From the IMG/VR virus record IMGVR_UViG_3300030104_002310, positions 1 through 57,114 of that record: 57,114 nt of DNA, one strand, 5' to 3'. Position 1 is the first letter of the stretch. The number at the start of each line of letters is the position of its first letter. The notes beneath the pieces were generated by a model that saw only the letters and a program-made list of their open reading frames with translations, did no database searches and was not told where the DNA came from. Below are positions 1 through 57,114 of this stretch, piece after piece. The translations under genes and the position numbers were made by a program. The DNA is from a virus.

Positions 1-1140
1 TTTCGGTTTGATTGTGAATCAGCTAGTGAATTGCAACGAGAATTGCTTGGCACTAAGGCTGACATCGAAGATAGCCTTCAACAAACATTTCCTACTATTG
101 TAGAGGAACGCTGGTCAGAAAAGACTGGTAAACGATTGAAGGATAAAGTTACGGTGTTTAACCCTGCTTCAACCAAACAGATTGCTGAACGGTTTAAAGT
201 AAAGTATAGTTGGAAAGCCCCTGTCAGTGAGAAGGGGAATCCAAACTGTGACACTAAAGTATTAAAGTCATTGAAGTTCCCAGAAGCCCGCTCTATCCTT
301 GAGTACCGTGATGCCCAGAAGTTGCTGGGTATGGTGGACGATTGGATGTTGCGGGCCTGTGTGTCTGGTGCTGGTACGATTCATGGTCAGTTCAACCACC
401 AAGGTGCTGCGACTGGCCGTGCTACGCACTCGCAACCAAACATTGCACAAGTTGATAAGAACCCCAAGTCACGCAGGCTTTGGAAGCCTCACGATGGTCA
501 TGTCCAAGTTGGCTCTGACCTGAGTGGCCTTGAGCTACGTATGTTGGCTCATCAGATGGCCGAGTTTGACGGTGGTGCTTACGCTAAGGAAATTCTTGAA
601 GGCGATATTCATACTACTAACATGAATGCCGCAGGCTTGAGCGATAGGGACCAAGCAAAAACATTTATTTACGGCTTCCTATATGGTGCCGGATCAGAAA
701 AGATTGGTCAGATTGTTGGTGGCAATGCGCGTGACGGTCAACAACTTAAAGATAAATTCCTAAGGCGATTGCCTGCACTTAAGAAAGTTATTCAGAATGT
801 CCAATTCCAATCGGCTAAGTATGGCAGTGTTGTTCTCTTGGATGGTCGCCGTGTTCCTGTACGGAGTGATCACGCAGCTCTTAACACTTTATTACAGGGA
901 AATGGTGCAGTTGTTTCTAAACTCTGGATCGTACTGGCCCACCGGTCCCTTTCCCCCAAGGGGGTAAAGATGATGGGGTGGATTCATGACGAGATCCAAA
1001 CGTCCTGTCCTCCAGACATTGCTGAAGAGACTGGTAAAGAACTGGTTCGCTGCGCCCAAGAAGCAGGAAGAAAACTTGGCATTAGAATGCCGGTGGACGC
1101 AGAGTATGTGATTGGAGAATCATGGGCAGATACCCATTAG
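1..1140 (+). CDS. T7-like family-A DNA polymerase, C-terminal part
   Basis: Replicative DNA polymerase, palm and fingers region; it extends the primer strand during phage replication. The frame is open from base 1, so the N-terminal part, including the exonuclease domain, lies outside the window. Motif A (DLSGLELRMLAH, Asp codon at 517-519), motif B (the AKTFIYGFLYGAG block, about 655-700) and motif C (HDE at 985-993) are all present and closely follow the T7 gp5 pattern, including the EKIGQIVGG and HAALNTLLQ blocks. Both catalytic aspartates are kept, so it should be active. Its stop codon overlaps the start of the next gene by 19 bases, indicating co-transcription. The family is clear; only the missing N-terminus is uncertain. 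The fused 3'-5' exonuclease state cannot be judged from here. Confidence 0.95.
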   Translation, partial: FRFDCESASELQRELLGTKADIEDSLQQTFPTIVEERWSEKTGKRLKDKVTVFNPASTKQIAERFKVKYSWKAPVSEKGNPNCDTKVLKSLKFPEARSILEYRDAQKLLGMVDDWMLRACVSGAGTIHGQFNHQGAATGRATHSQPNIAQVDKNPKSRRLWKPHDGHVQVGSDLSGLELRMLAHQMAEFDGGAYAKEILEGDIHTTNMNAAGLSDRDQAKTFIYGFLYGAGSEKIGQIVGGNARDGQQLKDKFLRRLPALKKVIQNVQFQSAKYGSVVLLDGRRVPVRSDHAALNTLLQGNGAVVSKLWIVLAHRSLSPKGVKMMGWIHDEIQTSCPPDIAEETGKELVRCAQEAGRKLGIRMPVDAEYVIGESWADTH

Positions 1141-1655
1141 TTGTATATTTGTATAGTAATTTAGATCACCCAAACAAGTGGCAAAATATTATACACCGGC
1201 TTTTAATTAGCCCTGCAAAATGGACTCATATAGGTATTTCTGTGGGCCAAGCGCATTTCTTTTTTACGCATACTCAGGGATCGGTAGTTACTACTAATAA
1301 AGCAGTATTCAAATTAATGAAGCCTCATACGTTATTGTTTCTTCCTAGCGTTGAAATAACACTAGAAAAATTAAAAGAAATTATGCCTAAATATCCTTCT
1401 TATTCTAGATGGGATATGTTTTATTACGGATTGGCTAGATTTATTCCGATTAAATATGTAGGATGGACACGACCTAAAGCATGTGGAGACGGTGCGTGTG
1501 AAGTGTTAAATAGATTAGGTATCCCAGTTCCGGCATTTGATGGCTATAACATAGAAAACATTAGGAGATGGTTACATGAAAATAATTTCGTTCTCTGGGA
1601 GAGCAGGTATCGGCAAAACAACAATAGTAAGGGAACTGATGGGTCATCTGTATGA
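1122..1655 (+). CDS. Unknown protein, possible permuted papain-fold (NlpC/P60-like) hydrolase
   Basis: A 177-residue protein that I do not firmly recognise. The ATG at 1122 has a GGAG sequence at good spacing and overlaps the end of the polymerase, which supports the start. It contains a THIGI segment near residue 36 and a later CGDGACEVLNRLG segment near residue 121. A His strand followed by a Cys at the start of a helix is the order seen in circularly permuted papain-fold amidases of the YiiX type, so a peptidase or amidase role is possible. That would matter because no endolysin was found elsewhere. The resemblance is weak. The DNA looks richer in A+T than the polymerase before it. The 3' end overlaps the next gene by 80 bases in another frame. 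Confidence 0.6.
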   Translation: MGRYPLVVYLYSNLDHPNKWQNIIHRLLISPAKWTHIGISVGQAHFFFTHTQGSVVTTNKAVFKLMKPHTLLFLPSVEITLEKLKEIMPKYPSYSRWDMFYYGLARFIPIKYVGWTRPKACGDGACEVLNRLGIPVPAFDGYNIENIRRWLHENNFVLWESRYRQNNNSKGTDGSSV

Positions 1656-2313
1656 AGATGGTTTCTTTCCGGTCTACCTTCCCTTTGCTGCCGCTCTTAA
1701 AGAAGAAGCAGATAAAGCTGGTTACGGCAAAGAAGAAGATCCAGTAGGATACAGAAAGTATTGCCAAAACTGGGGCGCAAAGATGCGCGAACAAAATCAA
1801 GACTATTGGATTGATAAGTGGGTGGAGCAATATGAAAAACATTTGTTTAAGGAAACGTCTGGAGAACGAGAGTCAGAAACAGTTATTCTCGTTGACGATT
1901 GTAGATATGTTAATGAAACAGAAGCAATTAAACTTAGAGGAGGCAAAACGGTTTTTGTTGCAGGAGGAAAACGAACTCTTGCAAATGAAAATGTCCCTTG
2001 GAGAAAACATGAATCCGAAGCTCTTGCAAACCTTATTGAAAAAACTCTTAAGCACCGTCCAGAAGCTTTAACTCCTTTTTGTCATTTGTTTTGGAATAAT
2101 AAAAGCCTAGAAGACCTAGAAGAAAATTTATTTGTTGCTTATGAAGACTGGCTTGAAGACGAACCATGTGATTGCGAGTTGTGTCTTGCTCGTAGAGAAG
2201 GAAGAGAACCTGATATGGGTACAGTTTTTGAAGAGATAAAAGAAATCTTGTTGTCAGAAAATATTGATCCTTCGGAGATTTTTGATGCAGATGCCAACAA
2301 CAGCGATCCTTGA
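1576..2313 (+). CDS. Deoxynucleoside monophosphate kinase-like P-loop protein
   Basis: A 245-residue protein with an N-terminal Walker A loop, GRAGIGKTT (about residues 8-16), and a later VILVDDCRYVNETEAI segment. The DDxRxxNE block followed by a Gly-Gly strand and a HESE sequence is the pattern of phage dNMP kinases of the T4 gene 1 type, which phosphorylate dNMPs to dNDPs for replication. Placement beside the polymerase, exonuclease and ribonucleotide reductase fits nucleotide supply. An AGGAG sequence 8 bases before the ATG supports the start. A CDCELC cluster near residue 199 could bind a metal and is unusual for this family. Other P-loop kinases are possible. The last 29 bases overlap the exonuclease gene. 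Confidence 0.65.
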   Translation: MKIISFSGRAGIGKTTIVRELMGHLYEDGFFPVYLPFAAALKEEADKAGYGKEEDPVGYRKYCQNWGAKMREQNQDYWIDKWVEQYEKHLFKETSGERESETVILVDDCRYVNETEAIKLRGGKTVFVAGGKRTLANENVPWRKHESEALANLIEKTLKHRPEALTPFCHLFWNNKSLEDLEENLFVAYEDWLEDEPCDCELCLARREGREPDMGTVFEEIKEILLSENIDPSEIFDADANNSDP

Positions 2314-2983
2314 TGGAGATATCATTGCGTATAAATTAGCGTGTAAAGTAGATGTGTACGGCGATGAGTATCTTCTCCAGAATATTAGAGAGTATGTAGC
2401 CAGTTGGACTCCTTATGAATGTGAGGACGTTGTACTAGCGTTTAGCTGTAGCCGAGAAGATAACTACCGTAGGAAGTATTGGCCTGATTATAAAGCCCAC
2501 CGAAGTAGTGTCTCTAAGCCCGACTCAATGATTGATGTCATTAACTCAATAAAGGCGTTGTATAAAATTGCTTATACTCCTCACCTAGAGGCAGACGATC
2601 TAATGGGCATGGAAGCATCTGGCGAACGAGCTATTGCTGTAACCATTGACAAAGACCTAAGGTGTACTCCGGGCTGGCACTGGAACCCTGACAAGGAATG
2701 GGAGCCTCGCTACCTTACAGTAGAGCAGGCTGATCGTTTCTTTTACAAGCAATGGCTTATGGGGGACAGTACAGATAAGATACCGGGCATTCCTAAGGTA
2801 GGCCCAGTTAAAGCAGATAGAATACTAGAACAAAATAGCCCCGCTAATTGGGAAGCTATTGTTATGGTAGAGTATGAAAAAAGGGGCTTGACAGAGGAAT
2901 ATGCTCTAAGTCAGGCAACTTCAGTTAGAATTTTAAGAGATAAAGAAGAACCATGTTTATGGCAAACAAGCTGGATGGGTTAA
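2285..2983 (+). CDS. T7 gp6-like 5'-3' exonuclease (FEN/PIN fold)
   Basis: This nuclease would remove RNA primers and help degrade host DNA to recycle nucleotides. It has the LDGDIIAYK start, the YKAHR block, the metal-binding EADDLMG and TIDKD segments, and a QWLMGDSTDKIPGIPKVGP helix-hairpin-helix region, all as in T7 gp6 and other flap-endonuclease-fold enzymes. The length of about 232 residues is somewhat short for the family. I chose the ATG at 2285 because GGAG sits 7 bases upstream; a second in-frame ATG follows at 2291, and an upstream TTG at 2264 lacks support. It overlaps the kinase-like gene on its left by 29 bases and the reductase gene on its right by 31 bases, so translation is probably coupled. 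Confidence 0.85.
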   Translation: MQMPTTAILDGDIIAYKLACKVDVYGDEYLLQNIREYVASWTPYECEDVVLAFSCSREDNYRRKYWPDYKAHRSSVSKPDSMIDVINSIKALYKIAYTPHLEADDLMGMEASGERAIAVTIDKDLRCTPGWHWNPDKEWEPRYLTVEQADRFFYKQWLMGDSTDKIPGIPKVGPVKADRILEQNSPANWEAIVMVEYEKRGLTEEYALSQATSVRILRDKEEPCLWQTSWMG

Positions 2984-4908
2984 AAAACCCAGATATTAGC
3001 TACGAAGGGATACGAACAATGAATTTTTTTGGTGATTTCATCCATCAGTCTCGCTACGCAAAGTGGCGTAATGACCTCTCAAGACGAGAAACTTGGACCG
3101 AAACAGTTGATCGATACTGGAATTGGATGTGTGGTAAATTCCCCATCCTTAAAACTAGAGAGGACATTAGAGAGGCAATTCTAAAAAAGAATATTATGCC
3201 TAGTATGAGAGCAATGATGACCGCTGGTCCCGCTGCTGATAGGGATAATACCTGTACTTATAACTGTTCTTATATTGCACTAGATAGCCCTAAGGCAATG
3301 CAAGAACTTTGTTATATTCTGATGAATGGCACCGGAGTAGGATTTTCTGTTGAAGAAAGTGTAATCGAGCAGTGGCCTATAGTCCCTGAGTCTATTGAAA
3401 GAATTGATGAAGTTATCGAAGTAGAGGACTCCAAAGAAGGATGGTCTATTGCTGTATATGAACTTATGATGCACCTGTACGAGGGGTGCCACCCTACGTG
3501 GGATGTCTCTAAGGTGCGGCCATCTGGGGCTAGGCTCAAGACATTTGGAGGACGAGCTTCTGGACCCGGACCTCTTGAAGATGTGTTTAGATTTATTACT
3601 AACATGTTCTATAACAAAAGAGGCAAGAAGCTTAAGCCTGTAGATGTTCACGACATTGCTTGCTCTATTGGTAATGCTATTGTTGTTGGAGGAGTGCGTA
3701 GGTCTGCTATGATCTCACTGTCGGATTTGACCGATTACGACATGGCTAAGTGTAAGTCAGGTAACTGGTGGGAGCAGGAGAGCCAGCGTTCTCTTGCTAA
3801 CAACTCTGCTATTTATAATTCTAAGCCTTCAATGTCTGAGTTTCTTCAGGAGTGGGCACACCTGTACGAGTCACGTTCGGGTGAGCGTGGTATCTTTAAT
3901 CGATACGGAACTCAAAAGTGTATGGAAAACACTCAAAGAGATAACAATTACAAGTTTGGTACTAACCCGTGCGGGGAGATTACTCTCCGAAGCAAGCAGT
4001 TCTGTAACCTTACAGAAGTAGTTATTAGATCAGAAGATTGTAGCATTGATATTGAAGAAAAGATTGAACAGGCTACTATCCTTGGCACACTCCAGTCATC
4101 CCTTACGCATTTCCCTTTCTTGTCCGAAGAATGGAAAAAGAATAGCGAAGAAGAAAGATTGCTTGGAGTTTCACTAACTGGTATTTGGGACAACCCAATT
4201 ACTTATGGAAAGATTTCTATGGGACAGCTTAGGGGGCGACTTAAAAGATGGAGAGAGTTGACCCACGAGATTAACGCTGACTGGGCGCACCGGATCGGTA
4301 TTAATCCAAGTGCTGCAATTACAACGGTCAAACCCTCAGGAACCGTGTCCTGCCTTGTGGACTCTGCTTCAGGGATTCATCCGCGTTACGCGCAGCAGTA
4401 CATTAGAAGAGTTAGAATGGATATCAAAGACCCCCTAAGCACCCTCATGCTTGACCAAGGTGTCCCGCACGAACGCTGCATGAACAACCCGGACTCCACT
4501 ATCATCTTCGAGTTCCCGCTTGCTGCTCCGGCCAATGCCATGACTCGCAACGAAGTCTCAGCTATGAGACACCTTGAGTTGTGGATGACGTACAAAAAGT
4601 ATTGGACTGATCACAACCCATCAGTCACAATCGAATATACAGATGATGAATACATGGAGATTGGTGATTGGGTTTATCGTAACTTCGATGACATCCAAGG
4701 AATTTCTTTCCTACCAAAAACAGAACATGTTTACAAGCAAGCTCCTTTTGAGCCAATTGATAATGTTGCCTATCTAGTAAGATGCGATAAAATGCCCATG
4801 ATTAAATGGTCAAAGCTTTCTGAATACGAGCTTGAAGATACTACCAAAGCAAGTCAAACACTTGCCTGTACAGGCGGTGCTTGCGAACTTGTAGACTTAA
4901 CCGATTAG
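2953..4908 (+). CDS. nrdJ: Class II (adenosylcobalamin-dependent) ribonucleotide reductase
   Basis: Reduces ribonucleotides to deoxyribonucleotides and needs vitamin B12, so the host must make or import it. The 651-residue protein is of the monomeric type. NPCGEI is followed by FCNL with exactly 11 residues between the two cysteines, matching the radical Cys408 and disulfide Cys419 spacing of the Lactobacillus leichmannii enzyme. NTCTYNCSYI supplies the partner cysteine near the N-terminus, TVKPSGTVS forms the phosphate-binding loop, and the C-terminal CTGGAC holds the redox pair that re-reduces the active site. It appears intact. Two in-frame ATGs (2953 and 2959) are possible starts; neither has a strong Shine-Dalgarno sequence. 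Marine T7-like phages often carry this gene among the replication genes. Confidence 0.93.
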   Translation: MFMANKLDGLKNPDISYEGIRTMNFFGDFIHQSRYAKWRNDLSRRETWTETVDRYWNWMCGKFPILKTREDIREAILKKNIMPSMRAMMTAGPAADRDNTCTYNCSYIALDSPKAMQELCYILMNGTGVGFSVEESVIEQWPIVPESIERIDEVIEVEDSKEGWSIAVYELMMHLYEGCHPTWDVSKVRPSGARLKTFGGRASGPGPLEDVFRFITNMFYNKRGKKLKPVDVHDIACSIGNAIVVGGVRRSAMISLSDLTDYDMAKCKSGNWWEQESQRSLANNSAIYNSKPSMSEFLQEWAHLYESRSGERGIFNRYGTQKCMENTQRDNNYKFGTNPCGEITLRSKQFCNLTEVVIRSEDCSIDIEEKIEQATILGTLQSSLTHFPFLSEEWKKNSEEERLLGVSLTGIWDNPITYGKISMGQLRGRLKRWRELTHEINADWAHRIGINPSAAITTVKPSGTVSCLVDSASGIHPRYAQQYIRRVRMDIKDPLSTLMLDQGVPHERCMNNPDSTIIFEFPLAAPANAMTRNEVSAMRHLELWMTYKKYWTDHNPSVTIEYTDDEYMEIGDWVYRNFDDIQGISFLPKTEHVYKQAPFEPIDNVAYLVRCDKMPMIKWSKLSEYELEDTTKASQTLACTGGACELVDLTD

Positions 4909-4916
4909 GAGAACGA

Positions 4917-5168
4917 ATGCATAATATTGAACAAGTAATTAGAAGACTCAGATTAAGCGGGAGTGGCATCTCAGCTACACCCGGCGAAATTAGAATGCTT
5001 TTTATTTATTTACTTAAAAAAGTAGAGGACTTAGAAAATGAAATTTCCTTATATAGATCCGAAACTTGTGGAACAACTGGAGAAGTTGTTTCCCCCACTG
5101 GACCTAAACTTAGAGGACGCGGAAGACCCAAAACTGAATCTAAAGGTAGCTCATCGAGCGGGAGCTAG
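4917..5168 (+). CDS. Small basic-tailed protein with AT-hook-like motif
   Basis: An 83-residue protein of unknown function. The start at 4917 is supported by TAGGAG directly after the reductase stop, 6-7 bases upstream. The first 45 residues look helical and end in a leucine-rich VEDLENEIS heptad pattern. The tail contains RGRGRPK, which resembles the AT-hook core that binds the minor groove of AT-rich DNA, and ends in a serine-rich stretch. The AT-hook reading is my inference. The 3' half overlaps the next gene in another frame by 131 bases, so part of the low-complexity tail may simply follow from the overlap. Confidence 0.55.
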   Translation: MHNIEQVIRRLRLSGSGISATPGEIRMLFIYLLKKVEDLENEISLYRSETCGTTGEVVSPTGPKLRGRGRPKTESKGSSSSGS

Positions 5169-5223
5169 GGAATTAATTTTAAAACTTAAAGGAATTTCTG
5201 AACAGCAGAACAGGAGGCAGTAA
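5038..5223 (+). CDS. Small unknown protein upstream of the virion genes
   Basis: A 61-residue, mostly helical, charged protein of unknown function. It has a GAGG sequence 9 bases before the ATG and its stop is directly followed by the next ATG, which supports it as a real gene. Its first two thirds lie inside the 3' end of the preceding gene in another frame. Short proteins at this position, between the replication block and the head genes, are common in marine T7-like phages. No motif was recognised. Confidence 0.6.
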   Translation: MKFPYIDPKLVEQLEKLFPPLDLNLEDAEDPKLNLKVAHRAGARELILKLKGISEQQNRRQ

Positions 5224-6477
5224 ATGTTGACATTTACAGGAGGTTATTTAGACGATTTGGGCGATCCTGAGCAAGTAGAAAGTATGCAAGCTCAAGGAGT
5301 TGCAGACTACCAATTTGAAAACGTCTTAGAACGATACGCAAGTCAAGCATGGGCTGGCGGTGAAGGCGAAGGACTACCAGATTGGCTAGGAAGTTCTAAT
5401 AATAACGCAACTAATGCCTTTGCTGCTGTCAATGCTGCTTTTGGTAATTGGACAGGTAGAATGACCGGGGCTACGGAAAACATTAACACACAGTTTTACA
5501 ATCAATTAGGCGGTCTTAAAATTGATGACGGTGGTTATTTAGAAGCTTCTTCGGCAGCTTTAGAAAAAATGACTCAAAATGTTGATGAAGCTACTCGCTT
5601 GCTTGGACAAAAACAAAATACAATTAGAACTATTGGTGATTTGCATAAAGTCTATAAAAAAGATAAGCAAAAAAGAGAACGAGCTATTAAAGCCCTTGAA
5701 ATGGAAACGCCTGAAACAGGGCAAACAATCTCTTATCGAGATCCTCTTACAGGAAAACGAGTAACTCATAATGTTGGAGGAGAATTCTCGGCTGAAAATA
5801 GAATGGGTGTTCGGAATACAGATGCTTATGGTCAAGCTAGAGAATGGATTGCAAATAGAATTAACCAACAGCAAGAAGCATACCACGATATGGTTTTAAC
5901 AGAAGACTGGATTCGTGATAATCAAATGAGTGATTGGCAAAGTCGAGAATGGGGTGGACAAACCCAATATCTTTTAAATACAAACCCCACTACTGATCAA
6001 GAAACATGGGGCACTTACGAGGAGATGTTAAACCTACAGACAAGCCGAAATTCAAATACCGACCAATGGTCCCATATTGCTCTTAACGAATTTTTTGGTG
6101 GTAATGACATTACCTTAAAATTCTTTAGAAACCAAAACGACGAAATGGATGTTTCAAGCCAAGCGTGGTCAACTACTCAAAATTTATATGATGCTTTTGC
6201 TTCAATTGCTAGCTCTACTTACGGTAATTTATATGACGCTGGGTTTAATACAGTCGGGCAATCTATGTTAGCTTCAGAGTTAACAGGTAAAAGTGTTCAA
6301 GACGCAGAAGAAACTATGACAGCCCAATCTTTTAAAGCGCAAGATCAACAAAAAGCTTTGCGTAAATCGCTTAAACAAGCTAATGAATTATTCCAAAAAA
6401 CAAAAGGTAAACTCCGTAAAAACGACAAACAACCTAAAGCTAGGTTCGGAGGATTTAGAAAGGATACCCCAGCATGA
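5224..6477 (+). CDS. Unknown probable virion protein before the portal
   Basis: A 417-residue protein rich in Gln, Asn and Ala, with a basic C-terminal tail. A strong AGGAGG sequence 7 bases upstream supports the ATG at 5224. No catalytic motif was seen. The middle (about residues 110-170) and the C-terminal 60 residues look like charged helices and could form coiled coils. Its place just before the portal matches small virion or tail-assembly genes such as T7 gp6.7 to gp7.3, so a structural or assembly role is likely but is based on position only. It ends in an ATGA overlap with the next gene. Confidence 0.7.
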   Translation: MLTFTGGYLDDLGDPEQVESMQAQGVADYQFENVLERYASQAWAGGEGEGLPDWLGSSNNNATNAFAAVNAAFGNWTGRMTGATENINTQFYNQLGGLKIDDGGYLEASSAALEKMTQNVDEATRLLGQKQNTIRTIGDLHKVYKKDKQKRERAIKALEMETPETGQTISYRDPLTGKRVTHNVGGEFSAENRMGVRNTDAYGQAREWIANRINQQQEAYHDMVLTEDWIRDNQMSDWQSREWGGQTQYLLNTNPTTDQETWGTYEEMLNLQTSRNSNTDQWSHIALNEFFGGNDITLKFFRNQNDEMDVSSQAWSTTQNLYDAFASIASSTYGNLYDAGFNTVGQSMLASELTGKSVQDAEETMTAQSFKAQDQQKALRKSLKQANELFQKTKGKLRKNDKQPKARFGGFRKDTPA

Positions 6478-6953
6478 TGATTCCACCCGGAAAACTCAAC
6501 GGGTCTTTACCCGGACCTTATTATTTCGGCGGCGGTAGTTATACAGCCCCACAAATTGATATGGATGCCCAGCTTCGTAACGCTCAGGCTTCAGCAGGAT
6601 TTGCTAGAGAACAGTCAGAACTTGCTCACGCCCAAGCTTTAGAAATGGAAGCTACTCGTAACGCTTACGCTAGTGCTATTTCTGAACGAGAGCAGCAAAA
6701 CGAAGCCCAGTTGGCAGCACAGCAGCAGTCTATGGAAGATATGCTTAGTGATGTTCAAGCTGGAGTAGAAGAAGAGGAAGAAGAAGGCATTACTAGTGTT
6801 AACTTCTTTACATCATTAATGAATGCCATGCAGGGCGGTACAGGCACCGCTATGCCCGGTATGGGTGGGCCTATGTCTGGTGACGATGGTTCCGGTCCAA
6901 CTATGACCGCTGACACAGGTGCCCAGCCTTATAGCGGCGCGAGGCCCGTTTAA
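6474..6953 (+). CDS. Gly/Ala/Gln-rich protein, possibly gp7.3-like
   Basis: A 159-residue protein with an N-terminal Gly/Pro region, a central Ala/Gln/Glu helix (about residues 30-100, ending in a run of six Glu) and a Gly/Met-rich tail. It starts in a 4-base ATGA overlap with the preceding gene and ends in a TAATG overlap with the portal gene, so it belongs to the same translation unit. T7 gp7.3, a small low-complexity virion protein, occupies a similar place; the assignment here is from position and composition only. Confidence 0.65.
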   Translation: MMIPPGKLNGSLPGPYYFGGGSYTAPQIDMDAQLRNAQASAGFAREQSELAHAQALEMEATRNAYASAISEREQQNEAQLAAQQQSMEDMLSDVQAGVEEEEEEGITSVNFFTSLMNAMQGGTGTAMPGMGGPMSGDDGSGPTMTADTGAQPYSGARPV

Positions 6954-8515
6954 TGAGTATTCCTCCCGAAGGAAGTATTTACGAGCGTTTTAGATTATTA
7001 GATACAAATAGAACAAGTAAATTAGACAGAGCGCGTGATTGCTCTATGCTTACTATTCCGTCTGTATTACCTCCAGAAGAATGGACAGAGCAAGATGCTT
7101 TAGTCCAACCCAGTTCTTCAATGCCTGCAAGAGGGGTGACTAATCTTGCCTCCCGTATGCTTTCAGCTTTAATTCCTTTAAATGATTTACCGTTCTTCCA
7201 GTTTGAAGTTAAAACTGGCGAAGAGCTTGACCCTAAAGTTGGTGCTTTTTTAGATGTTATTGCTAATCAAGTTTACACTAAAATTATTGGCGGCAACTTT
7301 AGAGAAACTGTTTTTACAGCTTTGCAGCATCTCATTATTACAGGTGATGTTATGGTTGTAATGGAAGATGATTTTGATTTTAGAATTATTCGACAAGATC
7401 ACTACGTAATCCGTCGAGATATTGTTGGAAATCCTGTTGAAATTATTCATTTAGAATTTGTTGCCGATGATTCTAACGAACCGGCTTTAGATCAATACGA
7501 TAGTTCTAATGTCTATGGACGCAAAGGCTATAAAACCCAGTTTGTTAGATTAACCTATAACGAAACAGATAATAATTGGAACGTCAGAAGAGAAGACACT
7601 AACGGTACTGTACTTGATGATGGTACTTATACCGTATTACCTTATTCATGTTTAAGATGGACTGCTATCCCCGGAGAAAATTACGGTCGATCTCATTGTG
7701 AAGAGATTTACGGTGACATTCAAACTTTAGAATCTTATACTCAGGCTATGCTTGAGGGTATGGCAGCTTCTAGTGCATTCTGGATTGGAGTTAATCCAGC
7801 AGGTGTAACTAATATTGAAGATGTCGCAGGTCGAGATAACGGTTCGTATATTTCAGCTAGACGAGAAGATATTTTTACTATTTCACCTTCTGATACCCTT
7901 AATCCTCAAATTCAATCTGTATCAGCGGCTGTTGAAACTATGCGTAGAGAAGTGTCTACGTCATTTTTAATGTCAGCAGGAGCTATTCCTTCTGGTGATC
8001 GTGTTACCGCTACGGCTGTTCGTATGATTGGCTCTGAATTAGAGACAGTTCTCGGAGGAGCTTTCTCTTCTATTGCTAGAGACATGATGCAGCCTATTGT
8101 TGAAAGAGCAGTATTTTTAATGATTGATCAACGATTAATTGATCCTAGATTAGCACAGCAATTCTCAGATGAAGGCGTGCTTTCTGTTGAAATTATTACA
8201 GGTCTTCAGGCTCTTTCTAGAGATTCTGATTTAACTAAACTTATTCAAATGGGTGAAATGGTGCGTAACCTTCCGCCCGAATCGTTGGCAACCTTTAAAT
8301 GGGATGCTTATACAACAGCACTTATTACTGCTCTTGGTCTTGATCCAGCTAACTGGGTGAAGTCTGAACAGGAAGTGCAGCAAGAACAGCAGGCTGCTAT
8401 GGCACAGCAAATGGCTATGCAGTCAGAACAGCAAGCTGCCCAGATGGGTATGCAAGCTGCTACAGGTCTTGCAGAACAGGCTATTGGTGGCATGATGTCG
8501 CCGGGAACCGCATAA
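6953..8515 (+). CDS. Portal protein (head-tail connector, T7 gp8-like)
   Basis: Forms the ring at the unique capsid vertex through which DNA is packaged and ejected. The 520-residue length is close to T7 gp8. Recognisable family blocks are the N-terminal YERFRLLDTNRTSKLDRARD region, LASRMLSALIPLNDLPFF, the RQDHYVIRRD strand region, and the late QPIVERAVFLMI and FKWDAYTTAL segments. The C-terminal 60 residues are rich in Gln, Ala and Met, as usual for this family. The start overlaps the previous stop (TAATG). It is followed after 18 bases by the scaffold gene, the standard order. Confidence 0.92.
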   Translation: MSIPPEGSIYERFRLLDTNRTSKLDRARDCSMLTIPSVLPPEEWTEQDALVQPSSSMPARGVTNLASRMLSALIPLNDLPFFQFEVKTGEELDPKVGAFLDVIANQVYTKIIGGNFRETVFTALQHLIITGDVMVVMEDDFDFRIIRQDHYVIRRDIVGNPVEIIHLEFVADDSNEPALDQYDSSNVYGRKGYKTQFVRLTYNETDNNWNVRREDTNGTVLDDGTYTVLPYSCLRWTAIPGENYGRSHCEEIYGDIQTLESYTQAMLEGMAASSAFWIGVNPAGVTNIEDVAGRDNGSYISARREDIFTISPSDTLNPQIQSVSAAVETMRREVSTSFLMSAGAIPSGDRVTATAVRMIGSELETVLGGAFSSIARDMMQPIVERAVFLMIDQRLIDPRLAQQFSDEGVLSVEIITGLQALSRDSDLTKLIQMGEMVRNLPPESLATFKWDAYTTALITALGLDPANWVKSEQEVQQEQQAAMAQQMAMQSEQQAAQMGMQAATGLAEQAIGGMMSPGTA

Positions 8516-8533
8516 CATGGAGAACGAATTAAT

Positions 8534-9418
8534 ATGTCCGAAGAAATTACCACTCAACCCGTAGATAACTCTACGCCTACTACTGAAACCCCCGCTCCGG
8601 CGGAGGTAACGTTACAGCCCGGTACTCCCGAATACGATGCAGCTATGGCTGCTCGGGGTACGGCGGAGCAAGCTGTTCAAACGACGGCTGTTCCCGAAAA
8701 GTTCCAACGAGAAGATGGAACGGTAGATATGGAAGCTCTTGCTAAAAGCTATGCAGAACTTGAAAAACAGTTCCATGCTCCCAAAGAAGAAGCTCCTCCT
8801 ATTCCTACCGAAGAAGCTCCTAAGGAGTTTCGTATTCCATCTCCTCAGGACGAAGTAGAAAGCGAAGAGCCTGCGGTTAAAAGTGAGCTAACTCAAGAAG
8901 ATTACAATAATTGGGGTAATGAGTTAGCATCTAAAGGTGAGTTTTCAGAAGCTACTATTGCTGAGATTAAGAGTAAAACCAATTTTACAGATCAAATGAT
9001 TAACGATTGGACTCTCGGTCAGAAAGCAAAACAGAAAGAAGCTTTTGTTCAAGCCTCCCAATTAGTAGGGGGAGAAGAAAGACTAGGTGCCATGTTTAAT
9101 TGGGCAGCAAATAACCTTCCAAGAGATCAACAGGAAATTGTTAATCAAAGGCTTGCTGGTCCCGATTACGAGGTCACTTTATACGGTCTTGCTTCTATGT
9201 ACGATAAAGCGATGGCTGCTGCACCTAAGGCGCAGGAGCCGGTTCCTCCGCAGAATCGTGCCCCCAACCCGGCTGGGCGTTCCACCGTGGAAGGTTTTAC
9301 TTCCTACGGTGAGTTCACTCAGGCAAGATCAGATCCCCGATACATGCAAGATGCTAATTATCGGAATGCTGTAGAGGAACGTATGGTGAAGACTGATTGG
9401 CAGAGTCTTCCACGTTGA
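8534..9418 (+). CDS. Capsid assembly (scaffold) protein, T7 gp9-like
   Basis: Guides capsid protein into a procapsid and is later lost. The 294-residue sequence is acidic and Pro/Glu-rich in its first 120 residues, with KFQREDGTVDMEALAKSYAE near residue 55, a segment typical of T7-like scaffolds. The middle has the helical TDQMINDWTLGQKAK and NWAANNLPRDQQEIVNQRL blocks, and the end (YMQDANYRNAVEERM) matches the conserved C-terminal region. It lies between portal and major capsid genes as in T7. An AGAACG stretch before the ATG is only a modest Shine-Dalgarno sequence. Confidence 0.88.
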   Translation: MSEEITTQPVDNSTPTTETPAPAEVTLQPGTPEYDAAMAARGTAEQAVQTTAVPEKFQREDGTVDMEALAKSYAELEKQFHAPKEEAPPIPTEEAPKEFRIPSPQDEVESEEPAVKSELTQEDYNNWGNELASKGEFSEATIAEIKSKTNFTDQMINDWTLGQKAKQKEAFVQASQLVGGEERLGAMFNWAANNLPRDQQEIVNQRLAGPDYEVTLYGLASMYDKAMAAAPKAQEPVPPQNRAPNPAGRSTVEGFTSYGEFTQARSDPRYMQDANYRNAVEERMVKTDWQSLPR

Positions 9419-9423
9419 GAAAG

Positions 9424-9457
9424 CGGTTTAACTAAACAGAGATGTTTATAATAACCG
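9424..9457 (+). promoter_or_regulatory. Structured leader hairpin upstream of capsid gene
   Basis: In the 150-base gap between scaffold and capsid genes, CGGTT (9424-9428) pairs with AACCG (9453-9457), and inside that TAAACA (9433-9438) pairs perfectly with TGTTTA (9443-9448) around a GAGA loop. A symmetric four-by-four internal loop separates the stems. Two further weak stems follow between 9470 and 9500. Such a shape could be an RNase III processing site or an mRNA stabiliser for the capsid message; this is inference. Confidence 0.5.
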
Positions 9458-9548
9458 TGGGATTAACAAGCTAATGTTGAACCCGAAAGGATAATTCAAC
9501 CATTGACTATTGCTGTAATTAAATTTTTTTATTATTAAACAATTACTC

Positions 9549-9565
9549 AATTCTCAAGGAGAATT
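9549..9565 (+). promoter_or_regulatory. Shine-Dalgarno hairpin of the capsid gene
   Basis: AATTCTC (9549-9555) is perfectly complementary to GAGAATT (9559-9565) across the three bases AAG, so the AAGGAG ribosome-binding sequence of the capsid gene lies inside a 7-bp hairpin ending four bases before the ATG (9569). It would have to open for translation. Confidence 0.6.
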
Positions 9566-9568
9566 ATT

Positions 9569-10936
9569 ATGTCTTATATTGCAAATACTCCCGCTTTTGG
9601 CGGTACTGGATCACCTAATGTGACTCCGGCTAATAACACCCTTACTTCGCAGCCCTTCCGTACCCAGATGGCTGCTGCTACTTCCGGCGGTGCAGCCGGT
9701 GCTAACAAACTTTGGCTTCCTATTTGGTCTGGCGAAGTGATGTATGCTTACGATCAGTACCGCATGTTTGAACCCCTTGTCGAATCTCGTACTATTAGTT
9801 CGGGTCGGTCGATGGAGTTCCCAATCATGGGTGCTGCTGCTCTTAAACCTGCATGGTTTGCTGGTGAAGAGTTAATTGGTAACAGCAACGATCACGCAAG
9901 CACGACCTTTGCGATTAGCCTTGACGCTCGTCCCATTGCATCGTACTTTGAAGTTGATAACATCGACCTCATGATTACGCAGTGGCAGTATCGTCAGGAA
10001 CTGGCCCGTCAGGTTGGTCAGACTCTGGCTAACGCCCGTGACCTTCAGATCGCAGCTTACCTTGTTCGTGCAGGTGCTGAGTCTCTGATTGGTACTGACC
10101 CCCGTCTTGAAGACGGTAATGACTGGACCAAGAGTCTTAAAGGGTCGCCCCGTTACTACGGTAAATTTAGTACTAAGTTTGAGTACCTTGATTCTGATAC
10201 CGCTAGCGAAGCTAATCGTGCCGATGGTGCGCTTGCTCTGCTTGCTGCTATCGAAGACTTTATGGTCCACCTTCAGGAAATCAACGCTGACACCAGCATG
10301 GTTTTCTGCGCTGTGACCCCGCAGACCTTCCACGACATCCGTGCCCTCGGCGTTGCCCGAGACACTGGTGACCTTGGTGGTGGTGCTGGCCGTCCGTTCT
10401 TCGGTGGTGTTGCTGACGCTGGTGGTCTTGGTACTGGTCTTAGTAACGCTATGGCTGGACTCTCGGACTCTCTTGAGTACATGAGTTGCCGTATCGTTAA
10501 GACTAACCATCTTCCTAACTGGGATGCTAGGGACACTACGCCTTCTGACGGAGGGTCGCCCGCTGCTCCTACTTATCCTTACCAGAAGCAGGTTATCGGT
10601 GAAGGTCGTTATAACCTTGACTTTGCTATGGGTCAGGGTGTGGTTGCTCGCAATGATTCCACCGATGGCGTGATTGGTATTAAGGCTATTATCTGGCAGA
10701 ACAAGTCCGTGGCTGCTCTGTCGCTTCAGGGTATGAAGGTTGATTCGGTGGAAGATGTCCGTCGTAACACCAACTTTACTGTTGCTTCGATGATGGCTGG
10801 CACCGGCGTTCTGCGTCCTGAGTGTGCTTCCATTGTCTTCGGCGGTGGTAAGACCGATGGTACGGCAACGCTTAGTGACACTGAAATTCGTACCGCTCTG
10901 GGTATGACTGCGGAGTACGTTGTTACTCCGGGCTAA
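9569..10936 (+). CDS. Major capsid protein (T7 gp10-like)
   Basis: Builds the icosahedral shell (HK97 fold). The 455-residue protein has the family's N-terminal WSGEVMYAYDQYRMFEPLV and RTISSGRSMEFPIMG blocks, corresponding to the T7 gp10 segments around GGEVLTAF and SISSGKSAQFPV, and a later DDIDLMIT-like region (residues 130-140) for the E-loop and spine. Codons look better optimised (more GGT, CGT and CTT) than in neighbouring genes, as expected for the most abundant protein. The gene has its own leader hairpins upstream and a strong terminator downstream, implying a separately controlled, high-level transcript. No gp10A/10B-type frameshift was identified. Confidence 0.93.
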   Translation: MSYIANTPAFGGTGSPNVTPANNTLTSQPFRTQMAAATSGGAAGANKLWLPIWSGEVMYAYDQYRMFEPLVESRTISSGRSMEFPIMGAAALKPAWFAGEELIGNSNDHASTTFAISLDARPIASYFEVDNIDLMITQWQYRQELARQVGQTLANARDLQIAAYLVRAGAESLIGTDPRLEDGNDWTKSLKGSPRYYGKFSTKFEYLDSDTASEANRADGALALLAAIEDFMVHLQEINADTSMVFCAVTPQTFHDIRALGVARDTGDLGGGAGRPFFGGVADAGGLGTGLSNAMAGLSDSLEYMSCRIVKTNHLPNWDARDTTPSDGGSPAAPTYPYQKQVIGEGRYNLDFAMGQGVVARNDSTDGVIGIKAIIWQNKSVAALSLQGMKVDSVEDVRRNTNFTVASMMAGTGVLRPECASIVFGGGKTDGTATLSDTEIRTALGMTAEYVVTPG

Positions 10937-10941
10937 TTAAA

Positions 10942-11002
10942 ATAGGATCTTTTGGAGGATATTTTTATGTCTTACAAACTCTTTTGAAAGAGGTGATCCT
11001 AT
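10942..11002 (+). promoter_or_regulatory. Long hairpin enclosing a six-codon minicistron
   Basis: ATAGGATC (10942-10949) and GATCCTAT (10995-11002) form a perfect 8-bp inverted repeat. Between them is a strong Shine-Dalgarno (GGAGG) followed by ATG at 10967 and only six codons (MSYKLF, stop at 10985-10987). The stop lies in a second inverted repeat, CTCTT with AAGAG. The minicistron starts with the same ATGTCTTA as the capsid gene. It could be a leader peptide that links translation to the terminator just downstream, or a leftover of a duplication; neither is shown. Confidence 0.45.
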
Positions 11003-11038
11003 CTCGGCAGCAGGAGTTGTCGTTACCTGCAAAACTAT

Positions 11039-11074
11039 CGCCGTGGCCCCCGAAGGGGGGCTGCGGTGTTTTTT
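11039..11074 (+). terminator. Strong rho-independent terminator after capsid gene
   Basis: A 13-bp stem (5' arm 11039-11051, 3' arm 11056-11068) with five C-G pairs at the loop end, a GAAG loop and three G-U wobbles is followed at once by six T. It corresponds in position to T7 T-phi, the terminator after gene 10, which lowers transcription of tail genes relative to capsid. Confidence 0.88.
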
Positions 11075-11092
11075 CTTTGAGAGGAGATTATT

Positions 11093-11740
11093 ATGGGTTA
11101 TATGACCAGACTTGATGCTGTAAATCAAATGTTGATTTCAGCCGGAGAAGGAATTGTTAGTGACTTAGAAAACAAAAGTGGTGTTGATACCTCTGTTTGT
11201 GAATTTATGTTAGAACAAAAAATTGTTGATTATCAGATGCGTGGGTTAGCTAATAACCAACAGCAGCAGACTTATGAAACATCAGATAAAGATAAAACAA
11301 TTGAACTTCCTAATAATGTTTTAAGTGGCTGGCTTATTTCAACCCATACAAACTCAAAAGGCGATCAGATTCGCGGTACTGTAAGAGGAGCTAACCCGCC
11401 ATATCTTTATAACTTGACTGATAATACAAAAGAATGGGAAAATAACGTAGAGTACAAAGTTTATTTAGTACTTAAATTTGACTGGGAAGACATGGATACA
11501 AATGTTCAAAAAGCTATTGTTATGCAAGCAGCTAGAGAATATCAAATGTTATCTCAGGGTGACGGAGATGTAGATAGTTATTTAGCTCAATTATCGATGT
11601 ATTACGACAGTCAGGCAAAAGGTTCTGACAACTCTCAAAAACGATATAATATTTTTTCGGGTCCAGAATCGTCTGTTACAGGAGCCGTTAACAGAAATAG
11701 AACTTGGAACTATAACCGATATAGATACCCCACTACTTAA
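11093..11740 (+). CDS. Tail tubular protein A (T7 gp11-like gatekeeper)
   Basis: Forms the upper ring of the short tail, docking onto the portal. The 215-residue length is near T7 gp11 (about 196). The N-terminus, MTRLDAVNQMLISAGEGIVSD, is the family hallmark, followed by a VDYQMRGL segment and a central KVYLVLKFDWEDMDTNVQKAI block. The Asn/Arg/Tyr-rich C-terminus is also typical. An AGGAG sequence precedes the ATG. It is the first gene after the terminator and is followed by tube protein B after 11 bases. Confidence 0.9.
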   Translation: MGYMTRLDAVNQMLISAGEGIVSDLENKSGVDTSVCEFMLEQKIVDYQMRGLANNQQQQTYETSDKDKTIELPNNVLSGWLISTHTNSKGDQIRGTVRGANPPYLYNLTDNTKEWENNVEYKVYLVLKFDWEDMDTNVQKAIVMQAAREYQMLSQGDGDVDSYLAQLSMYYDSQAKGSDNSQKRYNIFSGPESSVTGAVNRNRTWNYNRYRYPTT

Positions 11741-11751
11741 GGAGTTATTAA

Positions 11752-14700
11752 ATGCCGCCATATGATAGACGAGCAAGACAACGCGGGTTTAACACTAGAC
11801 TTCCTATTTATACTTTTAGCGGAGGAGTAGGAAGACAAGCCCCGTCTAAAAGAATGCCTAGTGAAGCACAAGTATTAGACAACGCTACTCCTACGTTAGA
11901 ACGATCAATTGAAAAAAGATCTGGGTCCGAACAATTATCTTGTTATACAGATATTGCATCTGATACGTTTACTAGATGGGGCGGTTTAACTTTACCTAAC
12001 GGAAGTGGGGGAATTGGTACAATAGAACCTTTAACTGCTTCTGGGGCAGCAGGAAGTAGTGTACTTAATTTTAGTTCTTCGGGTGAAATTGAAAGTACTT
12101 TAAGATTAACCTCTACCGATGGAACTAGCGTTGATTATTTAATGGATAAATTTTCTAACTCAGGTTATTTAACCGAGAGTGTAGCATCTATGGAATTTGT
12201 AGCTACTCCTAAACCGGGTAGTACTATTACTCTGACTTCGTATGACGGTACGGCTAAAACTTATATTGCTAAAGCTAACGGTACTGTTACTAACGGAACC
12301 TTAGACGGCGACGGAAATGTCCAGTTTAATAACGGGTTAGAAAAAAGCCCATCTAAGTCTTTACATAACGCTGCAAAAAACTTACAAGAAGCTATTTATT
12401 CAGCGCAAGGACATAACAATAACGCAAGCGGTTCTTTAACTTTTACATCTACGGCTCAAGTAGATGAAACAATTACGTTAACGTCTACTGACGGTACTGA
12501 AATTACTTACATTGGCAAAAGCTCTGGTACTGACGGCGATTTGTCAGGATCAAACGTTATTTTTAATGTTGGATCAGATGGAATGAATTCTGCTGCTCAT
12601 TTATCTGCTGCTATTAATTCTGGAAACGGTCATAACGCTGTTAACGCTGTAGCTACTGCTACGTGGACTTTTAGTGCTGGCCCCGCTGTTGGAAATACTA
12701 TTCAATTATTAGGTACGACTAATTTAGGAACAACTGTTTCTAAAACGTTTAAAGCAGCCAACTCTGGCTCTAACGGAGATCTTGATGGATCAGACGTTAC
12801 ATTTTTATCTGTAACTAACGCAACTATTACTGCTGAGAACCTTGCACAAGCCATTAATAATAAAAATGGGTTTGGTTCTTCAGGTTGGATGGTTGCTACA
12901 GCTAATGCTTCAGCCGCAATAGCAACGGCTGTGTTTCGTTTTAGTGCGACTGCTACTGAAAATGCTTCGGTTAGTATTACAGATTTTAAAGGCGTTACAA
13001 AAAATTATAAAGCAGTAAGCACTGCTTCTGGGACCGCTACAGATTTTGTGCGTGGTAGTGATCGAGTTGCTTCAGCCCAAGCTTTTGCAGATTGCATTAA
13101 TGCAAATCAAAGTGCAACTTTAGTAGCATACGCTAACTGGCAAGGAGCTGTAGTAGTAAAAGCACTTGCTGGAGGTACTGCTGGTAATACTACCATTACT
13201 CCTAGTTTATCTCCCAGTTGGACAGCCGCGTGTGTAACTCCTGCTGCATTTACTGGAGGTGTTAACGGTGGTGATGTCACAGTTACTCAAGGTTTTGGAG
13301 GAACATATGGTAATACTACTATTACTGATTCCGCAGGTTTTGCTAGTGCTTGTTCTGTTGCGCCACCAGCGACGTTTACTGGAGGCACTAACACAGGCGT
13401 TAACGGAACTAAATTTACTACTAGTTTAGCGGGATCAAAAATTACTATTGCTCAGGTCGAAGAAGGATTTGGAGCAACTTCTAGAATAGTATTGTCATCT
13501 AAGTTTACTGATTCAGTTGTAGGAGCAGCTAATAGACCACCCGCTAGATTGGGTAAACTGCATGTTCCTATTACAGGTAAAACTTCTCGAATAAGATTTG
13601 AACAATGCGAAGGCGGGGACACGGGTAATAAAACAATTACGTCAAGCAGGTATTTTCCTCTTTCTGTAAAAGTAATGCCCACTGTATTTTCTAGGTCTTC
13701 TTTTACTTACTGTAATACAGGAACAAATGGAACAGATGCGGCAGAACATTTAAAAACTGCTGTAACTAGTGACTACGGCCATAACGGAAAAATTACTGGA
13801 GCAGTGTCAACAAGTCAGATTACTTTAACGCAAAACGTTGCAGGTAGTTCTGGTAATACTGCTGTTAAATACAATAAGAATTTTTCTAGTGTCTTATCAG
13901 CAAAACCCACATCTTTTTCTGGCGGAGAAGAATACAATTCTATTTTAAATAGCGAACAAATTATTCTAACTGATGCGTCAGGTAAAAGTACTGTACTTAG
14001 TTTTGATTCTGGTATTAATAAACGAGATTCTGAATCCAATATAATTGGCACTAAAGACGTAACAACTACAGCTTTGGCTGCTGAATCTATTGCTAACGCA
14101 ATTAATCTTACTGATATAGGTATTACAGCTACTTATGAAGACTCTATTGTTACATTAACTATGGATAAATCTGGCGGTAACGGGACAAGAATCATTGCTG
14201 ATGAAACCTTATTTAAAACTAAAGATTTTAGAGGGTCAATGCCAACTAGTGATCTTTTTTATTACTGGTTTTCAATTAGCGATTCTTTAAGATATTTGTT
14301 AGTAGTTAATTATAGTGCTACTGCCAGCGAAACTTTGTTTTATGTTTATAAAATTAATACAGATACTGGAAAAATTGAGGATCAGACTCCAAGAGGATCT
14401 GCTGATACAACTACGGATGAAGTATATAATTACATTACTTACATGAACGAAACAAAAACTGCTAGAGAAGCTTTAGAAGCTATTACAGTTGGAACTAATA
14501 TTTATATCATTAATAAATTTGTTAAAGCTGGATATAGTTCTAATGAAGAAGGTTATTTGTTTGGCTTAGATGGTGTTGCTACTAATGAAATTGATTACAA
14601 AGGCAAAGAAATTATCTATTATACGTCCTCTCTTGTAGATCCCGAGGGTGTTGCTTCATTGTATATTCCTAATAAAGCTTATTCGGCTGGTACAGAAGTG

Positions 14701-17166
14701 TACACGGCTACTGGTGTTTGGAAAGCTATTACTGATATTAGAGCAGAAACCTCTAATATTTTTTCAGCTACGGATAGTTCAGAAACGGTCACTCCCGCAG
14801 ATCCGGGTCCGCCGGATTATTTATTCGGTAATAAAGACAGCCAAGCTGGGAGCGGTGATGCTCCTTATATTTGGTATCCTTACGCTATGGACGCAGCCGG
14901 AACTTCAGGAGTTAAGGGTACTCCCGATACAACAGGACCGGGGCGATGGTATTTCGGAGGTACAGGCGCACCCGGCACACTAGACCCGGCTACGATGACA
15001 CCTTCGGTTCCAACCTCTTCTGACGAAAATCTTTTTACATGGAAAGAAACAGTTAAAACCGCGTCTGGTATTGAAGAAGTTGAGGGTGATATTGTTTACG
15101 ATCCGAATCATTCACGACGAACGTGTAAACCCCTTGCCGAAGCCTGCGGCGACACAGATGAACCAACTTGCCCAGAGTGTGGGAGTGTAGCGGATTCTAA
15201 TCCGGGGGTTAGTTTTTACACCGCCTTATGGCAGTACATGCGTCCAGTCGAACAGATCCCTGTTCAGGACAACCGTTACGTTAACAGAGTCAAGCAGTAT
15301 CTTGGGCAGTCATTAAGTGACTTCTCAAATGTTAAGTTACCTCCTCACCCATCAGATCCTACTGATATTATTGATAAAATCTCAGAAATTGATAGGTACG
15401 CAGCACCTGATGGCAATAGAACAGGTGACGCTGCTAGAACCATTGGTATTCTTTATGAAGATAAATCTCCTAGTGATTATGAGCCGGGCACTGACGGTAC
15501 AAGAGGAAACAATACTACGCATGAGTTTGGGTTAGGTAAAATTCTGTTTATTGAAAACAGTTATGCTGGATTAAACCCCGGCTATTACCGTATTCGTTCA
15601 GCTACTGATAAACCTTATATTACTAAGGTCAGAACACCGTTTAAATACAGTCGTTTTGATGAACGTAGAATGCCACATAAAATAACATTTGTTCCTCCTA
15701 CTGAAACAGAAAACGCTAAATGGCAAATTGTTCCAGAAGAATGGCTTATGCGTGTAAGCGGAGACGCTGAAACAAACCCCGGTCCTAAAATCTTTGAAGA
15801 CGGAAAACAAGCCGAAATTAAAGCTATGGGATTCTTTAGAAATAGACTTTGGATGGCAGGAGAAGACAAAGTATTTTCATCTAAATTAAACGAAATTAAT
15901 AATTTGTGGATTGATGATCCTACGTCGTTAACAGATGAAGATCCTATTGATATTACTTGTTCATTTAATAAGTATACAGAAGTTGTTTCGTTAACTCCGT
16001 TTGAAGAATATTTATTTGTAAACACTGGTTCAGATGTTCAGTTTACCTTAAAAGGATCTGACAATCAGATTACTCCTTTTACGGCTGAAATTTCTCCTAC
16101 GTCTTTTTATTCAACGGCACCATTAGTAAACCCTGTTTTATTAGGATCTCAAATTTATTTCTTTGATACTAGTAGATTATATGTTTACTTTAATGACAAA
16201 ACTGTTTCTATTAATAACGCCATTGAAGTTAGTTATCATTGTCCTGATTATCTTCCTAAAGATGTAACTAGTACTACTGTTGTATCTCCTTATGATACTC
16301 TTCTTTTTATCGATAACGAAGATAAAAGAAACATGTATTGCTATACCAATAGGTATTCAGGAGAACAAGTAATTCAAAATGCTTTCTTTAGATACGTATT
16401 TGATAAAGAAATTGAGTCAGTTAAAAACTGGGATAACGATATCTATTCTGTTTTTACACGTAATGATAAAAACGGAAATCTTTTATATCATATTAGCAAA
16501 CAACCATTTAGAGAACAAGATCTTTCTATGCCTTTAATGGATCATAAAAAATATCTTGAAATCGATAAAGAAAATACGTCTTTTGACCCGGATAAAGATG
16601 AAACTACGTTTACGTTTTATGGTTATTATAATGATTCTATTGACACCGTTGTTATTCTAGATTCAAGTAATGTTCCTTTTGCTGTTGCAGGAGAAACAAT
16701 TGAAATTCAAAGAACTACATCAGATGCTGCTAAAAGCACTGTCGTAGTCAACGGAAACTATTTAAAATACCCTAAAGCAAAAGTATACGTAGGAACAAAA
16801 TATAAAACTACAATTGAGCTATCGCCTCAGTACTATAGAGACGAAGCTAACAATGTTGTAGACGGTATTTTATCACTACGGACTATGCACATTAGACATC
16901 ATAACACAGGAAACTATCGTGTTGAGGTAGAGAATAGAGGAAGAACTACTACTCCTATTGAATTCTCTTGTAAAGAAATCTCATCGCGTACTGATTTATT
17001 ACCTCTAGATTCTTATATTACTAACGGAGAAACGGTATCTAAGATTCTAGGCTTTGGAGACGAAGTAAAAATATCTTTAATATCGGATTACATTTCTCCA
17101 ATGAATATTACAAACATTGAATTAAAAGGACGATTTAACGCTACCTATAGCTCTTGGGTACGCTAA
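11752..17166 (+). CDS. Tail tubular protein B (T7 gp12-like nozzle), greatly enlarged
   Basis: The nozzle at the tail tip. T7 gp12 is about 800 residues; this one is 1,804. The family core is visible: an N-terminal VGRQAPSKRMPSEAQVLDNA block and the C-terminal propeller region with GFFRNRLWMAGEDKVFSSK, DPIDITCSFNKYTEV and FVNTGSDVQFTLKG. The extra length is mainly residues 155-820, holding about six diverged copies of a 75-100-residue beta-rich module (ITLTSTDG..., a later NLxxAIN helix, GHN, then GNTxIT). A CPEC/CKPL cysteine group near residue 1130 (about 15120-15185) may bind metal. The extra modules probably form external decoration or receptor-contact surfaces; that role is inferred. Confidence 0.88.
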   Translation: MPPYDRRARQRGFNTRLPIYTFSGGVGRQAPSKRMPSEAQVLDNATPTLERSIEKRSGSEQLSCYTDIASDTFTRWGGLTLPNGSGGIGTIEPLTASGAAGSSVLNFSSSGEIESTLRLTSTDGTSVDYLMDKFSNSGYLTESVASMEFVATPKPGSTITLTSYDGTAKTYIAKANGTVTNGTLDGDGNVQFNNGLEKSPSKSLHNAAKNLQEAIYSAQGHNNNASGSLTFTSTAQVDETITLTSTDGTEITYIGKSSGTDGDLSGSNVIFNVGSDGMNSAAHLSAAINSGNGHNAVNAVATATWTFSAGPAVGNTIQLLGTTNLGTTVSKTFKAANSGSNGDLDGSDVTFLSVTNATITAENLAQAINNKNGFGSSGWMVATANASAAIATAVFRFSATATENASVSITDFKGVTKNYKAVSTASGTATDFVRGSDRVASAQAFADCINANQSATLVAYANWQGAVVVKALAGGTAGNTTITPSLSPSWTAACVTPAAFTGGVNGGDVTVTQGFGGTYGNTTITDSAGFASACSVAPPATFTGGTNTGVNGTKFTTSLAGSKITIAQVEEGFGATSRIVLSSKFTDSVVGAANRPPARLGKLHVPITGKTSRIRFEQCEGGDTGNKTITSSRYFPLSVKVMPTVFSRSSFTYCNTGTNGTDAAEHLKTAVTSDYGHNGKITGAVSTSQITLTQNVAGSSGNTAVKYNKNFSSVLSAKPTSFSGGEEYNSILNSEQIILTDASGKSTVLSFDSGINKRDSESNIIGTKDVTTTALAAESIANAINLTDIGITATYEDSIVTLTMDKSGGNGTRIIADETLFKTKDFRGSMPTSDLFYYWFSISDSLRYLLVVNYSATASETLFYVYKINTDTGKIEDQTPRGSADTTTDEVYNYITYMNETKTAREALEAITVGTNIYIINKFVKAGYSSNEEGYLFGLDGVATNEIDYKGKEIIYYTSSLVDPEGVASLYIPNKAYSAGTEVYTATGVWKAITDIRAETSNIFSATDSSETVTPADPGPPDYLFGNKDSQAGSGDAPYIWYPYAMDAAGTSGVKGTPDTTGPGRWYFGGTGAPGTLDPATMTPSVPTSSDENLFTWKETVKTASGIEEVEGDIVYDPNHSRRTCKPLAEACGDTDEPTCPECGSVADSNPGVSFYTALWQYMRPVEQIPVQDNRYVNRVKQYLGQSLSDFSNVKLPPHPSDPTDIIDKISEIDRYAAPDGNRTGDAARTIGILYEDKSPSDYEPGTDGTRGNNTTHEFGLGKILFIENSYAGLNPGYYRIRSATDKPYITKVRTPFKYSRFDERRMPHKITFVPPTETENAKWQIVPEEWLMRVSGDAETNPGPKIFEDGKQAEIKAMGFFRNRLWMAGEDKVFSSKLNEINNLWIDDPTSLTDEDPIDITCSFNKYTEVVSLTPFEEYLFVNTGSDVQFTLKGSDNQITPFTAEISPTSFYSTAPLVNPVLLGSQIYFFDTSRLYVYFNDKTVSINNAIEVSYHCPDYLPKDVTSTTVVSPYDTLLFIDNEDKRNMYCYTNRYSGEQVIQNAFFRYVFDKEIESVKNWDNDIYSVFTRNDKNGNLLYHISKQPFREQDLSMPLMDHKKYLEIDKENTSFDPDKDETTFTFYGYYNDSIDTVVILDSSNVPFAVAGETIEIQRTTSDAAKSTVVVNGNYLKYPKAKVYVGTKYKTTIELSPQYYRDEANNVVDGILSLRTMHIRHHNTGNYRVEVENRGRTTTPIEFSCKEISSRTDLLPLDSYITNGETVSKILGFGDEVKISLISDYISPMNITNIELKGRFNATYSSWVR

Positions 17167-17178
17167 TCGTTCTCCGGG

Positions 17179-17206
17179 CTGGTGTAGCCGTAAAAAGCTA
17201 CATCAG
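17179..17206 (+). terminator. Hairpin between tail tube B and fibre genes
   Basis: CTGGTGTAGC (17179-17188) pairs with GCTACATCAG (17197-17206) over 10 bp with one wobble, around an eight-base A-rich loop. Only a short T-containing stretch (TCTTAT) follows, so it may be a weak terminator or a processing or stability element. Confidence 0.5.
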
Positions 17207-17230
17207 TCTTATACCATTAGGGAGACATAC

Positions 17231-19528
17231 ATGGCTTTTGATAACTTACAATTTAGATCGTGTTCTTTTAACTACAATCACAACGGTATCATCGATACCC
17301 CTGTTAACCATGTAACAACTGAAACCAAAGATATTGGTAACGGAAGTAACGCATGTTTAAAATTTGATCTTACTCCTCTTCAAACTATTTGGAATGAGGA
17401 TGTTACTGTTTCTGCTCAGGTAGAATTTTATTTTCAAGCACTTGTAGTAGGAGACGCGAGTGGTAATACTACCGCTGATTCACCTTCGTGGTTAAGTAAA
17501 GTGCCTGTAGAACAACGCCAAGGTTTATTTCGTCTCCCTCGTTACTACGACTCTGGTTCAGGTATTACTAACACGGTCTATAAAGTTGAAAAATCTGAGA
17601 ATGATAGATATTATTTATTCTTAGATACTACAATTGTCAAGGGCTTACATAAAACAACCCGAACAGACGGCTCCGCTATCTTAGGTTATCCTCCTACGGG
17701 TTCAACAGAAGGCGTTGCTGTAACAGATTTATATTATCCTGAGCCTACAGTTAATGATGAATTTACAATTAAAAGATTAACACACTCTATTACAGATTTT
17801 GTTACTTATCAAGCAGGAGGTCAGTTAACATCTAACCTATTGAACTTCCAAAAAGATCAAGAAATGTTTCTTATTCAAGAGCTTCTCTGGACTATTGAGA
17901 TGGATATGCTTACGTTTTCTGATCTTTCTGGGTTTGGTTCTATTGTTACCGCTGGTAATGACGGTACTATTGATCCAACTCAGATTCGTTTATCGTTATA
18001 CGAGCTTACAGATACTCAAGATCTTGAAGGCACTGCAAGTAATGTTGTTCTTTATAAAACCACTTCTCCCAATGGTACTTGGAACGAAATTGCAAAAACA
18101 GATCTTCTTCAAATTGGGGATCTTTCTAATGTTACAGTTGATTCTAATACTTTAGCAGGAGGGCACGTTGTATTTTATGATGCTGTGTCTGGTGGATGGA
18201 AAAACGGAACAGTTAGCGATGCAACAAATTCTTGTTCTGAAAAATCTGCTAGTGTTCTTAAAATGTGTGCTGACAGTGTTGCGGCTAACCAAGACATAGG
18301 TCTTACCGGTATTGTTACAAACAACAATACAAACTGGACTAATGTTTTAGCGGTTGACGAAGAAAAACTTCTTATGACTGCTCAAGGTATTTCTTTGGTG
18401 CCTATTGAAGGTCTAAACAATGTTACTATTACAGGTCCATCAACTAACCAAGTTCTGTATTATGCTGCTGACGGTATTTGGAAAAACATTAATTTAGCTA
18501 GTCTTACTACGGGCATCCTTGGTCCTGCTGGTGGAGACACGTTTAAGTTTAATTTAGATTATAACGATGCTACTGATCCTGTTAGCGGAGAATTGATTTT
18601 GTTACAATCTAACGGAACTTCAGCAGCTACTACGTGGGCTTCTACGTCGTTTATTAGAGTTAGTACCACAGATGCAAACAGTGCTGCTATCAGTGACTGG
18701 TTAGATACATTAGGTACTGGCGACAGTGCAGTTAAAAGTCATGTTAAGTTGTTTAAAGAAGGTACTCCTGCTCAGTACGCTATTTTTAATGTTACTGCTG
18801 TTACAAATAGCGGAGCATTTAGAACTCTTACTGTTACGCCTGTATCGTCTAACGTAAACCCAAGCGAAGATGCGGTTTTTTATCTTACTGCTTCTTACGT
18901 TGGAGATAAAGGAGAAAGAGGAGAAAACGGAACTAACGGAAGTAACGGTAGTCAAGGAATTCAAGGCGTTCAAGGTATTTCTATTGATGCTATTAGTTGC
19001 ACTCTTGCTGACAGCGACACAGATTTAAAGTTTACTTTTGAAAGAGATAACCCAGCAAACGTATCTCCTGCGCCAGCGGATATTGTAGTTACTTGCGCTG
19101 ATTTTAATGGAGCATCTAATGTTCAAATTTTATATATTCATCAGTATCAGATTAATTCTACTGGTTACGGTATGTATAATTACGTCTTAACTCCAAATGC
19201 AGATGGGACTGGAACTCCTGTTAATGCTATTAATTATTCAGAAATGCTTAATACGGAAACAGGGTCGGGAGCTAACAGAATTTTTGGTGGTGTGACTTAC
19301 ACTCAAGTGGTAGGAGATACTACAAGAGTTGACGGTATTCACCCAGTTACAACGGATACAATTCAATTGCTTCCTATCGGTAACGGTCTGGTTACTGGAA
19401 CAGGTTTAATAACAGCTACATATAAAGTTCCTGTTTTCTGTAAATCAGTAACTGGAACTCATAATGGGTTTAGTTATACTAAAGTATTTAGTGTTCCAAA
19501 TATTCACTATACGAAACAATGCGGTTAA
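17231..19528 (+). CDS. Tail fibre protein with short collagen-like segment
   Basis: A 765-residue protein of beta-rich composition. Residues about 558-584 (from 18902) form nine consecutive Gly-X-Y triplets (GDKGERGEN..., ending GVQGIS), a collagen-like trimerising stalk seen in many phage fibres. The C-terminal domain after the stalk (about 180 residues) would be the tip. I did not recognise the N-terminus as the T7 gp17 anchor domain. Position directly after tail tube B fits a fibre or adaptor. GGGAG before the ATG supports the start. It is followed closely by an even larger fibre-like gene, so the two probably assemble together. Confidence 0.75.
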   Translation: MAFDNLQFRSCSFNYNHNGIIDTPVNHVTTETKDIGNGSNACLKFDLTPLQTIWNEDVTVSAQVEFYFQALVVGDASGNTTADSPSWLSKVPVEQRQGLFRLPRYYDSGSGITNTVYKVEKSENDRYYLFLDTTIVKGLHKTTRTDGSAILGYPPTGSTEGVAVTDLYYPEPTVNDEFTIKRLTHSITDFVTYQAGGQLTSNLLNFQKDQEMFLIQELLWTIEMDMLTFSDLSGFGSIVTAGNDGTIDPTQIRLSLYELTDTQDLEGTASNVVLYKTTSPNGTWNEIAKTDLLQIGDLSNVTVDSNTLAGGHVVFYDAVSGGWKNGTVSDATNSCSEKSASVLKMCADSVAANQDIGLTGIVTNNNTNWTNVLAVDEEKLLMTAQGISLVPIEGLNNVTITGPSTNQVLYYAADGIWKNINLASLTTGILGPAGGDTFKFNLDYNDATDPVSGELILLQSNGTSAATTWASTSFIRVSTTDANSAAISDWLDTLGTGDSAVKSHVKLFKEGTPAQYAIFNVTAVTNSGAFRTLTVTPVSSNVNPSEDAVFYLTASYVGDKGERGENGTNGSNGSQGIQGVQGISIDAISCTLADSDTDLKFTFERDNPANVSPAPADIVVTCADFNGASNVQILYIHQYQINSTGYGMYNYVLTPNADGTGTPVNAINYSEMLNTETGSGANRIFGGVTYTQVVGDTTRVDGIHPVTTDTIQLLPIGNGLVTGTGLITATYKVPVFCKSVTGTHNGFSYTKVFSVPNIHYTKQCG

Positions 19529-19542
19529 AGGAGAACTAACCT

Positions 19543-22500
19543 ATGTCGATTTCTAATTGTAACTGCGGTGATTGTCGTGGTAGAGGTGCTTGTTGCATTA
19601 AATATATTGAAGGCGGTTTTAACGATGAAGCTTATTTTAAAATAACGCAAACTTTAGATTCCAACACTAGTTGGTTTTTAGATACAGCTACTAATAATGC
19701 TGACGAAGTAGCACTAGAAGGAAAATCCGGTCTTCCCCCTGTTTTGTTTGATAACATGAGTCAAGGAATAACTGACGTACAAATAGATGTAGAAAAAAAC
19801 GTAAACTCGGATCTTAGAACTATAAGAATTCGTTTTGCTAGTAACGACGATAGAGCGCAGTTTCAAACTAATTTAAACTCAAATTACCCTGACGAAATGT
19901 TTGCTTTAAATGTTAAAGTAAATGAATTATTTACTGATTCTGTTGAACCAACGCACGCATTTTATAGGTTAACAGATGGAGACAATAACAAAATTGTTAC
20001 AAACACTAACGTAGGCGACGTATTAACTTTTATGTGGCGAGTATCAGACATAGCGACAACCACTTTTAATACCCGAAATATAAGTTTAAATGTAAATACA
20101 AACAGCGATGCCGTTCCTTTAATTGCCTCTTCTGCTCCGTTTACACACAGAGGTTGCGTTAATGCTAGTAATACAGAGTGTCGTAATTTACAGACTTGTA
20201 CTTTTGGTAAAGACCCTGATATTGCTTTTTATTTAGCAGGAGTTCCAACAGGAACAGCTAGTGATGATTTTATTACTAGAGAAACACAAGGAGGTTGTGT
20301 TCCTGATCCTCAAGGTAACTGTACTTCATTCCCGTGTTCGCTTCAGCGGTGTTGTGGGCCATCATCTGTAGCATGGTGTGTTGATAATGCTGAATTTTTA
20401 GAACCAGATGGTAATTGCTGCTGTTGTAAGTATCTTGCCAATTTAGCGGATACTAGTAATTGTGCAGATACTTGTAATTATGGATGTGCATGCAATTGTT
20501 GTGAAGGTATTGGTGGTCAGGCGGATGACTGTAGCGGCGATCAGGTTTGTGATGATATAGTAGTCGGGTGTCTTAACGGACCCGGCCTTGATGTAACCTG
20601 TGATGATAATTTTCCTACTACTTGTAATTGCACTTGTCAAGGGCAAGCATGCCGTCCGGGTAGACCTTTTTGTGTCGATGGTTTTTATGACATTCCGGGT
20701 TGCGCTTTTTGTCAAGACAGAGCAGATGAAACCGATAATTATATCTGTGTTCAAGCATCCGCTGAATGGTGTTTAGCTCAAAACAATTTACTTAATGTAG
20801 AATGGAGTTGTTTTAACGGAGCAAAAGAGTGTGTTAATCCTGATGCTCCTGACGGCGGTAATTCGGTTTGTCCTTGTTTAGATGATATCGCATCTCCTGT
20901 TACTACTGGCATATGCGGGTGTGCTGTAGATGCGGATGGCACTTTTGTTCCAAGCTGTAGCGGCGTAGCAGGAGCTTGTCTTGCAAACTGGGCAGACGGA
21001 ACACAATCAGATTGTACTTCTAATCAAAACTTCTCAGTTCAGTTTACTAATTCTGATAATGAAATTTCGGATCAATTAATTTTAGAAACTAAAGTTCCTT
21101 ATTATAATCAAATTAAGCCTACTGCATGTGGATGCGAAGGGTCTTGCTCAGAAGCAGCTACGACACCTAGAATTGGTCATTTAGATCCTTGTTTTTCTTA
21201 CGGTCCTGATGATTCTGATTTAAGTTGTTGCCCTAATTGGTGTGATGGTATTTGTCCCGTATACAATAATATTACTTTTAAACGAATTAATCATTGTAAT
21301 ATAACTAGTAATGTATTTTCTTGTTCTAATTGCTCAGGAGATACCCCTCCTACTCACATGGAAGGATCTCTTTTAAAATTAACGTTAGATTTTAACGCGA
21401 CTTCTGGCATTGAATTACAAAGAACTAAAAACTGGAATTCTTATGTTGCTAATACTCCTGATAATTCAACTGTAATTGTAACAGAAAACAATGATTACAC
21501 TGTTCCAAGCGATGCAATCAGCTTAGAATGGAATAATGTTTTAGGAATAAACGGATCTTTATTTGATTCTAACCAAGCTTTAATTCCTAGTCTTGTGTTT
21601 AAAACTACCACTGATAGAAATTTAGTCATGAACGATTTTTCTAACTTAAGTTCTGACTGGAAAATGCAATCTTATTGTTATTGGGATCTTAGAGAATCGT
21701 CGTATCCTGATTGGCCTTGGGGAGGAGATCAAGAAAACCCTGCTTTAGCTGATGCTAGAGATGTGTACTCTTTAATTGAAGGTTTAACGTGGGCACATAA
21801 CGGTAATCATTCTATTCAAAGCGGTAAACAACTTTGGATGCGTGTTTATACTCCTAATTTAAGGGGTTTATATAAAACTCCTGTTGCGTTTAATAATTGT
21901 GATGGTTCTGCTAGTCAATATAAATACCAAATAGATCACGTATATTCAGGTAACTCTCAGTATGAACGAGGCTATACTAATACAGACTGTATTACAAAAG
22001 ACGGATTAGATTGTACTAGTGATAATACCTGCAAATATGGTAATCCTTGGGAAACTATTAATGATGTGCTTAACCAAGTAGCTGGTGGCCTCAATAACAC
22101 TAGTTACATTGATGCAGGAGGATCTCACATTGATCCGTCGCCCGGTGATTTCCAATTCCCCATTAAACCACATACGCATATGTTTGAATTGTGGTTTGTA
22201 GGAGAAGCAGTTTCTGGCTGCGAACAAAATGCTAATAACGATTATACGCCTGAATTTAAATTAGCAGCAATTGTTAGAGAAGTAGCAGACTGCTCTTCTA
22301 TTAATATTGACAGATTAAACGATAACGAAAATCAATATAGACTTTATAATGATACTTGTGGTTCTTACTATTGGCAGTGTAAAGAACGATCTACTAAGTT
22401 AAGTGTTTATACTTTAACTGATGACGGTTCTAACGAACCTTGGAATCAAGCTTTAAATACTTCTTATGTAAACGATGAAGAGGAAACTATTTATACAGAC

Positions 22501-25500
22501 CCTGCTATTAACGGAAGATCAGCCCCAAGAAAAATTACGTTAACTCCTAAATCAAGCGGTATTTTTAGAACAGGAACTGGCGATGATGTCCAAGATAGCG
22601 TAACTACTTTAACTCCTACTTCTTCTGTAGCATGGAACGAAGATTTATGGTATCATTCAGATCCTAAACACTCTTTTGATTCAGTAGGTAAATCTATTCC
22701 TCAGGTTGCTGCGCGTTGGACAGAACTTCCTTTTAGAAACTACGCTAAAGATTTCTTAGATGAAAGTAAAACATTAAAAGGTTTTTATTTAACTGTATCG
22801 GCGTTTCATTCAGACGGTATTGCCTCTGTTGCTTATTATTTAGATGGTGCTAAATCTGGTCTTGGTACTGCTAATGTAGTAAGCCCTTCTGAGCATCCTT
22901 TAGAAGATACTAAAGCACAGATCGCAAAAAACGATTCTGGTGATTTGTTAACGGGATTAGAGGAATACACTGTAGCTGTAAACACTACGTCACTGTCTAC
23001 AGGAGTTCACGAAGTCCGAGCTAAAATTAATCCTAACGTGCATCGATACGGTGGAACTAGAGGAACGGCTAGGTATTTATATGGAGAACCTCCTACCGGA
23101 GACGCTTCTGTTAATACATCCGATTTAACTAATGTATTAAAAGGTAGTACTAGTTATCAAGTTATTAGCGGACAAGATTTCCCGTTTAGTAAAGCTCAGT
23201 GGCCTAATGATATTCCTGATGGTCCTCCTATTAATAATCAAGAAACATTAAGTAATTTTTCTAATCGTATGTTAGGAGTAGATACTTCAGAAAATAACCT
23301 CAATCCTATGTGGGGAGCGTCTAATTTCTGGAATCTTCATAATGAAGGTTTTAATTATTATGCTGACGGCAGCGATGCTAGTAGTAAAACTCAGACTAAA
23401 TACAACAGTAATAACTTTATCTTTAGCGGAACTCCGCAGCAAGAGTTGCTGTTAAATGGATACGAAAGTTTTTGGTTTAACTTTAACCCCACGCCCCTTA
23501 CAGTGTACGTAGGACAGGCCGGAGATTCTGTACCGGAAGATAGCTCCTATTTTGCTACAAGCCTTTACGAGGCGTTCCAGTGGCTTGAGAGCAACTATAC
23601 GGCAGACAATGCATCTCTTCACGACGCTGAGATTGTTCTTATTCCGGGTACGTCTGCGTCTCCTAGAAAATACAGTTGGCCTAATGCATTCTCTAACGAG
23701 TCTTTGCCTGCTAGTGTTTCTTGGTGCCAGAACGCACTACAAAAGAAAAGTTTTGTTATTAGATCAAAAAACCCAGATGATAAGGATGCCACTATCCTGT
23801 GGTTCCCTCCGTCGTTAGATAGAGTAGAAATGCCTTGGAATAACTTTGCATTACATGTTAGAGATCTTACGGTATTTACTTCTACGCAGAGAGGAGAAAC
23901 AGGTAAAACTTGCTTGCACTCCTCAGGAACAAATTGCCGTCTTCTTGTAGAAAACGTGATTTTCTCGTCTGCTTGCTCTACAGGAATCAAAGCCTCAGCT
24001 TTAGTAGACGGAAGCGGTAACGTTATCTGCGGTGATACACTTCAGAGAGCAGCAAATGGTTCTGTTACAGGTCAGTTAGATTATAGTAAATGTCGTAATA
24101 TTAATACTACTACCTCTAATTTAGAATGTGCTAAGACTACGGCTGACTGCGCTAGTATTACTTGTTGTGGAGCTAAATCTACAGCAGGATGTCAAGAGTG
24201 TACGGGAGCTAACTGTACTACTTGTCGTAATAACTGCACTTGTAGATCTACTGAGATTGACTGGTGGCCTTACTTCTGTAGTGACAATTTTGATATTTCA
24301 ACTAACGGAACTAACTTAACGCCTGTGATTTTGTGCGGTAATAACGACTGTACGTCAGACGATAGTTGGGCTTGTAAAGGTATCTTTGGAAATGATATTG
24401 TAACCTCTAGTTCCTTTATGTGTCTTGGTACACAGCCCCAGCATTGCGTTGTTCTTGGTGCGTTTAACCACGAACTTATGGATATGGCTGATGCTGACCA
24501 GTGGAAGCTTGGTATGTATGGTAAAGACATTGAAGTTAATAATGTTCCCGGTACAAGTCTTAAAAACCCTGTGCTTATGAAGCATATTTTAGTCGATAAT
24601 TATAATAAGACTTTGATTTCTGATAAGGGTCATGGTTGTATTATTGATTTATGGATTAAAAACGCTGACCCACTTACTACGTCTATGGTTCCTAATATGG
24701 ATATTGTCGAGTGGGAAAACATTGGCTATGACACCTACAGTTTAGAAGCAGCTAAAGATTATGACCTTAAGTTTGGCTCACCTAACCCACGTAGCGTTAG
24801 AAACTTTAACTGTTTTATCGAAAACAGAATGATGATTAATATTAAGGTTGATAACAGTCACGCTAGGTTACTTAACATTAAGGGGCCGGGGCTTAAGTAC
24901 AGGGATTTCCTTGCTAATCCCAATGCTTCTATTTCTACACACTCAGGTCATCACAATAACTTTGGTATGGCAAGCACAAGAAACTTTGTGTTTAAGGATT
25001 TCCATATTGAAGAAAAGAAAGAATCTGATCAAGTGTTTGGTACTTTCCCTATTAACCATCTTTATATAGATAATTTTGTTATTTCTAATTGCTTAGATAG
25101 AGATTGCGATTCTACGGCTGAGGCTACAGATACTTGTAGTTATGCTGGTAGCGGTTCGTTGTTCCCTTTAATTAGTATGAATTTAGAAACAGGTTATCAT
25201 ACGTGTTTACATTACGGTAAAAAGCCTATTCAAAACTTGGTTTTAACTAACAGTTTATTCCAAAACTTAGGTACTGGTAAATACGCTCGAAACAAAGAGG
25301 GCCTTAAATTTTATAATGTTCTTAATGAACAAGCAGTATTTCAAACTGCTATTGATTGGGGTCCGTTTAAACGAAAAGCTGGTAATAGATACAACATTGT
25401 AAAACCAGATGGTACAACCCAAAGATTTTTCTGGTATGGAGCTTTTGAACCAGTTATTACTAACGTTAGGCAGCAACGTACTGATAGAGAAGATTCTACT

Positions 25501-26214
25501 CTTCTTGCTGAAGGTGCTACTACTGGCCCTGTTGTACACAAACGTGTGTCTCCTCCTTTGGGTCGTACTGCGTGTAACTCGGGGTGTGATGTAAACCTTA
25601 CTAATCACAATCAATATAGTATTGATTCTACTTCTATTGATTGGTTAGTAAACAGCAGCCAAGCAACAAGTAAACAGTTAGCTATGTTCGGTATGGACGC
25701 TACGTCTAAAAGAATTACATCTAAGAAACCCGCTTATGCTTCTACTTTAATTACAGGTTTAAGCGGTAAAACGGCAGACGGTACAGTCTTGTCTGCTCTT
25801 GCAGGAGGGACGGATCAATTACAGTATCCGTCTGAAGCCCATAGTAACTTTATTGCATACGCTGAGAGTTTATCTTCTGGTAATCTTTTTGACAGGGGTA
25901 TTCCAAACGTCGGTGGTATTACTTTACAGTGGGGTAACCCTAAAAATTATTACCATGACGTTTGTACTTTTAATAGCATTGCAGAAACTTGTAAAAGAAA
26001 TCCTATTTTAGACGGAAGGAATACTACCCAGCCTCTTACTGTTGTAACAGAAAGTAGCGGTACGTATTCTTGGTCTACAAACACTCTTGCCGAGTGTGTA
26101 GGTAAATGTAAAATTGTTAGGGATCATTACTTTGTTGATAAAACAGATGCTGATAATAGAATTGATTTAGATTGGATTCCTATTATTGATGAGTGTCGTT
26201 GTAGTGACGTTTAA
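19543..26214 (+). CDS. Giant cysteine-rich tail fibre or tailspike
   Basis: A 2,223-residue protein with no clear relative known to me. The N-terminus already has CNCGDC. Residues about 205-495 carry 41 cysteines, many as CC or CCCC, and a further 11 lie between about 528 and 600. A third cluster (CCGAKS, CTTCRNNC) is near residue 1540. From about residue 1322 a YVGQAGDSVPEDSSYF segment followed by an EAFQWLES helix and repeating short beta strands resembles the start of right-handed parallel beta-helix (pectate-lyase-fold) spikes. The cysteines suggest a disulfide- or metal-stabilised extracellular receptor-binding structure. A host-wall-degrading activity is possible but no catalytic site was recognised. 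AGGAG precedes the ATG. Confidence 0.8.
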   Translation: MSISNCNCGDCRGRGACCIKYIEGGFNDEAYFKITQTLDSNTSWFLDTATNNADEVALEGKSGLPPVLFDNMSQGITDVQIDVEKNVNSDLRTIRIRFASNDDRAQFQTNLNSNYPDEMFALNVKVNELFTDSVEPTHAFYRLTDGDNNKIVTNTNVGDVLTFMWRVSDIATTTFNTRNISLNVNTNSDAVPLIASSAPFTHRGCVNASNTECRNLQTCTFGKDPDIAFYLAGVPTGTASDDFITRETQGGCVPDPQGNCTSFPCSLQRCCGPSSVAWCVDNAEFLEPDGNCCCCKYLANLADTSNCADTCNYGCACNCCEGIGGQADDCSGDQVCDDIVVGCLNGPGLDVTCDDNFPTTCNCTCQGQACRPGRPFCVDGFYDIPGCAFCQDRADETDNYICVQASAEWCLAQNNLLNVEWSCFNGAKECVNPDAPDGGNSVCPCLDDIASPVTTGICGCAVDADGTFVPSCSGVAGACLANWADGTQSDCTSNQNFSVQFTNSDNEISDQLILETKVPYYNQIKPTACGCEGSCSEAATTPRIGHLDPCFSYGPDDSDLSCCPNWCDGICPVYNNITFKRINHCNITSNVFSCSNCSGDTPPTHMEGSLLKLTLDFNATSGIELQRTKNWNSYVANTPDNSTVIVTENNDYTVPSDAISLEWNNVLGINGSLFDSNQALIPSLVFKTTTDRNLVMNDFSNLSSDWKMQSYCYWDLRESSYPDWPWGGDQENPALADARDVYSLIEGLTWAHNGNHSIQSGKQLWMRVYTPNLRGLYKTPVAFNNCDGSASQYKYQIDHVYSGNSQYERGYTNTDCITKDGLDCTSDNTCKYGNPWETINDVLNQVAGGLNNTSYIDAGGSHIDPSPGDFQFPIKPHTHMFELWFVGEAVSGCEQNANNDYTPEFKLAAIVREVADCSSINIDRLNDNENQYRLYNDTCGSYYWQCKERSTKLSVYTLTDDGSNEPWNQALNTSYVNDEEETIYTDPAINGRSAPRKITLTPKSSGIFRTGTGDDVQDSVTTLTPTSSVAWNEDLWYHSDPKHSFDSVGKSIPQVAARWTELPFRNYAKDFLDESKTLKGFYLTVSAFHSDGIASVAYYLDGAKSGLGTANVVSPSEHPLEDTKAQIAKNDSGDLLTGLEEYTVAVNTTSLSTGVHEVRAKINPNVHRYGGTRGTARYLYGEPPTGDASVNTSDLTNVLKGSTSYQVISGQDFPFSKAQWPNDIPDGPPINNQETLSNFSNRMLGVDTSENNLNPMWGASNFWNLHNEGFNYYADGSDASSKTQTKYNSNNFIFSGTPQQELLLNGYESFWFNFNPTPLTVYVGQAGDSVPEDSSYFATSLYEAFQWLESNYTADNASLHDAEIVLIPGTSASPRKYSWPNAFSNESLPASVSWCQNALQKKSFVIRSKNPDDKDATILWFPPSLDRVEMPWNNFALHVRDLTVFTSTQRGETGKTCLHSSGTNCRLLVENVIFSSACSTGIKASALVDGSGNVICGDTLQRAANGSVTGQLDYSKCRNINTTTSNLECAKTTADCASITCCGAKSTAGCQECTGANCTTCRNNCTCRSTEIDWWPYFCSDNFDISTNGTNLTPVILCGNNDCTSDDSWACKGIFGNDIVTSSSFMCLGTQPQHCVVLGAFNHELMDMADADQWKLGMYGKDIEVNNVPGTSLKNPVLMKHILVDNYNKTLISDKGHGCIIDLWIKNADPLTTSMVPNMDIVEWENIGYDTYSLEAAKDYDLKFGSPNPRSVRNFNCFIENRMMINIKVDNSHARLLNIKGPGLKYRDFLANPNASISTHSGHHNNFGMASTRNFVFKDFHIEEKKESDQVFGTFPINHLYIDNFVISNCLDRDCDSTAEATDTCSYAGSGSLFPLISMNLETGYHTCLHYGKKPIQNLVLTNSLFQNLGTGKYARNKEGLKFYNVLNEQAVFQTAIDWGPFKRKAGNRYNIVKPDGTTQRFFWYGAFEPVITNVRQQRTDREDSTLLAEGATTGPVVHKRVSPPLGRTACNSGCDVNLTNHNQYSIDSTSIDWLVNSSQATSKQLAMFGMDATSKRITSKKPAYASTLITGLSGKTADGTVLSALAGGTDQLQYPSEAHSNFIAYAESLSSGNLFDRGIPNVGGITLQWGNPKNYYHDVCTFNSIAETCKRNPILDGRNTTQPLTVVTESSGTYSWSTNTLAECVGKCKIVRDHYFVDKTDADNRIDLDWIPIIDECRCSDV

Positions 26215-26223
26215 GGAGAACTT

Positions 26224-26472
26224 ATGTCTTGTGTTAATTTAGGTGTTTTGGATGAAAAACGAGTTTGTTTAATCGGAGAATTTAGCGGTAATCCTACTGA
26301 AGATAATTGTCTTAGTTGTGGTAAATACGATGGCCCTTCTAGAGGAATTGGGGATACAGTTAAAAATGTTATTAGCAAAGCTACAAGGGGTAAAGTTAAA
26401 CCTTGTGGTGCTTGCCAGAAACGAAGAGAAGCCCTTAATAAGGTGATGGGGTATAAAAAGAAAGAGGAATAA
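26224..26472 (+). CDS. Small zinc-ribbon-like protein
   Basis: An 82-residue protein with two CxxC pairs, CLSCGKYDGP (about residues 30-39) and CGACQKRREALNK (about 60-72), probably binding one zinc ion. Small proteins with a CGxCxKRRExLN end are familiar from marine phages and some bacteria, but their role is not established. The last residues, GYKKKEE, resemble the lysine tails of the following two genes. It is preceded by AAGGAG and sits between the giant fibre and a small structural protein. Confidence 0.7.
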   Translation: MSCVNLGVLDEKRVCLIGEFSGNPTEDNCLSCGKYDGPSRGIGDTVKNVISKATRGKVKPCGACQKRREALNKVMGYKKKEE

Positions 26473-26473
26473 T

Positions 26474-27298
26474 ATGACTTTAAATACTACGTCTACTACG
26501 GGCCTTCTAGGTGGACACACATGGAGATACGGATCTACTAACGATGACAAGAAAGCTGAAGCTGTTTTTAGTGTTACTGACGGAAATGGAGGTAATGCGT
26601 GGATTAATTCAAATACAGGCGATTACATTGAAATTACAAGTGCATCTGGAGTTACTCAGAATTTTATTTTTACTAGAAGAAGCGGCAGCAGCCCTGTTGC
26701 TACTGGAGAAGTAGTGGCCGCAGGAGATAATATTGGTAATAGCCGAAAAAGTAATGTTGCTGGTATTACAGTAGGGTTAGCAAACAGTGATCAAGAAGCA
26801 GACACTTTAACTGGGTTAAAAGCGGCACTTGAAGATTCTGACTCTACTCTTAAAGATTTAATTACTGCTGTTCAAGTAGGAGGTGATACTACCAATGGTC
26901 AGGTTACTCTGACTTTTACTCAAAAAGTAGGAGCCGCAGGTAATACTACCATAAAAGCTTATACTTGGTCAGCCGGTACAGCTACCGATGGTACAAACAC
27001 TGATGGTTCTGCTAATCCGGGTACTCCTATTTCGGGTACTTGGACTGACTTAGAACAAACGTTTCCTTTTAATTTTAGCGGAGGAAGCGATGGAAAACTT
27101 ACTCCTTTTGAAGACGAGTTAGTTATTGAAGGTAAGTTTGTAAATACTGTAGCTGGATCTAATGAGAAAGCTGGGTTAACTAGAGTTAACAATAGTACAG
27201 CACTTACTGATCCTACTACAACCGCAGATGCTACCCAGTTAGGGAGAGCAAGAGATATTGCAAGGGCTTTCCTTGCTTACAAAAAGAAAAAGAAATGA
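26474..27298 (+). CDS. Probable virion protein with beta-rich repeat module
   Basis: A 274-residue protein. Residues about 50-156 contain one copy of the module found in tail tube B: DYIEITSASG, a TLTGLKAAL helix, VTLTFTQKVG and GNTTIKAY. Codons for GGTAATACTACCAT are shared with the tail tube B gene (around 13180). The C-terminus is helical and ends in AYKKKKK. The same lysine tail and following stop and ribosome-binding sequence recur in the next gene. Likely a fibre or head decoration component; function unknown. The start is 1 base after the previous stop and has a GAGG-type signal. Confidence 0.65.
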   Translation: MTLNTTSTTGLLGGHTWRYGSTNDDKKAEAVFSVTDGNGGNAWINSNTGDYIEITSASGVTQNFIFTRRSGSSPVATGEVVAAGDNIGNSRKSNVAGITVGLANSDQEADTLTGLKAALEDSDSTLKDLITAVQVGGDTTNGQVTLTFTQKVGAAGNTTIKAYTWSAGTATDGTNTDGSANPGTPISGTWTDLEQTFPFNFSGGSDGKLTPFEDELVIEGKFVNTVAGSNEKAGLTRVNNSTALTDPTTTADATQLGRARDIARAFLAYKKKKK

Positions 27299-27307
27299 GG
27301 TAATGTA

Positions 27308-27538
27308 ATGGCTTTAAATACTAACCCTACTGACGGAATTATTGCTACTACAGCGTGGAATAACACTACTAGTGATTTATTAGCTTTAGGTATTAGCGTA
27401 GCAGCTAAGGCTGGAGCAGCTTTAAGTGGATTAACTACAGTTGCAACTGGTACTACTTTAGATTGGACTCCAGATGATACAACTGAACAAAAACAATGTG
27501 CGGTTACTTTCTTCGCATATAAAAAGAAAAAGAAATGA
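27308..27538 (+). CDS. Small protein with duplicated lysine tail
   Basis: A 76-residue protein, Thr/Ala-rich with no charged residues in its middle, ending in AYKKKKK exactly like the gene before it. The last 20 bases including the stop and the GAGG signal (27521-27540) are identical to those at 27281-27300. It may be a shortened paralogue or a separately evolved partner protein carrying the same tail. Function unknown. Confidence 0.6.
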   Translation: MALNTNPTDGIIATTAWNNTTSDLLALGISVAAKAGAALSGLTTVATGTTLDWTPDDTTEQKQCAVTFFAYKKKKK

Positions 27539-27545
27539 GGCCACT

Positions 27546-27635
27546 ATGAAGGCTATTTATAAAACGTTTATGAATTTCTTTAAAGGATTTTGGGAAGCTC
27601 TCAAAGTCTTTGGTAAAACAGTCTGGGAGGGGTAA
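27546..27635 (+). CDS. 29-residue amphipathic peptide
   Basis: A short frame with a TGAGG signal 6 bases before the ATG, stop at 27633-27635, and 3 bases before the next gene. The peptide is a single aromatic and cationic helix (FMNFFKGFWEALKVF in the middle), with Phe/Trp on one face and Lys on the other. It looks like a membrane-active peptide. Next to the holin-like gene a lysis role is plausible but unproven. It is too short for ordinary gene finders. Confidence 0.5.
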   Translation: MKAIYKTFMNFFKGFWEALKVFGKTVWEG

Positions 27636-27638
27636 CCA

Positions 27639-28049
27639 ATGCCTATTGAATTGCTGTCCCTTATCGGCGGAGGACTCTCCGGTTTTATCTTTAAATTAAT
27701 TGGTTCTATGGTAGAACGACAGTCGGCTCTTGCTGAGTTGGCTATTAAGACCCAAGCTGCTGCTGATGACTCTGCTGACCGTGCGGAGGCACGGGGAGGT
27801 GCTGGCGGTACGTGGGTACGGCGATTCATTGTTATTACTGTTTTATTTGCAATGGTTGGTGCTCCCTTTATTCTCTCCTTCTTTGGTATCCCTACGTGGG
27901 TCGAAGGTGAGTTTGGTGGTATCTTTGGATTATTTACAGAACAGTTTCATGAAGTCAAAGGATTTCTTCTTGTTACTGAGTTGCGTACAGCCCTGATTGC
28001 TATTATTGGTTTTTATTTTGGGCAGTCCGCTGTCAGTTCAAGGAGATAA
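27639..28049 (+). CDS. Holin-like membrane protein
   Basis: A 136-residue protein with an N-terminal Gly-rich hydrophobic segment (about residues 5-24), a central helical charged stretch, a membrane segment from about 61 to 82 after WVRR, and a third near 112-130. The pattern SxxGGGxSG...E...WVRRFIVITVLF with a late LRTALIAIIGFYFGQSA resembles putative holins of marine phages. Holins form the pores that time lysis. GGGAGGGG before the ATG is a strong signal. No endolysin is adjacent, which weakens the lysis assignment slightly. Confidence 0.65.
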   Translation: MPIELLSLIGGGLSGFIFKLIGSMVERQSALAELAIKTQAAADDSADRAEARGGAGGTWVRRFIVITVLFAMVGAPFILSFFGIPTWVEGEFGGIFGLFTEQFHEVKGFLLVTELRTALIAIIGFYFGQSAVSSRR

Positions 28050-28051
28050 TT

Positions 28052-28231
28052 ATGCCTGTCATGGATGTTATTCCTATTGTAGAACTATTAATTGGTTCCG
28101 GTATTATAGGAATGTTATGGAAAATGAATGTTCAACTTGCTAGTTTGACGGAACAGTTAAAGACTATATTTCGTCGAACAGAAGATCACGAATCACGAAT
28201 TAGAGAAATCGAAAGAGGAAAAGATGCTTAA
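28052..28231 (+). CDS. Small one-span membrane protein, spanin- or holin-accessory-like
   Basis: A 59-residue protein starting at ATG 28052 after AAGGAG. Residues about 5-24 (VIPIVELLIGSGIIGMLWKM) form one membrane segment; the remainder, from SLTEQLKTIFRRTE to the end, is a charged coiled coil. An N-terminal anchor with a periplasmic or cytoplasmic coiled coil is the architecture of i-spanins and of XhlA-like holin helpers. A protein of the same design lies at 53566-53772. The last 8 bases overlap the next gene. Confidence 0.6.
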   Translation: MPVMDVIPIVELLIGSGIIGMLWKMNVQLASLTEQLKTIFRRTEDHESRIREIERGKDA

Positions 28232-28415
28232 TAAAATTAAGAATTTTTTAAAAGATGAACGCGGTATGCAGACCGCTGAGTATATGATTTTAGGCACCAT
28301 TATGGGTGCTGGCTCAATTGGAGCAGTTAAGGCTGTCCGTGATGGGCAGACCGCTAAATTCGAGGAAATGACTGAAGCACTTAACACTAGTGCTGATGGA
28401 ACTATTGGAGGTTAA
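28224..28415 (+). CDS. Flp/type IVb prepilin-like protein
   Basis: A 63-residue protein with a positively charged N-terminus, then DERG followed by MQTAEYMILG, then a short hydrophobic helix (to about residue 38) and a polar tail. Class III signal peptides of Flp (Tad) pilins are cut after Gly, leaving Glu at +5 and Tyr at +6; here both are exactly in place (G, then M-Q-T-A-E-Y). The size also fits Flp pilins. I see no prepilin peptidase or Tad genes, so processing would need host enzymes. It could block host pili against further phages, take part in adsorption, or only mimic the fold by chance. It sits in the membrane/lysis group. Confidence 0.6.
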   Translation: MLNKIKNFLKDERGMQTAEYMILGTIMGAGSIGAVKAVRDGQTAKFEEMTEALNTSADGTIGG

Positions 28416-28417
28416 CT

Positions 28418-28513
28418 ATGCCTAATTTTAAAGGAAAAAAGACTAGTAAAGCTAAAGTTAAAAAAGTTAAGACGGTTCCTAAACCTAAGGCAAAAAAAGT
28501 AAAGAGGTATTAA
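28418..28513 (+). CDS. 31-residue lysine-rich peptide
   Basis: Starts at ATG 28418 two bases after the previous stop, with a GGAGG signal, and ends directly before the next ATG (TAAATG). About 14 of 31 residues are Lys or Arg, with a PKPKAKK segment. It probably binds DNA or RNA by charge, or neutralises packaged DNA. It belongs to a family-like group of tiny basic proteins in this region. No homologue recognised. Confidence 0.55.
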   Translation: MPNFKGKKTSKAKVKKVKTVPKPKAKKVKRY

Positions 28514-30058
28514 ATGAGTAAAGCAACAAGACAAAGCCACGGTATAGATGGTTTAATGACTATGACTATTAGCGGTACTATTAATAGTCCTACCCCGGCT
28601 GCTCCACAAAAAGGACCGTGGTTTTCTCTTAAACAAAATCATAACGACTTATTAGCTCGGGGTACTGAAGCTTATATTTTGTCTTACAGAGAAAACACTC
28701 TTGCTGCTTTACCCACTACTGGAAAAACGGGAGCAGCTAAATGGGTAATTCCTCAGATGTGGGAACGAGAATGGAATCCGCGTTTAGGAGTATCGATTAC
28801 TCCTTTAGATTTTAATAGTGAAAGCGATGGGACTAAACTTGTCCCTGAGTTGTGGTTAAAACCAGAAAATATTTTATTAACTACTGATGGAACTAAAGTA
28901 ACTTCTTGGGAAGATTCTTCAGCTACTCCACAAAACTGGGACGCAGCTACTAACGATGAACCGCCTATTTCAACTGTTGAAAATGCTAATAGGTTTGCCG
29001 GTCCTTCTGGAAACGGAGTAAATAATAGCGGAACTTATTTAAACGCCTTAACCGACATGTTTGATCTTCCCCCAGCAAGCGGCGGTACTCCCCAAAGCGG
29101 GTTTTTAATGTATTTTGTAGTTAAATTTGATTCACCTAATAACGTAACTGCTAATCAAACTTTATTTGCTTGTGGTTCAAACGTAGCTACTACAGAGTGG
29201 AGAATATTTGCTAACAACTTCGATGGATTTGGAAGGGGTGATGTCGTTATTGAAGCTAAAGGAACTGTAGAATACACTGCTTCTAATGCTATTGCTGCTA
29301 ACGGAAATGACCCTACTATTATAGGTGTTGCTAGAACAACAGATGGTACTTTTGTATGCCGTGTTAACGGGGCTAACAAAACTTTTACTCATACTTCAGG
29401 AAGTGCTTTTCCTGACGTTGGTAACTTTGGTACTTCTAGTAGTTTAATATCCACTTTAAACACTATATCCCCTACTGAATCAAATGTATTAAAAGGTACT
29501 CTTCTTGAAGCTTTTTACGTAAGAGAAAAAAATACCGCAGCCCTACAAGCAACTAATATTTCAGAGTTTTCTGGAGAAGCAACAGCAGGAGGAACAATAA
29601 CAATAATTTCTAGTGACGGTACTGAAATTACTTATGCTGCCTATGCCTCTGGAGGAGGTGCCGCTAACGGTCAGCTTGATCCAAAAGGACGAGTAAAATT
29701 CCTTACTGACGCTAATACGACTACACAAGCAGCTAACCTTGTTGCTGCAATAAATGATACTACTAACGGCCACGGTGCTAAAATTACTGCATCAAATGGC
29801 GGTTCTAATCTTGTTATTTTGCAGCAAGCTTCTTTGGGAGCAGCAGGTAATACACCTATTACTATTACCGGCTTGCCTACATTAAATTTTAATGCATCCT
29901 ATAAATCCAGATTTCAAAACGGAGCAGCCGGAATTAATGTTCTTGATATGGAAAAAATTGAAAGTTATTTAGGGCACAAATTTGGTATTGCTTTACCAGA
30001 TGCTCACCCTTATTCTAAAAAGTACAAAAGAAAATCTGCTATTGAAGCAGTAGTTTAA
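28514..30058 (+). CDS. Concanavalin/LamG-like lectin protein with inserted repeat module
   Basis: A 514-residue protein. From about residue 112 the ELWLKPENI...TDGTKVTSWEDSS pattern and later GFLMYFVVKFD and DGTFVCRVNGA strands match the jelly-roll (LamG/concanavalin-like) proteins of marine phages, which often bind sugars. Such domains normally run from a final EAFYVREK-type strand directly into ESYLGHKFGI and HPYS. Here one copy of the module found in tail tube B (about residues 360-450) lies between those two parts, as if inserted. A 21-base stretch at 29614-29634 is identical to 12489-12509 in that gene. Probable receptor or glycan-binding virion protein. Confidence 0.7.
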   Translation: MSKATRQSHGIDGLMTMTISGTINSPTPAAPQKGPWFSLKQNHNDLLARGTEAYILSYRENTLAALPTTGKTGAAKWVIPQMWEREWNPRLGVSITPLDFNSESDGTKLVPELWLKPENILLTTDGTKVTSWEDSSATPQNWDAATNDEPPISTVENANRFAGPSGNGVNNSGTYLNALTDMFDLPPASGGTPQSGFLMYFVVKFDSPNNVTANQTLFACGSNVATTEWRIFANNFDGFGRGDVVIEAKGTVEYTASNAIAANGNDPTIIGVARTTDGTFVCRVNGANKTFTHTSGSAFPDVGNFGTSSSLISTLNTISPTESNVLKGTLLEAFYVREKNTAALQATNISEFSGEATAGGTITIISSDGTEITYAAYASGGGAANGQLDPKGRVKFLTDANTTTQAANLVAAINDTTNGHGAKITASNGGSNLVILQQASLGAAGNTPITITGLPTLNFNASYKSRFQNGAAGINVLDMEKIESYLGHKFGIALPDAHPYSKKYKRKSAIEAVV

Positions 30059-30072
30059 CGAAAGGTATTAAA

Positions 30073-30222
30073 GTGGCTAAAGAAGAAAAAAAGAAAAAAG
30101 CAGGTAAATCTGCTGCACGACCTAATAAATTAAAGGCTATTAGAAAATTAGCTGGCCGAAGAGCAGCTTCAAATAAAAACAGAGCAGCCCAGCGAAGCCG
30201 CACTAAGGGCGGAAGCCGGTAA
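30073..30222 (+). CDS. 49-residue Lys/Arg-rich protein (GTG start)
   Basis: Starts at GTG 30073, with AAAGG 7 bases upstream, and reads MAKEEKKKKAGKSAARP..., ending in RTKGGSR. About 19 of 49 residues are basic. Too short for usual gene calls but well placed between two genes with normal spacing. Probably a nucleic-acid-binding virion or packaging accessory protein; function unknown. Confidence 0.55.
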   Translation: MAKEEKKKKAGKSAARPNKLKAIRKLAGRRAASNKNRAAQRSRTKGGSR

Positions 30223-30235
30223 ATAAGGAGAAATC

Positions 30236-30688
30236 ATGTCATCTACAATCACACCAGCTACACTTACTGTGACTCACAGCGAGTCCGTGACCCTTAACGG
30301 GGTTGACCGTGGGGTTACTAATACATTAACGATTGCTTCAATTAACGAAATTGATCACCGAATCGTGTCTGTCGATACGTCGGCAGCTAGGACGCTTCTT
30401 ACTCTCGGTGCTACCGTGGGTGCTGGGGCATTTATTAAAGCTAATATCAAGTATATTAGAATTACTAACAAAGACAATACTAACTACGTTACCTTGGGTA
30501 TGTTAGACACTAGCGGTGACACCGCTTATGTTAAGCTTGAAGCAGGTCAGACTTTTTGTATGTACAACGACGATCTTGAAGCTAAGACCGATGGAGCAGC
30601 TTGGGCAGCATGGTCTGAGATTGATACGTTTAATGCTCAGGCCAACACTGCTGACGTTGACTTAGAGGTATTTGTCGCATCTACTTAA
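30236..30688 (+). CDS. Small beta-rich probable virion protein
   Basis: A 150-residue Thr/Ala/Val-rich protein starting after AAGGAG. It alternates short beta strands (TLTVTHSESVTL, KYIRITNKDNTNYVTLGML) and has a late GQTFCMYNDD segment. This NTNYVxLG...LxAGQ...YND pattern is common in small head- or tail-decoration proteins of marine phages. Codons look more optimised than average, suggesting high expression. Role is inferred from composition and position. Confidence 0.6.
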   Translation: MSSTITPATLTVTHSESVTLNGVDRGVTNTLTIASINEIDHRIVSVDTSAARTLLTLGATVGAGAFIKANIKYIRITNKDNTNYVTLGMLDTSGDTAYVKLEAGQTFCMYNDDLEAKTDGAAWAAWSEIDTFNAQANTADVDLEVFVAST

Positions 30689-30697
30689 TGGAGAGCT

Positions 30698-30898
30698 ATG
30701 AGTAATATCTCAGCACTAAAAAATAAATTAATTAATAGATTGTCAGAAGATCTTGATGACGAATCTAAATGCACACCCGGTCTTTATCAGGTTGTGTGCC
30801 GTGTGATTGTTGATTTTAAAGATGAAATTGATCTTGAGGGCATTGAACAAACTGTTAATAAGATGTCTTTAGATCCTCCGTTTAAATTTGGGACTTAA
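30698..30898 (+). CDS. Candidate small terminase subunit (T7 gp18-like)
   Basis: A 66-residue helical protein: MSNISALKNKLINRLSEDLD, then TPGLYQVVCRVIVDFKDEIDLEG. T7-like small terminases have an N-terminal helix followed by a (S/A)PxLYxxxxxxLxD block, which this resembles, and the large terminase follows about 800 bases later. It is shorter than T7 gp18 (89 residues) and the similarity is slight, so the call is tentative. GGAG precedes the ATG. Four small basic genes separate it from the large subunit. Confidence 0.45.
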   Translation: MSNISALKNKLINRLSEDLDDESKCTPGLYQVVCRVIVDFKDEIDLEGIEQTVNKMSLDPPFKFGT

Positions 30899-30916
30899 TT
30901 GTTCGCTACCTTGGTT

Positions 30917-30974
30917 CTGTTGAACTTACCAACAGGGCCAGTCAGACCCACCTTGGGGTAAAATCCAAGGTGGG
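30917..30974 (+). promoter_or_regulatory. Two adjacent hairpins in a 92-base gap
   Basis: CTGTTG (30917-30922) pairs with CAACAG (30930-30935), and CCCACCTTGG (30947-30956) pairs perfectly over 10 bp with CCAAGGTGGG (30965-30974) around an eight-base loop. No T-run follows. A further ACCTTGG copy at 30908-30914 could compete for the second stem's 3' arm. Possible terminator, processing site or switch at the start of the packaging block. Confidence 0.55.
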
Positions 30975-30990
30975 CATTCAAGGAGATACT

Positions 30991-31245
30991 ATGCCAGCAG
31001 GAAAAAAGAATTCTAAATATTACTACGATAGAAATCCTAAATCAAAAGAAAAGAAAAAATCTTATGACACTTCTTATCATAGTACACCAGCACGTAAAAA
31101 GTATCGAGCAAAGTTAAACGCTGCTAACCGTAAGGCAGGTACTTATGGTAACGGCGATGGTAAAGATATGTCCCACACTAAATCGGGGCGTATCGTTAAA
31201 GAAAAGGCTTCCCGCAATCGGGCTAGAAACAGAGGTCGTAAATGA
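30991..31245 (+). CDS. Small basic protein of the degenerate-HNH-like phage type
   Basis: An 84-residue protein with start ATG 30991 chosen for its AAGGAG signal. It reads MPAGKKNSKYYYDRNPKSKE and later YHSTPARKKYRAKLNAANRKAG, GDGKDMSH and RNRARNRGRK. This layout, with a YHxxPxxxxxRAxxNxAxR helix, a GDGKDxxH strand and an RNRxRxRGRK end, is known in many marine phages, where the central part recalls an HNH fold. Here the HNH histidines are mostly missing, so nuclease activity is unlikely and a DNA-binding or head-associated role is more probable. Confidence 0.65.
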   Translation: MPAGKKNSKYYYDRNPKSKEKKKSYDTSYHSTPARKKYRAKLNAANRKAGTYGNGDGKDMSHTKSGRIVKEKASRNRARNRGRK

Positions 31246-31391
31246 GTTTATATCGTAATATCCATAAAAAAAGAAAAAGCGGAAAACCCATGAGAAAAAA
31301 GGGAGCTAAAGGTGCCCCCAGTGATCAGGACTTTAAGAATGCGGCTAAGACCGCCAAGAAAAGAAAGCCTAAGAAAAATGGGAAAAAGTAA
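31242..31391 (+). CDS. 49-residue MSLYRNIHKKRK-type basic protein
   Basis: Starts at ATG 31242 in an ATGA overlap with the previous stop. It begins MSLYRNIHKKRKSGKPMRKK, a start I recognise from tiny basic proteins of marine T7- and T4-like phages, and ends in a lysine-rich tail. About 22 of its 49 residues are basic. Function not known; probably binds nucleic acid. It overlaps the next short gene by 14 bases. Confidence 0.6.
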   Translation: MSLYRNIHKKRKSGKPMRKKGAKGAPSDQDFKNAAKTAKKRKPKKNGKK

Positions 31392-31494
31392 ATTTAAATG
31401 TGCGTGTGGCACCACTACTCGAAACACCGGCAAAGATGTTAAGAAACTATTAGCACCACGTAAGGAGAAGTCCTATGGCAAAAAGAAAAAGTAA
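31378..31494 (+). CDS. 38-residue basic protein with CxC
   Basis: ATG 31378 lies within the end of the previous gene in another frame. It encodes MGKSKFKCACGTTTRNTGKD and ends SYGKKKK. The CAC group could be half of a zinc site. There is no strong ribosome-binding sequence, but AAGAAAAA precedes the ATG and translation could be coupled. The end overlaps the next gene by 20 bases. Supported mainly by the chain of overlapping small genes. Confidence 0.45.
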   Translation: MGKSKFKCACGTTTRNTGKDVKKLLAPRKEKSYGKKKK

Positions 31495-31738
31495 AGGAGC
31501 CATGAAAGGTTGTAATATCGGTAATGGCTGTAAAAGCAAAAAGGGTGGTCTTACTGCAAAAGGCCGTCGAATGATTAACCGTAAAACTGGCTCTAAGCTT
31601 AAAGCCCCTCAGCCCGGTGGTGGTTCTCGTAAGAAAAGTTACTGCGCTCGGTCTGCCGGTCAAATGAAAAAGTTCCCTAAAGCTGCTAAAGATCCTAACA
31701 GCCGTTTACGAAAAGCAAGGCGAAGGTGGAAATGTTAA
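31475..31738 (+). CDS. Basic small protein of the DUF6321-like type
   Basis: An 87-residue protein, start ATG 31475 after AAGGAG. It contains GLTAKGRRMINRKTGSKLKAP, then KKSYCARSAGQMKK and a final DPNSRLRKARRRWKC. This order of LTAKGRxxxNRxTGSxLKAP, SFCARxxG, and RxxxAxxRWxC is shared with a conserved phage family usually found near terminase genes (which I recall as DUF6321). The four cysteines may bind zinc. Role unknown; position suggests packaging or head completion. It abuts the large terminase start. Confidence 0.7.
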   Translation: MAKRKSKGAMKGCNIGNGCKSKKGGLTAKGRRMINRKTGSKLKAPQPGGGSRKKSYCARSAGQMKKFPKAAKDPNSRLRKARRRWKC

Positions 31739-33433
31739 ATGAATATACCCCAAGAAATGACTGAAGATTTTAGGAACCACTTGTGGGCCTGCTTTAAGTA
31801 TCTAGGTTTGGGGGAGCCTACGCCATTACAATACGCTATGGCCGAGAAATTACAAAACGGCCCTGATGGTTTTCAGCTTCAGGCTGGCCGTGGTGCTGGT
31901 AAATCTGTGTTAACGGCTTGCTTTGCATCATGGTTGCTTCTTAAAGATCCTAATACAACTGTAATGGTTATGTCAGCTACGGCCAATAAGTCTACTGAGT
32001 TTATTTCTATGACTCGTCGTATTTTGTCCCTTGTCCCGTATTGTCAACATATGGAACCCGGTCCTAATACCAAAGATAATGCCTTTGGGTTTAACGTAGA
32101 GAACAGAACTACACACGGTCAGGATATGAGTTGCTTTGCTCGTGGTGTCACGGGGCAGATAACGGGGTCACACGCTGATTGGGTAATTCTAGATGATGTA
32201 GAGATTGAAAAGAACTCAGAGACAGCAGAGAGCCGTGAGCGGCTTCTCACAAAGGTCTGGGAGATTGAACAGATTCGTAATCCCGGAGAAGGTGGTGTAC
32301 GCATTCTGGGTACGCCTCAGACCTCTGAGTCTATCTACCGTAAGATGGCTGACGGCTATCCAATCCACAAGTTCCCTGCACTGATGCCTGATCCTATGGC
32401 TGAAGGTCAGATTGAGAACTGTGCTGATTATATCCTTGAATTAGATCTACAGCCCGGAGAGTCTACCCAACCTGAGAGATTCCCGTTAGATCTTTTAATC
32501 GAACGTAAAGCAAAAGTTGGGCCTAAGTTGTTTTCTTTGCATTACCATCTTGATACAACTCTAGCGGATGCTGAAAGGTATCCCCTTAAGTTAGCTGATT
32601 TAGTGGTATTAGATCTTGACTACGAAGTAGCCCCTGAAAAAGTCGTGTGGGCTTCAAAACAAATTAATAAGTCTATGCCCTCCTTTGGGTTAAGTGGAGA
32701 TGTGATTTATGAGCCTATGTGGATTTCCCAAAATTATGAGCCTTATGTCCAAAAAGTCATGCACATTGACCCTAGTGGAAGAGGTGCTGACGAAACAGCC
32801 ATATGCTGTAGTGGCTATCTTAATGGTTATGTTTATATTATGGAGCTTCTTGGCTACGATGGCGGTTACGACGAAGGGACGCTCAAAAAAATCGTCCAAG
32901 TCGCAATCGAAACGGATGTAAAATTAATTCGATTTGAGTCTAACTGGGGTGACGCTATGTTTGGTCAGATCCTGCTACCCGTCATGCAGCGCATGGGGTG
33001 TAAGGCAGGCATCGAAGAGTACCGAGTCACCGGAAATAAGAATAAAAGAATTATTGATACTCTTGAACCAGTCATGAATTCACACCGTTTAATTATAGAC
33101 CGAAAGTCTATCCGTCAGGAAAAGACCCAGAGGCAGCTTACCCGTATTACAGAAGTACGTGGGAGCCTTGCTCACGATGACCGCGTAGACGCACTAGCAG
33201 CCTCTGTGAGCTATTGGGAAGAAGCAATGGGGGTCAACGTCGATAAGATGATTGAAACGTCTGAGATCGCCCGTCAGGAGGCCGTAGTAAAAGACTGGAT
33301 GGATGACGAAAGGCGTATTATGGCTATTGCTTATGATCGCACTATTGGTAACGTAGAAGTTAACGGTAAGGAATTTCGGATGCAGACTCCTAAACCGTTT
33401 AGAAATAGGTTGTTAAGGAAATTTAAACGATGA
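31739..33433 (+). CDS. Terminase large subunit (T7 gp19-like packaging motor)
   Basis: ATPase and nuclease that cuts concatemers and pumps DNA into the procapsid. The 564 residues include a Walker A loop GRGAGKSV (about residue 50), a Walker B DWVILDDVE (about 141-149), and a C-terminal RNase H-fold nuclease with HIDPSGRGADET (about 341) and HDDRVDALA (about 480), which carry acidic metal-binding residues. All key residues look intact and the length fits the family (T7 gp19 is 586). The ATG directly follows the previous stop. The end overlaps the next gene by ATGA. Unlike in T7, it precedes rather than follows the internal virion genes. Confidence 0.95.
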   Translation: MNIPQEMTEDFRNHLWACFKYLGLGEPTPLQYAMAEKLQNGPDGFQLQAGRGAGKSVLTACFASWLLLKDPNTTVMVMSATANKSTEFISMTRRILSLVPYCQHMEPGPNTKDNAFGFNVENRTTHGQDMSCFARGVTGQITGSHADWVILDDVEIEKNSETAESRERLLTKVWEIEQIRNPGEGGVRILGTPQTSESIYRKMADGYPIHKFPALMPDPMAEGQIENCADYILELDLQPGESTQPERFPLDLLIERKAKVGPKLFSLHYHLDTTLADAERYPLKLADLVVLDLDYEVAPEKVVWASKQINKSMPSFGLSGDVIYEPMWISQNYEPYVQKVMHIDPSGRGADETAICCSGYLNGYVYIMELLGYDGGYDEGTLKKIVQVAIETDVKLIRFESNWGDAMFGQILLPVMQRMGCKAGIEEYRVTGNKNKRIIDTLEPVMNSHRLIIDRKSIRQEKTQRQLTRITEVRGSLAHDDRVDALAASVSYWEEAMGVNVDKMIETSEIARQEAVVKDWMDDERRIMAIAYDRTIGNVEVNGKEFRMQTPKPFRNRLLRKFKR

Positions 33434-33921
33434 GAATTGTGACCGGCATAGGACCGAGAGTCGGTTCTTCTTTTGTAATGAAATCCCTTAGGGATGCGGG
33501 TCTTCCTGTAATAGGCAGGAAATTCTGGGAGTTTACGGCCAAGGACGAAAACCCAGACGGTTATTGGGAACCCCATCCTATTGAAACAAAGAAAAACATT
33601 TATACCGATAAATGGAAAAATAAAGTTGTAAAAATTTGGCCTAGCGTGTTGCTAAAAACCCCAGTATATAACATAGATCGTATGGTTGTCTTAGAAAGAC
33701 AAGATAGACAACGACAAGAAGAGAGTGTCACTAGGGTTCACAAGAAAGAACAAGAACTAGTAAGTTATGATTCTCCTTTTAATCCTATCACTGACATTAT
33801 TGATTGGTCTAGGTGGTGTCTATCAAGAGCATTAGAAGAAGCTAACTATCCCATACTTAGGGTGTATACTGAGGATCTTTCTAATAATATAAATAAGATA
33901 ATTGAATTTATGGAGAAATAA
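33430..33921 (+). CDS. Sulfotransferase-like P-loop protein
   Basis: A 163-residue protein. It begins with a beta strand and the loop GIGPRVGSSF, which resembles the 5'-phosphosulfate loop (GxxRSGTS) of sulfotransferases though RSGT is RVGS here. NPDGYWE (about residue 41) and the ending YTEDLSNNINKIIEFM match the later NxxGYxE and YEDL...FL patterns of that fold. A sulfate-donor-dependent modification of a surface sugar or tail component is possible, but with the altered loop activity is uncertain. It starts in an ATGA overlap with terminase and ends 1 base before the next ATG. Confidence 0.55.
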   Translation: MRIVTGIGPRVGSSFVMKSLRDAGLPVIGRKFWEFTAKDENPDGYWEPHPIETKKNIYTDKWKNKVVKIWPSVLLKTPVYNIDRMVVLERQDRQRQEESVTRVHKKEQELVSYDSPFNPITDIIDWSRWCLSRALEEANYPILRVYTEDLSNNINKIIEFMEK

Positions 33922-33922
33922 T

Positions 33923-34669
33923 ATGGGTGTAGGAATTGCTATGGGAGCCGCCGCTATTGGCATGGGAGTTATGGGTGCTATTAGTGCCAATGACGCAGCG
34001 TCAGCAGAAAATGCGGCAAGAACGGCTCAGTATGTACATCAAACTAGTAGAGAAACTTGGCAATACGGTGAAGCTTCATGGGCTACTGCCCAACAAAACG
34101 CAAATCGATGGATGCAAAATCAAGTTAATATGGAAGCAGCGGCTAGAAATTATGGTTTAAATCAAATAGCTTTAGCTAAAACTACAGAAGCCAGAAGAAA
34201 ACAAATTAGTAGAGCACAAAAAACTCAAACAGCTTCTGTTACTTCTTCATTAAATAGTAAAGTAGGTCTTAACTCAGGTACAGCCGAACGCATTCTTAAA
34301 CAAATGGAATTACAGGGTGCTGAAAATTGGTCTAATGAATTTAAAACAAAACTTAATTCACAAAGACAACTCAAACAACAGTATGATAACAACATTAGAC
34401 AAGGTAGTGATTTAGGTTATAATGTACTCGGCCCTTATCAGCCCGGACTTCCGCCTCAAATGCAGAATGTTGGTATGGCTACTATGATGGGTGGTATCCA
34501 AGGAGCCGCTCAGGGTATCCAGATGGTTGGTGGTATCATGGGTGCCATGAACAGTTATCAGCAATGGTCTGCTGGAGGTGCCGGTGGTGGCGGTGATTTA
34601 GGAACACTAGGTAATGCAGCAGCGTCCGATTCTACAGGCGATGCCTATATGGCAGCAATGGGATTCTAA
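33923..34669 (+). CDS. Internal virion protein, T7 gp14-like
   Basis: The 248-residue product from ATG 33923 (GGAGA 8 bases upstream) starts with a hydrophobic Gly/Ala/Met-rich segment (GVGIAMGAAAIGMGVMGAIS), followed by a Gln/Ala/Asn-rich helical region and a Gly-rich end. This composition and place match T7 gp14, which leaves the virion first and forms an outer membrane channel for DNA entry. A Gly/Met-rich hydrophobic stretch (about residues 175-205) may be a second membrane-active part. It is followed by two very large internal proteins as in T7 (gp15, gp16). Confidence 0.72.
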   Translation: MGVGIAMGAAAIGMGVMGAISANDAASAENAARTAQYVHQTSRETWQYGEASWATAQQNANRWMQNQVNMEAAARNYGLNQIALAKTTEARRKQISRAQKTQTASVTSSLNSKVGLNSGTAERILKQMELQGAENWSNEFKTKLNSQRQLKQQYDNNIRQGSDLGYNVLGPYQPGLPPQMQNVGMATMMGGIQGAAQGIQMVGGIMGAMNSYQQWSAGGAGGGGDLGTLGNAAASDSTGDAYMAAMGF

Positions 34670-34680
34670 GGAGATAAACA

Positions 34681-37600
34681 ATGCCAAGAGAAACACGAAG
34701 ACAAGAGCAGACTGGGAGAATTAATCCCCAGATGCAGTACGTAGAAGAACAACAGTTTATGTCCCAAGAAATTCCGGGTAAAGTAGCACAGCAGAGTAAT
34801 CAGTTTAAAACAATTTTTGGAAAAGACTCGGCTAGTGCCTTTGCTACACAGCCGTCACCAATGCAAAATTTAATGAGTATTGTGGGTGGTATTTATCAAG
34901 GAGTTGACGCAGCGGGAAAAACTTTTCAAACTGCTGTTGATATCGATAAACAAAAAGATGCTAGAATGGCTCGAAACTTAGAAGAACAAATGAAAGTTAT
35001 CGATAGTGATCCTGATCTTACGCCAGAACAAAAACAGTGGGCTAAATTTAAATTACAAGGTGAAGGATTTCAATCCGCTTTAAGACCAGAAACTAAAGAC
35101 TATTATAAATATAGTCAAGATATTACAATGAATAATGTAGAGTTTTTAGACGATACTGAAAACTTTGCTAATACTTTGTTAGCGTTCCAGAAAAAAGCTT
35201 TAAAAATGACTGCTGAGGAACGACTTGAAAAGTTACCGGGAATGTTTAGAACACTTGAAGAATCTTACCCCGGTTTTTCAGATAAAATTAGAGAACAAGC
35301 AAGAGCTTCTGAATTAAAAACACACGAATTAATTTGGAAAGAAAACGCAGGTAAAACAGCAGCAGCTTGGGATATTGCGTTACAAGAAGTATTCAGTACT
35401 CCTTCTCTTCAAGACCCCGCTAAACTTTACTCTATGACACCTGAAGCTATTTACAACATGGCAGCAGGTATTATGGATAAAAATACAGATACTGGCTCTT
35501 TAATGGAAAACGTTGAAGATGATTCGGCTCTTCGTGATATTCTTATGACTAAAGCAAATGAATCTTTGTTTGCTGGTCAAGCTAACGCACGACATAATCA
35601 AAAAATGGGCAGACTTACTGAAACAGCTAGAATGATCGGTACTGAAGAACGAAGCGGATCTTATGACGGTATATGGGGAGCTTTAGAGTTTGGAGGAATT
35701 GGTGTTATTAGCCAACTTGCTACTAACCCTGCTGTTCAAGCAGAAAGTAATTTAGGAGTATCTTTTGGTAAAAACTTACAAAGTTTTAGAAACATGTTGT
35801 ATCGTACACCATCTCCAGATATGTTACTTAAATTCTACGAAGCAGCTAATTACCAAAGATTTAATTTAGAAAACGCTGAAGAACAGTTCGGTGTAGATTC
35901 TGATCAAGCTAGATTAAAAAATGCTTTTGATTACGCCGATAGATTAAGAGAAAGAAGAAATAACGGTGAAACTATTGGTTGGCTTGATTTAGCTCCTTTA
36001 AGACTTTCTGCTGGATATATGATTGAAAGCGAACTTCAAGAATCTTATAACATGTCAAAAGGAAGAGAAGATCCAAATAATGAGTTTGCTTTTCAAGCTC
36101 TTAAAAGTTTTACAGACGATCACGGACCTGTGGATGGCATCGGTAAACATTTACAGAAAAAAGAATTTGATGAAGAAAACGAACAATCTGTTTTTGAGTC
36201 TGATTTAAATTCTGTTGAGTTTTATTTAGGAAGAAGAACTGAAGCTACTAACTGGGAACAAACTAGTAATACTTTACAAGTAGGAACAAGTGCTGTTATT
36301 GCTAATTTAGAAGCTGAAAGAGATTTATTAAATTTAGATATGTTTAATTACTTTAAAGACCCAGCTTACGGACAGTCTAGCCTTGATTCTGCTGACGTTA
36401 GTACAGATATTCAAACACTGACAAAAGCACGAAACGAATTAATGGGTATTATGGTAATGCCGTCTCCTATGCAGGCACAGCAAAATGACAGAAAAAACGA
36501 AATAGTCAAAACTATTTTTAGTATTACAAATGCTTATGACCTTACGATTCCTAAACCAGTAAGAACAGATAGTGCTGATATGGAAAGGTTATCTGACCTT
36601 AGTGCTTCTGTAGCAGGCTGGGATACTAAAAAAACGTTTTTAGAAGGAAAACCTATTGTTGTTAACGCATTTCGAGATAAACCAGTACACGAAACAAGAA
36701 ATTTGTTTCAAGGTATTAGAGATCTATTAAATGATGGTTTTAATGAAGTCGAAGAGTTTGTTCCTGACATAATCGAAGAAGATATTTTAAAAACTATGGA
36801 AGATTTTGATAAGTTACTAAACGACCCTAATGCAACAACAGAAGATATTGCTTCTGTTGGCATGGGACTTTTAACAGAATTTGAAATGTTTGCAGAACCC
36901 GACCAAAAAGATTCAAATGAGTGGAATGCTTGGAGTTATTGGACTGGGCAGTTAGGGACTATTAAAAAAAATATATTAAGTAATATAAAACAGACTGCTA
37001 AACCCAATGAGTTTTTAGATGTAAAAAACTCAAATGGTGATGTATATGCTATTGGCCCTAATCCTGAAAACGCCGAGCAATGGGGAAGAACTTTTCTTGG
37101 TATTTTACCCATTGCGGCATCGGGTGGTATTAACTCTGAGATTCAAAACCCTGAGACAAGTAACGCAAGTATTGAGTTTTTAAGCAAAGGTATTCAAGCA
37201 ATAGGAGAAAGTTTTGCTACGGGTTATAACTCAGATCCAAATCTTTCTCAACCGGAACGAATTGCAAAAGGTTTTGAAATGTTAACTCCTAATCAAAGAG
37301 ACATTTTAGCTCAGTACCATCAAACTGCTAGGGATCCTCTTACTAGTTATCAAATTCCCGAAAAACTTAAAAGAGATATGCGTGACGCTTTTATTGTTCC
37401 TATGTTAAACGAACAAACAAGAGGAGAATACGAACGATTAAGAAAACAAGCAAGATCTATGGAAACCGGTGCTATTGCAGCAGAGACTATTACAACAATA
37501 GATTATTTTATGCCTGTGTTTTCTAACCCAGAAAATCCAGTGGATACCGCTAGAGCAGCACAGGGCTTAAATATTGCTTTATCTAATTTTAATAAACAAG

Positions 37601-39255
37601 GTAGTTATATTGATGGCGTTAGAGATATTACATTTGATAACGCTGACCCAATTTTTGTAGGTTTAAAAGAAGCTTTAAATAGACCAGCATCAGCAGCTTA
37701 CGTAAATGATAAAGGTTATTTATCTGTGTTACCCGGAGAAGTTACGTTAAACCAACGATGGGGTTTAATGTTAACAGGTGAAATTACAAACGTAGGCCAA
37801 GAAGAATTACAAAACTTAGCTCCTACTCCTACTTTAGATTTTGAAATGTTAACAGCTTTATATGGAACTAACGATAATTTAAGAACTGCTGCGGCTCAGT
37901 TAAATCACAGACAGCAAATTCTTCAAGAAACTCTTGGGCCTTTAATGGGAGAATATACAGGTACGTCTCCAGACGCAGATTTACAGCAAAGAGGTCGAAT
38001 AGTTCAAGGTTCTCAGTTAGCCGCCGGATTAAACTCAGGAGAACAGATTATATTAGCTATTGAACCTACTTCAATTAATGCAGGTCTTAGTGAGGGAGCG
38101 TTAAGACGAAACGCTTCAGGACAGTGGATTGATAAAAAAGATGCTGTTATTACAGATGCGGCTCAAATTAGAGAGTTATTAGAAAAAGATATGAGTGGTC
38201 CTAACCCTAATTGGCAAGTAAAAGCACATAAAATTGGAACCCCTAATATACCTGTCGGTTCTACGTCAGAACACCCAGCTAATCTAGCTTCTGTTTCTCC
38301 TGTAGATCCGGCTCAGTTTTATGCAAGTCCTCCAAGTAATGCAATGGTTCCTGAAACAGAACAAAGAAGAACAGCAGCTTTAGCTCAAACTCCCGCACCA
38401 AAAGGTGCTACTAGTGCTATTGTACGGCATATGACTGAAAGCCCTCTTTCTAATTTAAGAAAAGCGGCTGAATTATCAGGACAATCTGAAACTGTTTTTG
38501 GTATAGGTTTTGTAAACTTTTTACAAGCTTTTGAATCAGATGTAGCTACAAATAATATTCCAAATTCTGAAGGTAAAAACGTTTCTGTAGCTATTGACGG
38601 TAATGTACAGAGAAATGCAGATAAAGAAGACGGGACTAAAGCTTTTGGTTCAAACCAACGGTACGGAAGAAGTGCCGCTGTTACAGAATCTTTCATGCAG
38701 GGCTATGCTATTCTTAACCATGAAATTGGTTTATTAATTGAAGAAGGTCTTACTGGAGAAGATCTTGCTGAAGCAGTAAATAGAATAACAGGAGAATTAG
38801 CACAGCAAATTGGAACTGAAAACGGATTACGAACATTTAGACGGGGTGAAGAAACTCTTGATTTTATTGGTAACGATACAAGAAAAGACTATCCTTATCC
38901 TCACGATCTTATGGATAGCGTACAATCTTCTGCTTATGCTGATCCTAATTACAGAACGCTAATGGGACATACCTTAGATCCCGGTCAGTCTCAGTCAGAA
39001 AGAGCTATAACTAGCAGCCGAAGTAATTATAACTCAAGAATAAATAGAGAACAAATGTCAAAAGAAACTAAAGATAATTTAGGAACACAAGTTACGGCAG
39101 TGAGACAGAGAGGCTCTGTTAGTGCTCCTCATGCTATGGAATTAGGAGGTGCTGGAGGTGGATACGTAGGCTTACAATCTACTGAAACGTATAAATACAT
39201 GTCTTGGACTTTACCAGTAACACCTTATCGCGCTTGGCTTTATCGAAATAAATAA
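34681..39255 (+). CDS. Internal virion protein, T7 gp15-like position, double length
   Basis: A 1,524-residue, mainly helical, Gln/Glu/Asn-rich protein. T7 gp15 is about 750 residues, so this is about twice as long. The N-terminal part (KTIFGKDSASAF, then GGIYQGVDAAGKTFQTAVD and a DPDLTPEQKQWAKFK helix) resembles the start of internal virion proteins in marine podoviruses. No lysozyme or transglycosylase motif was recognised. The C-terminal 200 residues contain Gly/Tyr-rich segments. It would form part of the core or the trans-envelope DNA conduit. Preceded by AAGGAG. Confidence 0.7.
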   Translation: MPRETRRQEQTGRINPQMQYVEEQQFMSQEIPGKVAQQSNQFKTIFGKDSASAFATQPSPMQNLMSIVGGIYQGVDAAGKTFQTAVDIDKQKDARMARNLEEQMKVIDSDPDLTPEQKQWAKFKLQGEGFQSALRPETKDYYKYSQDITMNNVEFLDDTENFANTLLAFQKKALKMTAEERLEKLPGMFRTLEESYPGFSDKIREQARASELKTHELIWKENAGKTAAAWDIALQEVFSTPSLQDPAKLYSMTPEAIYNMAAGIMDKNTDTGSLMENVEDDSALRDILMTKANESLFAGQANARHNQKMGRLTETARMIGTEERSGSYDGIWGALEFGGIGVISQLATNPAVQAESNLGVSFGKNLQSFRNMLYRTPSPDMLLKFYEAANYQRFNLENAEEQFGVDSDQARLKNAFDYADRLRERRNNGETIGWLDLAPLRLSAGYMIESELQESYNMSKGREDPNNEFAFQALKSFTDDHGPVDGIGKHLQKKEFDEENEQSVFESDLNSVEFYLGRRTEATNWEQTSNTLQVGTSAVIANLEAERDLLNLDMFNYFKDPAYGQSSLDSADVSTDIQTLTKARNELMGIMVMPSPMQAQQNDRKNEIVKTIFSITNAYDLTIPKPVRTDSADMERLSDLSASVAGWDTKKTFLEGKPIVVNAFRDKPVHETRNLFQGIRDLLNDGFNEVEEFVPDIIEEDILKTMEDFDKLLNDPNATTEDIASVGMGLLTEFEMFAEPDQKDSNEWNAWSYWTGQLGTIKKNILSNIKQTAKPNEFLDVKNSNGDVYAIGPNPENAEQWGRTFLGILPIAASGGINSEIQNPETSNASIEFLSKGIQAIGESFATGYNSDPNLSQPERIAKGFEMLTPNQRDILAQYHQTARDPLTSYQIPEKLKRDMRDAFIVPMLNEQTRGEYERLRKQARSMETGAIAAETITTIDYFMPVFSNPENPVDTARAAQGLNIALSNFNKQGSYIDGVRDITFDNADPIFVGLKEALNRPASAAYVNDKGYLSVLPGEVTLNQRWGLMLTGEITNVGQEELQNLAPTPTLDFEMLTALYGTNDNLRTAAAQLNHRQQILQETLGPLMGEYTGTSPDADLQQRGRIVQGSQLAAGLNSGEQIILAIEPTSINAGLSEGALRRNASGQWIDKKDAVITDAAQIRELLEKDMSGPNPNWQVKAHKIGTPNIPVGSTSEHPANLASVSPVDPAQFYASPPSNAMVPETEQRRTAALAQTPAPKGATSAIVRHMTESPLSNLRKAAELSGQSETVFGIGFVNFLQAFESDVATNNIPNSEGKNVSVAIDGNVQRNADKEDGTKAFGSNQRYGRSAAVTESFMQGYAILNHEIGLLIEEGLTGEDLAEAVNRITGELAQQIGTENGLRTFRRGEETLDFIGNDTRKDYPYPHDLMDSVQSSAYADPNYRTLMGHTLDPGQSQSERAITSSRSNYNSRINREQMSKETKDNLGTQVTAVRQRGSVSAPHAMELGGAGGGYVGLQSTETYKYMSWTLPVTPYRAWLYRNK

Positions 39256-39272
39256 TTTCACTTATTAACATA

Positions 39273-39288
39273 TTCTGTGAGAACAGAA
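39273..39288 (+). promoter_or_regulatory. GAGA-loop hairpin before the giant gene
   Basis: TTCTGT (39273-39278) and ACAGAA (39283-39288) form a perfect 6-bp stem closed by a GAGA tetraloop, six bases before the AAGGAAA ribosome-binding sequence. The same loop and stem length occur at 9433-9448 before the capsid gene. It may protect the mRNA or mark a processing site. Confidence 0.45.
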
Positions 39289-39307
39289 ATACAAAGGAAA
39301 TATATAC

Positions 39308-42300
39308 ATGTCTAATTTTACTGCGAACTCTCAATGGTTTAAAGATTACGTTCAATCAATTGAAATAGCTGAATTTAATAAAGAACGACCTAAAAGAAAT
39401 TTTAAAGATTACAGAAAAGAACAAACAATTGCTAGTCGAGTTGAAAACGAACGATTTATGAATGACTTTTCTTCTTTAGTTTCTTTAGTCCCAGAATATG
39501 ATTATACTGATGAATTGGCTGACTCTAAAGAAAACCTTCTTGGAATGTTTAGATTAAATTTCTCAGAACAAACTGAACGTAATGCAGCAAGAGACGCAAA
39601 AAGAGACGAATTAGCTTCTTTAGTTACTGACGAACAAAGAACTGTTTACGATACTACTCAAACTAGTATTATTACAGATTTAAAAGAAGCGACAAAAAAC
39701 AATACTCCTTTGTGGCAAGTAATGAACCCAGACGATTTTGTGTGGAAAGATACAGGAGAAGCAACTACTAGGTTGTATGATACTACTAACGGTTATTCTA
39801 TGTCTCAGTACACTACTTTTACTACTGCGGACACTTATAAAAGTTGGTTTGGAGCAACAAGACGAGTTAAAATGGGCGGAGCGCAAAGACTTCAGCTTAA
39901 TGAATCTCTTGCTGACAGCTTTAGAAAAATTGCAACTGAAGCAAAAATTAGATGGGATTTTGAAGGACCAATTGCTGAAGCAAATGGCCTCACTATTAAA
40001 CAATACATTGATGAAGCTATTGCCGAAAACCCAGATCAGTGGTGGTTTTTTAGAAACATTGGAGATCTCTTTTATACCACAGAACAAGGAAACCAAATTG
40101 ACGGTAGAGTAGCACCGTGGAATTCTTCTATGTTGTCTGAACGTCTTTTATCAATGACTGATGAAAACTGGACTAGCGAAGGCGGAGACAGAGATAAGCT
40201 TTTAGCTATTTTTAAAATGGACGAAAATGAGATTGGACCAACTGGTATTATCGAAGGTGACGTTAGGAAGTTTATTGCAGAAAACCCTACTTTAATTGAA
40301 GACCTTCAAAACTCTAATAACGGATGGCAGTTTATTTCAGCTTTAAATAAACGAAAATCTGAACGTGTTATTGGTAATTATTTAACTGAAAATAATAACA
40401 GTTATGGTGCTGCTGGTTTTATGAACTTACTGGGGTATGGATTTACAACCGACCCTGCAATAGCCTTAGACATTGCAGCTACTGTTGGTCTTACAATCGC
40501 AACTGGTGGTGGTTATGTTGGCGTGAGAGCAGCGGCAGGAGTTTTACAAATTGGGTCAAAACTTAAATTTGGACTGTCTATAGCTAAATCAGCTAAAAAA
40601 GCAAAGCACTTTAAAAGAATGGTAAAACGTGCCCACGATGGTAAAACAGTAGGAAGATACAGAGCGGCATCAGCGGTAGGAAAAACCTTACGTGGTATTG
40701 GAGAAGCTACTATGTTTAGTAGAAGACTCTTGCCAACACAGATTGTGTCTGAGCTTTTCTTCCCTAGTCTTAAATTTTTGCGCCATTCAAGAGCTATGAA
40801 AAAAGGTGATGATGCTGCGGATGCCGCAACTTCATGGTGGAAATACTTAAAGAACGAAAATTACTTAGGCGATAGCGTAGGTAGGAGAATGCTGCATAGA
40901 TCTATTGGTGGAGCTATGGAAGGCGTTGTTTGGGGAAGCATTGAATACGGAGTTATGGAAGACTACCAAGATAGAACCAACTCTCTTATTTTTGGTAACG
41001 ATGCAGCAGCAGCCTTAGCTTTAGATCGTGACAGGTCAGGAGCTTACGGTCATATGCTTATGTTTGGTGTTGCATTTGGTGGTTTAGGTGGCCCTCTTAT
41101 TGGTGAAACCTTCACGCAAGTAGGTAAAATTCCTCAGGGAATGATGATCGGCGGAATGAAAATGAGCCAGTGGGCTGATCAGGTTCTTTCTCCGGGCGGT
41201 CAAGAAGCTATGGGATATGCTAAAGCACCGTTTGCTAAACGGTTTGGTGCTAGAATTGTACAGGGAACCGGAAATGCAGTTACTTGGCTTGGCGGAGGAA
41301 ACCAGTATAGCGTAGAACAGCAGTACTTAATGTATAAAGCATTAAGTAAAATTTCTCAAACAGAATTACTTAAGATGGCAGAAGCTGATGATAACGGTGT
41401 TGCTATGACTAAGGTTCTTCAGGATATTGAAGACAGAATTTCTAAATATCAGTGGGCAGCTTCTGAGGCTGGCTTAGACATTAGAGAAGCTTTTAAAAGC
41501 GCAGAAGATGTTATGGATGGTAAACCAGAAAAGGAACGTACTTCCTCGGCGTTTATTAAACAAGTTGAAGATCACTTAGAAGGACAAGAAATTGCAGCTA
41601 GAGGTAAAGCTGGGTTTAGGTCTAGAGTTAGACAAGCCGTATTAGCCGAGTTCCAAGAAAGAATGAGATCAGGACAAGATGTGGGTATTATGGAAAAGGC
41701 AATGGAAGAAGCTGACCCAAATAACCCGCCATCTGATCCAGAGGTTTCTAATTTAAATAAAACAGTTACAGATATTCAAGAAGAAAGTGCAAAAGTTAGC
41801 AAAGAACGAGAAGCTGTTGTTCAAGAACAAGCCAGAAGAAAAGAAGGATTAGAACCAGATGAACCAGCACGAACCCCAGAACAAATTGAAGGAGAGTTCG
41901 CTGAACAGGTAAAACTTCGAGACGAAGAAACTATTGCTGCTAAAACAGAAGAAAACAATAAAGCTAAGGCAGAGTTAAAAGAGCTTAATAAATCAAAACG
42001 TAAAGGCGTATCTAAAAAACAGTTTAAAAAAGACAATCCTCGTGTTGAAGAATTAGAAACTACCATTAGAGAAACTGATAAATTTCTTGCAGATGCTGAA
42101 GAAGCTAAAAAAGTTTCTATTGAAGAAGCAGAAGCAAAGAAAAATGCAGAGCTTGAAGAAGCTAAAAAAGATCTTCAAAATCTTTCTGATGATGAGTTAA
42201 CCGAAAGATTAAACGACTTAGATGTTATTTTAGGTGAAAGACTTTACGAACTTGAGTCAGAAGCATATGCTTACTGGCAGGCTAACCCTGAAAAGTTTGT

Positions 42301-45300
42301 TAAGTATATTGCTTACTTTAGAAAAAAGGTTTTAGAAGAACGTTTAAACGGAGATACTCCTAATGCTAACGGTATGCCTCCAATGTTTGCAGCTATTGAT
42401 GGCTTAGAGGTAGACGGTGCTGTTAACATGATTCAACTTTTTGCTCCCGGTACTTATTTTACGAGAGATGAGTTAATTAGAGTTCGCAGGCAGTTAAAAA
42501 CAGAAGACCAAAGATTTATTACTGCTGCTCTTGAAGGAAGTCAAGACGGGGAATTTGATCTTACAAAAGCTGAAGCAAGAGCTTTAACAACTAGAATTAA
42601 AGATATTTTAGTTGAAGAAGCAGTTAACAAAGATTATACTAGTGAAGAAATGCGTTTTATGAACGCTATTATTAATGAGCCTAGTGCCGAAACAATTGAA
42701 AAAGCGTTTGCTTCAACTCGGGTTGAAACCTATGTTAATAACATGATGATTGACGCGGCTAAAAACAATAAGGTTCTTACGGCTGATGATCTTATGTTAT
42801 ACAACCAAGATCCTGAATTAGTTATTGAAACGTTTGTAAAGGCTAAACAAGATTTAGCCAAACTTATGGTTGAAGTAAGAGACGGTAATTATACTACTAT
42901 TCTTAGAAGTCAAGGTAAGAATGTCTTAGATACTCTTGGTGAAGGAGTCGAGGGATATAAAAAATCAGGAAAAGGTATTACTAACAAATGGAAAGCTGAT
43001 TTCTTGGCTAAATACTTTAGCGAAAACGAAGAGTTTACTGCTACTAAGGCTGAGATGTTAGAAGTATTTGAGGTAAACGATGAGTTTGTAGGACCAACCC
43101 TTCAGCAGCCCGCAAGAACCTCAGAACAAATGGATTTAGTCAAAGCCCGTATTAAAGATTTGCTTGAAGACGTTGTTAACCAGCAAGCAGAAAAAATTAA
43201 AATGTCTGAAGTTAGGGCACGAAGAAAAAGAGCAGGTTACGCAAAACAAAGAGAAAAAGCACAGAATGCTTACGCTAAATGGTATGAGTCTAGTACTAAA
43301 TTAAGTAATAAGACAAAAGCTGATCAAGATAAAGTTGTTTTCCAGAGAGCGCGTAATAAACTTAAAGAAATGCGTGACTCTATTAACAAAGCGGTTGACG
43401 CTGAGTGGGAGAACGGTACTATCAAAGCTGATTGGATTGCCCGACAAAGCAAACGATTAGATGTACAGTATAGACCAAACTTTGCTCACGCCCGTCCTCT
43501 TGTTAAAGTACTCTCTATGCTTCAGGCTCATTTGTTAGGCACTGCTCGATGGAAGCGTGATTCTCTTAGTGGGTTCTTTGTTGATACAACTATTACTAGA
43601 AAAGATTTAATTTCTATTTTAGAAACTGCTGAAGAGGGTTATGGGTTTATTGCAAACATCGATGAAATTGCTATTGGAGCAAGAGTAGGCGAAGGTTACG
43701 ACGGTGAGAAAGTAATTCAGGCTCTTCTTACTAAACTCAAGTCCACTGATCAAACGTTAGGAAACGTACTTAGTGCTGGTTTTGAAAAGAACTTAGGTAT
43801 TCATTTCGGTAAGAAGCTTCCCTACGCTACTGATGTATTTGGATCTAGAGGCGACTTACGAAACCTTATGACTTCTCTAAAGGGTCAGTTAGAAGGAAAG
43901 CAAGCTTATGCTAGAGGTAAAGCAGGAGCAGGAGAATACGCTGGTAATCGAGGAGATGGGAACATTGACGAGGCTACTTGGAATTCATCCTTTAACGAAG
44001 AGTTTATTACTCGTTTAGGTTACATTGCTACAGAAGGTAGTCAAAGAGCTAGAAATCTTCTTGCTGCTTTAGATGGATTAAGTCCTGAAAAACAAATTGC
44101 TACAGCACTGAAATTTATTAACGAGTTTATTCCTGAAGGACAAAACAAACTAAAATCATTTAGTCAGTTAGGCGGAGGAACAGAAGCAATTGATTGGGTC
44201 GGACCAAAGAGAGCAGCACAAGCTGTCTTGTCGGCTCTGTCTACTGAACGACCGTATGCAAATAAGGTTGCTGAGTCTTACGTTGTCAAGGGAGAAAGAA
44301 ACAGACCAGAACGCGCTAGAAGATTAAGTAATATCGATGAAGACGGTATCTATATTCAGCACGATTCTGATCCTATCATTCAAAGAAACTATGAACGTGC
44401 TACGGCTGATCACGCAATGAACTGGCTTCTTAAGAAATTAGATAATCCTGATTTAGATGCAGAAGCTAGAAAAGATATTTATAAAAAACTTCAGGCATGG
44501 CTCGAAGATTTCCCTGAACAAGCAGTACTTAATGATGCTGTAAGAGCGGCTATCCCACAGCAAGGTCTTTCGTTTGTTCCTCGTTGGATGGTAACTGGTC
44601 CTGATGCTGATATCATCGGTAAAAACTTTGGTACAGGTATTGAAGGACAAATACAGTATAACTTAGCAATGTCAAAGGTTAATACTCCTGCTCTAATGGC
44701 TACTATTCACGACGCTATTTTTGTTGGTTTGCCGTCTATGATGACTAAATCAGGAGACGTTGCAGCTTCACCTAGTTGGAACTTTAAGGTAGGAGACGAT
44801 CATGTCTTAAGAGGTATTGGATTTGGTTTCCAAACTTTAATTGCTCGTAAAGGTTCTTTTGAAGATGCCTTAAACCATGTTCATCAGATTATGTATGAAT
44901 ACAAAGGTTTAGTGGAAGAAGCAAGAACGTCTTACAATAAACTTGAAAAAGCAACGGTAGAAGGGGTGGTTGGAAAAACCTTTGATACTAACGATGAGTT
45001 TGTAGGTTGGATGGCCCAAGAGTTTCCTAAATTAGATACCGCAAAAAAAGAAGCCGTTATTAAAGAACTTTTCCCAGCATTAGCAAGTTCTTATATGGAC
45101 GCTGATTCTTCAGGATCAAACATTATGCTTGCTCTTGTGATGGGGCAAGATACTGATTTTGGTAACTTATGGAAAACTATTAAAGAAGCTGATGAAGGTA
45201 ATAAGGATGTCTATAACGAAGCGCACAGTGAAGCTGTTATTAACGCTTACAAGCATGTAGAAAGCTATGTACTGGAGCGAATCGAAAAAAGAGATTTTAA

Positions 45301-48300
45301 CGGAAAAGCCGGTTTAGAAGAAGTTTATAACGATCTTGGTAAAGTTTTTACAGTACTTAAAGACGAAGGCTTATCTAAAGAAATCCTTAAAAGCCCAGTT
45401 ATGACTGACTCTTACGGAATCGGTGTAGCAAAAATGAAAGAAAGCATTATTGAATCTTTCGGTAAACCTTCTGTTAAAGAAGAATTAATTAAAAGAGGTT
45501 TATTTACTGAAGAAGACTACGATGCTAAAATTTACCAGTTATCTGATACTTTAGCTACTTTGTTATCTAAAGGTGTTGACTCTAAGTTAGGCGGTTGGAT
45601 TAAACAAAGCTTATTCGCTAAAGGTGGTTTAGACAACAAAAAATTAGGGGAGATTTTAAATAACTGGAGAAGAACTGAAAGCGGACAAAGAGTTAGAACA
45701 GGAGACGAGCAAAGGTCTGTCGCAGATAGTAATAACTTTATGAGCGATATGACAAGCGGCAGTACTACGGCTAACTTTAAAGCTGGTAACTCTGAAGAAA
45801 TTTCTATGTTTGATAACATGTTTGACGAGGTTACACGGCAAATTTCAGTGTTAGCTGAGATTACTGGTGATGTTGAATCAGCTAAAGCTCACGTAAACAA
45901 CTTAGTTAATTTAATTACTGATGACCTTAAAGGTGATAAAAACGTTGAAAAATTAATGGCTGAAGGTAAGTTTGCTGAAGCTCAGAGAGAAATTGACATT
46001 GCTTTTAATAAAATGTCAGAAGAAAGTGTTATGGTTAAAGCACTGAACAGCTACATGGCTCAGGGTTATGGGTTTGATGAAACAGCCTTTAGAGGACAGC
46101 TTGAAGCTATCTTAGGTAAAGGCAAAGCAGATACAATAAATCAAATCTTAGGTCGTTTAAATCCTCTTGCTAGACAGGCTATGAAGGGCCAGATGTTTAG
46201 GCAGTTAGCTATTTCGGCTGAAACTCGAAACTTTGTTAAAAACAACTTTGATCAAATCGCTGATAAAATTCTTCGACTGCAAGCAGAAGAATCTCCGCTT
46301 GGTCTTGGTAAGCTTGTTATGGAACCGTTGAGCGAAGAAGATATTAGACAGCGTACTATTCTACAGGCCGTTAAAGAACTATCAGAAATTTACGACTTAG
46401 AAAAATTAGAGTTAGAGGTTGGTGGCGAAAGATTTAAAAATCTTACTTGGGAAGATTACTTTAAGCAGTGGGAAAAAGACAGCGGAACTGGTTTAGAAAT
46501 TAGAGCAGCAGCTATAGATGCGTTTAAAAATGTTCGTTGGAAAGCAATGTTAGATGAAATCGATCAGCGTCTTGCTGAAAACAAAGAATCTAACGACGCT
46601 GAAGTCATGTCTTTAGAGATGCAGAAAGAAGCTATCGAACAAACAATGAAGATGCTTGCTCGTATTATTGATGCTACTAACGAAGGAAGACCTACGGACG
46701 CTGCTAAGAGATTAGAATTAGTTACTGAAAGCCGTAACGTGGTTAATACGGGTAGTATGCCCGGACTCTTAGGCGCACTTCCTCAGACTACTACTCGTAG
46801 GTTTGAAGGCGCACCTATTCCAATTCTTAGAATGGCACAGCTTGAACAAACTGCTGAAGTTAAACAGTTAAGATCGTTAGAAAGAGGCGCACAGCAGGCT
46901 GATACAACCAAAGCAGTATTCAGTGATGCTGAGTTATCTCGTCCTCTTAGTCCTGAAGATCTTGCTGACGTTCAGACTTACAAGGGATCTATGTATGATG
47001 TCCCCTTAGCTTCTAAGCCTATTTACGGTTTGCAGGATAGTCCATCACCATTTATTGCAGCAGAGTTATTACAAGCTGAATTAACTAACTTTGCTAATCA
47101 GGTAGGGGGAGTAGCTAAAAAATATCTTAGTGAGGGTAATTTCTTTAAACTCTATAATACACATAGGCATTATGTTGCCGCCCAAGAAGCGATGAAAGCT
47201 GATACTGTTTATCGTGATATTGCTAAAAGCTTGTCAGAAAAACGTGAACAGCTTCTAAAGGATCGCCCGACATCTGATGCTTTGGATACGGAGTCTTTTC
47301 TTAATCAGTCGGAAGACTATGTTAATCTTAAGTTAGAATTAGACAAAGCACAAGATAATGCTCTTATGGTTAGAAACGAAGTTTTAGCTATTGATGGATC
47401 ATGGGCTAAAGACGTAGAAGAAAGAGCTTGGTCTATTATGTCTATGTCAGGAGAAACGTTAGAAACTGTATCTAACGGAAGAACTTGGGGAGAAGCCGTT
47501 AATAAAACGGCATTAGATAACCAACGATCTGGTAACATGATTGCATGGTTAGCCCCTCCTGCTAAAACTCCGGGTGAGGTAATTCTTGATGGTAGTAATA
47601 CTGCAAAACTTCGTTATGAAGATAAATCAGAAACAGCTATGTTACCGCGTTCTGCACACTCTGTAGATGCATCGGCTGGTTTGTACATGAGTAACTATAT
47701 TCAAGTTACTGGTTGGTTTGAAGGACTTAAAAGCATCCTTAAAAGAGAGCCTACTAGTAGAGAGATTACTGTTTTTGCTCGATGGGCAGACGCTAAAGCA
47801 CGTTTTGATGTTGATGAACAGAATAAACTTTTATCTAATTTTGGAAAAGAAATTGCTCCCTATAAAGATTTAACTGAAAAACAATTAACAGATATTATGG
47901 GTAGGGGGCAGGATATTGCTGCTCAAAACTTTAGAGACGCTAACAACGCAATAGCCTATATGGCTAAACCCGTAATTAGAGAACAAGTTAAAGAATCCCT
48001 CAAAGCCCAACTTGGAGATGATTTTGAAGCTAAAGTTGCAGAAAGAACCGGCGGGTTAACTCTTGAAGAATTAATGAATTTTAAACGAAAGTTAACTGAC
48101 GAAAACACTACAATCTTTGTAAACCCCTTGGGAGTTGTTATTGCTCCTCACAAGGTAGTTGGAGATGGTATTGTTAATCTGACTATGCAAGAAAGAGTTT
48201 TAGCTTTACAGGGAATTCAAAATCAAACTGTTGTTGATCGCATGAGACTAGCTACAATGTTTGATAGAAAACTTCCTATGAACTCAGAGCTTTCATCTCG

Positions 48301-51300
48301 AATGGGTGGATACGATCCGTTTACTAAGTTTAATGGAATGACTATTGATAAAGCCAGAAGGAACGCTGCTGTATTAACCGATGCCTTAGAAGTTTTACAG
48401 GGAAGAAGATCTACAGAAAAACTCAGTGTTGCTATTGATAGACGTAACGTTGTTAGAAGAGGTACTTTAACTGAAGCTCCCATGAAGTTTGTTAAATTTT
48501 CTGATGAAATAAACGAAGAAGGAGCTAAAGACGCTAGGATGTTGTTAGCAGAAAATACTTTAGAAATGCTTCCTTTATCTGAAGACTCATTAAAGAAAAT
48601 TAATGCTCTTAGAAATACTTTTGATCCTTACGACGAAGCTGACTGGGCTAACGGTATTCAAGTTGCTATGATGGTTAGTAAAGACTCCGCTTATAACGTG
48701 TTTAAACAAAGAGTATTAGCTGAAGAAAGACTTTCAGCTAGGTCTAGAGATTCTAACCCAGACGAGTTTAATAAACAGTTTGATGCACGGTGGGAAAAAG
48801 TTAAACCAATTGTTGACGAGTTAAGAAATGAATTAAATATTCTTAATAGAGATAGCGACGTTGTTTCTAATTTCTTAAACAGAAACGATGTCTTCTTTGG
48901 TGAAACAGCTATTGATTCTACTACCCATGAAACTTTTAACAGTCTGTATTCTCAGAAAATTAAGATTGAGCAAGCTGTTCAAATGGAATTATTGAATAGA
49001 ACTCTTGTTCCTGATAACACTTCGTTTGACCGAGAAGTTCAGTTTATTAAACCAATGGCTGATCTAAATGGTATTATCCCTAGATCTGACGGTACTCAAC
49101 TTAAGCCTAACACTATTGATGCTCGTATTCAGGATTACCCAAAAACAGACGGTCACTTGATGTTAACGCATCGTTTAGATACGTTTGTTAATACTGGTAT
49201 TTTAAATAAAGATCAAGCGTCTGTTCTTAAATTAGCTTTTTGGAATTATGATACTGAAGCATTAGGTAAGATTTTTGACCCAATGAAAACAGATAGTCCT
49301 TTACGATTTGATGTTCTTGATGGTGTCGATTATATGGGTAAATACGAACAACTTAATAAAGCATTTACAGATGGAGTTGTACACAGAATTGGGCTTCTAA
49401 GAAATATGTCAAGTAAATTTGATGATCCTAGTTCTTTAGGTCCGGCTGCTGTTGTTCTTGAAGAAATTGGACATGCTCTGGGTCATAAATTAGATTCTGA
49501 TACTCAGATTAACTTTATTGAACGTGTTAAGAAAATTGAGATGGCTACAATTGAAGAAGCTGAAAAACTTCTTTATGGCGAAGGTGGTCCAAAGAATAAA
49601 AAACGTCTTGAACAATTAAGAGAAGATTTTAGACGTATTAAAGATATGGAAATTCCAGAAAACGCTGCCAAACGTACTGAGTTGTTTGGTGCTATGTTTG
49701 CTCTTAGTGGCTTACATAAAGCTAAAAATCAGTGGGATACTATTACTGACGGTGCTGCAACACAGACCGCTTTGTCTGACGCTCACTCTATTATTAAAAG
49801 TCTTGGTAAATTAGCTGATATTTCTGGCGTTGATGCTGATACCTTAAACGGTAAAAGCTTATTTACTGGTGTTGAAGAAACAATAAGATCTTCTATTAAC
49901 TTAGACGTTAGATTAAACAAAAGATCTCAGCCAACAGATGAAAACCGTTTAGACGAAAACCACGGGCCTCGACATGTTGATGTTGATGTTGCAAAACGAA
50001 ACGAAGACATTAGAAGAGCTAAGGTTGAAAAAGAAACTGACGATCTTATTGAACAAATCAGAGATCCAAGAACAGGTCAAGTTGATATTTCTCTTCTCGG
50101 TAACGCTGACAAAATGAGTGTTACTGTAAGAGATACGATTATTCTTCGTGTTATGGAAGACCACGTTAAACGATCTACTTCAGGATCAAGAGTTGATACG
50201 CCTTTTTCTTCTTACCTGTCTGCAATGGCCTTTGGTAAATTAACTCCTAATCAAGTAGCTAGATACGGTGAGCTATTGTCTAGCCCGTTTGGTATGAGGC
50301 AGTTTGCTTTTGCTACTGATGGTGAAATTCCGTTAACTGCCGCAGTTGAGCATTTGTTTAACGGTGCTGATTCTCAAAGTTACTTTACTACTGGTGCTTT
50401 CCAAGACGCTATGCCTACAATTCAAGGATTGGGTCTATACTTAAGAGGTGAGTTTGAGAAAGTTATCCCAGCACTTGCTCTTCTTAAAGGACAAAACATG
50501 ACCAAAGGACCGCTTGGACCTACCGGAGGAGAAACTACTCCGTGGTCCTTGTACTCTACTTTGTGGCGTGAAATGGTTATGGACTATCAAGGTAAAGATA
50601 GAGCTAAAGAAGTATTAGTAAACAAGCTTAAATCAATGAAAGATAACGATCCTGATTTTGTTAAATTCTTAGGAAACAAAAAGAAATCAGATGAGTTTTT
50701 AGATATTATGGCTGACACTGCTGATTCTTGGGCTAATCCAAAAGAAGGTTTGTGGGCAAGTATTGTAGATTCTATGGTTCAGGCTGGAATGGTTAAAGAA
50801 TCTAAACGAAACGATTTAATTGCTAATGCTGCTTATCCCATTAAGTTTAAGGACAGTATCTTTAAAAATATGACGGATATTGACGGCGATACTCCTAGAA
50901 GAGAACTTAGAAGAGCTATGGTAGACATAGTTAGAGGAAGGATGGAACACTCCGAAGATGTCGATATTGATATTCTTCAAATCGCATTAGCTGACGTATT
51001 ACCAAGCCCGTCTGAAAGAAGAGGCAAGAATCTTGAAACGTATATTAACAATCTTCCTAACGAAATTCAAGCTTTATTAAAAACTCCTGAAATTAAAGGT
51101 AACATTGATGTGTTACTCGGGAAAATTAGAAGGGGAGACATTACTCTTAAAGATTTAGGAGATGACGTAAGAACTAGGTATATGGATACTCTTAAAAGCG
51201 ATGATTTAGTTGGTAACGAAGATCCTCGTAAAAAAGCAATGCTTCTTGAGTTGTCTGAAGAGTTTAGAAATAAATTAGCTAAATCTCAAAAGACCTCTAC

Positions 51301-53467
51301 TTTAGACTTACAGCCTACAACGGCTGCTGAGTTTGTGGCTAATCGTTATATGAATAACATTGGTTCATCCAGTTATTCGTTTGCTGGTGATGCTTTCTTA
51401 TCCCCTAAACAACTTTGGGAAGACCCACGTATTGCTAAGTTCTTAGAAGATGATCCTATTTCTCTTTTAGATTCTGTTAAACGAGGTACTGCTGCTCAAG
51501 CTTTCGATAGAGCTACTTACAGTAATTACTTTGGTATTAAAGGTTTTGGAATGAAAGATCTTATTGAGCTTTACAAAAAAGCGGCTAATGGCGAAAACAC
51601 TCACCATGAGTTTAATATGATGTTTATGACTAAAGATATGACTTTAGATGAGCATAAACGAACAATGACTCACGATGAGCGTCAGAAGTTTAAAGCGGGT
51701 ATTGATCACATTGACAGCATGTACAAATACTCAGTAGGTACTTTATCTACTCTTGATAACCCTCATGCTGCTCCTTTCTTAAGTATTATTAACGTTATTA
51801 GTGAGTTAGGTACAGCTTTATCTATCGCCCCTCGTCTTGCTATTGCAACGGCTATCGAAGAAACGCCTATGTCTATCGGCAGCGTTCTTAAAGATAACTT
51901 GTTGGGAGCTAAGAGAGAAATGCAAGATGTTCTCGCTATAGCTAAAAGCACTAAAGATATTCATGAAACCTTAGAGGGTTTAGGCCATATTACATCTTCT
52001 GTTATGCACCAAGCAGCAGCCCTTGCGGCTAAAATGGGTGATGACGGTTCAGGATCATACGGCGTTACAGATAAAAAGAAAATTAAACAAATCTACAAAT
52101 TCTTGTCTACTGGTATGAACAAACAGGTTATGGCAGCACGAAGTTTAGGTGCCATGCAGTACGTTCATAGATTAGATAGTATTTTCTCTAATATTGCGGG
52201 AGATATCTCAATTAAAGCAGAAGATACAGCTAGAGGCAAGAGCATGTCGTTTATGCGTCAAGGCACTGGAGGTTTCCACGTTAACGCAGATGAAATTTAC
52301 TTAAGATTACAAGAACAATTTGACGGTGACTTTACTAATATCACTTTAGATGAATTTAAGAAAACAACTAAAGAATTAGGAATTGATGAAGAAATTTCAA
52401 GAGATATTTTAGAGGCTGTTAAAATGGGCTTGTTTGAAGAAGACAAATACCAGTTCTTTAGAAACATGTGGGTTGAAAATCGTGAGCAAATTTTAAGAAC
52501 GGGAGTTCCTTTTGATAAATTACGATTAAAAATTACGGCTGATTACGATCAACACGTAAGAGCAGGTAAAGATGGAGATGCTGTGCGAACTAGAAAACTA
52601 CAAGCTTTGAACGCTATTAGAGAGCTTGTGTTTACTGCTTCCACTAAGTTTGCTAAACAGCCCTCATTAAGTACTCAGCCTTTAGGGGCTAGAAACGCTG
52701 GTGTGTTGGCTACCTTCTTTACACGCCTTACAACCTATGCTTCGTCTTCTGCTAATACCTTAAGAAGAGCTATGTTTGTTGGTCCGTCTACGTTTGCTGC
52801 TGCCTTTACTGCTCACATGATTACGGGATGGTTATACTATAAGCTTATTCAGCTTCAGGGTTTCCGTACTATCGAAGAAATGAAGAGAGAATTACAAAAA
52901 GACCCAATGGGTGAATTAACTGATGCTGTAATGTCTGTTCCGTTCCTTGGAGCTAACCAAATGGTTATCAGTATGCTTCTTCAGATGATGCGCGGAGAAC
53001 GACCTGTGAACTCCAAGCCTTACGATATTGCTGCTCTTAATGCGGCTAACACTCTCTTACAGTTACCCGTAAGAGTTACAAAAGCTGTTCAAGATATTAT
53101 TAACGGTGATTGGGAAAAAGGAACGGCTAACCTTGCCCAAAGAATGCCTGTTCCCCATGCGTGGGCCTTAGCTATTGCTTTAAGAAATGCCGGAGCATTT
53201 GAAAAGGACGTTCAAATTGGTAGGCTTAGTCCTAAGTATAGAGGACAACTTAAACCACAGCCTATCCAACCTCCTGCTAGATCTGAAGTTACTAAGAACC
53301 CAATTAATACATCTGTATTAGAACCTCAGGTTGAAGTAGGTAAACCTCAGGTAACTCCTGAGCATACCAACCCAGAGACAGGTATGACAACTCCTTCATC
53401 TGTAGAAGAAGACAGAGTTGGAGAACTTTTAAAAGAATTAGAAAGTAAAGGGTTTGAACCAGTGTAA
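39308..53467 (+). CDS. Giant internal virion protein, T7 gp16-like position
   Basis: A 4,719-residue protein taking a quarter of the window; T7 gp16 is 1,318. Position after gp14- and gp15-like genes fits a conduit protein. Visible parts: a globular N-terminus; hydrophobic Gly/Ala helices around residues 384-420 and 580-600; a highly charged probable coiled coil at about 795-975; long helical regions; at residues 3385-3393 EEIGHALGH, which resembles a zinc-protease HExxH motif with the first His replaced by Glu; and near 4460-4520 TFFTRLTTYASSS plus a membrane-type segment followed by a Pro-rich tail. I saw no RNA polymerase or transglycosylase motif. The frame is unbroken over 14.2 kb, so it is under selection. 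It is probably a polyvalent ejected protein; functions unknown. Confidence 0.75.
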   Translation: MSNFTANSQWFKDYVQSIEIAEFNKERPKRNFKDYRKEQTIASRVENERFMNDFSSLVSLVPEYDYTDELADSKENLLGMFRLNFSEQTERNAARDAKRDELASLVTDEQRTVYDTTQTSIITDLKEATKNNTPLWQVMNPDDFVWKDTGEATTRLYDTTNGYSMSQYTTFTTADTYKSWFGATRRVKMGGAQRLQLNESLADSFRKIATEAKIRWDFEGPIAEANGLTIKQYIDEAIAENPDQWWFFRNIGDLFYTTEQGNQIDGRVAPWNSSMLSERLLSMTDENWTSEGGDRDKLLAIFKMDENEIGPTGIIEGDVRKFIAENPTLIEDLQNSNNGWQFISALNKRKSERVIGNYLTENNNSYGAAGFMNLLGYGFTTDPAIALDIAATVGLTIATGGGYVGVRAAAGVLQIGSKLKFGLSIAKSAKKAKHFKRMVKRAHDGKTVGRYRAASAVGKTLRGIGEATMFSRRLLPTQIVSELFFPSLKFLRHSRAMKKGDDAADAATSWWKYLKNENYLGDSVGRRMLHRSIGGAMEGVVWGSIEYGVMEDYQDRTNSLIFGNDAAAALALDRDRSGAYGHMLMFGVAFGGLGGPLIGETFTQVGKIPQGMMIGGMKMSQWADQVLSPGGQEAMGYAKAPFAKRFGARIVQGTGNAVTWLGGGNQYSVEQQYLMYKALSKISQTELLKMAEADDNGVAMTKVLQDIEDRISKYQWAASEAGLDIREAFKSAEDVMDGKPEKERTSSAFIKQVEDHLEGQEIAARGKAGFRSRVRQAVLAEFQERMRSGQDVGIMEKAMEEADPNNPPSDPEVSNLNKTVTDIQEESAKVSKEREAVVQEQARRKEGLEPDEPARTPEQIEGEFAEQVKLRDEETIAAKTEENNKAKAELKELNKSKRKGVSKKQFKKDNPRVEELETTIRETDKFLADAEEAKKVSIEEAEAKKNAELEEAKKDLQNLSDDELTERLNDLDVILGERLYELESEAYAYWQANPEKFVKYIAYFRKKVLEERLNGDTPNANGMPPMFAAIDGLEVDGAVNMIQLFAPGTYFTRDELIRVRRQLKTEDQRFITAALEGSQDGEFDLTKAEARALTTRIKDILVEEAVNKDYTSEEMRFMNAIINEPSAETIEKAFASTRVETYVNNMMIDAAKNNKVLTADDLMLYNQDPELVIETFVKAKQDLAKLMVEVRDGNYTTILRSQGKNVLDTLGEGVEGYKKSGKGITNKWKADFLAKYFSENEEFTATKAEMLEVFEVNDEFVGPTLQQPARTSEQMDLVKARIKDLLEDVVNQQAEKIKMSEVRARRKRAGYAKQREKAQNAYAKWYESSTKLSNKTKADQDKVVFQRARNKLKEMRDSINKAVDAEWENGTIKADWIARQSKRLDVQYRPNFAHARPLVKVLSMLQAHLLGTARWKRDSLSGFFVDTTITRKDLISILETAEEGYGFIANIDEIAIGARVGEGYDGEKVIQALLTKLKSTDQTLGNVLSAGFEKNLGIHFGKKLPYATDVFGSRGDLRNLMTSLKGQLEGKQAYARGKAGAGEYAGNRGDGNIDEATWNSSFNEEFITRLGYIATEGSQRARNLLAALDGLSPEKQIATALKFINEFIPEGQNKLKSFSQLGGGTEAIDWVGPKRAAQAVLSALSTERPYANKVAESYVVKGERNRPERARRLSNIDEDGIYIQHDSDPIIQRNYERATADHAMNWLLKKLDNPDLDAEARKDIYKKLQAWLEDFPEQAVLNDAVRAAIPQQGLSFVPRWMVTGPDADIIGKNFGTGIEGQIQYNLAMSKVNTPALMATIHDAIFVGLPSMMTKSGDVAASPSWNFKVGDDHVLRGIGFGFQTLIARKGSFEDALNHVHQIMYEYKGLVEEARTSYNKLEKATVEGVVGKTFDTNDEFVGWMAQEFPKLDTAKKEAVIKELFPALASSYMDADSSGSNIMLALVMGQDTDFGNLWKTIKEADEGNKDVYNEAHSEAVINAYKHVESYVLERIEKRDFNGKAGLEEVYNDLGKVFTVLKDEGLSKEILKSPVMTDSYGIGVAKMKESIIESFGKPSVKEELIKRGLFTEEDYDAKIYQLSDTLATLLSKGVDSKLGGWIKQSLFAKGGLDNKKLGEILNNWRRTESGQRVRTGDEQRSVADSNNFMSDMTSGSTTANFKAGNSEEISMFDNMFDEVTRQISVLAEITGDVESAKAHVNNLVNLITDDLKGDKNVEKLMAEGKFAEAQREIDIAFNKMSEESVMVKALNSYMAQGYGFDETAFRGQLEAILGKGKADTINQILGRLNPLARQAMKGQMFRQLAISAETRNFVKNNFDQIADKILRLQAEESPLGLGKLVMEPLSEEDIRQRTILQAVKELSEIYDLEKLELEVGGERFKNLTWEDYFKQWEKDSGTGLEIRAAAIDAFKNVRWKAMLDEIDQRLAENKESNDAEVMSLEMQKEAIEQTMKMLARIIDATNEGRPTDAAKRLELVTESRNVVNTGSMPGLLGALPQTTTRRFEGAPIPILRMAQLEQTAEVKQLRSLERGAQQADTTKAVFSDAELSRPLSPEDLADVQTYKGSMYDVPLASKPIYGLQDSPSPFIAAELLQAELTNFANQVGGVAKKYLSEGNFFKLYNTHRHYVAAQEAMKADTVYRDIAKSLSEKREQLLKDRPTSDALDTESFLNQSEDYVNLKLELDKAQDNALMVRNEVLAIDGSWAKDVEERAWSIMSMSGETLETVSNGRTWGEAVNKTALDNQRSGNMIAWLAPPAKTPGEVILDGSNTAKLRYEDKSETAMLPRSAHSVDASAGLYMSNYIQVTGWFEGLKSILKREPTSREITVFARWADAKARFDVDEQNKLLSNFGKEIAPYKDLTEKQLTDIMGRGQDIAAQNFRDANNAIAYMAKPVIREQVKESLKAQLGDDFEAKVAERTGGLTLEELMNFKRKLTDENTTIFVNPLGVVIAPHKVVGDGIVNLTMQERVLALQGIQNQTVVDRMRLATMFDRKLPMNSELSSRMGGYDPFTKFNGMTIDKARRNAAVLTDALEVLQGRRSTEKLSVAIDRRNVVRRGTLTEAPMKFVKFSDEINEEGAKDARMLLAENTLEMLPLSEDSLKKINALRNTFDPYDEADWANGIQVAMMVSKDSAYNVFKQRVLAEERLSARSRDSNPDEFNKQFDARWEKVKPIVDELRNELNILNRDSDVVSNFLNRNDVFFGETAIDSTTHETFNSLYSQKIKIEQAVQMELLNRTLVPDNTSFDREVQFIKPMADLNGIIPRSDGTQLKPNTIDARIQDYPKTDGHLMLTHRLDTFVNTGILNKDQASVLKLAFWNYDTEALGKIFDPMKTDSPLRFDVLDGVDYMGKYEQLNKAFTDGVVHRIGLLRNMSSKFDDPSSLGPAAVVLEEIGHALGHKLDSDTQINFIERVKKIEMATIEEAEKLLYGEGGPKNKKRLEQLREDFRRIKDMEIPENAAKRTELFGAMFALSGLHKAKNQWDTITDGAATQTALSDAHSIIKSLGKLADISGVDADTLNGKSLFTGVEETIRSSINLDVRLNKRSQPTDENRLDENHGPRHVDVDVAKRNEDIRRAKVEKETDDLIEQIRDPRTGQVDISLLGNADKMSVTVRDTIILRVMEDHVKRSTSGSRVDTPFSSYLSAMAFGKLTPNQVARYGELLSSPFGMRQFAFATDGEIPLTAAVEHLFNGADSQSYFTTGAFQDAMPTIQGLGLYLRGEFEKVIPALALLKGQNMTKGPLGPTGGETTPWSLYSTLWREMVMDYQGKDRAKEVLVNKLKSMKDNDPDFVKFLGNKKKSDEFLDIMADTADSWANPKEGLWASIVDSMVQAGMVKESKRNDLIANAAYPIKFKDSIFKNMTDIDGDTPRRELRRAMVDIVRGRMEHSEDVDIDILQIALADVLPSPSERRGKNLETYINNLPNEIQALLKTPEIKGNIDVLLGKIRRGDITLKDLGDDVRTRYMDTLKSDDLVGNEDPRKKAMLLELSEEFRNKLAKSQKTSTLDLQPTTAAEFVANRYMNNIGSSSYSFAGDAFLSPKQLWEDPRIAKFLEDDPISLLDSVKRGTAAQAFDRATYSNYFGIKGFGMKDLIELYKKAANGENTHHEFNMMFMTKDMTLDEHKRTMTHDERQKFKAGIDHIDSMYKYSVGTLSTLDNPHAAPFLSIINVISELGTALSIAPRLAIATAIEETPMSIGSVLKDNLLGAKREMQDVLAIAKSTKDIHETLEGLGHITSSVMHQAAALAAKMGDDGSGSYGVTDKKKIKQIYKFLSTGMNKQVMAARSLGAMQYVHRLDSIFSNIAGDISIKAEDTARGKSMSFMRQGTGGFHVNADEIYLRLQEQFDGDFTNITLDEFKKTTKELGIDEEISRDILEAVKMGLFEEDKYQFFRNMWVENREQILRTGVPFDKLRLKITADYDQHVRAGKDGDAVRTRKLQALNAIRELVFTASTKFAKQPSLSTQPLGARNAGVLATFFTRLTTYASSSANTLRRAMFVGPSTFAAAFTAHMITGWLYYKLIQLQGFRTIEEMKRELQKDPMGELTDAVMSVPFLGANQMVISMLLQMMRGERPVNSKPYDIAALNAANTLLQLPVRVTKAVQDIINGDWEKGTANLAQRMPVPHAWALAIALRNAGAFEKDVQIGRLSPKYRGQLKPQPIQPPARSEVTKNPINTSVLEPQVEVGKPQVTPEHTNPETGMTTPSSVEEDRVGELLKELESKGFEPV

Positions 53468-53526
53468 ATTAAAAACCCAGTGTATTGTAACTAAAGGTTA
53501 CTCACTACATATTTTATTTGTTATTT

Positions 53527-53550
53527 TATAATTAGGGATCACTATAGATA
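53527..53550 (+). promoter_or_regulatory. Promoter-like region at head of early module
   Basis: In the 98-base gap after the giant gene there is a perfect TATAAT (53527-53532) with a weak ACTACA 17 bases upstream, a possible host sigma70-type promoter. Overlapping it, ATTAGGGATCACTATAGATA (53531-53550) resembles promoters of T7-family single-subunit RNA polymerases, which share a CACTATAG core. A further TCACTACA lies at 53502-53509. GTAAC/GTTAC inverted repeats at about 53486-53500 may be a weak terminator of the late operon. Confidence 0.55.
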
Positions 53551-53565
53551 ACCGGGGGGATAACT

Positions 53566-53772
53566 ATGGAAGAGATCATTATTACTATTGCAATCAGTAT
53601 TGCTGGACCCGCTCTGCTGGGTATCTTTGGGCTGATCTGGAGGTTATCCGCCAAGGTGAGCCTTCATGAAAAAATGATTGAAGCACACGACAGGCGTATC
53701 AGGGATAACCTGAGCCGCCTTCAGAAACTAGACGATAAACAATACTCTATTGTTAAAAATATTAAAATGTAA
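53566..53772 (+). CDS. Small membrane protein with coiled coil
   Basis: A 68-residue protein. Residues about 3-25 (EIIITIAISIAGPALLGIFG) form one membrane segment; the rest, from SLHEKMIEAHDRRIRDNLSRL on, is a charged coiled coil. A run of six G upstream of the ATG gives a strong ribosome-binding signal. It has the same layout as the protein at 28052-28231. As the first gene after the promoter-like region it may be early expressed; a membrane role such as superinfection exclusion or a holin accessory is possible, but nothing specific can be said. Confidence 0.7.
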   Translation: MEEIIITIAISIAGPALLGIFGLIWRLSAKVSLHEKMIEAHDRRIRDNLSRLQKLDDKQYSIVKNIKM

Positions 53773-53809
53773 TTTTACTGGCCCCTTGGGCCGCTGTCAG
53801 GAGTCTACC

Positions 53810-54346
53810 GTGATTAAGTACCTTGTTCTGGCTACGCTTCCGTTGTTACCTATGGATGATACCGATAACGATAATTCAATAATGGACTATCAAATCTATC
53901 AGAATGGTCCTCGTACTGTGTACGAAGGGGCTGCTAAACTCAAGTGGGACGAAAACGTAAATGCTTGTGTTGAATACACTTTCGATCTCGTACCGGGGCG
54001 GTTGGCGGGATCTGCTATCTCTTCCGATCCGGGTCAACCGATGCTTCCTTTCGATGAGGTCTTGATCTTTGATGATGAGATCTACGTTAGTTGGGAGCGG
54101 AACCGCACTGACTTATGGGATACCCCTACGGAGTGCCACCGGAGATTCTACTTTTTTGTTATTAAAACAGAGTTTAATGCTGATGACCTTGGGAAGCTCC
54201 TAAGTGACTGGGGACCGCCGAGGCTTATCGATAACCCTTGGCCTGAACCGGACTCGACCTACGTGTCACCTTGGGATCTCAATCTGGATACTGTGGTGGA
54301 CGGAAAAGACTTAGCGATTCTTTTGGCGGGATGGAAAATCGATTAG
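53810..54346 (+). CDS. Secreted-looking protein with dockerin-like repeats
   Basis: A 178-residue protein from GTG 53810, chosen because CAGGAG lies 6 bases upstream; an upstream TTG frame start at 53750 has no signal. MIKYLVLATLPLLPM resembles a short signal peptide or membrane anchor. The C-terminal DLNLDTVVDGKDLAILLAGW (from residue 156) has the DxNxDxxVxxxDLxxL loop-helix of type I dockerins, with Asp156, Asn158, Asp160 and Asp167 as calcium ligands. EFNADDLGKLLSDWG (from 121) looks like a degenerate first repeat. Endings of this form are very frequent in planctomycete proteins. The middle (about 25-115) is unrecognised. Possibly host-derived. Confidence 0.7.
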   Translation: MIKYLVLATLPLLPMDDTDNDNSIMDYQIYQNGPRTVYEGAAKLKWDENVNACVEYTFDLVPGRLAGSAISSDPGQPMLPFDEVLIFDDEIYVSWERNRTDLWDTPTECHRRFYFFVIKTEFNADDLGKLLSDWGPPRLIDNPWPEPDSTYVSPWDLNLDTVVDGKDLAILLAGWKID

Positions 54347-54410
54347 GGGGTCGGGAATTTACAGAGGGGTAAATATGAACAACTGTGTTCAGTTTCCCCC
54401 CTTACCCCCC

Positions 54411-54426
54411 GATTCTGAAAGGAATC
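54411..54426 (+). promoter_or_regulatory. Shine-Dalgarno hairpin (early family, copy 1)
   Basis: GATTC (54411-54415) pairs with GAATC (54422-54426) around TGAAAG, so the AAAGGA ribosome-binding sequence lies in the loop and 3' arm, 5 bases before ATG 54432. This supports 54432 as the start of the following gene. Confidence 0.65.
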
Positions 54427-54431
54427 AAACA

Positions 54432-55019
54432 ATGTCGTATTCATTTGACTGCTTCTGTACTGCGTTCTCTATGCTTGTTCATGCTATTGCTGGTAATAAA
54501 TCTACCCTTGACGCAAAAGCCGACAAAGAAAAGGCTGCAAAGCTTGCTCTTGAATTCTTTAAGCAAATGGGACTTGATGTTATTACCCCGCTTAATCGAA
54601 TTCGCGGTGCGGTCAAGCACGAGTTGCTTGGCGGCACGGCTGATTACCTTGTAATCCACTTCCCTACACAGTGGATTTGCATTAAGGGTTATGTCTATAG
54701 GGTGACTACCATCTGTGAGGTCCATCAGTATAGGATCGAGAAAGCTCAGGACGCAAGAGACTGGGCTTTCGAGGTTGAGAAGCCTTGGCGATTCCAGACT
54801 ATTGTTTGGGATGGCGAGACCGGCGAACAAGTTGGCTATGAATTTGAAAGTGACTGCTACGAAGATGTCACTGATATGCAGATGATTACCCAAGCCACCA
54901 GTGATTTTGTCGAAGCCGAAGTGCAAGAAATTGTAAAGCAAGTCACTGATGAGGTCGTTGAAGAAGTATGTGATGACCTTCGTCGCGCCGGTATTCTTGA
55001 CGATGACCGGATGAACTAA
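54432..55019 (+). CDS. Unknown early protein
   Basis: A 195-residue protein that I do not recognise. The start at 54432 has the same hairpin-type ribosome-binding site as its neighbours. An in-frame ATG at 54375 also follows a GAGGGG sequence and would add 19 residues, so two starts may be used. It begins with a Cys/Phe-rich helix, has a VIHFPTQWICIKGYVY beta region near residue 75, and ends in an acidic helical stretch with many Val/Glu (about 155-190). No catalytic motif was seen. G+C is higher than in the late genes. Confidence 0.7.
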   Translation: MSYSFDCFCTAFSMLVHAIAGNKSTLDAKADKEKAAKLALEFFKQMGLDVITPLNRIRGAVKHELLGGTADYLVIHFPTQWICIKGYVYRVTTICEVHQYRIEKAQDARDWAFEVEKPWRFQTIVWDGETGEQVGYEFESDCYEDVTDMQMITQATSDFVEAEVQEIVKQVTDEVVEEVCDDLRRAGILDDDRMN

Positions 55020-55020
55020 A

Positions 55021-55095
55021 CTCGACTGAGCGAGTATAAACAGCCATTAGGCTCAGTGCGTCGGGCTGTACCCATAACTGGGTACGGCTCGGGTT
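55021..55095 (+). ncRNA. Structured early leader element, copy 1
   Basis: Alignable base for base with 56225-56295 (roughly three quarters identical over the first 60 bases): CTCG, CTGAGCGAGTATAAA, TTAGGCTCAG and ACCC...CTGGGT are shared. CTGAGC (55026-55031) can pair with GCTCAG (55051-55056). GCTGTACCC (55065-55073) pairs with GGGTACGGC (55080-55088) around a six-base loop. The stem is kept in the other copy through a T-A to C-G change, which supports an RNA structure. TATAAA could also be a -10 box, though no -35 is apparent. Confidence 0.5.
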
Positions 55096-55103
55096 GGATT
55101 TTG

Positions 55104-55115
55104 TTTCCACTATCA
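55104..55115 (+). repeat. TTTCCACTATCA box, copy 1
   Basis: TTTCCACTATCA after a T-rich stretch and 3 bases before the Shine-Dalgarno hairpin of the next gene. The other copies are at 55448, 56452 and 57103. The box resembles the CACTATA core of T7-family promoters. Confidence 0.6.
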
Positions 55116-55118
55116 CTC

Positions 55119-55134
55119 GATTCTGAAAGGAATC
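55119..55134 (+). promoter_or_regulatory. Shine-Dalgarno hairpin (early family, copy 2)
   Basis: GATTC (55119-55123) pairs with GAATC (55130-55134) around TGAAAG, 4 bases before ATG 55139. It is identical in sequence to the copy at 54411. Confidence 0.65.
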
Positions 55135-55138
55135 AACT

Positions 55139-55399
55139 ATGATTGGTCACTACGATGCCGTTCGCGTTATTATCCGTGCTCTGTTGCATAAGGAGGACAG
55201 GCCGTCTGATGTGCTCCTAGAGATCCTCAATATGGCTATGACACGCCTTGCTGAAGAGCGTGAAGTGGTCTGCGAGGAAGGCCCAATTTGGGCACCCGAT
55301 GGCATGGACAGACGCTTGTCTGAAATCGAAGACAAGACATACGCGCTTCTTGACTGCATCGAAAAGCTTAAGCAGCCGTACGTTAACAGGGATTTCTGA
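55139..55399 (+). CDS. Unknown small early protein
   Basis: An 86-residue, largely helical protein (MIGHYDAVRVIIRALLHKED, then a LLEILNMAMTRLAEERE helix) ending in a KTYALLDCIEKLKQP helix. No motif recognised. Its start is set by the hairpin-type ribosome-binding site and its end by a rho-independent terminator just downstream, making it a single-gene unit. Helix-only proteins of this size in early regions are often host-protein inhibitors, but this is general experience, not evidence. Confidence 0.7.
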   Translation: MIGHYDAVRVIIRALLHKEDRPSDVLLEILNMAMTRLAEEREVVCEEGPIWAPDGMDRRLSEIEDKTYALLDCIEKLKQPYVNRDF

Positions 55400-55405
55400 T
55401 CACCC

Positions 55406-55450
55406 ACAAGCGTGTCCTCTACCGAGGATACCGCTTGTTTTGTTTTGTTT
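55406..55450 (+). terminator. Rho-independent terminator in early region
   Basis: CAAGCG (55407-55412) pairs with CGCTTG (55432-55437), and inside it TCCTC (55415-55419) pairs with GAGGA (55424-55428) around TACC. A T-rich tract (TTTTGTTTTGTTT, 55438-55450) follows and runs directly into the second CCACTATCA box. Confidence 0.75.
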
Positions 55451-55459
55451 CCACTATCA
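55448..55459 (+). repeat. TTTCCACTATCA box, copy 2
   Basis: Exact copy of the box at 55104, placed at the end of a terminator T-tract and 3 bases before a Shine-Dalgarno hairpin. Confidence 0.6.
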
Positions 55460-55462
55460 CCC

Positions 55463-55479
55463 GTTCTCGAAAGGAGAAC
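55463..55479 (+). promoter_or_regulatory. Shine-Dalgarno hairpin (early family, copy 3)
   Basis: GTTCTC (55463-55468) pairs perfectly with GAGAAC (55474-55479) around GAAAG, 2 bases before ATG 55482. The stem differs from copies 1 and 2 at both arms together, while the GAAAGGA core is kept. Confidence 0.65.
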
Positions 55480-55481
55480 AC

Positions 55482-55715
55482 ATGGCTTTGTATAGCAAAA
55501 AAGAATTGGACAAGTTCAGAGAAATCGCTCGATTCTTCAAGGAATTCGATGTTAGCATTCGATCTGGCTCATCGTCAGAGGCTATCGATGTTGTTATCGG
55601 AATGGTCAACCGTGACCGTCCTGTTGTCGAGTCTCTCATTAACCCACGCAATTCATTTGAAATGCAGAGTGACAGTTGCCCTGAGACGGGCATTGTCTAC
55701 GGCGATCTTTCCTAA
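55482..55715 (+). CDS. Unknown small early protein
   Basis: A 77-residue protein starting MALYSKKELDKFREIARFFK, with start set by AAGGAG in the hairpin. The N-terminal half is a charged helix; the second half has AIDVVIGMVNRDRPVVESL. No motif recognised. It is followed after 25 bases by another early gene with the same kind of leader. It appears intact and its base composition is intermediate between late genes and the G+C-rich genes to its right. Confidence 0.65.
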   Translation: MALYSKKELDKFREIARFFKEFDVSIRSGSSSEAIDVVIGMVNRDRPVVESLINPRNSFEMQSDSCPETGIVYGDLS

Positions 55716-55719
55716 CCTC

Positions 55720-55734
55720 GCTCTTGAAAGGAGC
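55720..55734 (+). promoter_or_regulatory. Shine-Dalgarno hairpin (early family, copy 4)
   Basis: GCTC (55720-55723) pairs with GAGC (55731-55734) around TTGAAAG, 6 bases before ATG 55741. There is no CCACTATCA box before this copy, so the gene is probably co-transcribed with the one upstream. Confidence 0.55.
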
Positions 55735-55740
55735 AACAAC

Positions 55741-56217
55741 ATGGGTGTTTCATTCATGCTCTACCGTACTGACACCGAAGGCAAGCACCAGCCTGTCGAA
55801 GGAGAACGCTTCGAGATCCACTGGTCCTACTCCAGTTGGGCCTACTTCAGGGATGGTGTCCTCAACGCCCTGAAGGATGCATACGTTGTGGCCACCAAGG
55901 TCCGCAACGATGCTCGTCGGTCGTGGGAGAACGAAGAGAACAAGTCGGACAAGTTCTGGCTTGACAGCTTCGAGGATGCTGCGGCTAACGTCCAGCGTCT
56001 TGCTGACCTCAAGACCTACTGGGTTGACGGCGACAACCCTGACGAGCAGGTCGATGCGGTCTGGTCCTTCGACAAGGCCAAGGTGATCGAGTGTCTCTTT
56101 GAGGCTCTGGTCATCGACTCTGAGAAGTCGGTGCATCCGTTCGTCGAACGGGACCGTCTCGCGTGGGTGCTGCGTTACCTCACGGTGAACGATGGCGATC
56201 ACCTTGTGGTTGCCTGA
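55741..56217 (+). CDS. Unknown early protein, G+C-rich
   Basis: A 158-residue acidic protein beginning MGVSFMLYRTDTEGKHQP. It has several Trp and aromatic residues (HWSYSSWAYFRDGV), a long helical region (about 45-95, AYVVATKVRNDARRSWENEE) and an ending VERDRLAWVLRYLTVNDGDH. I do not recognise it. Codons favour C or G in the third position, unlike the late genes, suggesting either a more recent origin from a G+C-rich source or selection for host-like codons in early expression. Confidence 0.7.
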   Translation: MGVSFMLYRTDTEGKHQPVEGERFEIHWSYSSWAYFRDGVLNALKDAYVVATKVRNDARRSWENEENKSDKFWLDSFEDAAANVQRLADLKTYWVDGDNPDEQVDAVWSFDKAKVIECLFEALVIDSEKSVHPFVERDRLAWVLRYLTVNDGDHLVVA

Positions 56218-56224
56218 ACCCACA

Positions 56225-56295
56225 CTCGTCTGAGCGAGTATAAATAGACGTTAGGCTCAGAGCGGCAGGCCGCACCCTTCACTGGGTGTTGGTCT
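56225..56295 (+). ncRNA. Structured early leader element, copy 2
   Basis: Second copy of the element at 55021. CTGAGC (56230-56235) can pair with GCTCAG (56255-56260), and CACCC (56273-56277) with GGGTG (56284-56288) around TTCACT. Compared with copy 1, the pair next to the A-T changed from T-A to C-G and the following G-C to G-U, keeping the stem. It also contains TATAAA at 56239-56244. It lies directly after one early gene and before a short frame at 56318. Confidence 0.5.
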
Positions 56296-56317
56296 GCGTC
56301 GTGAAAGGAGATCAAGG

Positions 56318-56578
56318 ATGGTCTCAGCTAAGGAAGGCACTTTCCCTTATTGGATGTTTAACCCAGACGGCCCTTGCGGGGGCCAGCCCCTCACGGGGCA
56401 GTCTGGGGTACGTGACCCTTCGATCCTTGCGGGTAGTTTCCCCGCAGGGAGTTTCCACTATCATGCTCTCGAAAGGAGCAACCCATGTCTTATTCTGCAT
56501 CGTTCATGTTCGATCACTGTCGCCTCATCTACAACGTTCAGGGTGAGGACGGCTATCTGTTCAACATCAACACCGTGA
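56318..56578 (+). CDS. Doubtful short early frame
   Basis: ATG 56318 follows GAAAGGAG at good spacing, as for the surrounding genes, and the frame is open for 86 codons. However, it runs through two strong hairpins, the third CCACTATCA box and 94 bases of the next gene, and after about residue 50 the sequence looks random and Ser/Thr/Cys-rich. It may be a short peptide gene or a leader peptide translated across the hairpins. Function unknown. Confidence 0.3.
   Translation: MVSAKEGTFPYWMFNPDGPCGGQPLTGQSGVRDPSILAGSFPAGSFHYHALERSNPCLILHRSCSITVASSTTFRVRTAICSTSTP
56425..56449 (+). terminator. Hairpin before third CCACTATCA box
   Basis: CCTTGCGGG (56425-56433) pairs with CCCGCAGGG (56441-56449) over 9 bp with one wobble, around TAGTTTC; AGTTTCC follows. 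Two shorter G+C-rich stems lie just upstream (around 56370-56400). The same TCCTTGCGGGTAGTT occurs at 57091-57105. Confidence 0.55.
56452..56463 (+). repeat. TTTCCACTATCA box, copy 3
   Basis: Exact copy of the box, following the hairpin at 56425-56449 and directly before the Shine-Dalgarno hairpin at 56465. Confidence 0.6.
56465..56479 (+). promoter_or_regulatory. Shine-Dalgarno hairpin (early family, copy 5)
   Basis: GCTC (56465-56468) pairs with GAGC (56476-56479) around TCGAAAG, 5 bases before ATG 56485. Confidence 0.55.
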
Positions 56579-57003
56579 CTGGCAAGCTGGCTGAGTTCTG
56601 CTGGCTGAAGCCCTCCACGGTGGAGTTCGAGGTGAACAACATCAGTGATGATACCGTCGAACTCCAGCGGACCAAGCCGAGAGCCGTGAAGCTCAAGGTC
56701 CAGCCTCTCCGCAAGCTGGAGTACTTCTTCAACTGGTGTACCAACGAGCCGCTGCCCTGCGCTGCCCGTGCCATCCACACGCTGCGGAGCAAGAAGGACA
56801 GCATTCGCTTCGTTACTGCTGGCCCTGTCGGCGTTCCGGGTGGTCTTCAGGTCTGCTTCCGTCAGTCTCCCGGTCCTGTGACCGAGTGGCAGCCCTTCAC
56901 GGCTGGCTACGGTGGCGAGTGGCTCCCAATGAAGCTGGAGCACATGTCTCGCACGTTCAACCTGTGGCAGGACCGCATCCTGAAGGAAGCCTTGGCTGAC
57001 TAA
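56485..57003 (+). CDS. Unknown early protein, G+C-rich
   Basis: A 172-residue protein starting MSYSASFMFDHCRLIYNVQG, mixed alpha/beta in appearance, with a basic middle (RTKPRAVKLKVQPLRKLEYF) and a Gly/Pro-rich segment near residue 115. Six cysteines are scattered without a pattern. No family recognised. Third-position G+C is high throughout. The start is set by the GAAAGGAG hairpin; the end is followed by a hairpin and a short repeat cluster. Confidence 0.72.
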   Translation: MSYSASFMFDHCRLIYNVQGEDGYLFNINTVTGKLAEFCWLKPSTVEFEVNNISDDTVELQRTKPRAVKLKVQPLRKLEYFFNWCTNEPLPCAARAIHTLRSKKDSIRFVTAGPVGVPGGLQVCFRQSPGPVTEWQPFTAGYGGEWLPMKLEHMSRTFNLWQDRILKEALAD

Positions 57004-57004
57004 T

Positions 57005-57030
57005 CGGTCTTTGCTGCGGTACGAAGACCG
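57005..57030 (+). terminator. Hairpin after the last early gene
   Basis: CGGTCTT (57005-57011) pairs with AAGACCG (57024-57030) around a 12-base loop, starting one base after the stop codon. There is no T-tract, so termination is uncertain. Confidence 0.4.
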
Positions 57031-57085
57031 AAGAGCCACGACCGAAGGCCCGAAGTCACTCAAACCGAAGACCGAAGGCCCGAAG
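57028..57085 (+). repeat. Cluster of six CCGAAG repeats
   Basis: CCGAAG occurs at 57028, 57042, 57050, 57065, 57072 and 57080, twice inside the longer ACCGAAGGCCCGAAG. Direct clusters of a short word next to a gene boundary recall iterons or the CCTAAAG repeats flanking T7 genome ends; the function here is unknown. Confidence 0.5.
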
Positions 57086-57102
57086 ACCCGTCCTTGCGGG
57101 TA

Positions 57103-57114
57103 GTTCCACTATCA
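57103..57114 (+). repeat. CCACTATCA box, copy 4, at window end
   Basis: GTTCCACTATCA closes the window, again after a hairpin-forming ACCCG...CGGGT (57086-57101). One T is missing compared with the other copies. The next early gene presumably starts just beyond the edge. Confidence 0.5.

Follow-up and report, generated by a model that had tools for sequence, protein, structure and literature searches.

The flp locus of a T7-like phage

The gene flp encodes a prepilin of the Flp/Tad type (P0001; Table 1), which reads MLNKIKNFLKDERG up to the predicted cleavage point and MQTAEYMILGTIMGAGSIGAVKAVRDGQTAKFEEMTEALNTSADGTIGG beyond it, with a hydrophobic helix placed after the Glu19-Tyr20 pair. Its start overlaps the upstream gene orf59 by 8 bases. 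A host prepilin peptidase of the A24 type would be expected to cut the leader after Gly14. The whole stretch of DNA analysed, 57,114 nucleotides of the IMG/VR record IMGVR_UViG_3300030104_002310, is referred to as the window. It carries the T7-type terminase, portal, scaffold, capsid, tail tube, exonuclease and DNA polymerase genes, together with a ribonucleotide reductase gene, and its terminase is about 36-42% identical, among the best matches listed, to those of cultured or deposited phages. No prepilin peptidase (PF01478), assembly ATPase over the cut-off (PF00437) or TadE protein (PF07811) was found in the record, and Pfam scans of its larger ORFs returned neither secretin nor platform genes. 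Hence the sequence-only reading, which had reported at this place an ORF with a DERG and Gly-x4-Glu-Tyr motif and a hydrophobic helix, on a T7-like phage otherwise free of pilus genes, is borne out as far as these searches reach.

Table 1. Features of the flp region and the terminase marker, in window coordinates
Feature	Positions	Strand	Description and basis
orf136	27639..28049	+	Small holin-like membrane protein (a holin only by inference), phrog_38283; upstream cassette flank
orf59	28052..28231	+	Small protein, one N-terminal hydrophobic helix, charged coiled-coil-like tail
AGAGGA	28214..28219	+	Likely ribosome-binding site of flp, within the end of orf59 (sequence)
Empty site of flp	28217..28406	.	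Stretch absent from L063 (comparison with near-identical phage)
flp	28224..28415	+	63-amino-acid Flp/Tad-type prepilin (ORF, homology, motif)
Predicted leader	28224..28265	+	MLNKIKNFLKDERG, 14 residues, basic, ending in Gly14 (PilA leader length, variability)
Predicted mature pilin	28266..28412	+	49 residues; Glu19-Tyr20 codons at 28278-28283
Lys-rich ORF	28418..28513	+	31 amino acids; downstream cassette flank, identical in L063
T7-type large terminase	31739..33433	+	T7-like phage marker

A strict motif search, in which Gly-x4-Glu-Tyr/Phe had to lie 6-20 residues past the start of an ORF of 45-90 amino acids, preceded by at least two basic residues and followed by a hydrophobic stretch, returned flp as the single matching ORF of the window. 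First-order Markov shuffles gave a match in 3 of 300 cases (mean 0.01), counts that are taken as supporting evidence only, since the hydrophobicity threshold was relaxed after a first run had narrowly missed flp. The AlphaFold model of the protein consists of two helices, at residues 12-39 and 43-53, with a mean pLDDT of 78.5, that is, of modest confidence; helical as pilins are, it is compatible with a small all-helical pilin without a globular domain, although it is not decisive. Comparison of the model with the PDB by Foldseek gave no match, as expected for a short helical protein, and sequence searches of solved structures yielded chance matches only.

Three further features of the window deserve mention in their own right. 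A single ORF of 4719 amino acids (39308-53467) with no Pfam match occupies a quarter of the record, and adjoins an ORF of 1524 amino acids standing in the place of the T7 internal virion proteins. Between the tail fibre and the small-gene region (19543-26214), a very Cys-rich protein of 2223 amino acids is encoded, which has no Pfam or PHROG match and is about 40% identical in relatives. Finally, small Lys/Arg-rich proteins (orf91, orf87 and others) precede the terminase at 30970-31738 and are common to unrelated flp carriers.

Relatives in Tad loci and the probable host

When 84,980 bacterial and archaeal species genomes were scanned, relatives of flp were found in two only, both of them Planctomycetota MAGs (L022 and L023) of the same family-level group, one labelled Phycisphaerales. 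In these two Phycisphaerales-type MAGs the relatives, 66-68% identical to the flp protein, stand at the end of complete Tad loci. Between flp and the second of the two pilins at the end of the L022 locus, identity is 68% over 62 residues (pairwise E 2e-33). By Pfam, the L022 locus comprises Peptidase_A24, TadE, RcpC/CpaB, a secretin, T2SSE, two T2SSF and a TPR protein; the L023 locus has the same layout, and a pilin gene pair terminates both. Beyond these closest relatives, a flp profile aligned with classical Flp pilins without gaps over residues 1-57 (E 2.6e-7) and with a further clade of Phycisphaerales pilins, from the bacterial family of the two MAGs (E 1.2e-8). In the classical alignment the PilA row was entered by hand, and the remaining rows come from the loci themselves. 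Gly14, Glu19 and Tyr20 are invariant in all 21 aligned phage and host sequences, and every homologue retains the Gly-x4-Glu-Tyr pattern.

The curated Pfam Flp_Fap (PF04964) and NCBIfam Flp models gave no match to the flp protein, with only DUF4244 appearing below threshold, and the true Tad-locus pilins of the two MAGs are likewise missed by them; recognition by such models was used as an aid to the detection of Flp pilins and not as their definition. PHROGs has no family for the protein. Homology and motif together make the flp product almost certainly a genuine homologue of the Flp/Tad pilins, and the Flp (Tad)-type prepilin that had been suspected in a T7-like phage has its nearest cellular relatives at the end of real Tad operons.

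On the pilin alone, as found on two MAG contigs, the probable host from which flp was derived is a Phycisphaerales-like member of the Planctomycetota. Comparison of the terminase with 181 genomes of the family produced one match of 37% and no close relative. The pilin tree separates phage from host copies too poorly to give the direction and number of captures. Viral contigs were also scanned with two other Phycisphaerales pilin clades, and as none was found, phage carriage is not seen for all pilins of the family. If the assignment is right, flp provides a host lead, one Phycisphaerales family, for phages that are uncultured, and leads to the prediction that phage infection of Planctomycetota involves their Tad pili.

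Distribution, exchange and variation of flp among phages

Carriers of the gene number about 20 viral contigs, which represent five lineages or more and have it at different genomic places (20 viral loci beyond the window, near-identical contigs included, all of them metagenomic). The lineages comprise three T7-like groups, a T4-like, an N4-like and a phrog_2-terminase group. To the T7-like group of the window belong L002-L005 and L021; in the second (L009) flp stands beside ribonucleotide reductase, and in the third (L016-L020, five near-identical contigs counted as one) it is placed between the scaffold and capsid genes. The N4-like phage (L013) encodes an N4-type RNA polymerase, the T4-like one (L006, which L008 resembles closely in its pilin) a gp23 recognized at E 2e-135, and the last group has other replication and packaging genes (L010, with the phrog_2-type terminase, L011, L012, L014 and L015). 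In several carriers flp lies among structural genes. Its neighbour in most carriers encodes a small membrane protein that has a single hydrophobic helix and a tail resembling a coiled coil, and in two carrier groups a 120-amino-acid lipoprotein-like protein with further hydrophobic helices is encoded between the two. No INPHARED phage record contained flp or a close Flp pilin. Prepilin peptidase was absent from all 13 records searched, which had no assembly ATPase over the cut-off either.

In the T4-like L006, the gene may form a separate transcription unit. The element CATAAATA, which resembles a T4-type late promoter, is found at positions 9958-9965, 35 bases before flp, and a terminator-like hairpin lies downstream of the gene, after position 10195. 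The ATAAATA motif occurs once in the 15.7 kb of this contig, against 1.4 occurrences expected by chance. As other L006 genes are not preceded by such an element, CATAAATA was dropped as a sign of late expression.

Comparison of close relatives reveals that flp is optional. To either side of flp, L063 is 98-100% identical to the window, yet it has no flp (about 190 bp); its orf59 is a different allele (about 70%) and the flanks of flp are joined directly. At the window site flp is also missing from L065, L067, L069, L070 and L071, the basis for L065 and L070 being a scan of the collection and the cassette site itself. In other relatives the gene is exchanged: L021 and L005 agree with the window at about 0.9-1.0 in either flank and at 0.68-0.77 over the stretch of orf59 and flp, and in L021 both genes have been replaced together in an allele swap. 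Thus, orf59 and flp are gained, lost and swapped as a unit, and flp is a dispensable, moron-like accessory gene. The upstream flank, orf136, is 96-100% identical in close carriers and non-carriers. For the coiled-coil neighbour of the orf59 type, no convincing counterpart was found in four host genomes and no match in INPHARED. A second variable spot lies beside flp in these otherwise close phages: orf514 (28514-30058), 3' of the cassette, shows 27-30% identity in L003-L005 and is near-identical in L063.

Phage and host copies of flp have a median dN/dS of about 0.13, a value to be read with synonymous divergence mostly saturated, and the gene is under strong purifying selection. The variation that does occur is concentrated in two stretches, the leader and residues 43-57, and hardly touches the core helix, the mean entropy being 1.18 bits in the leader, 0.79 in residues 41-57 and 0.20 in the core helix. 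In Caulobacter crescentus, phage Cb5 contacts the Tad pilus at residues such as Asn43, Lys48 and Thr51 and at the C terminus of the pilin; strain NA1000, which differs by four changes including N43R and T51A, both in the phage contact surface, does not adsorb Cb5. The variable C-terminal part of the phage pilins would therefore correspond to a region on which, in a known Tad pilus, adsorption of a phage depends. By analogy with PilA this match is suggestive and not proof, as the exposed ends of pilins vary anyway.

Pilin genes of other kinds were also observed on virus-classed records. The 77 kb record L058 (IMGVR_UViG_3300030329_003925) contains a different Flp pilin (PF04964 over the cut-off) and a TadE-like protein (PF07811 over the cut-off), whose genes, at 5007-5162 and 6094-6507, are placed around tmRNA and tRNA genes; no peptidase or ATPase was found on it. 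L058 thus provides another instance, independent of flp, in which a record classed as viral carries pilin genes. Classical Flp pilins of the DESGATAIEY type occur in L054 (4998-5174), L055 (4998-5177), L056 (1477-1659) and L057 (about 4924-5079). L054 (92 kb) also carries a UvsX-like recombinase and an exonuclease, and L057 a terminase; some of these four records may be prophage flanks or host DNA.

Possible roles of the phage pilin and comparison with known systems

Taking together the conserved cleavage signal and core helix, the variable exposed part and the cassette behaviour of the gene, we propose a model in which the phage pilin enters the pili of its host. During infection, the phage prepilin would be cleaved by the host prepilin peptidase and join the pilin pool of the inner membrane. 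From there the host Tad machine would build it into pili, replacing the host pilin or mixed with it; the phage protein would thus depend on the peptidase and assembly machine of the host. The changed pilus surface, or the changed pilin pool, would have the effect that pili no longer act as attachment sites. The benefit would be twofold, as competing phages would be kept off the infected cell and released progeny kept from sticking to cell remains. Placement among structural genes in several carriers agrees less well with an early shutting out of rivals than with a role in protecting the progeny. Taken as a whole, this chain, with the purpose that it assigns to the gene, is put forward tentatively, at a little short of an even chance. 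Under it, and again by analogy, the Tad pilus is a candidate receptor of the flp-carrying phages.

A part of the lysis apparatus or of the virion would be less expected to behave as this cassette does than an accessory gene suited to the host or the competitors. A wider form of the proposal would be that lytic phages of several unrelated lineages (gene content is the ground for regarding the carriers as lytic) carry interchangeable pilin alleles that convert the surface of the host Tad pilus during infection. Which allele a phage has, or whether it has one at all, would then be suited to the host strain or to the rival phages around it. We regard this wider form as conceivable, with the balance somewhat against it; if true, it would be a receptor conversion in which the phage itself supplies the receptor subunit.

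Alternatively, the phage pilin could serve the upkeep of host pili. Fresh phage pilin would keep Tad pili working after host expression falls, much as psbA does for photosynthesis in cyanophage infection, for instance so that the infected cell stays on particles with new hosts close by, and this would account for the function-preserving conservation of flp, for the presence of the same gene in unrelated phages of probably one host group, and for the carriage of the high-copy subunit without its machine. However, the gene is optional among near-identical phages and thus not generally needed, the gain for a lytic phage is unclear, and the variable C-terminal part receives no special explanation, which leaves upkeep doubtful, if worth keeping in view.

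An opposite outcome would result if the phage protein entered the peptidase and assembly pathway in order to jam or cap it and so remove the pili. The cleavage signal is kept, as such a poison would need, and there is a precedent in other phage proteins, which disable type IV pili in different ways (PMC11436027). In a poison, Glu19, Tyr20 and the core helix should be relaxed or altered, whereas all are conserved as in real pilins; in PilA, Glu19 and Tyr20 make up the network of hydrogen bonds in the pilus core, and assembly requires them, while expression and processing do not (PMC11067988). Poisoning is thus unlikely. Of the purpose that the sequence-only reading had suggested for a false pilin, the poisoning half becomes less likely than a functional substitute because these two Tad assembly residues are retained, while rival phages may still be excluded, by means of an altered and not a jammed pilus.

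It may also be argued that the likeness to pilins reflects only the origin of a small membrane helix that acts with its holin-like and coiled-coil neighbours in lysis or envelope disruption. Small membrane proteins adjoin flp in most carriers and the gene is exchanged together with orf59, but near-identical phages keep these neighbours and lack flp, L009 has flp beside ribonucleotide reductase with no such neighbours, and neither the invariant Gly14, Glu19 and Tyr20 nor the 68% identity to host pilins is needed for lysis; a lysis accessory is improbable. Still less probable is a pilin that forms part of the virion surface or helps the phage to adsorb, for which the structural genes around flp in some carriers (in L016-L020, those for scaffold and capsid) could speak, given that the gene is optional, differently placed in different phages, endowed with a leader for membrane insertion and devoid of relatives among virion proteins. 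That flp arose by chance or is not a phage gene has a practically negligible probability, and contamination by host DNA, although its close cellular relatives are true host genes, is ruled out by the occurrence of flp among virion and replication genes in independent contigs, with T7-like virion and packaging genes flanking it in the window and in several of them, gp23 on the T4-like record, and a sequence pattern that is rare in shuffles.

Incorporation of the phage pilin into host pili, the reading preferred here, can be set beside several known systems. The flp1 and flp2 pilins of the two MAGs share with the window protein 58-68% identity, a similar leader, the invariant Gly and Glu-Tyr and a DG..G tail; they are chromosomal, paired and beside a full Tad machine, whereas the phage gene is single and has no machinery. 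The psbA gene of cyanophages encodes a high-turnover subunit of host photosynthesis; unrelated phages that share these hosts carry the gene, and recombination exchanges it among them. Like it, flp is a recombining host subunit gene in unrelated phages, but the one encodes a photosynthesis protein and the other a surface pilus subunit.

PilA of C. crescentus, from which the first 14 residues are removed (PMC11067988), resembles the flp protein in its 14-residue leader, in Glu19 and Tyr20 at the same numbering and in being a short all-helical pilin; the two are about 26% identical, and PilA is a cellular protein whose pilus is a known phage receptor. In the Vibrio harveyi prophages phi345 and phiGANI1709, Flp-family pilin genes have been annotated as putative virulence factors by similarity (PMC12482185). 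As in the window, a Flp pilin gene lies there on a tailed-phage genome, although these are temperate prophages and the likeness is one of annotation alone. Apart from such Vibrio prophage listings, a search of the open literature returned no study of pilins encoded by phages; the novelty lies in a pilin present in unrelated phages as an optional, recombining cassette, with the likely donor group identified.

If the role proposed for flp is right, it would share the action of a phage gene on host pili with the phage proteins Tip and Aqs1, which act on PilB, and with Pf4 pVII, linked to PilC/PilJ, all known for blocking type IV pili in superinfection exclusion (PMC11436027). Those proteins are not pilins and hit the motor, the platform or expression, whereas flp encodes the pilus subunit itself. 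Where known anti-pilus tactics of phages block the assembly motor or platform, carriage of the subunit would constitute a different and simple means of attachment control.
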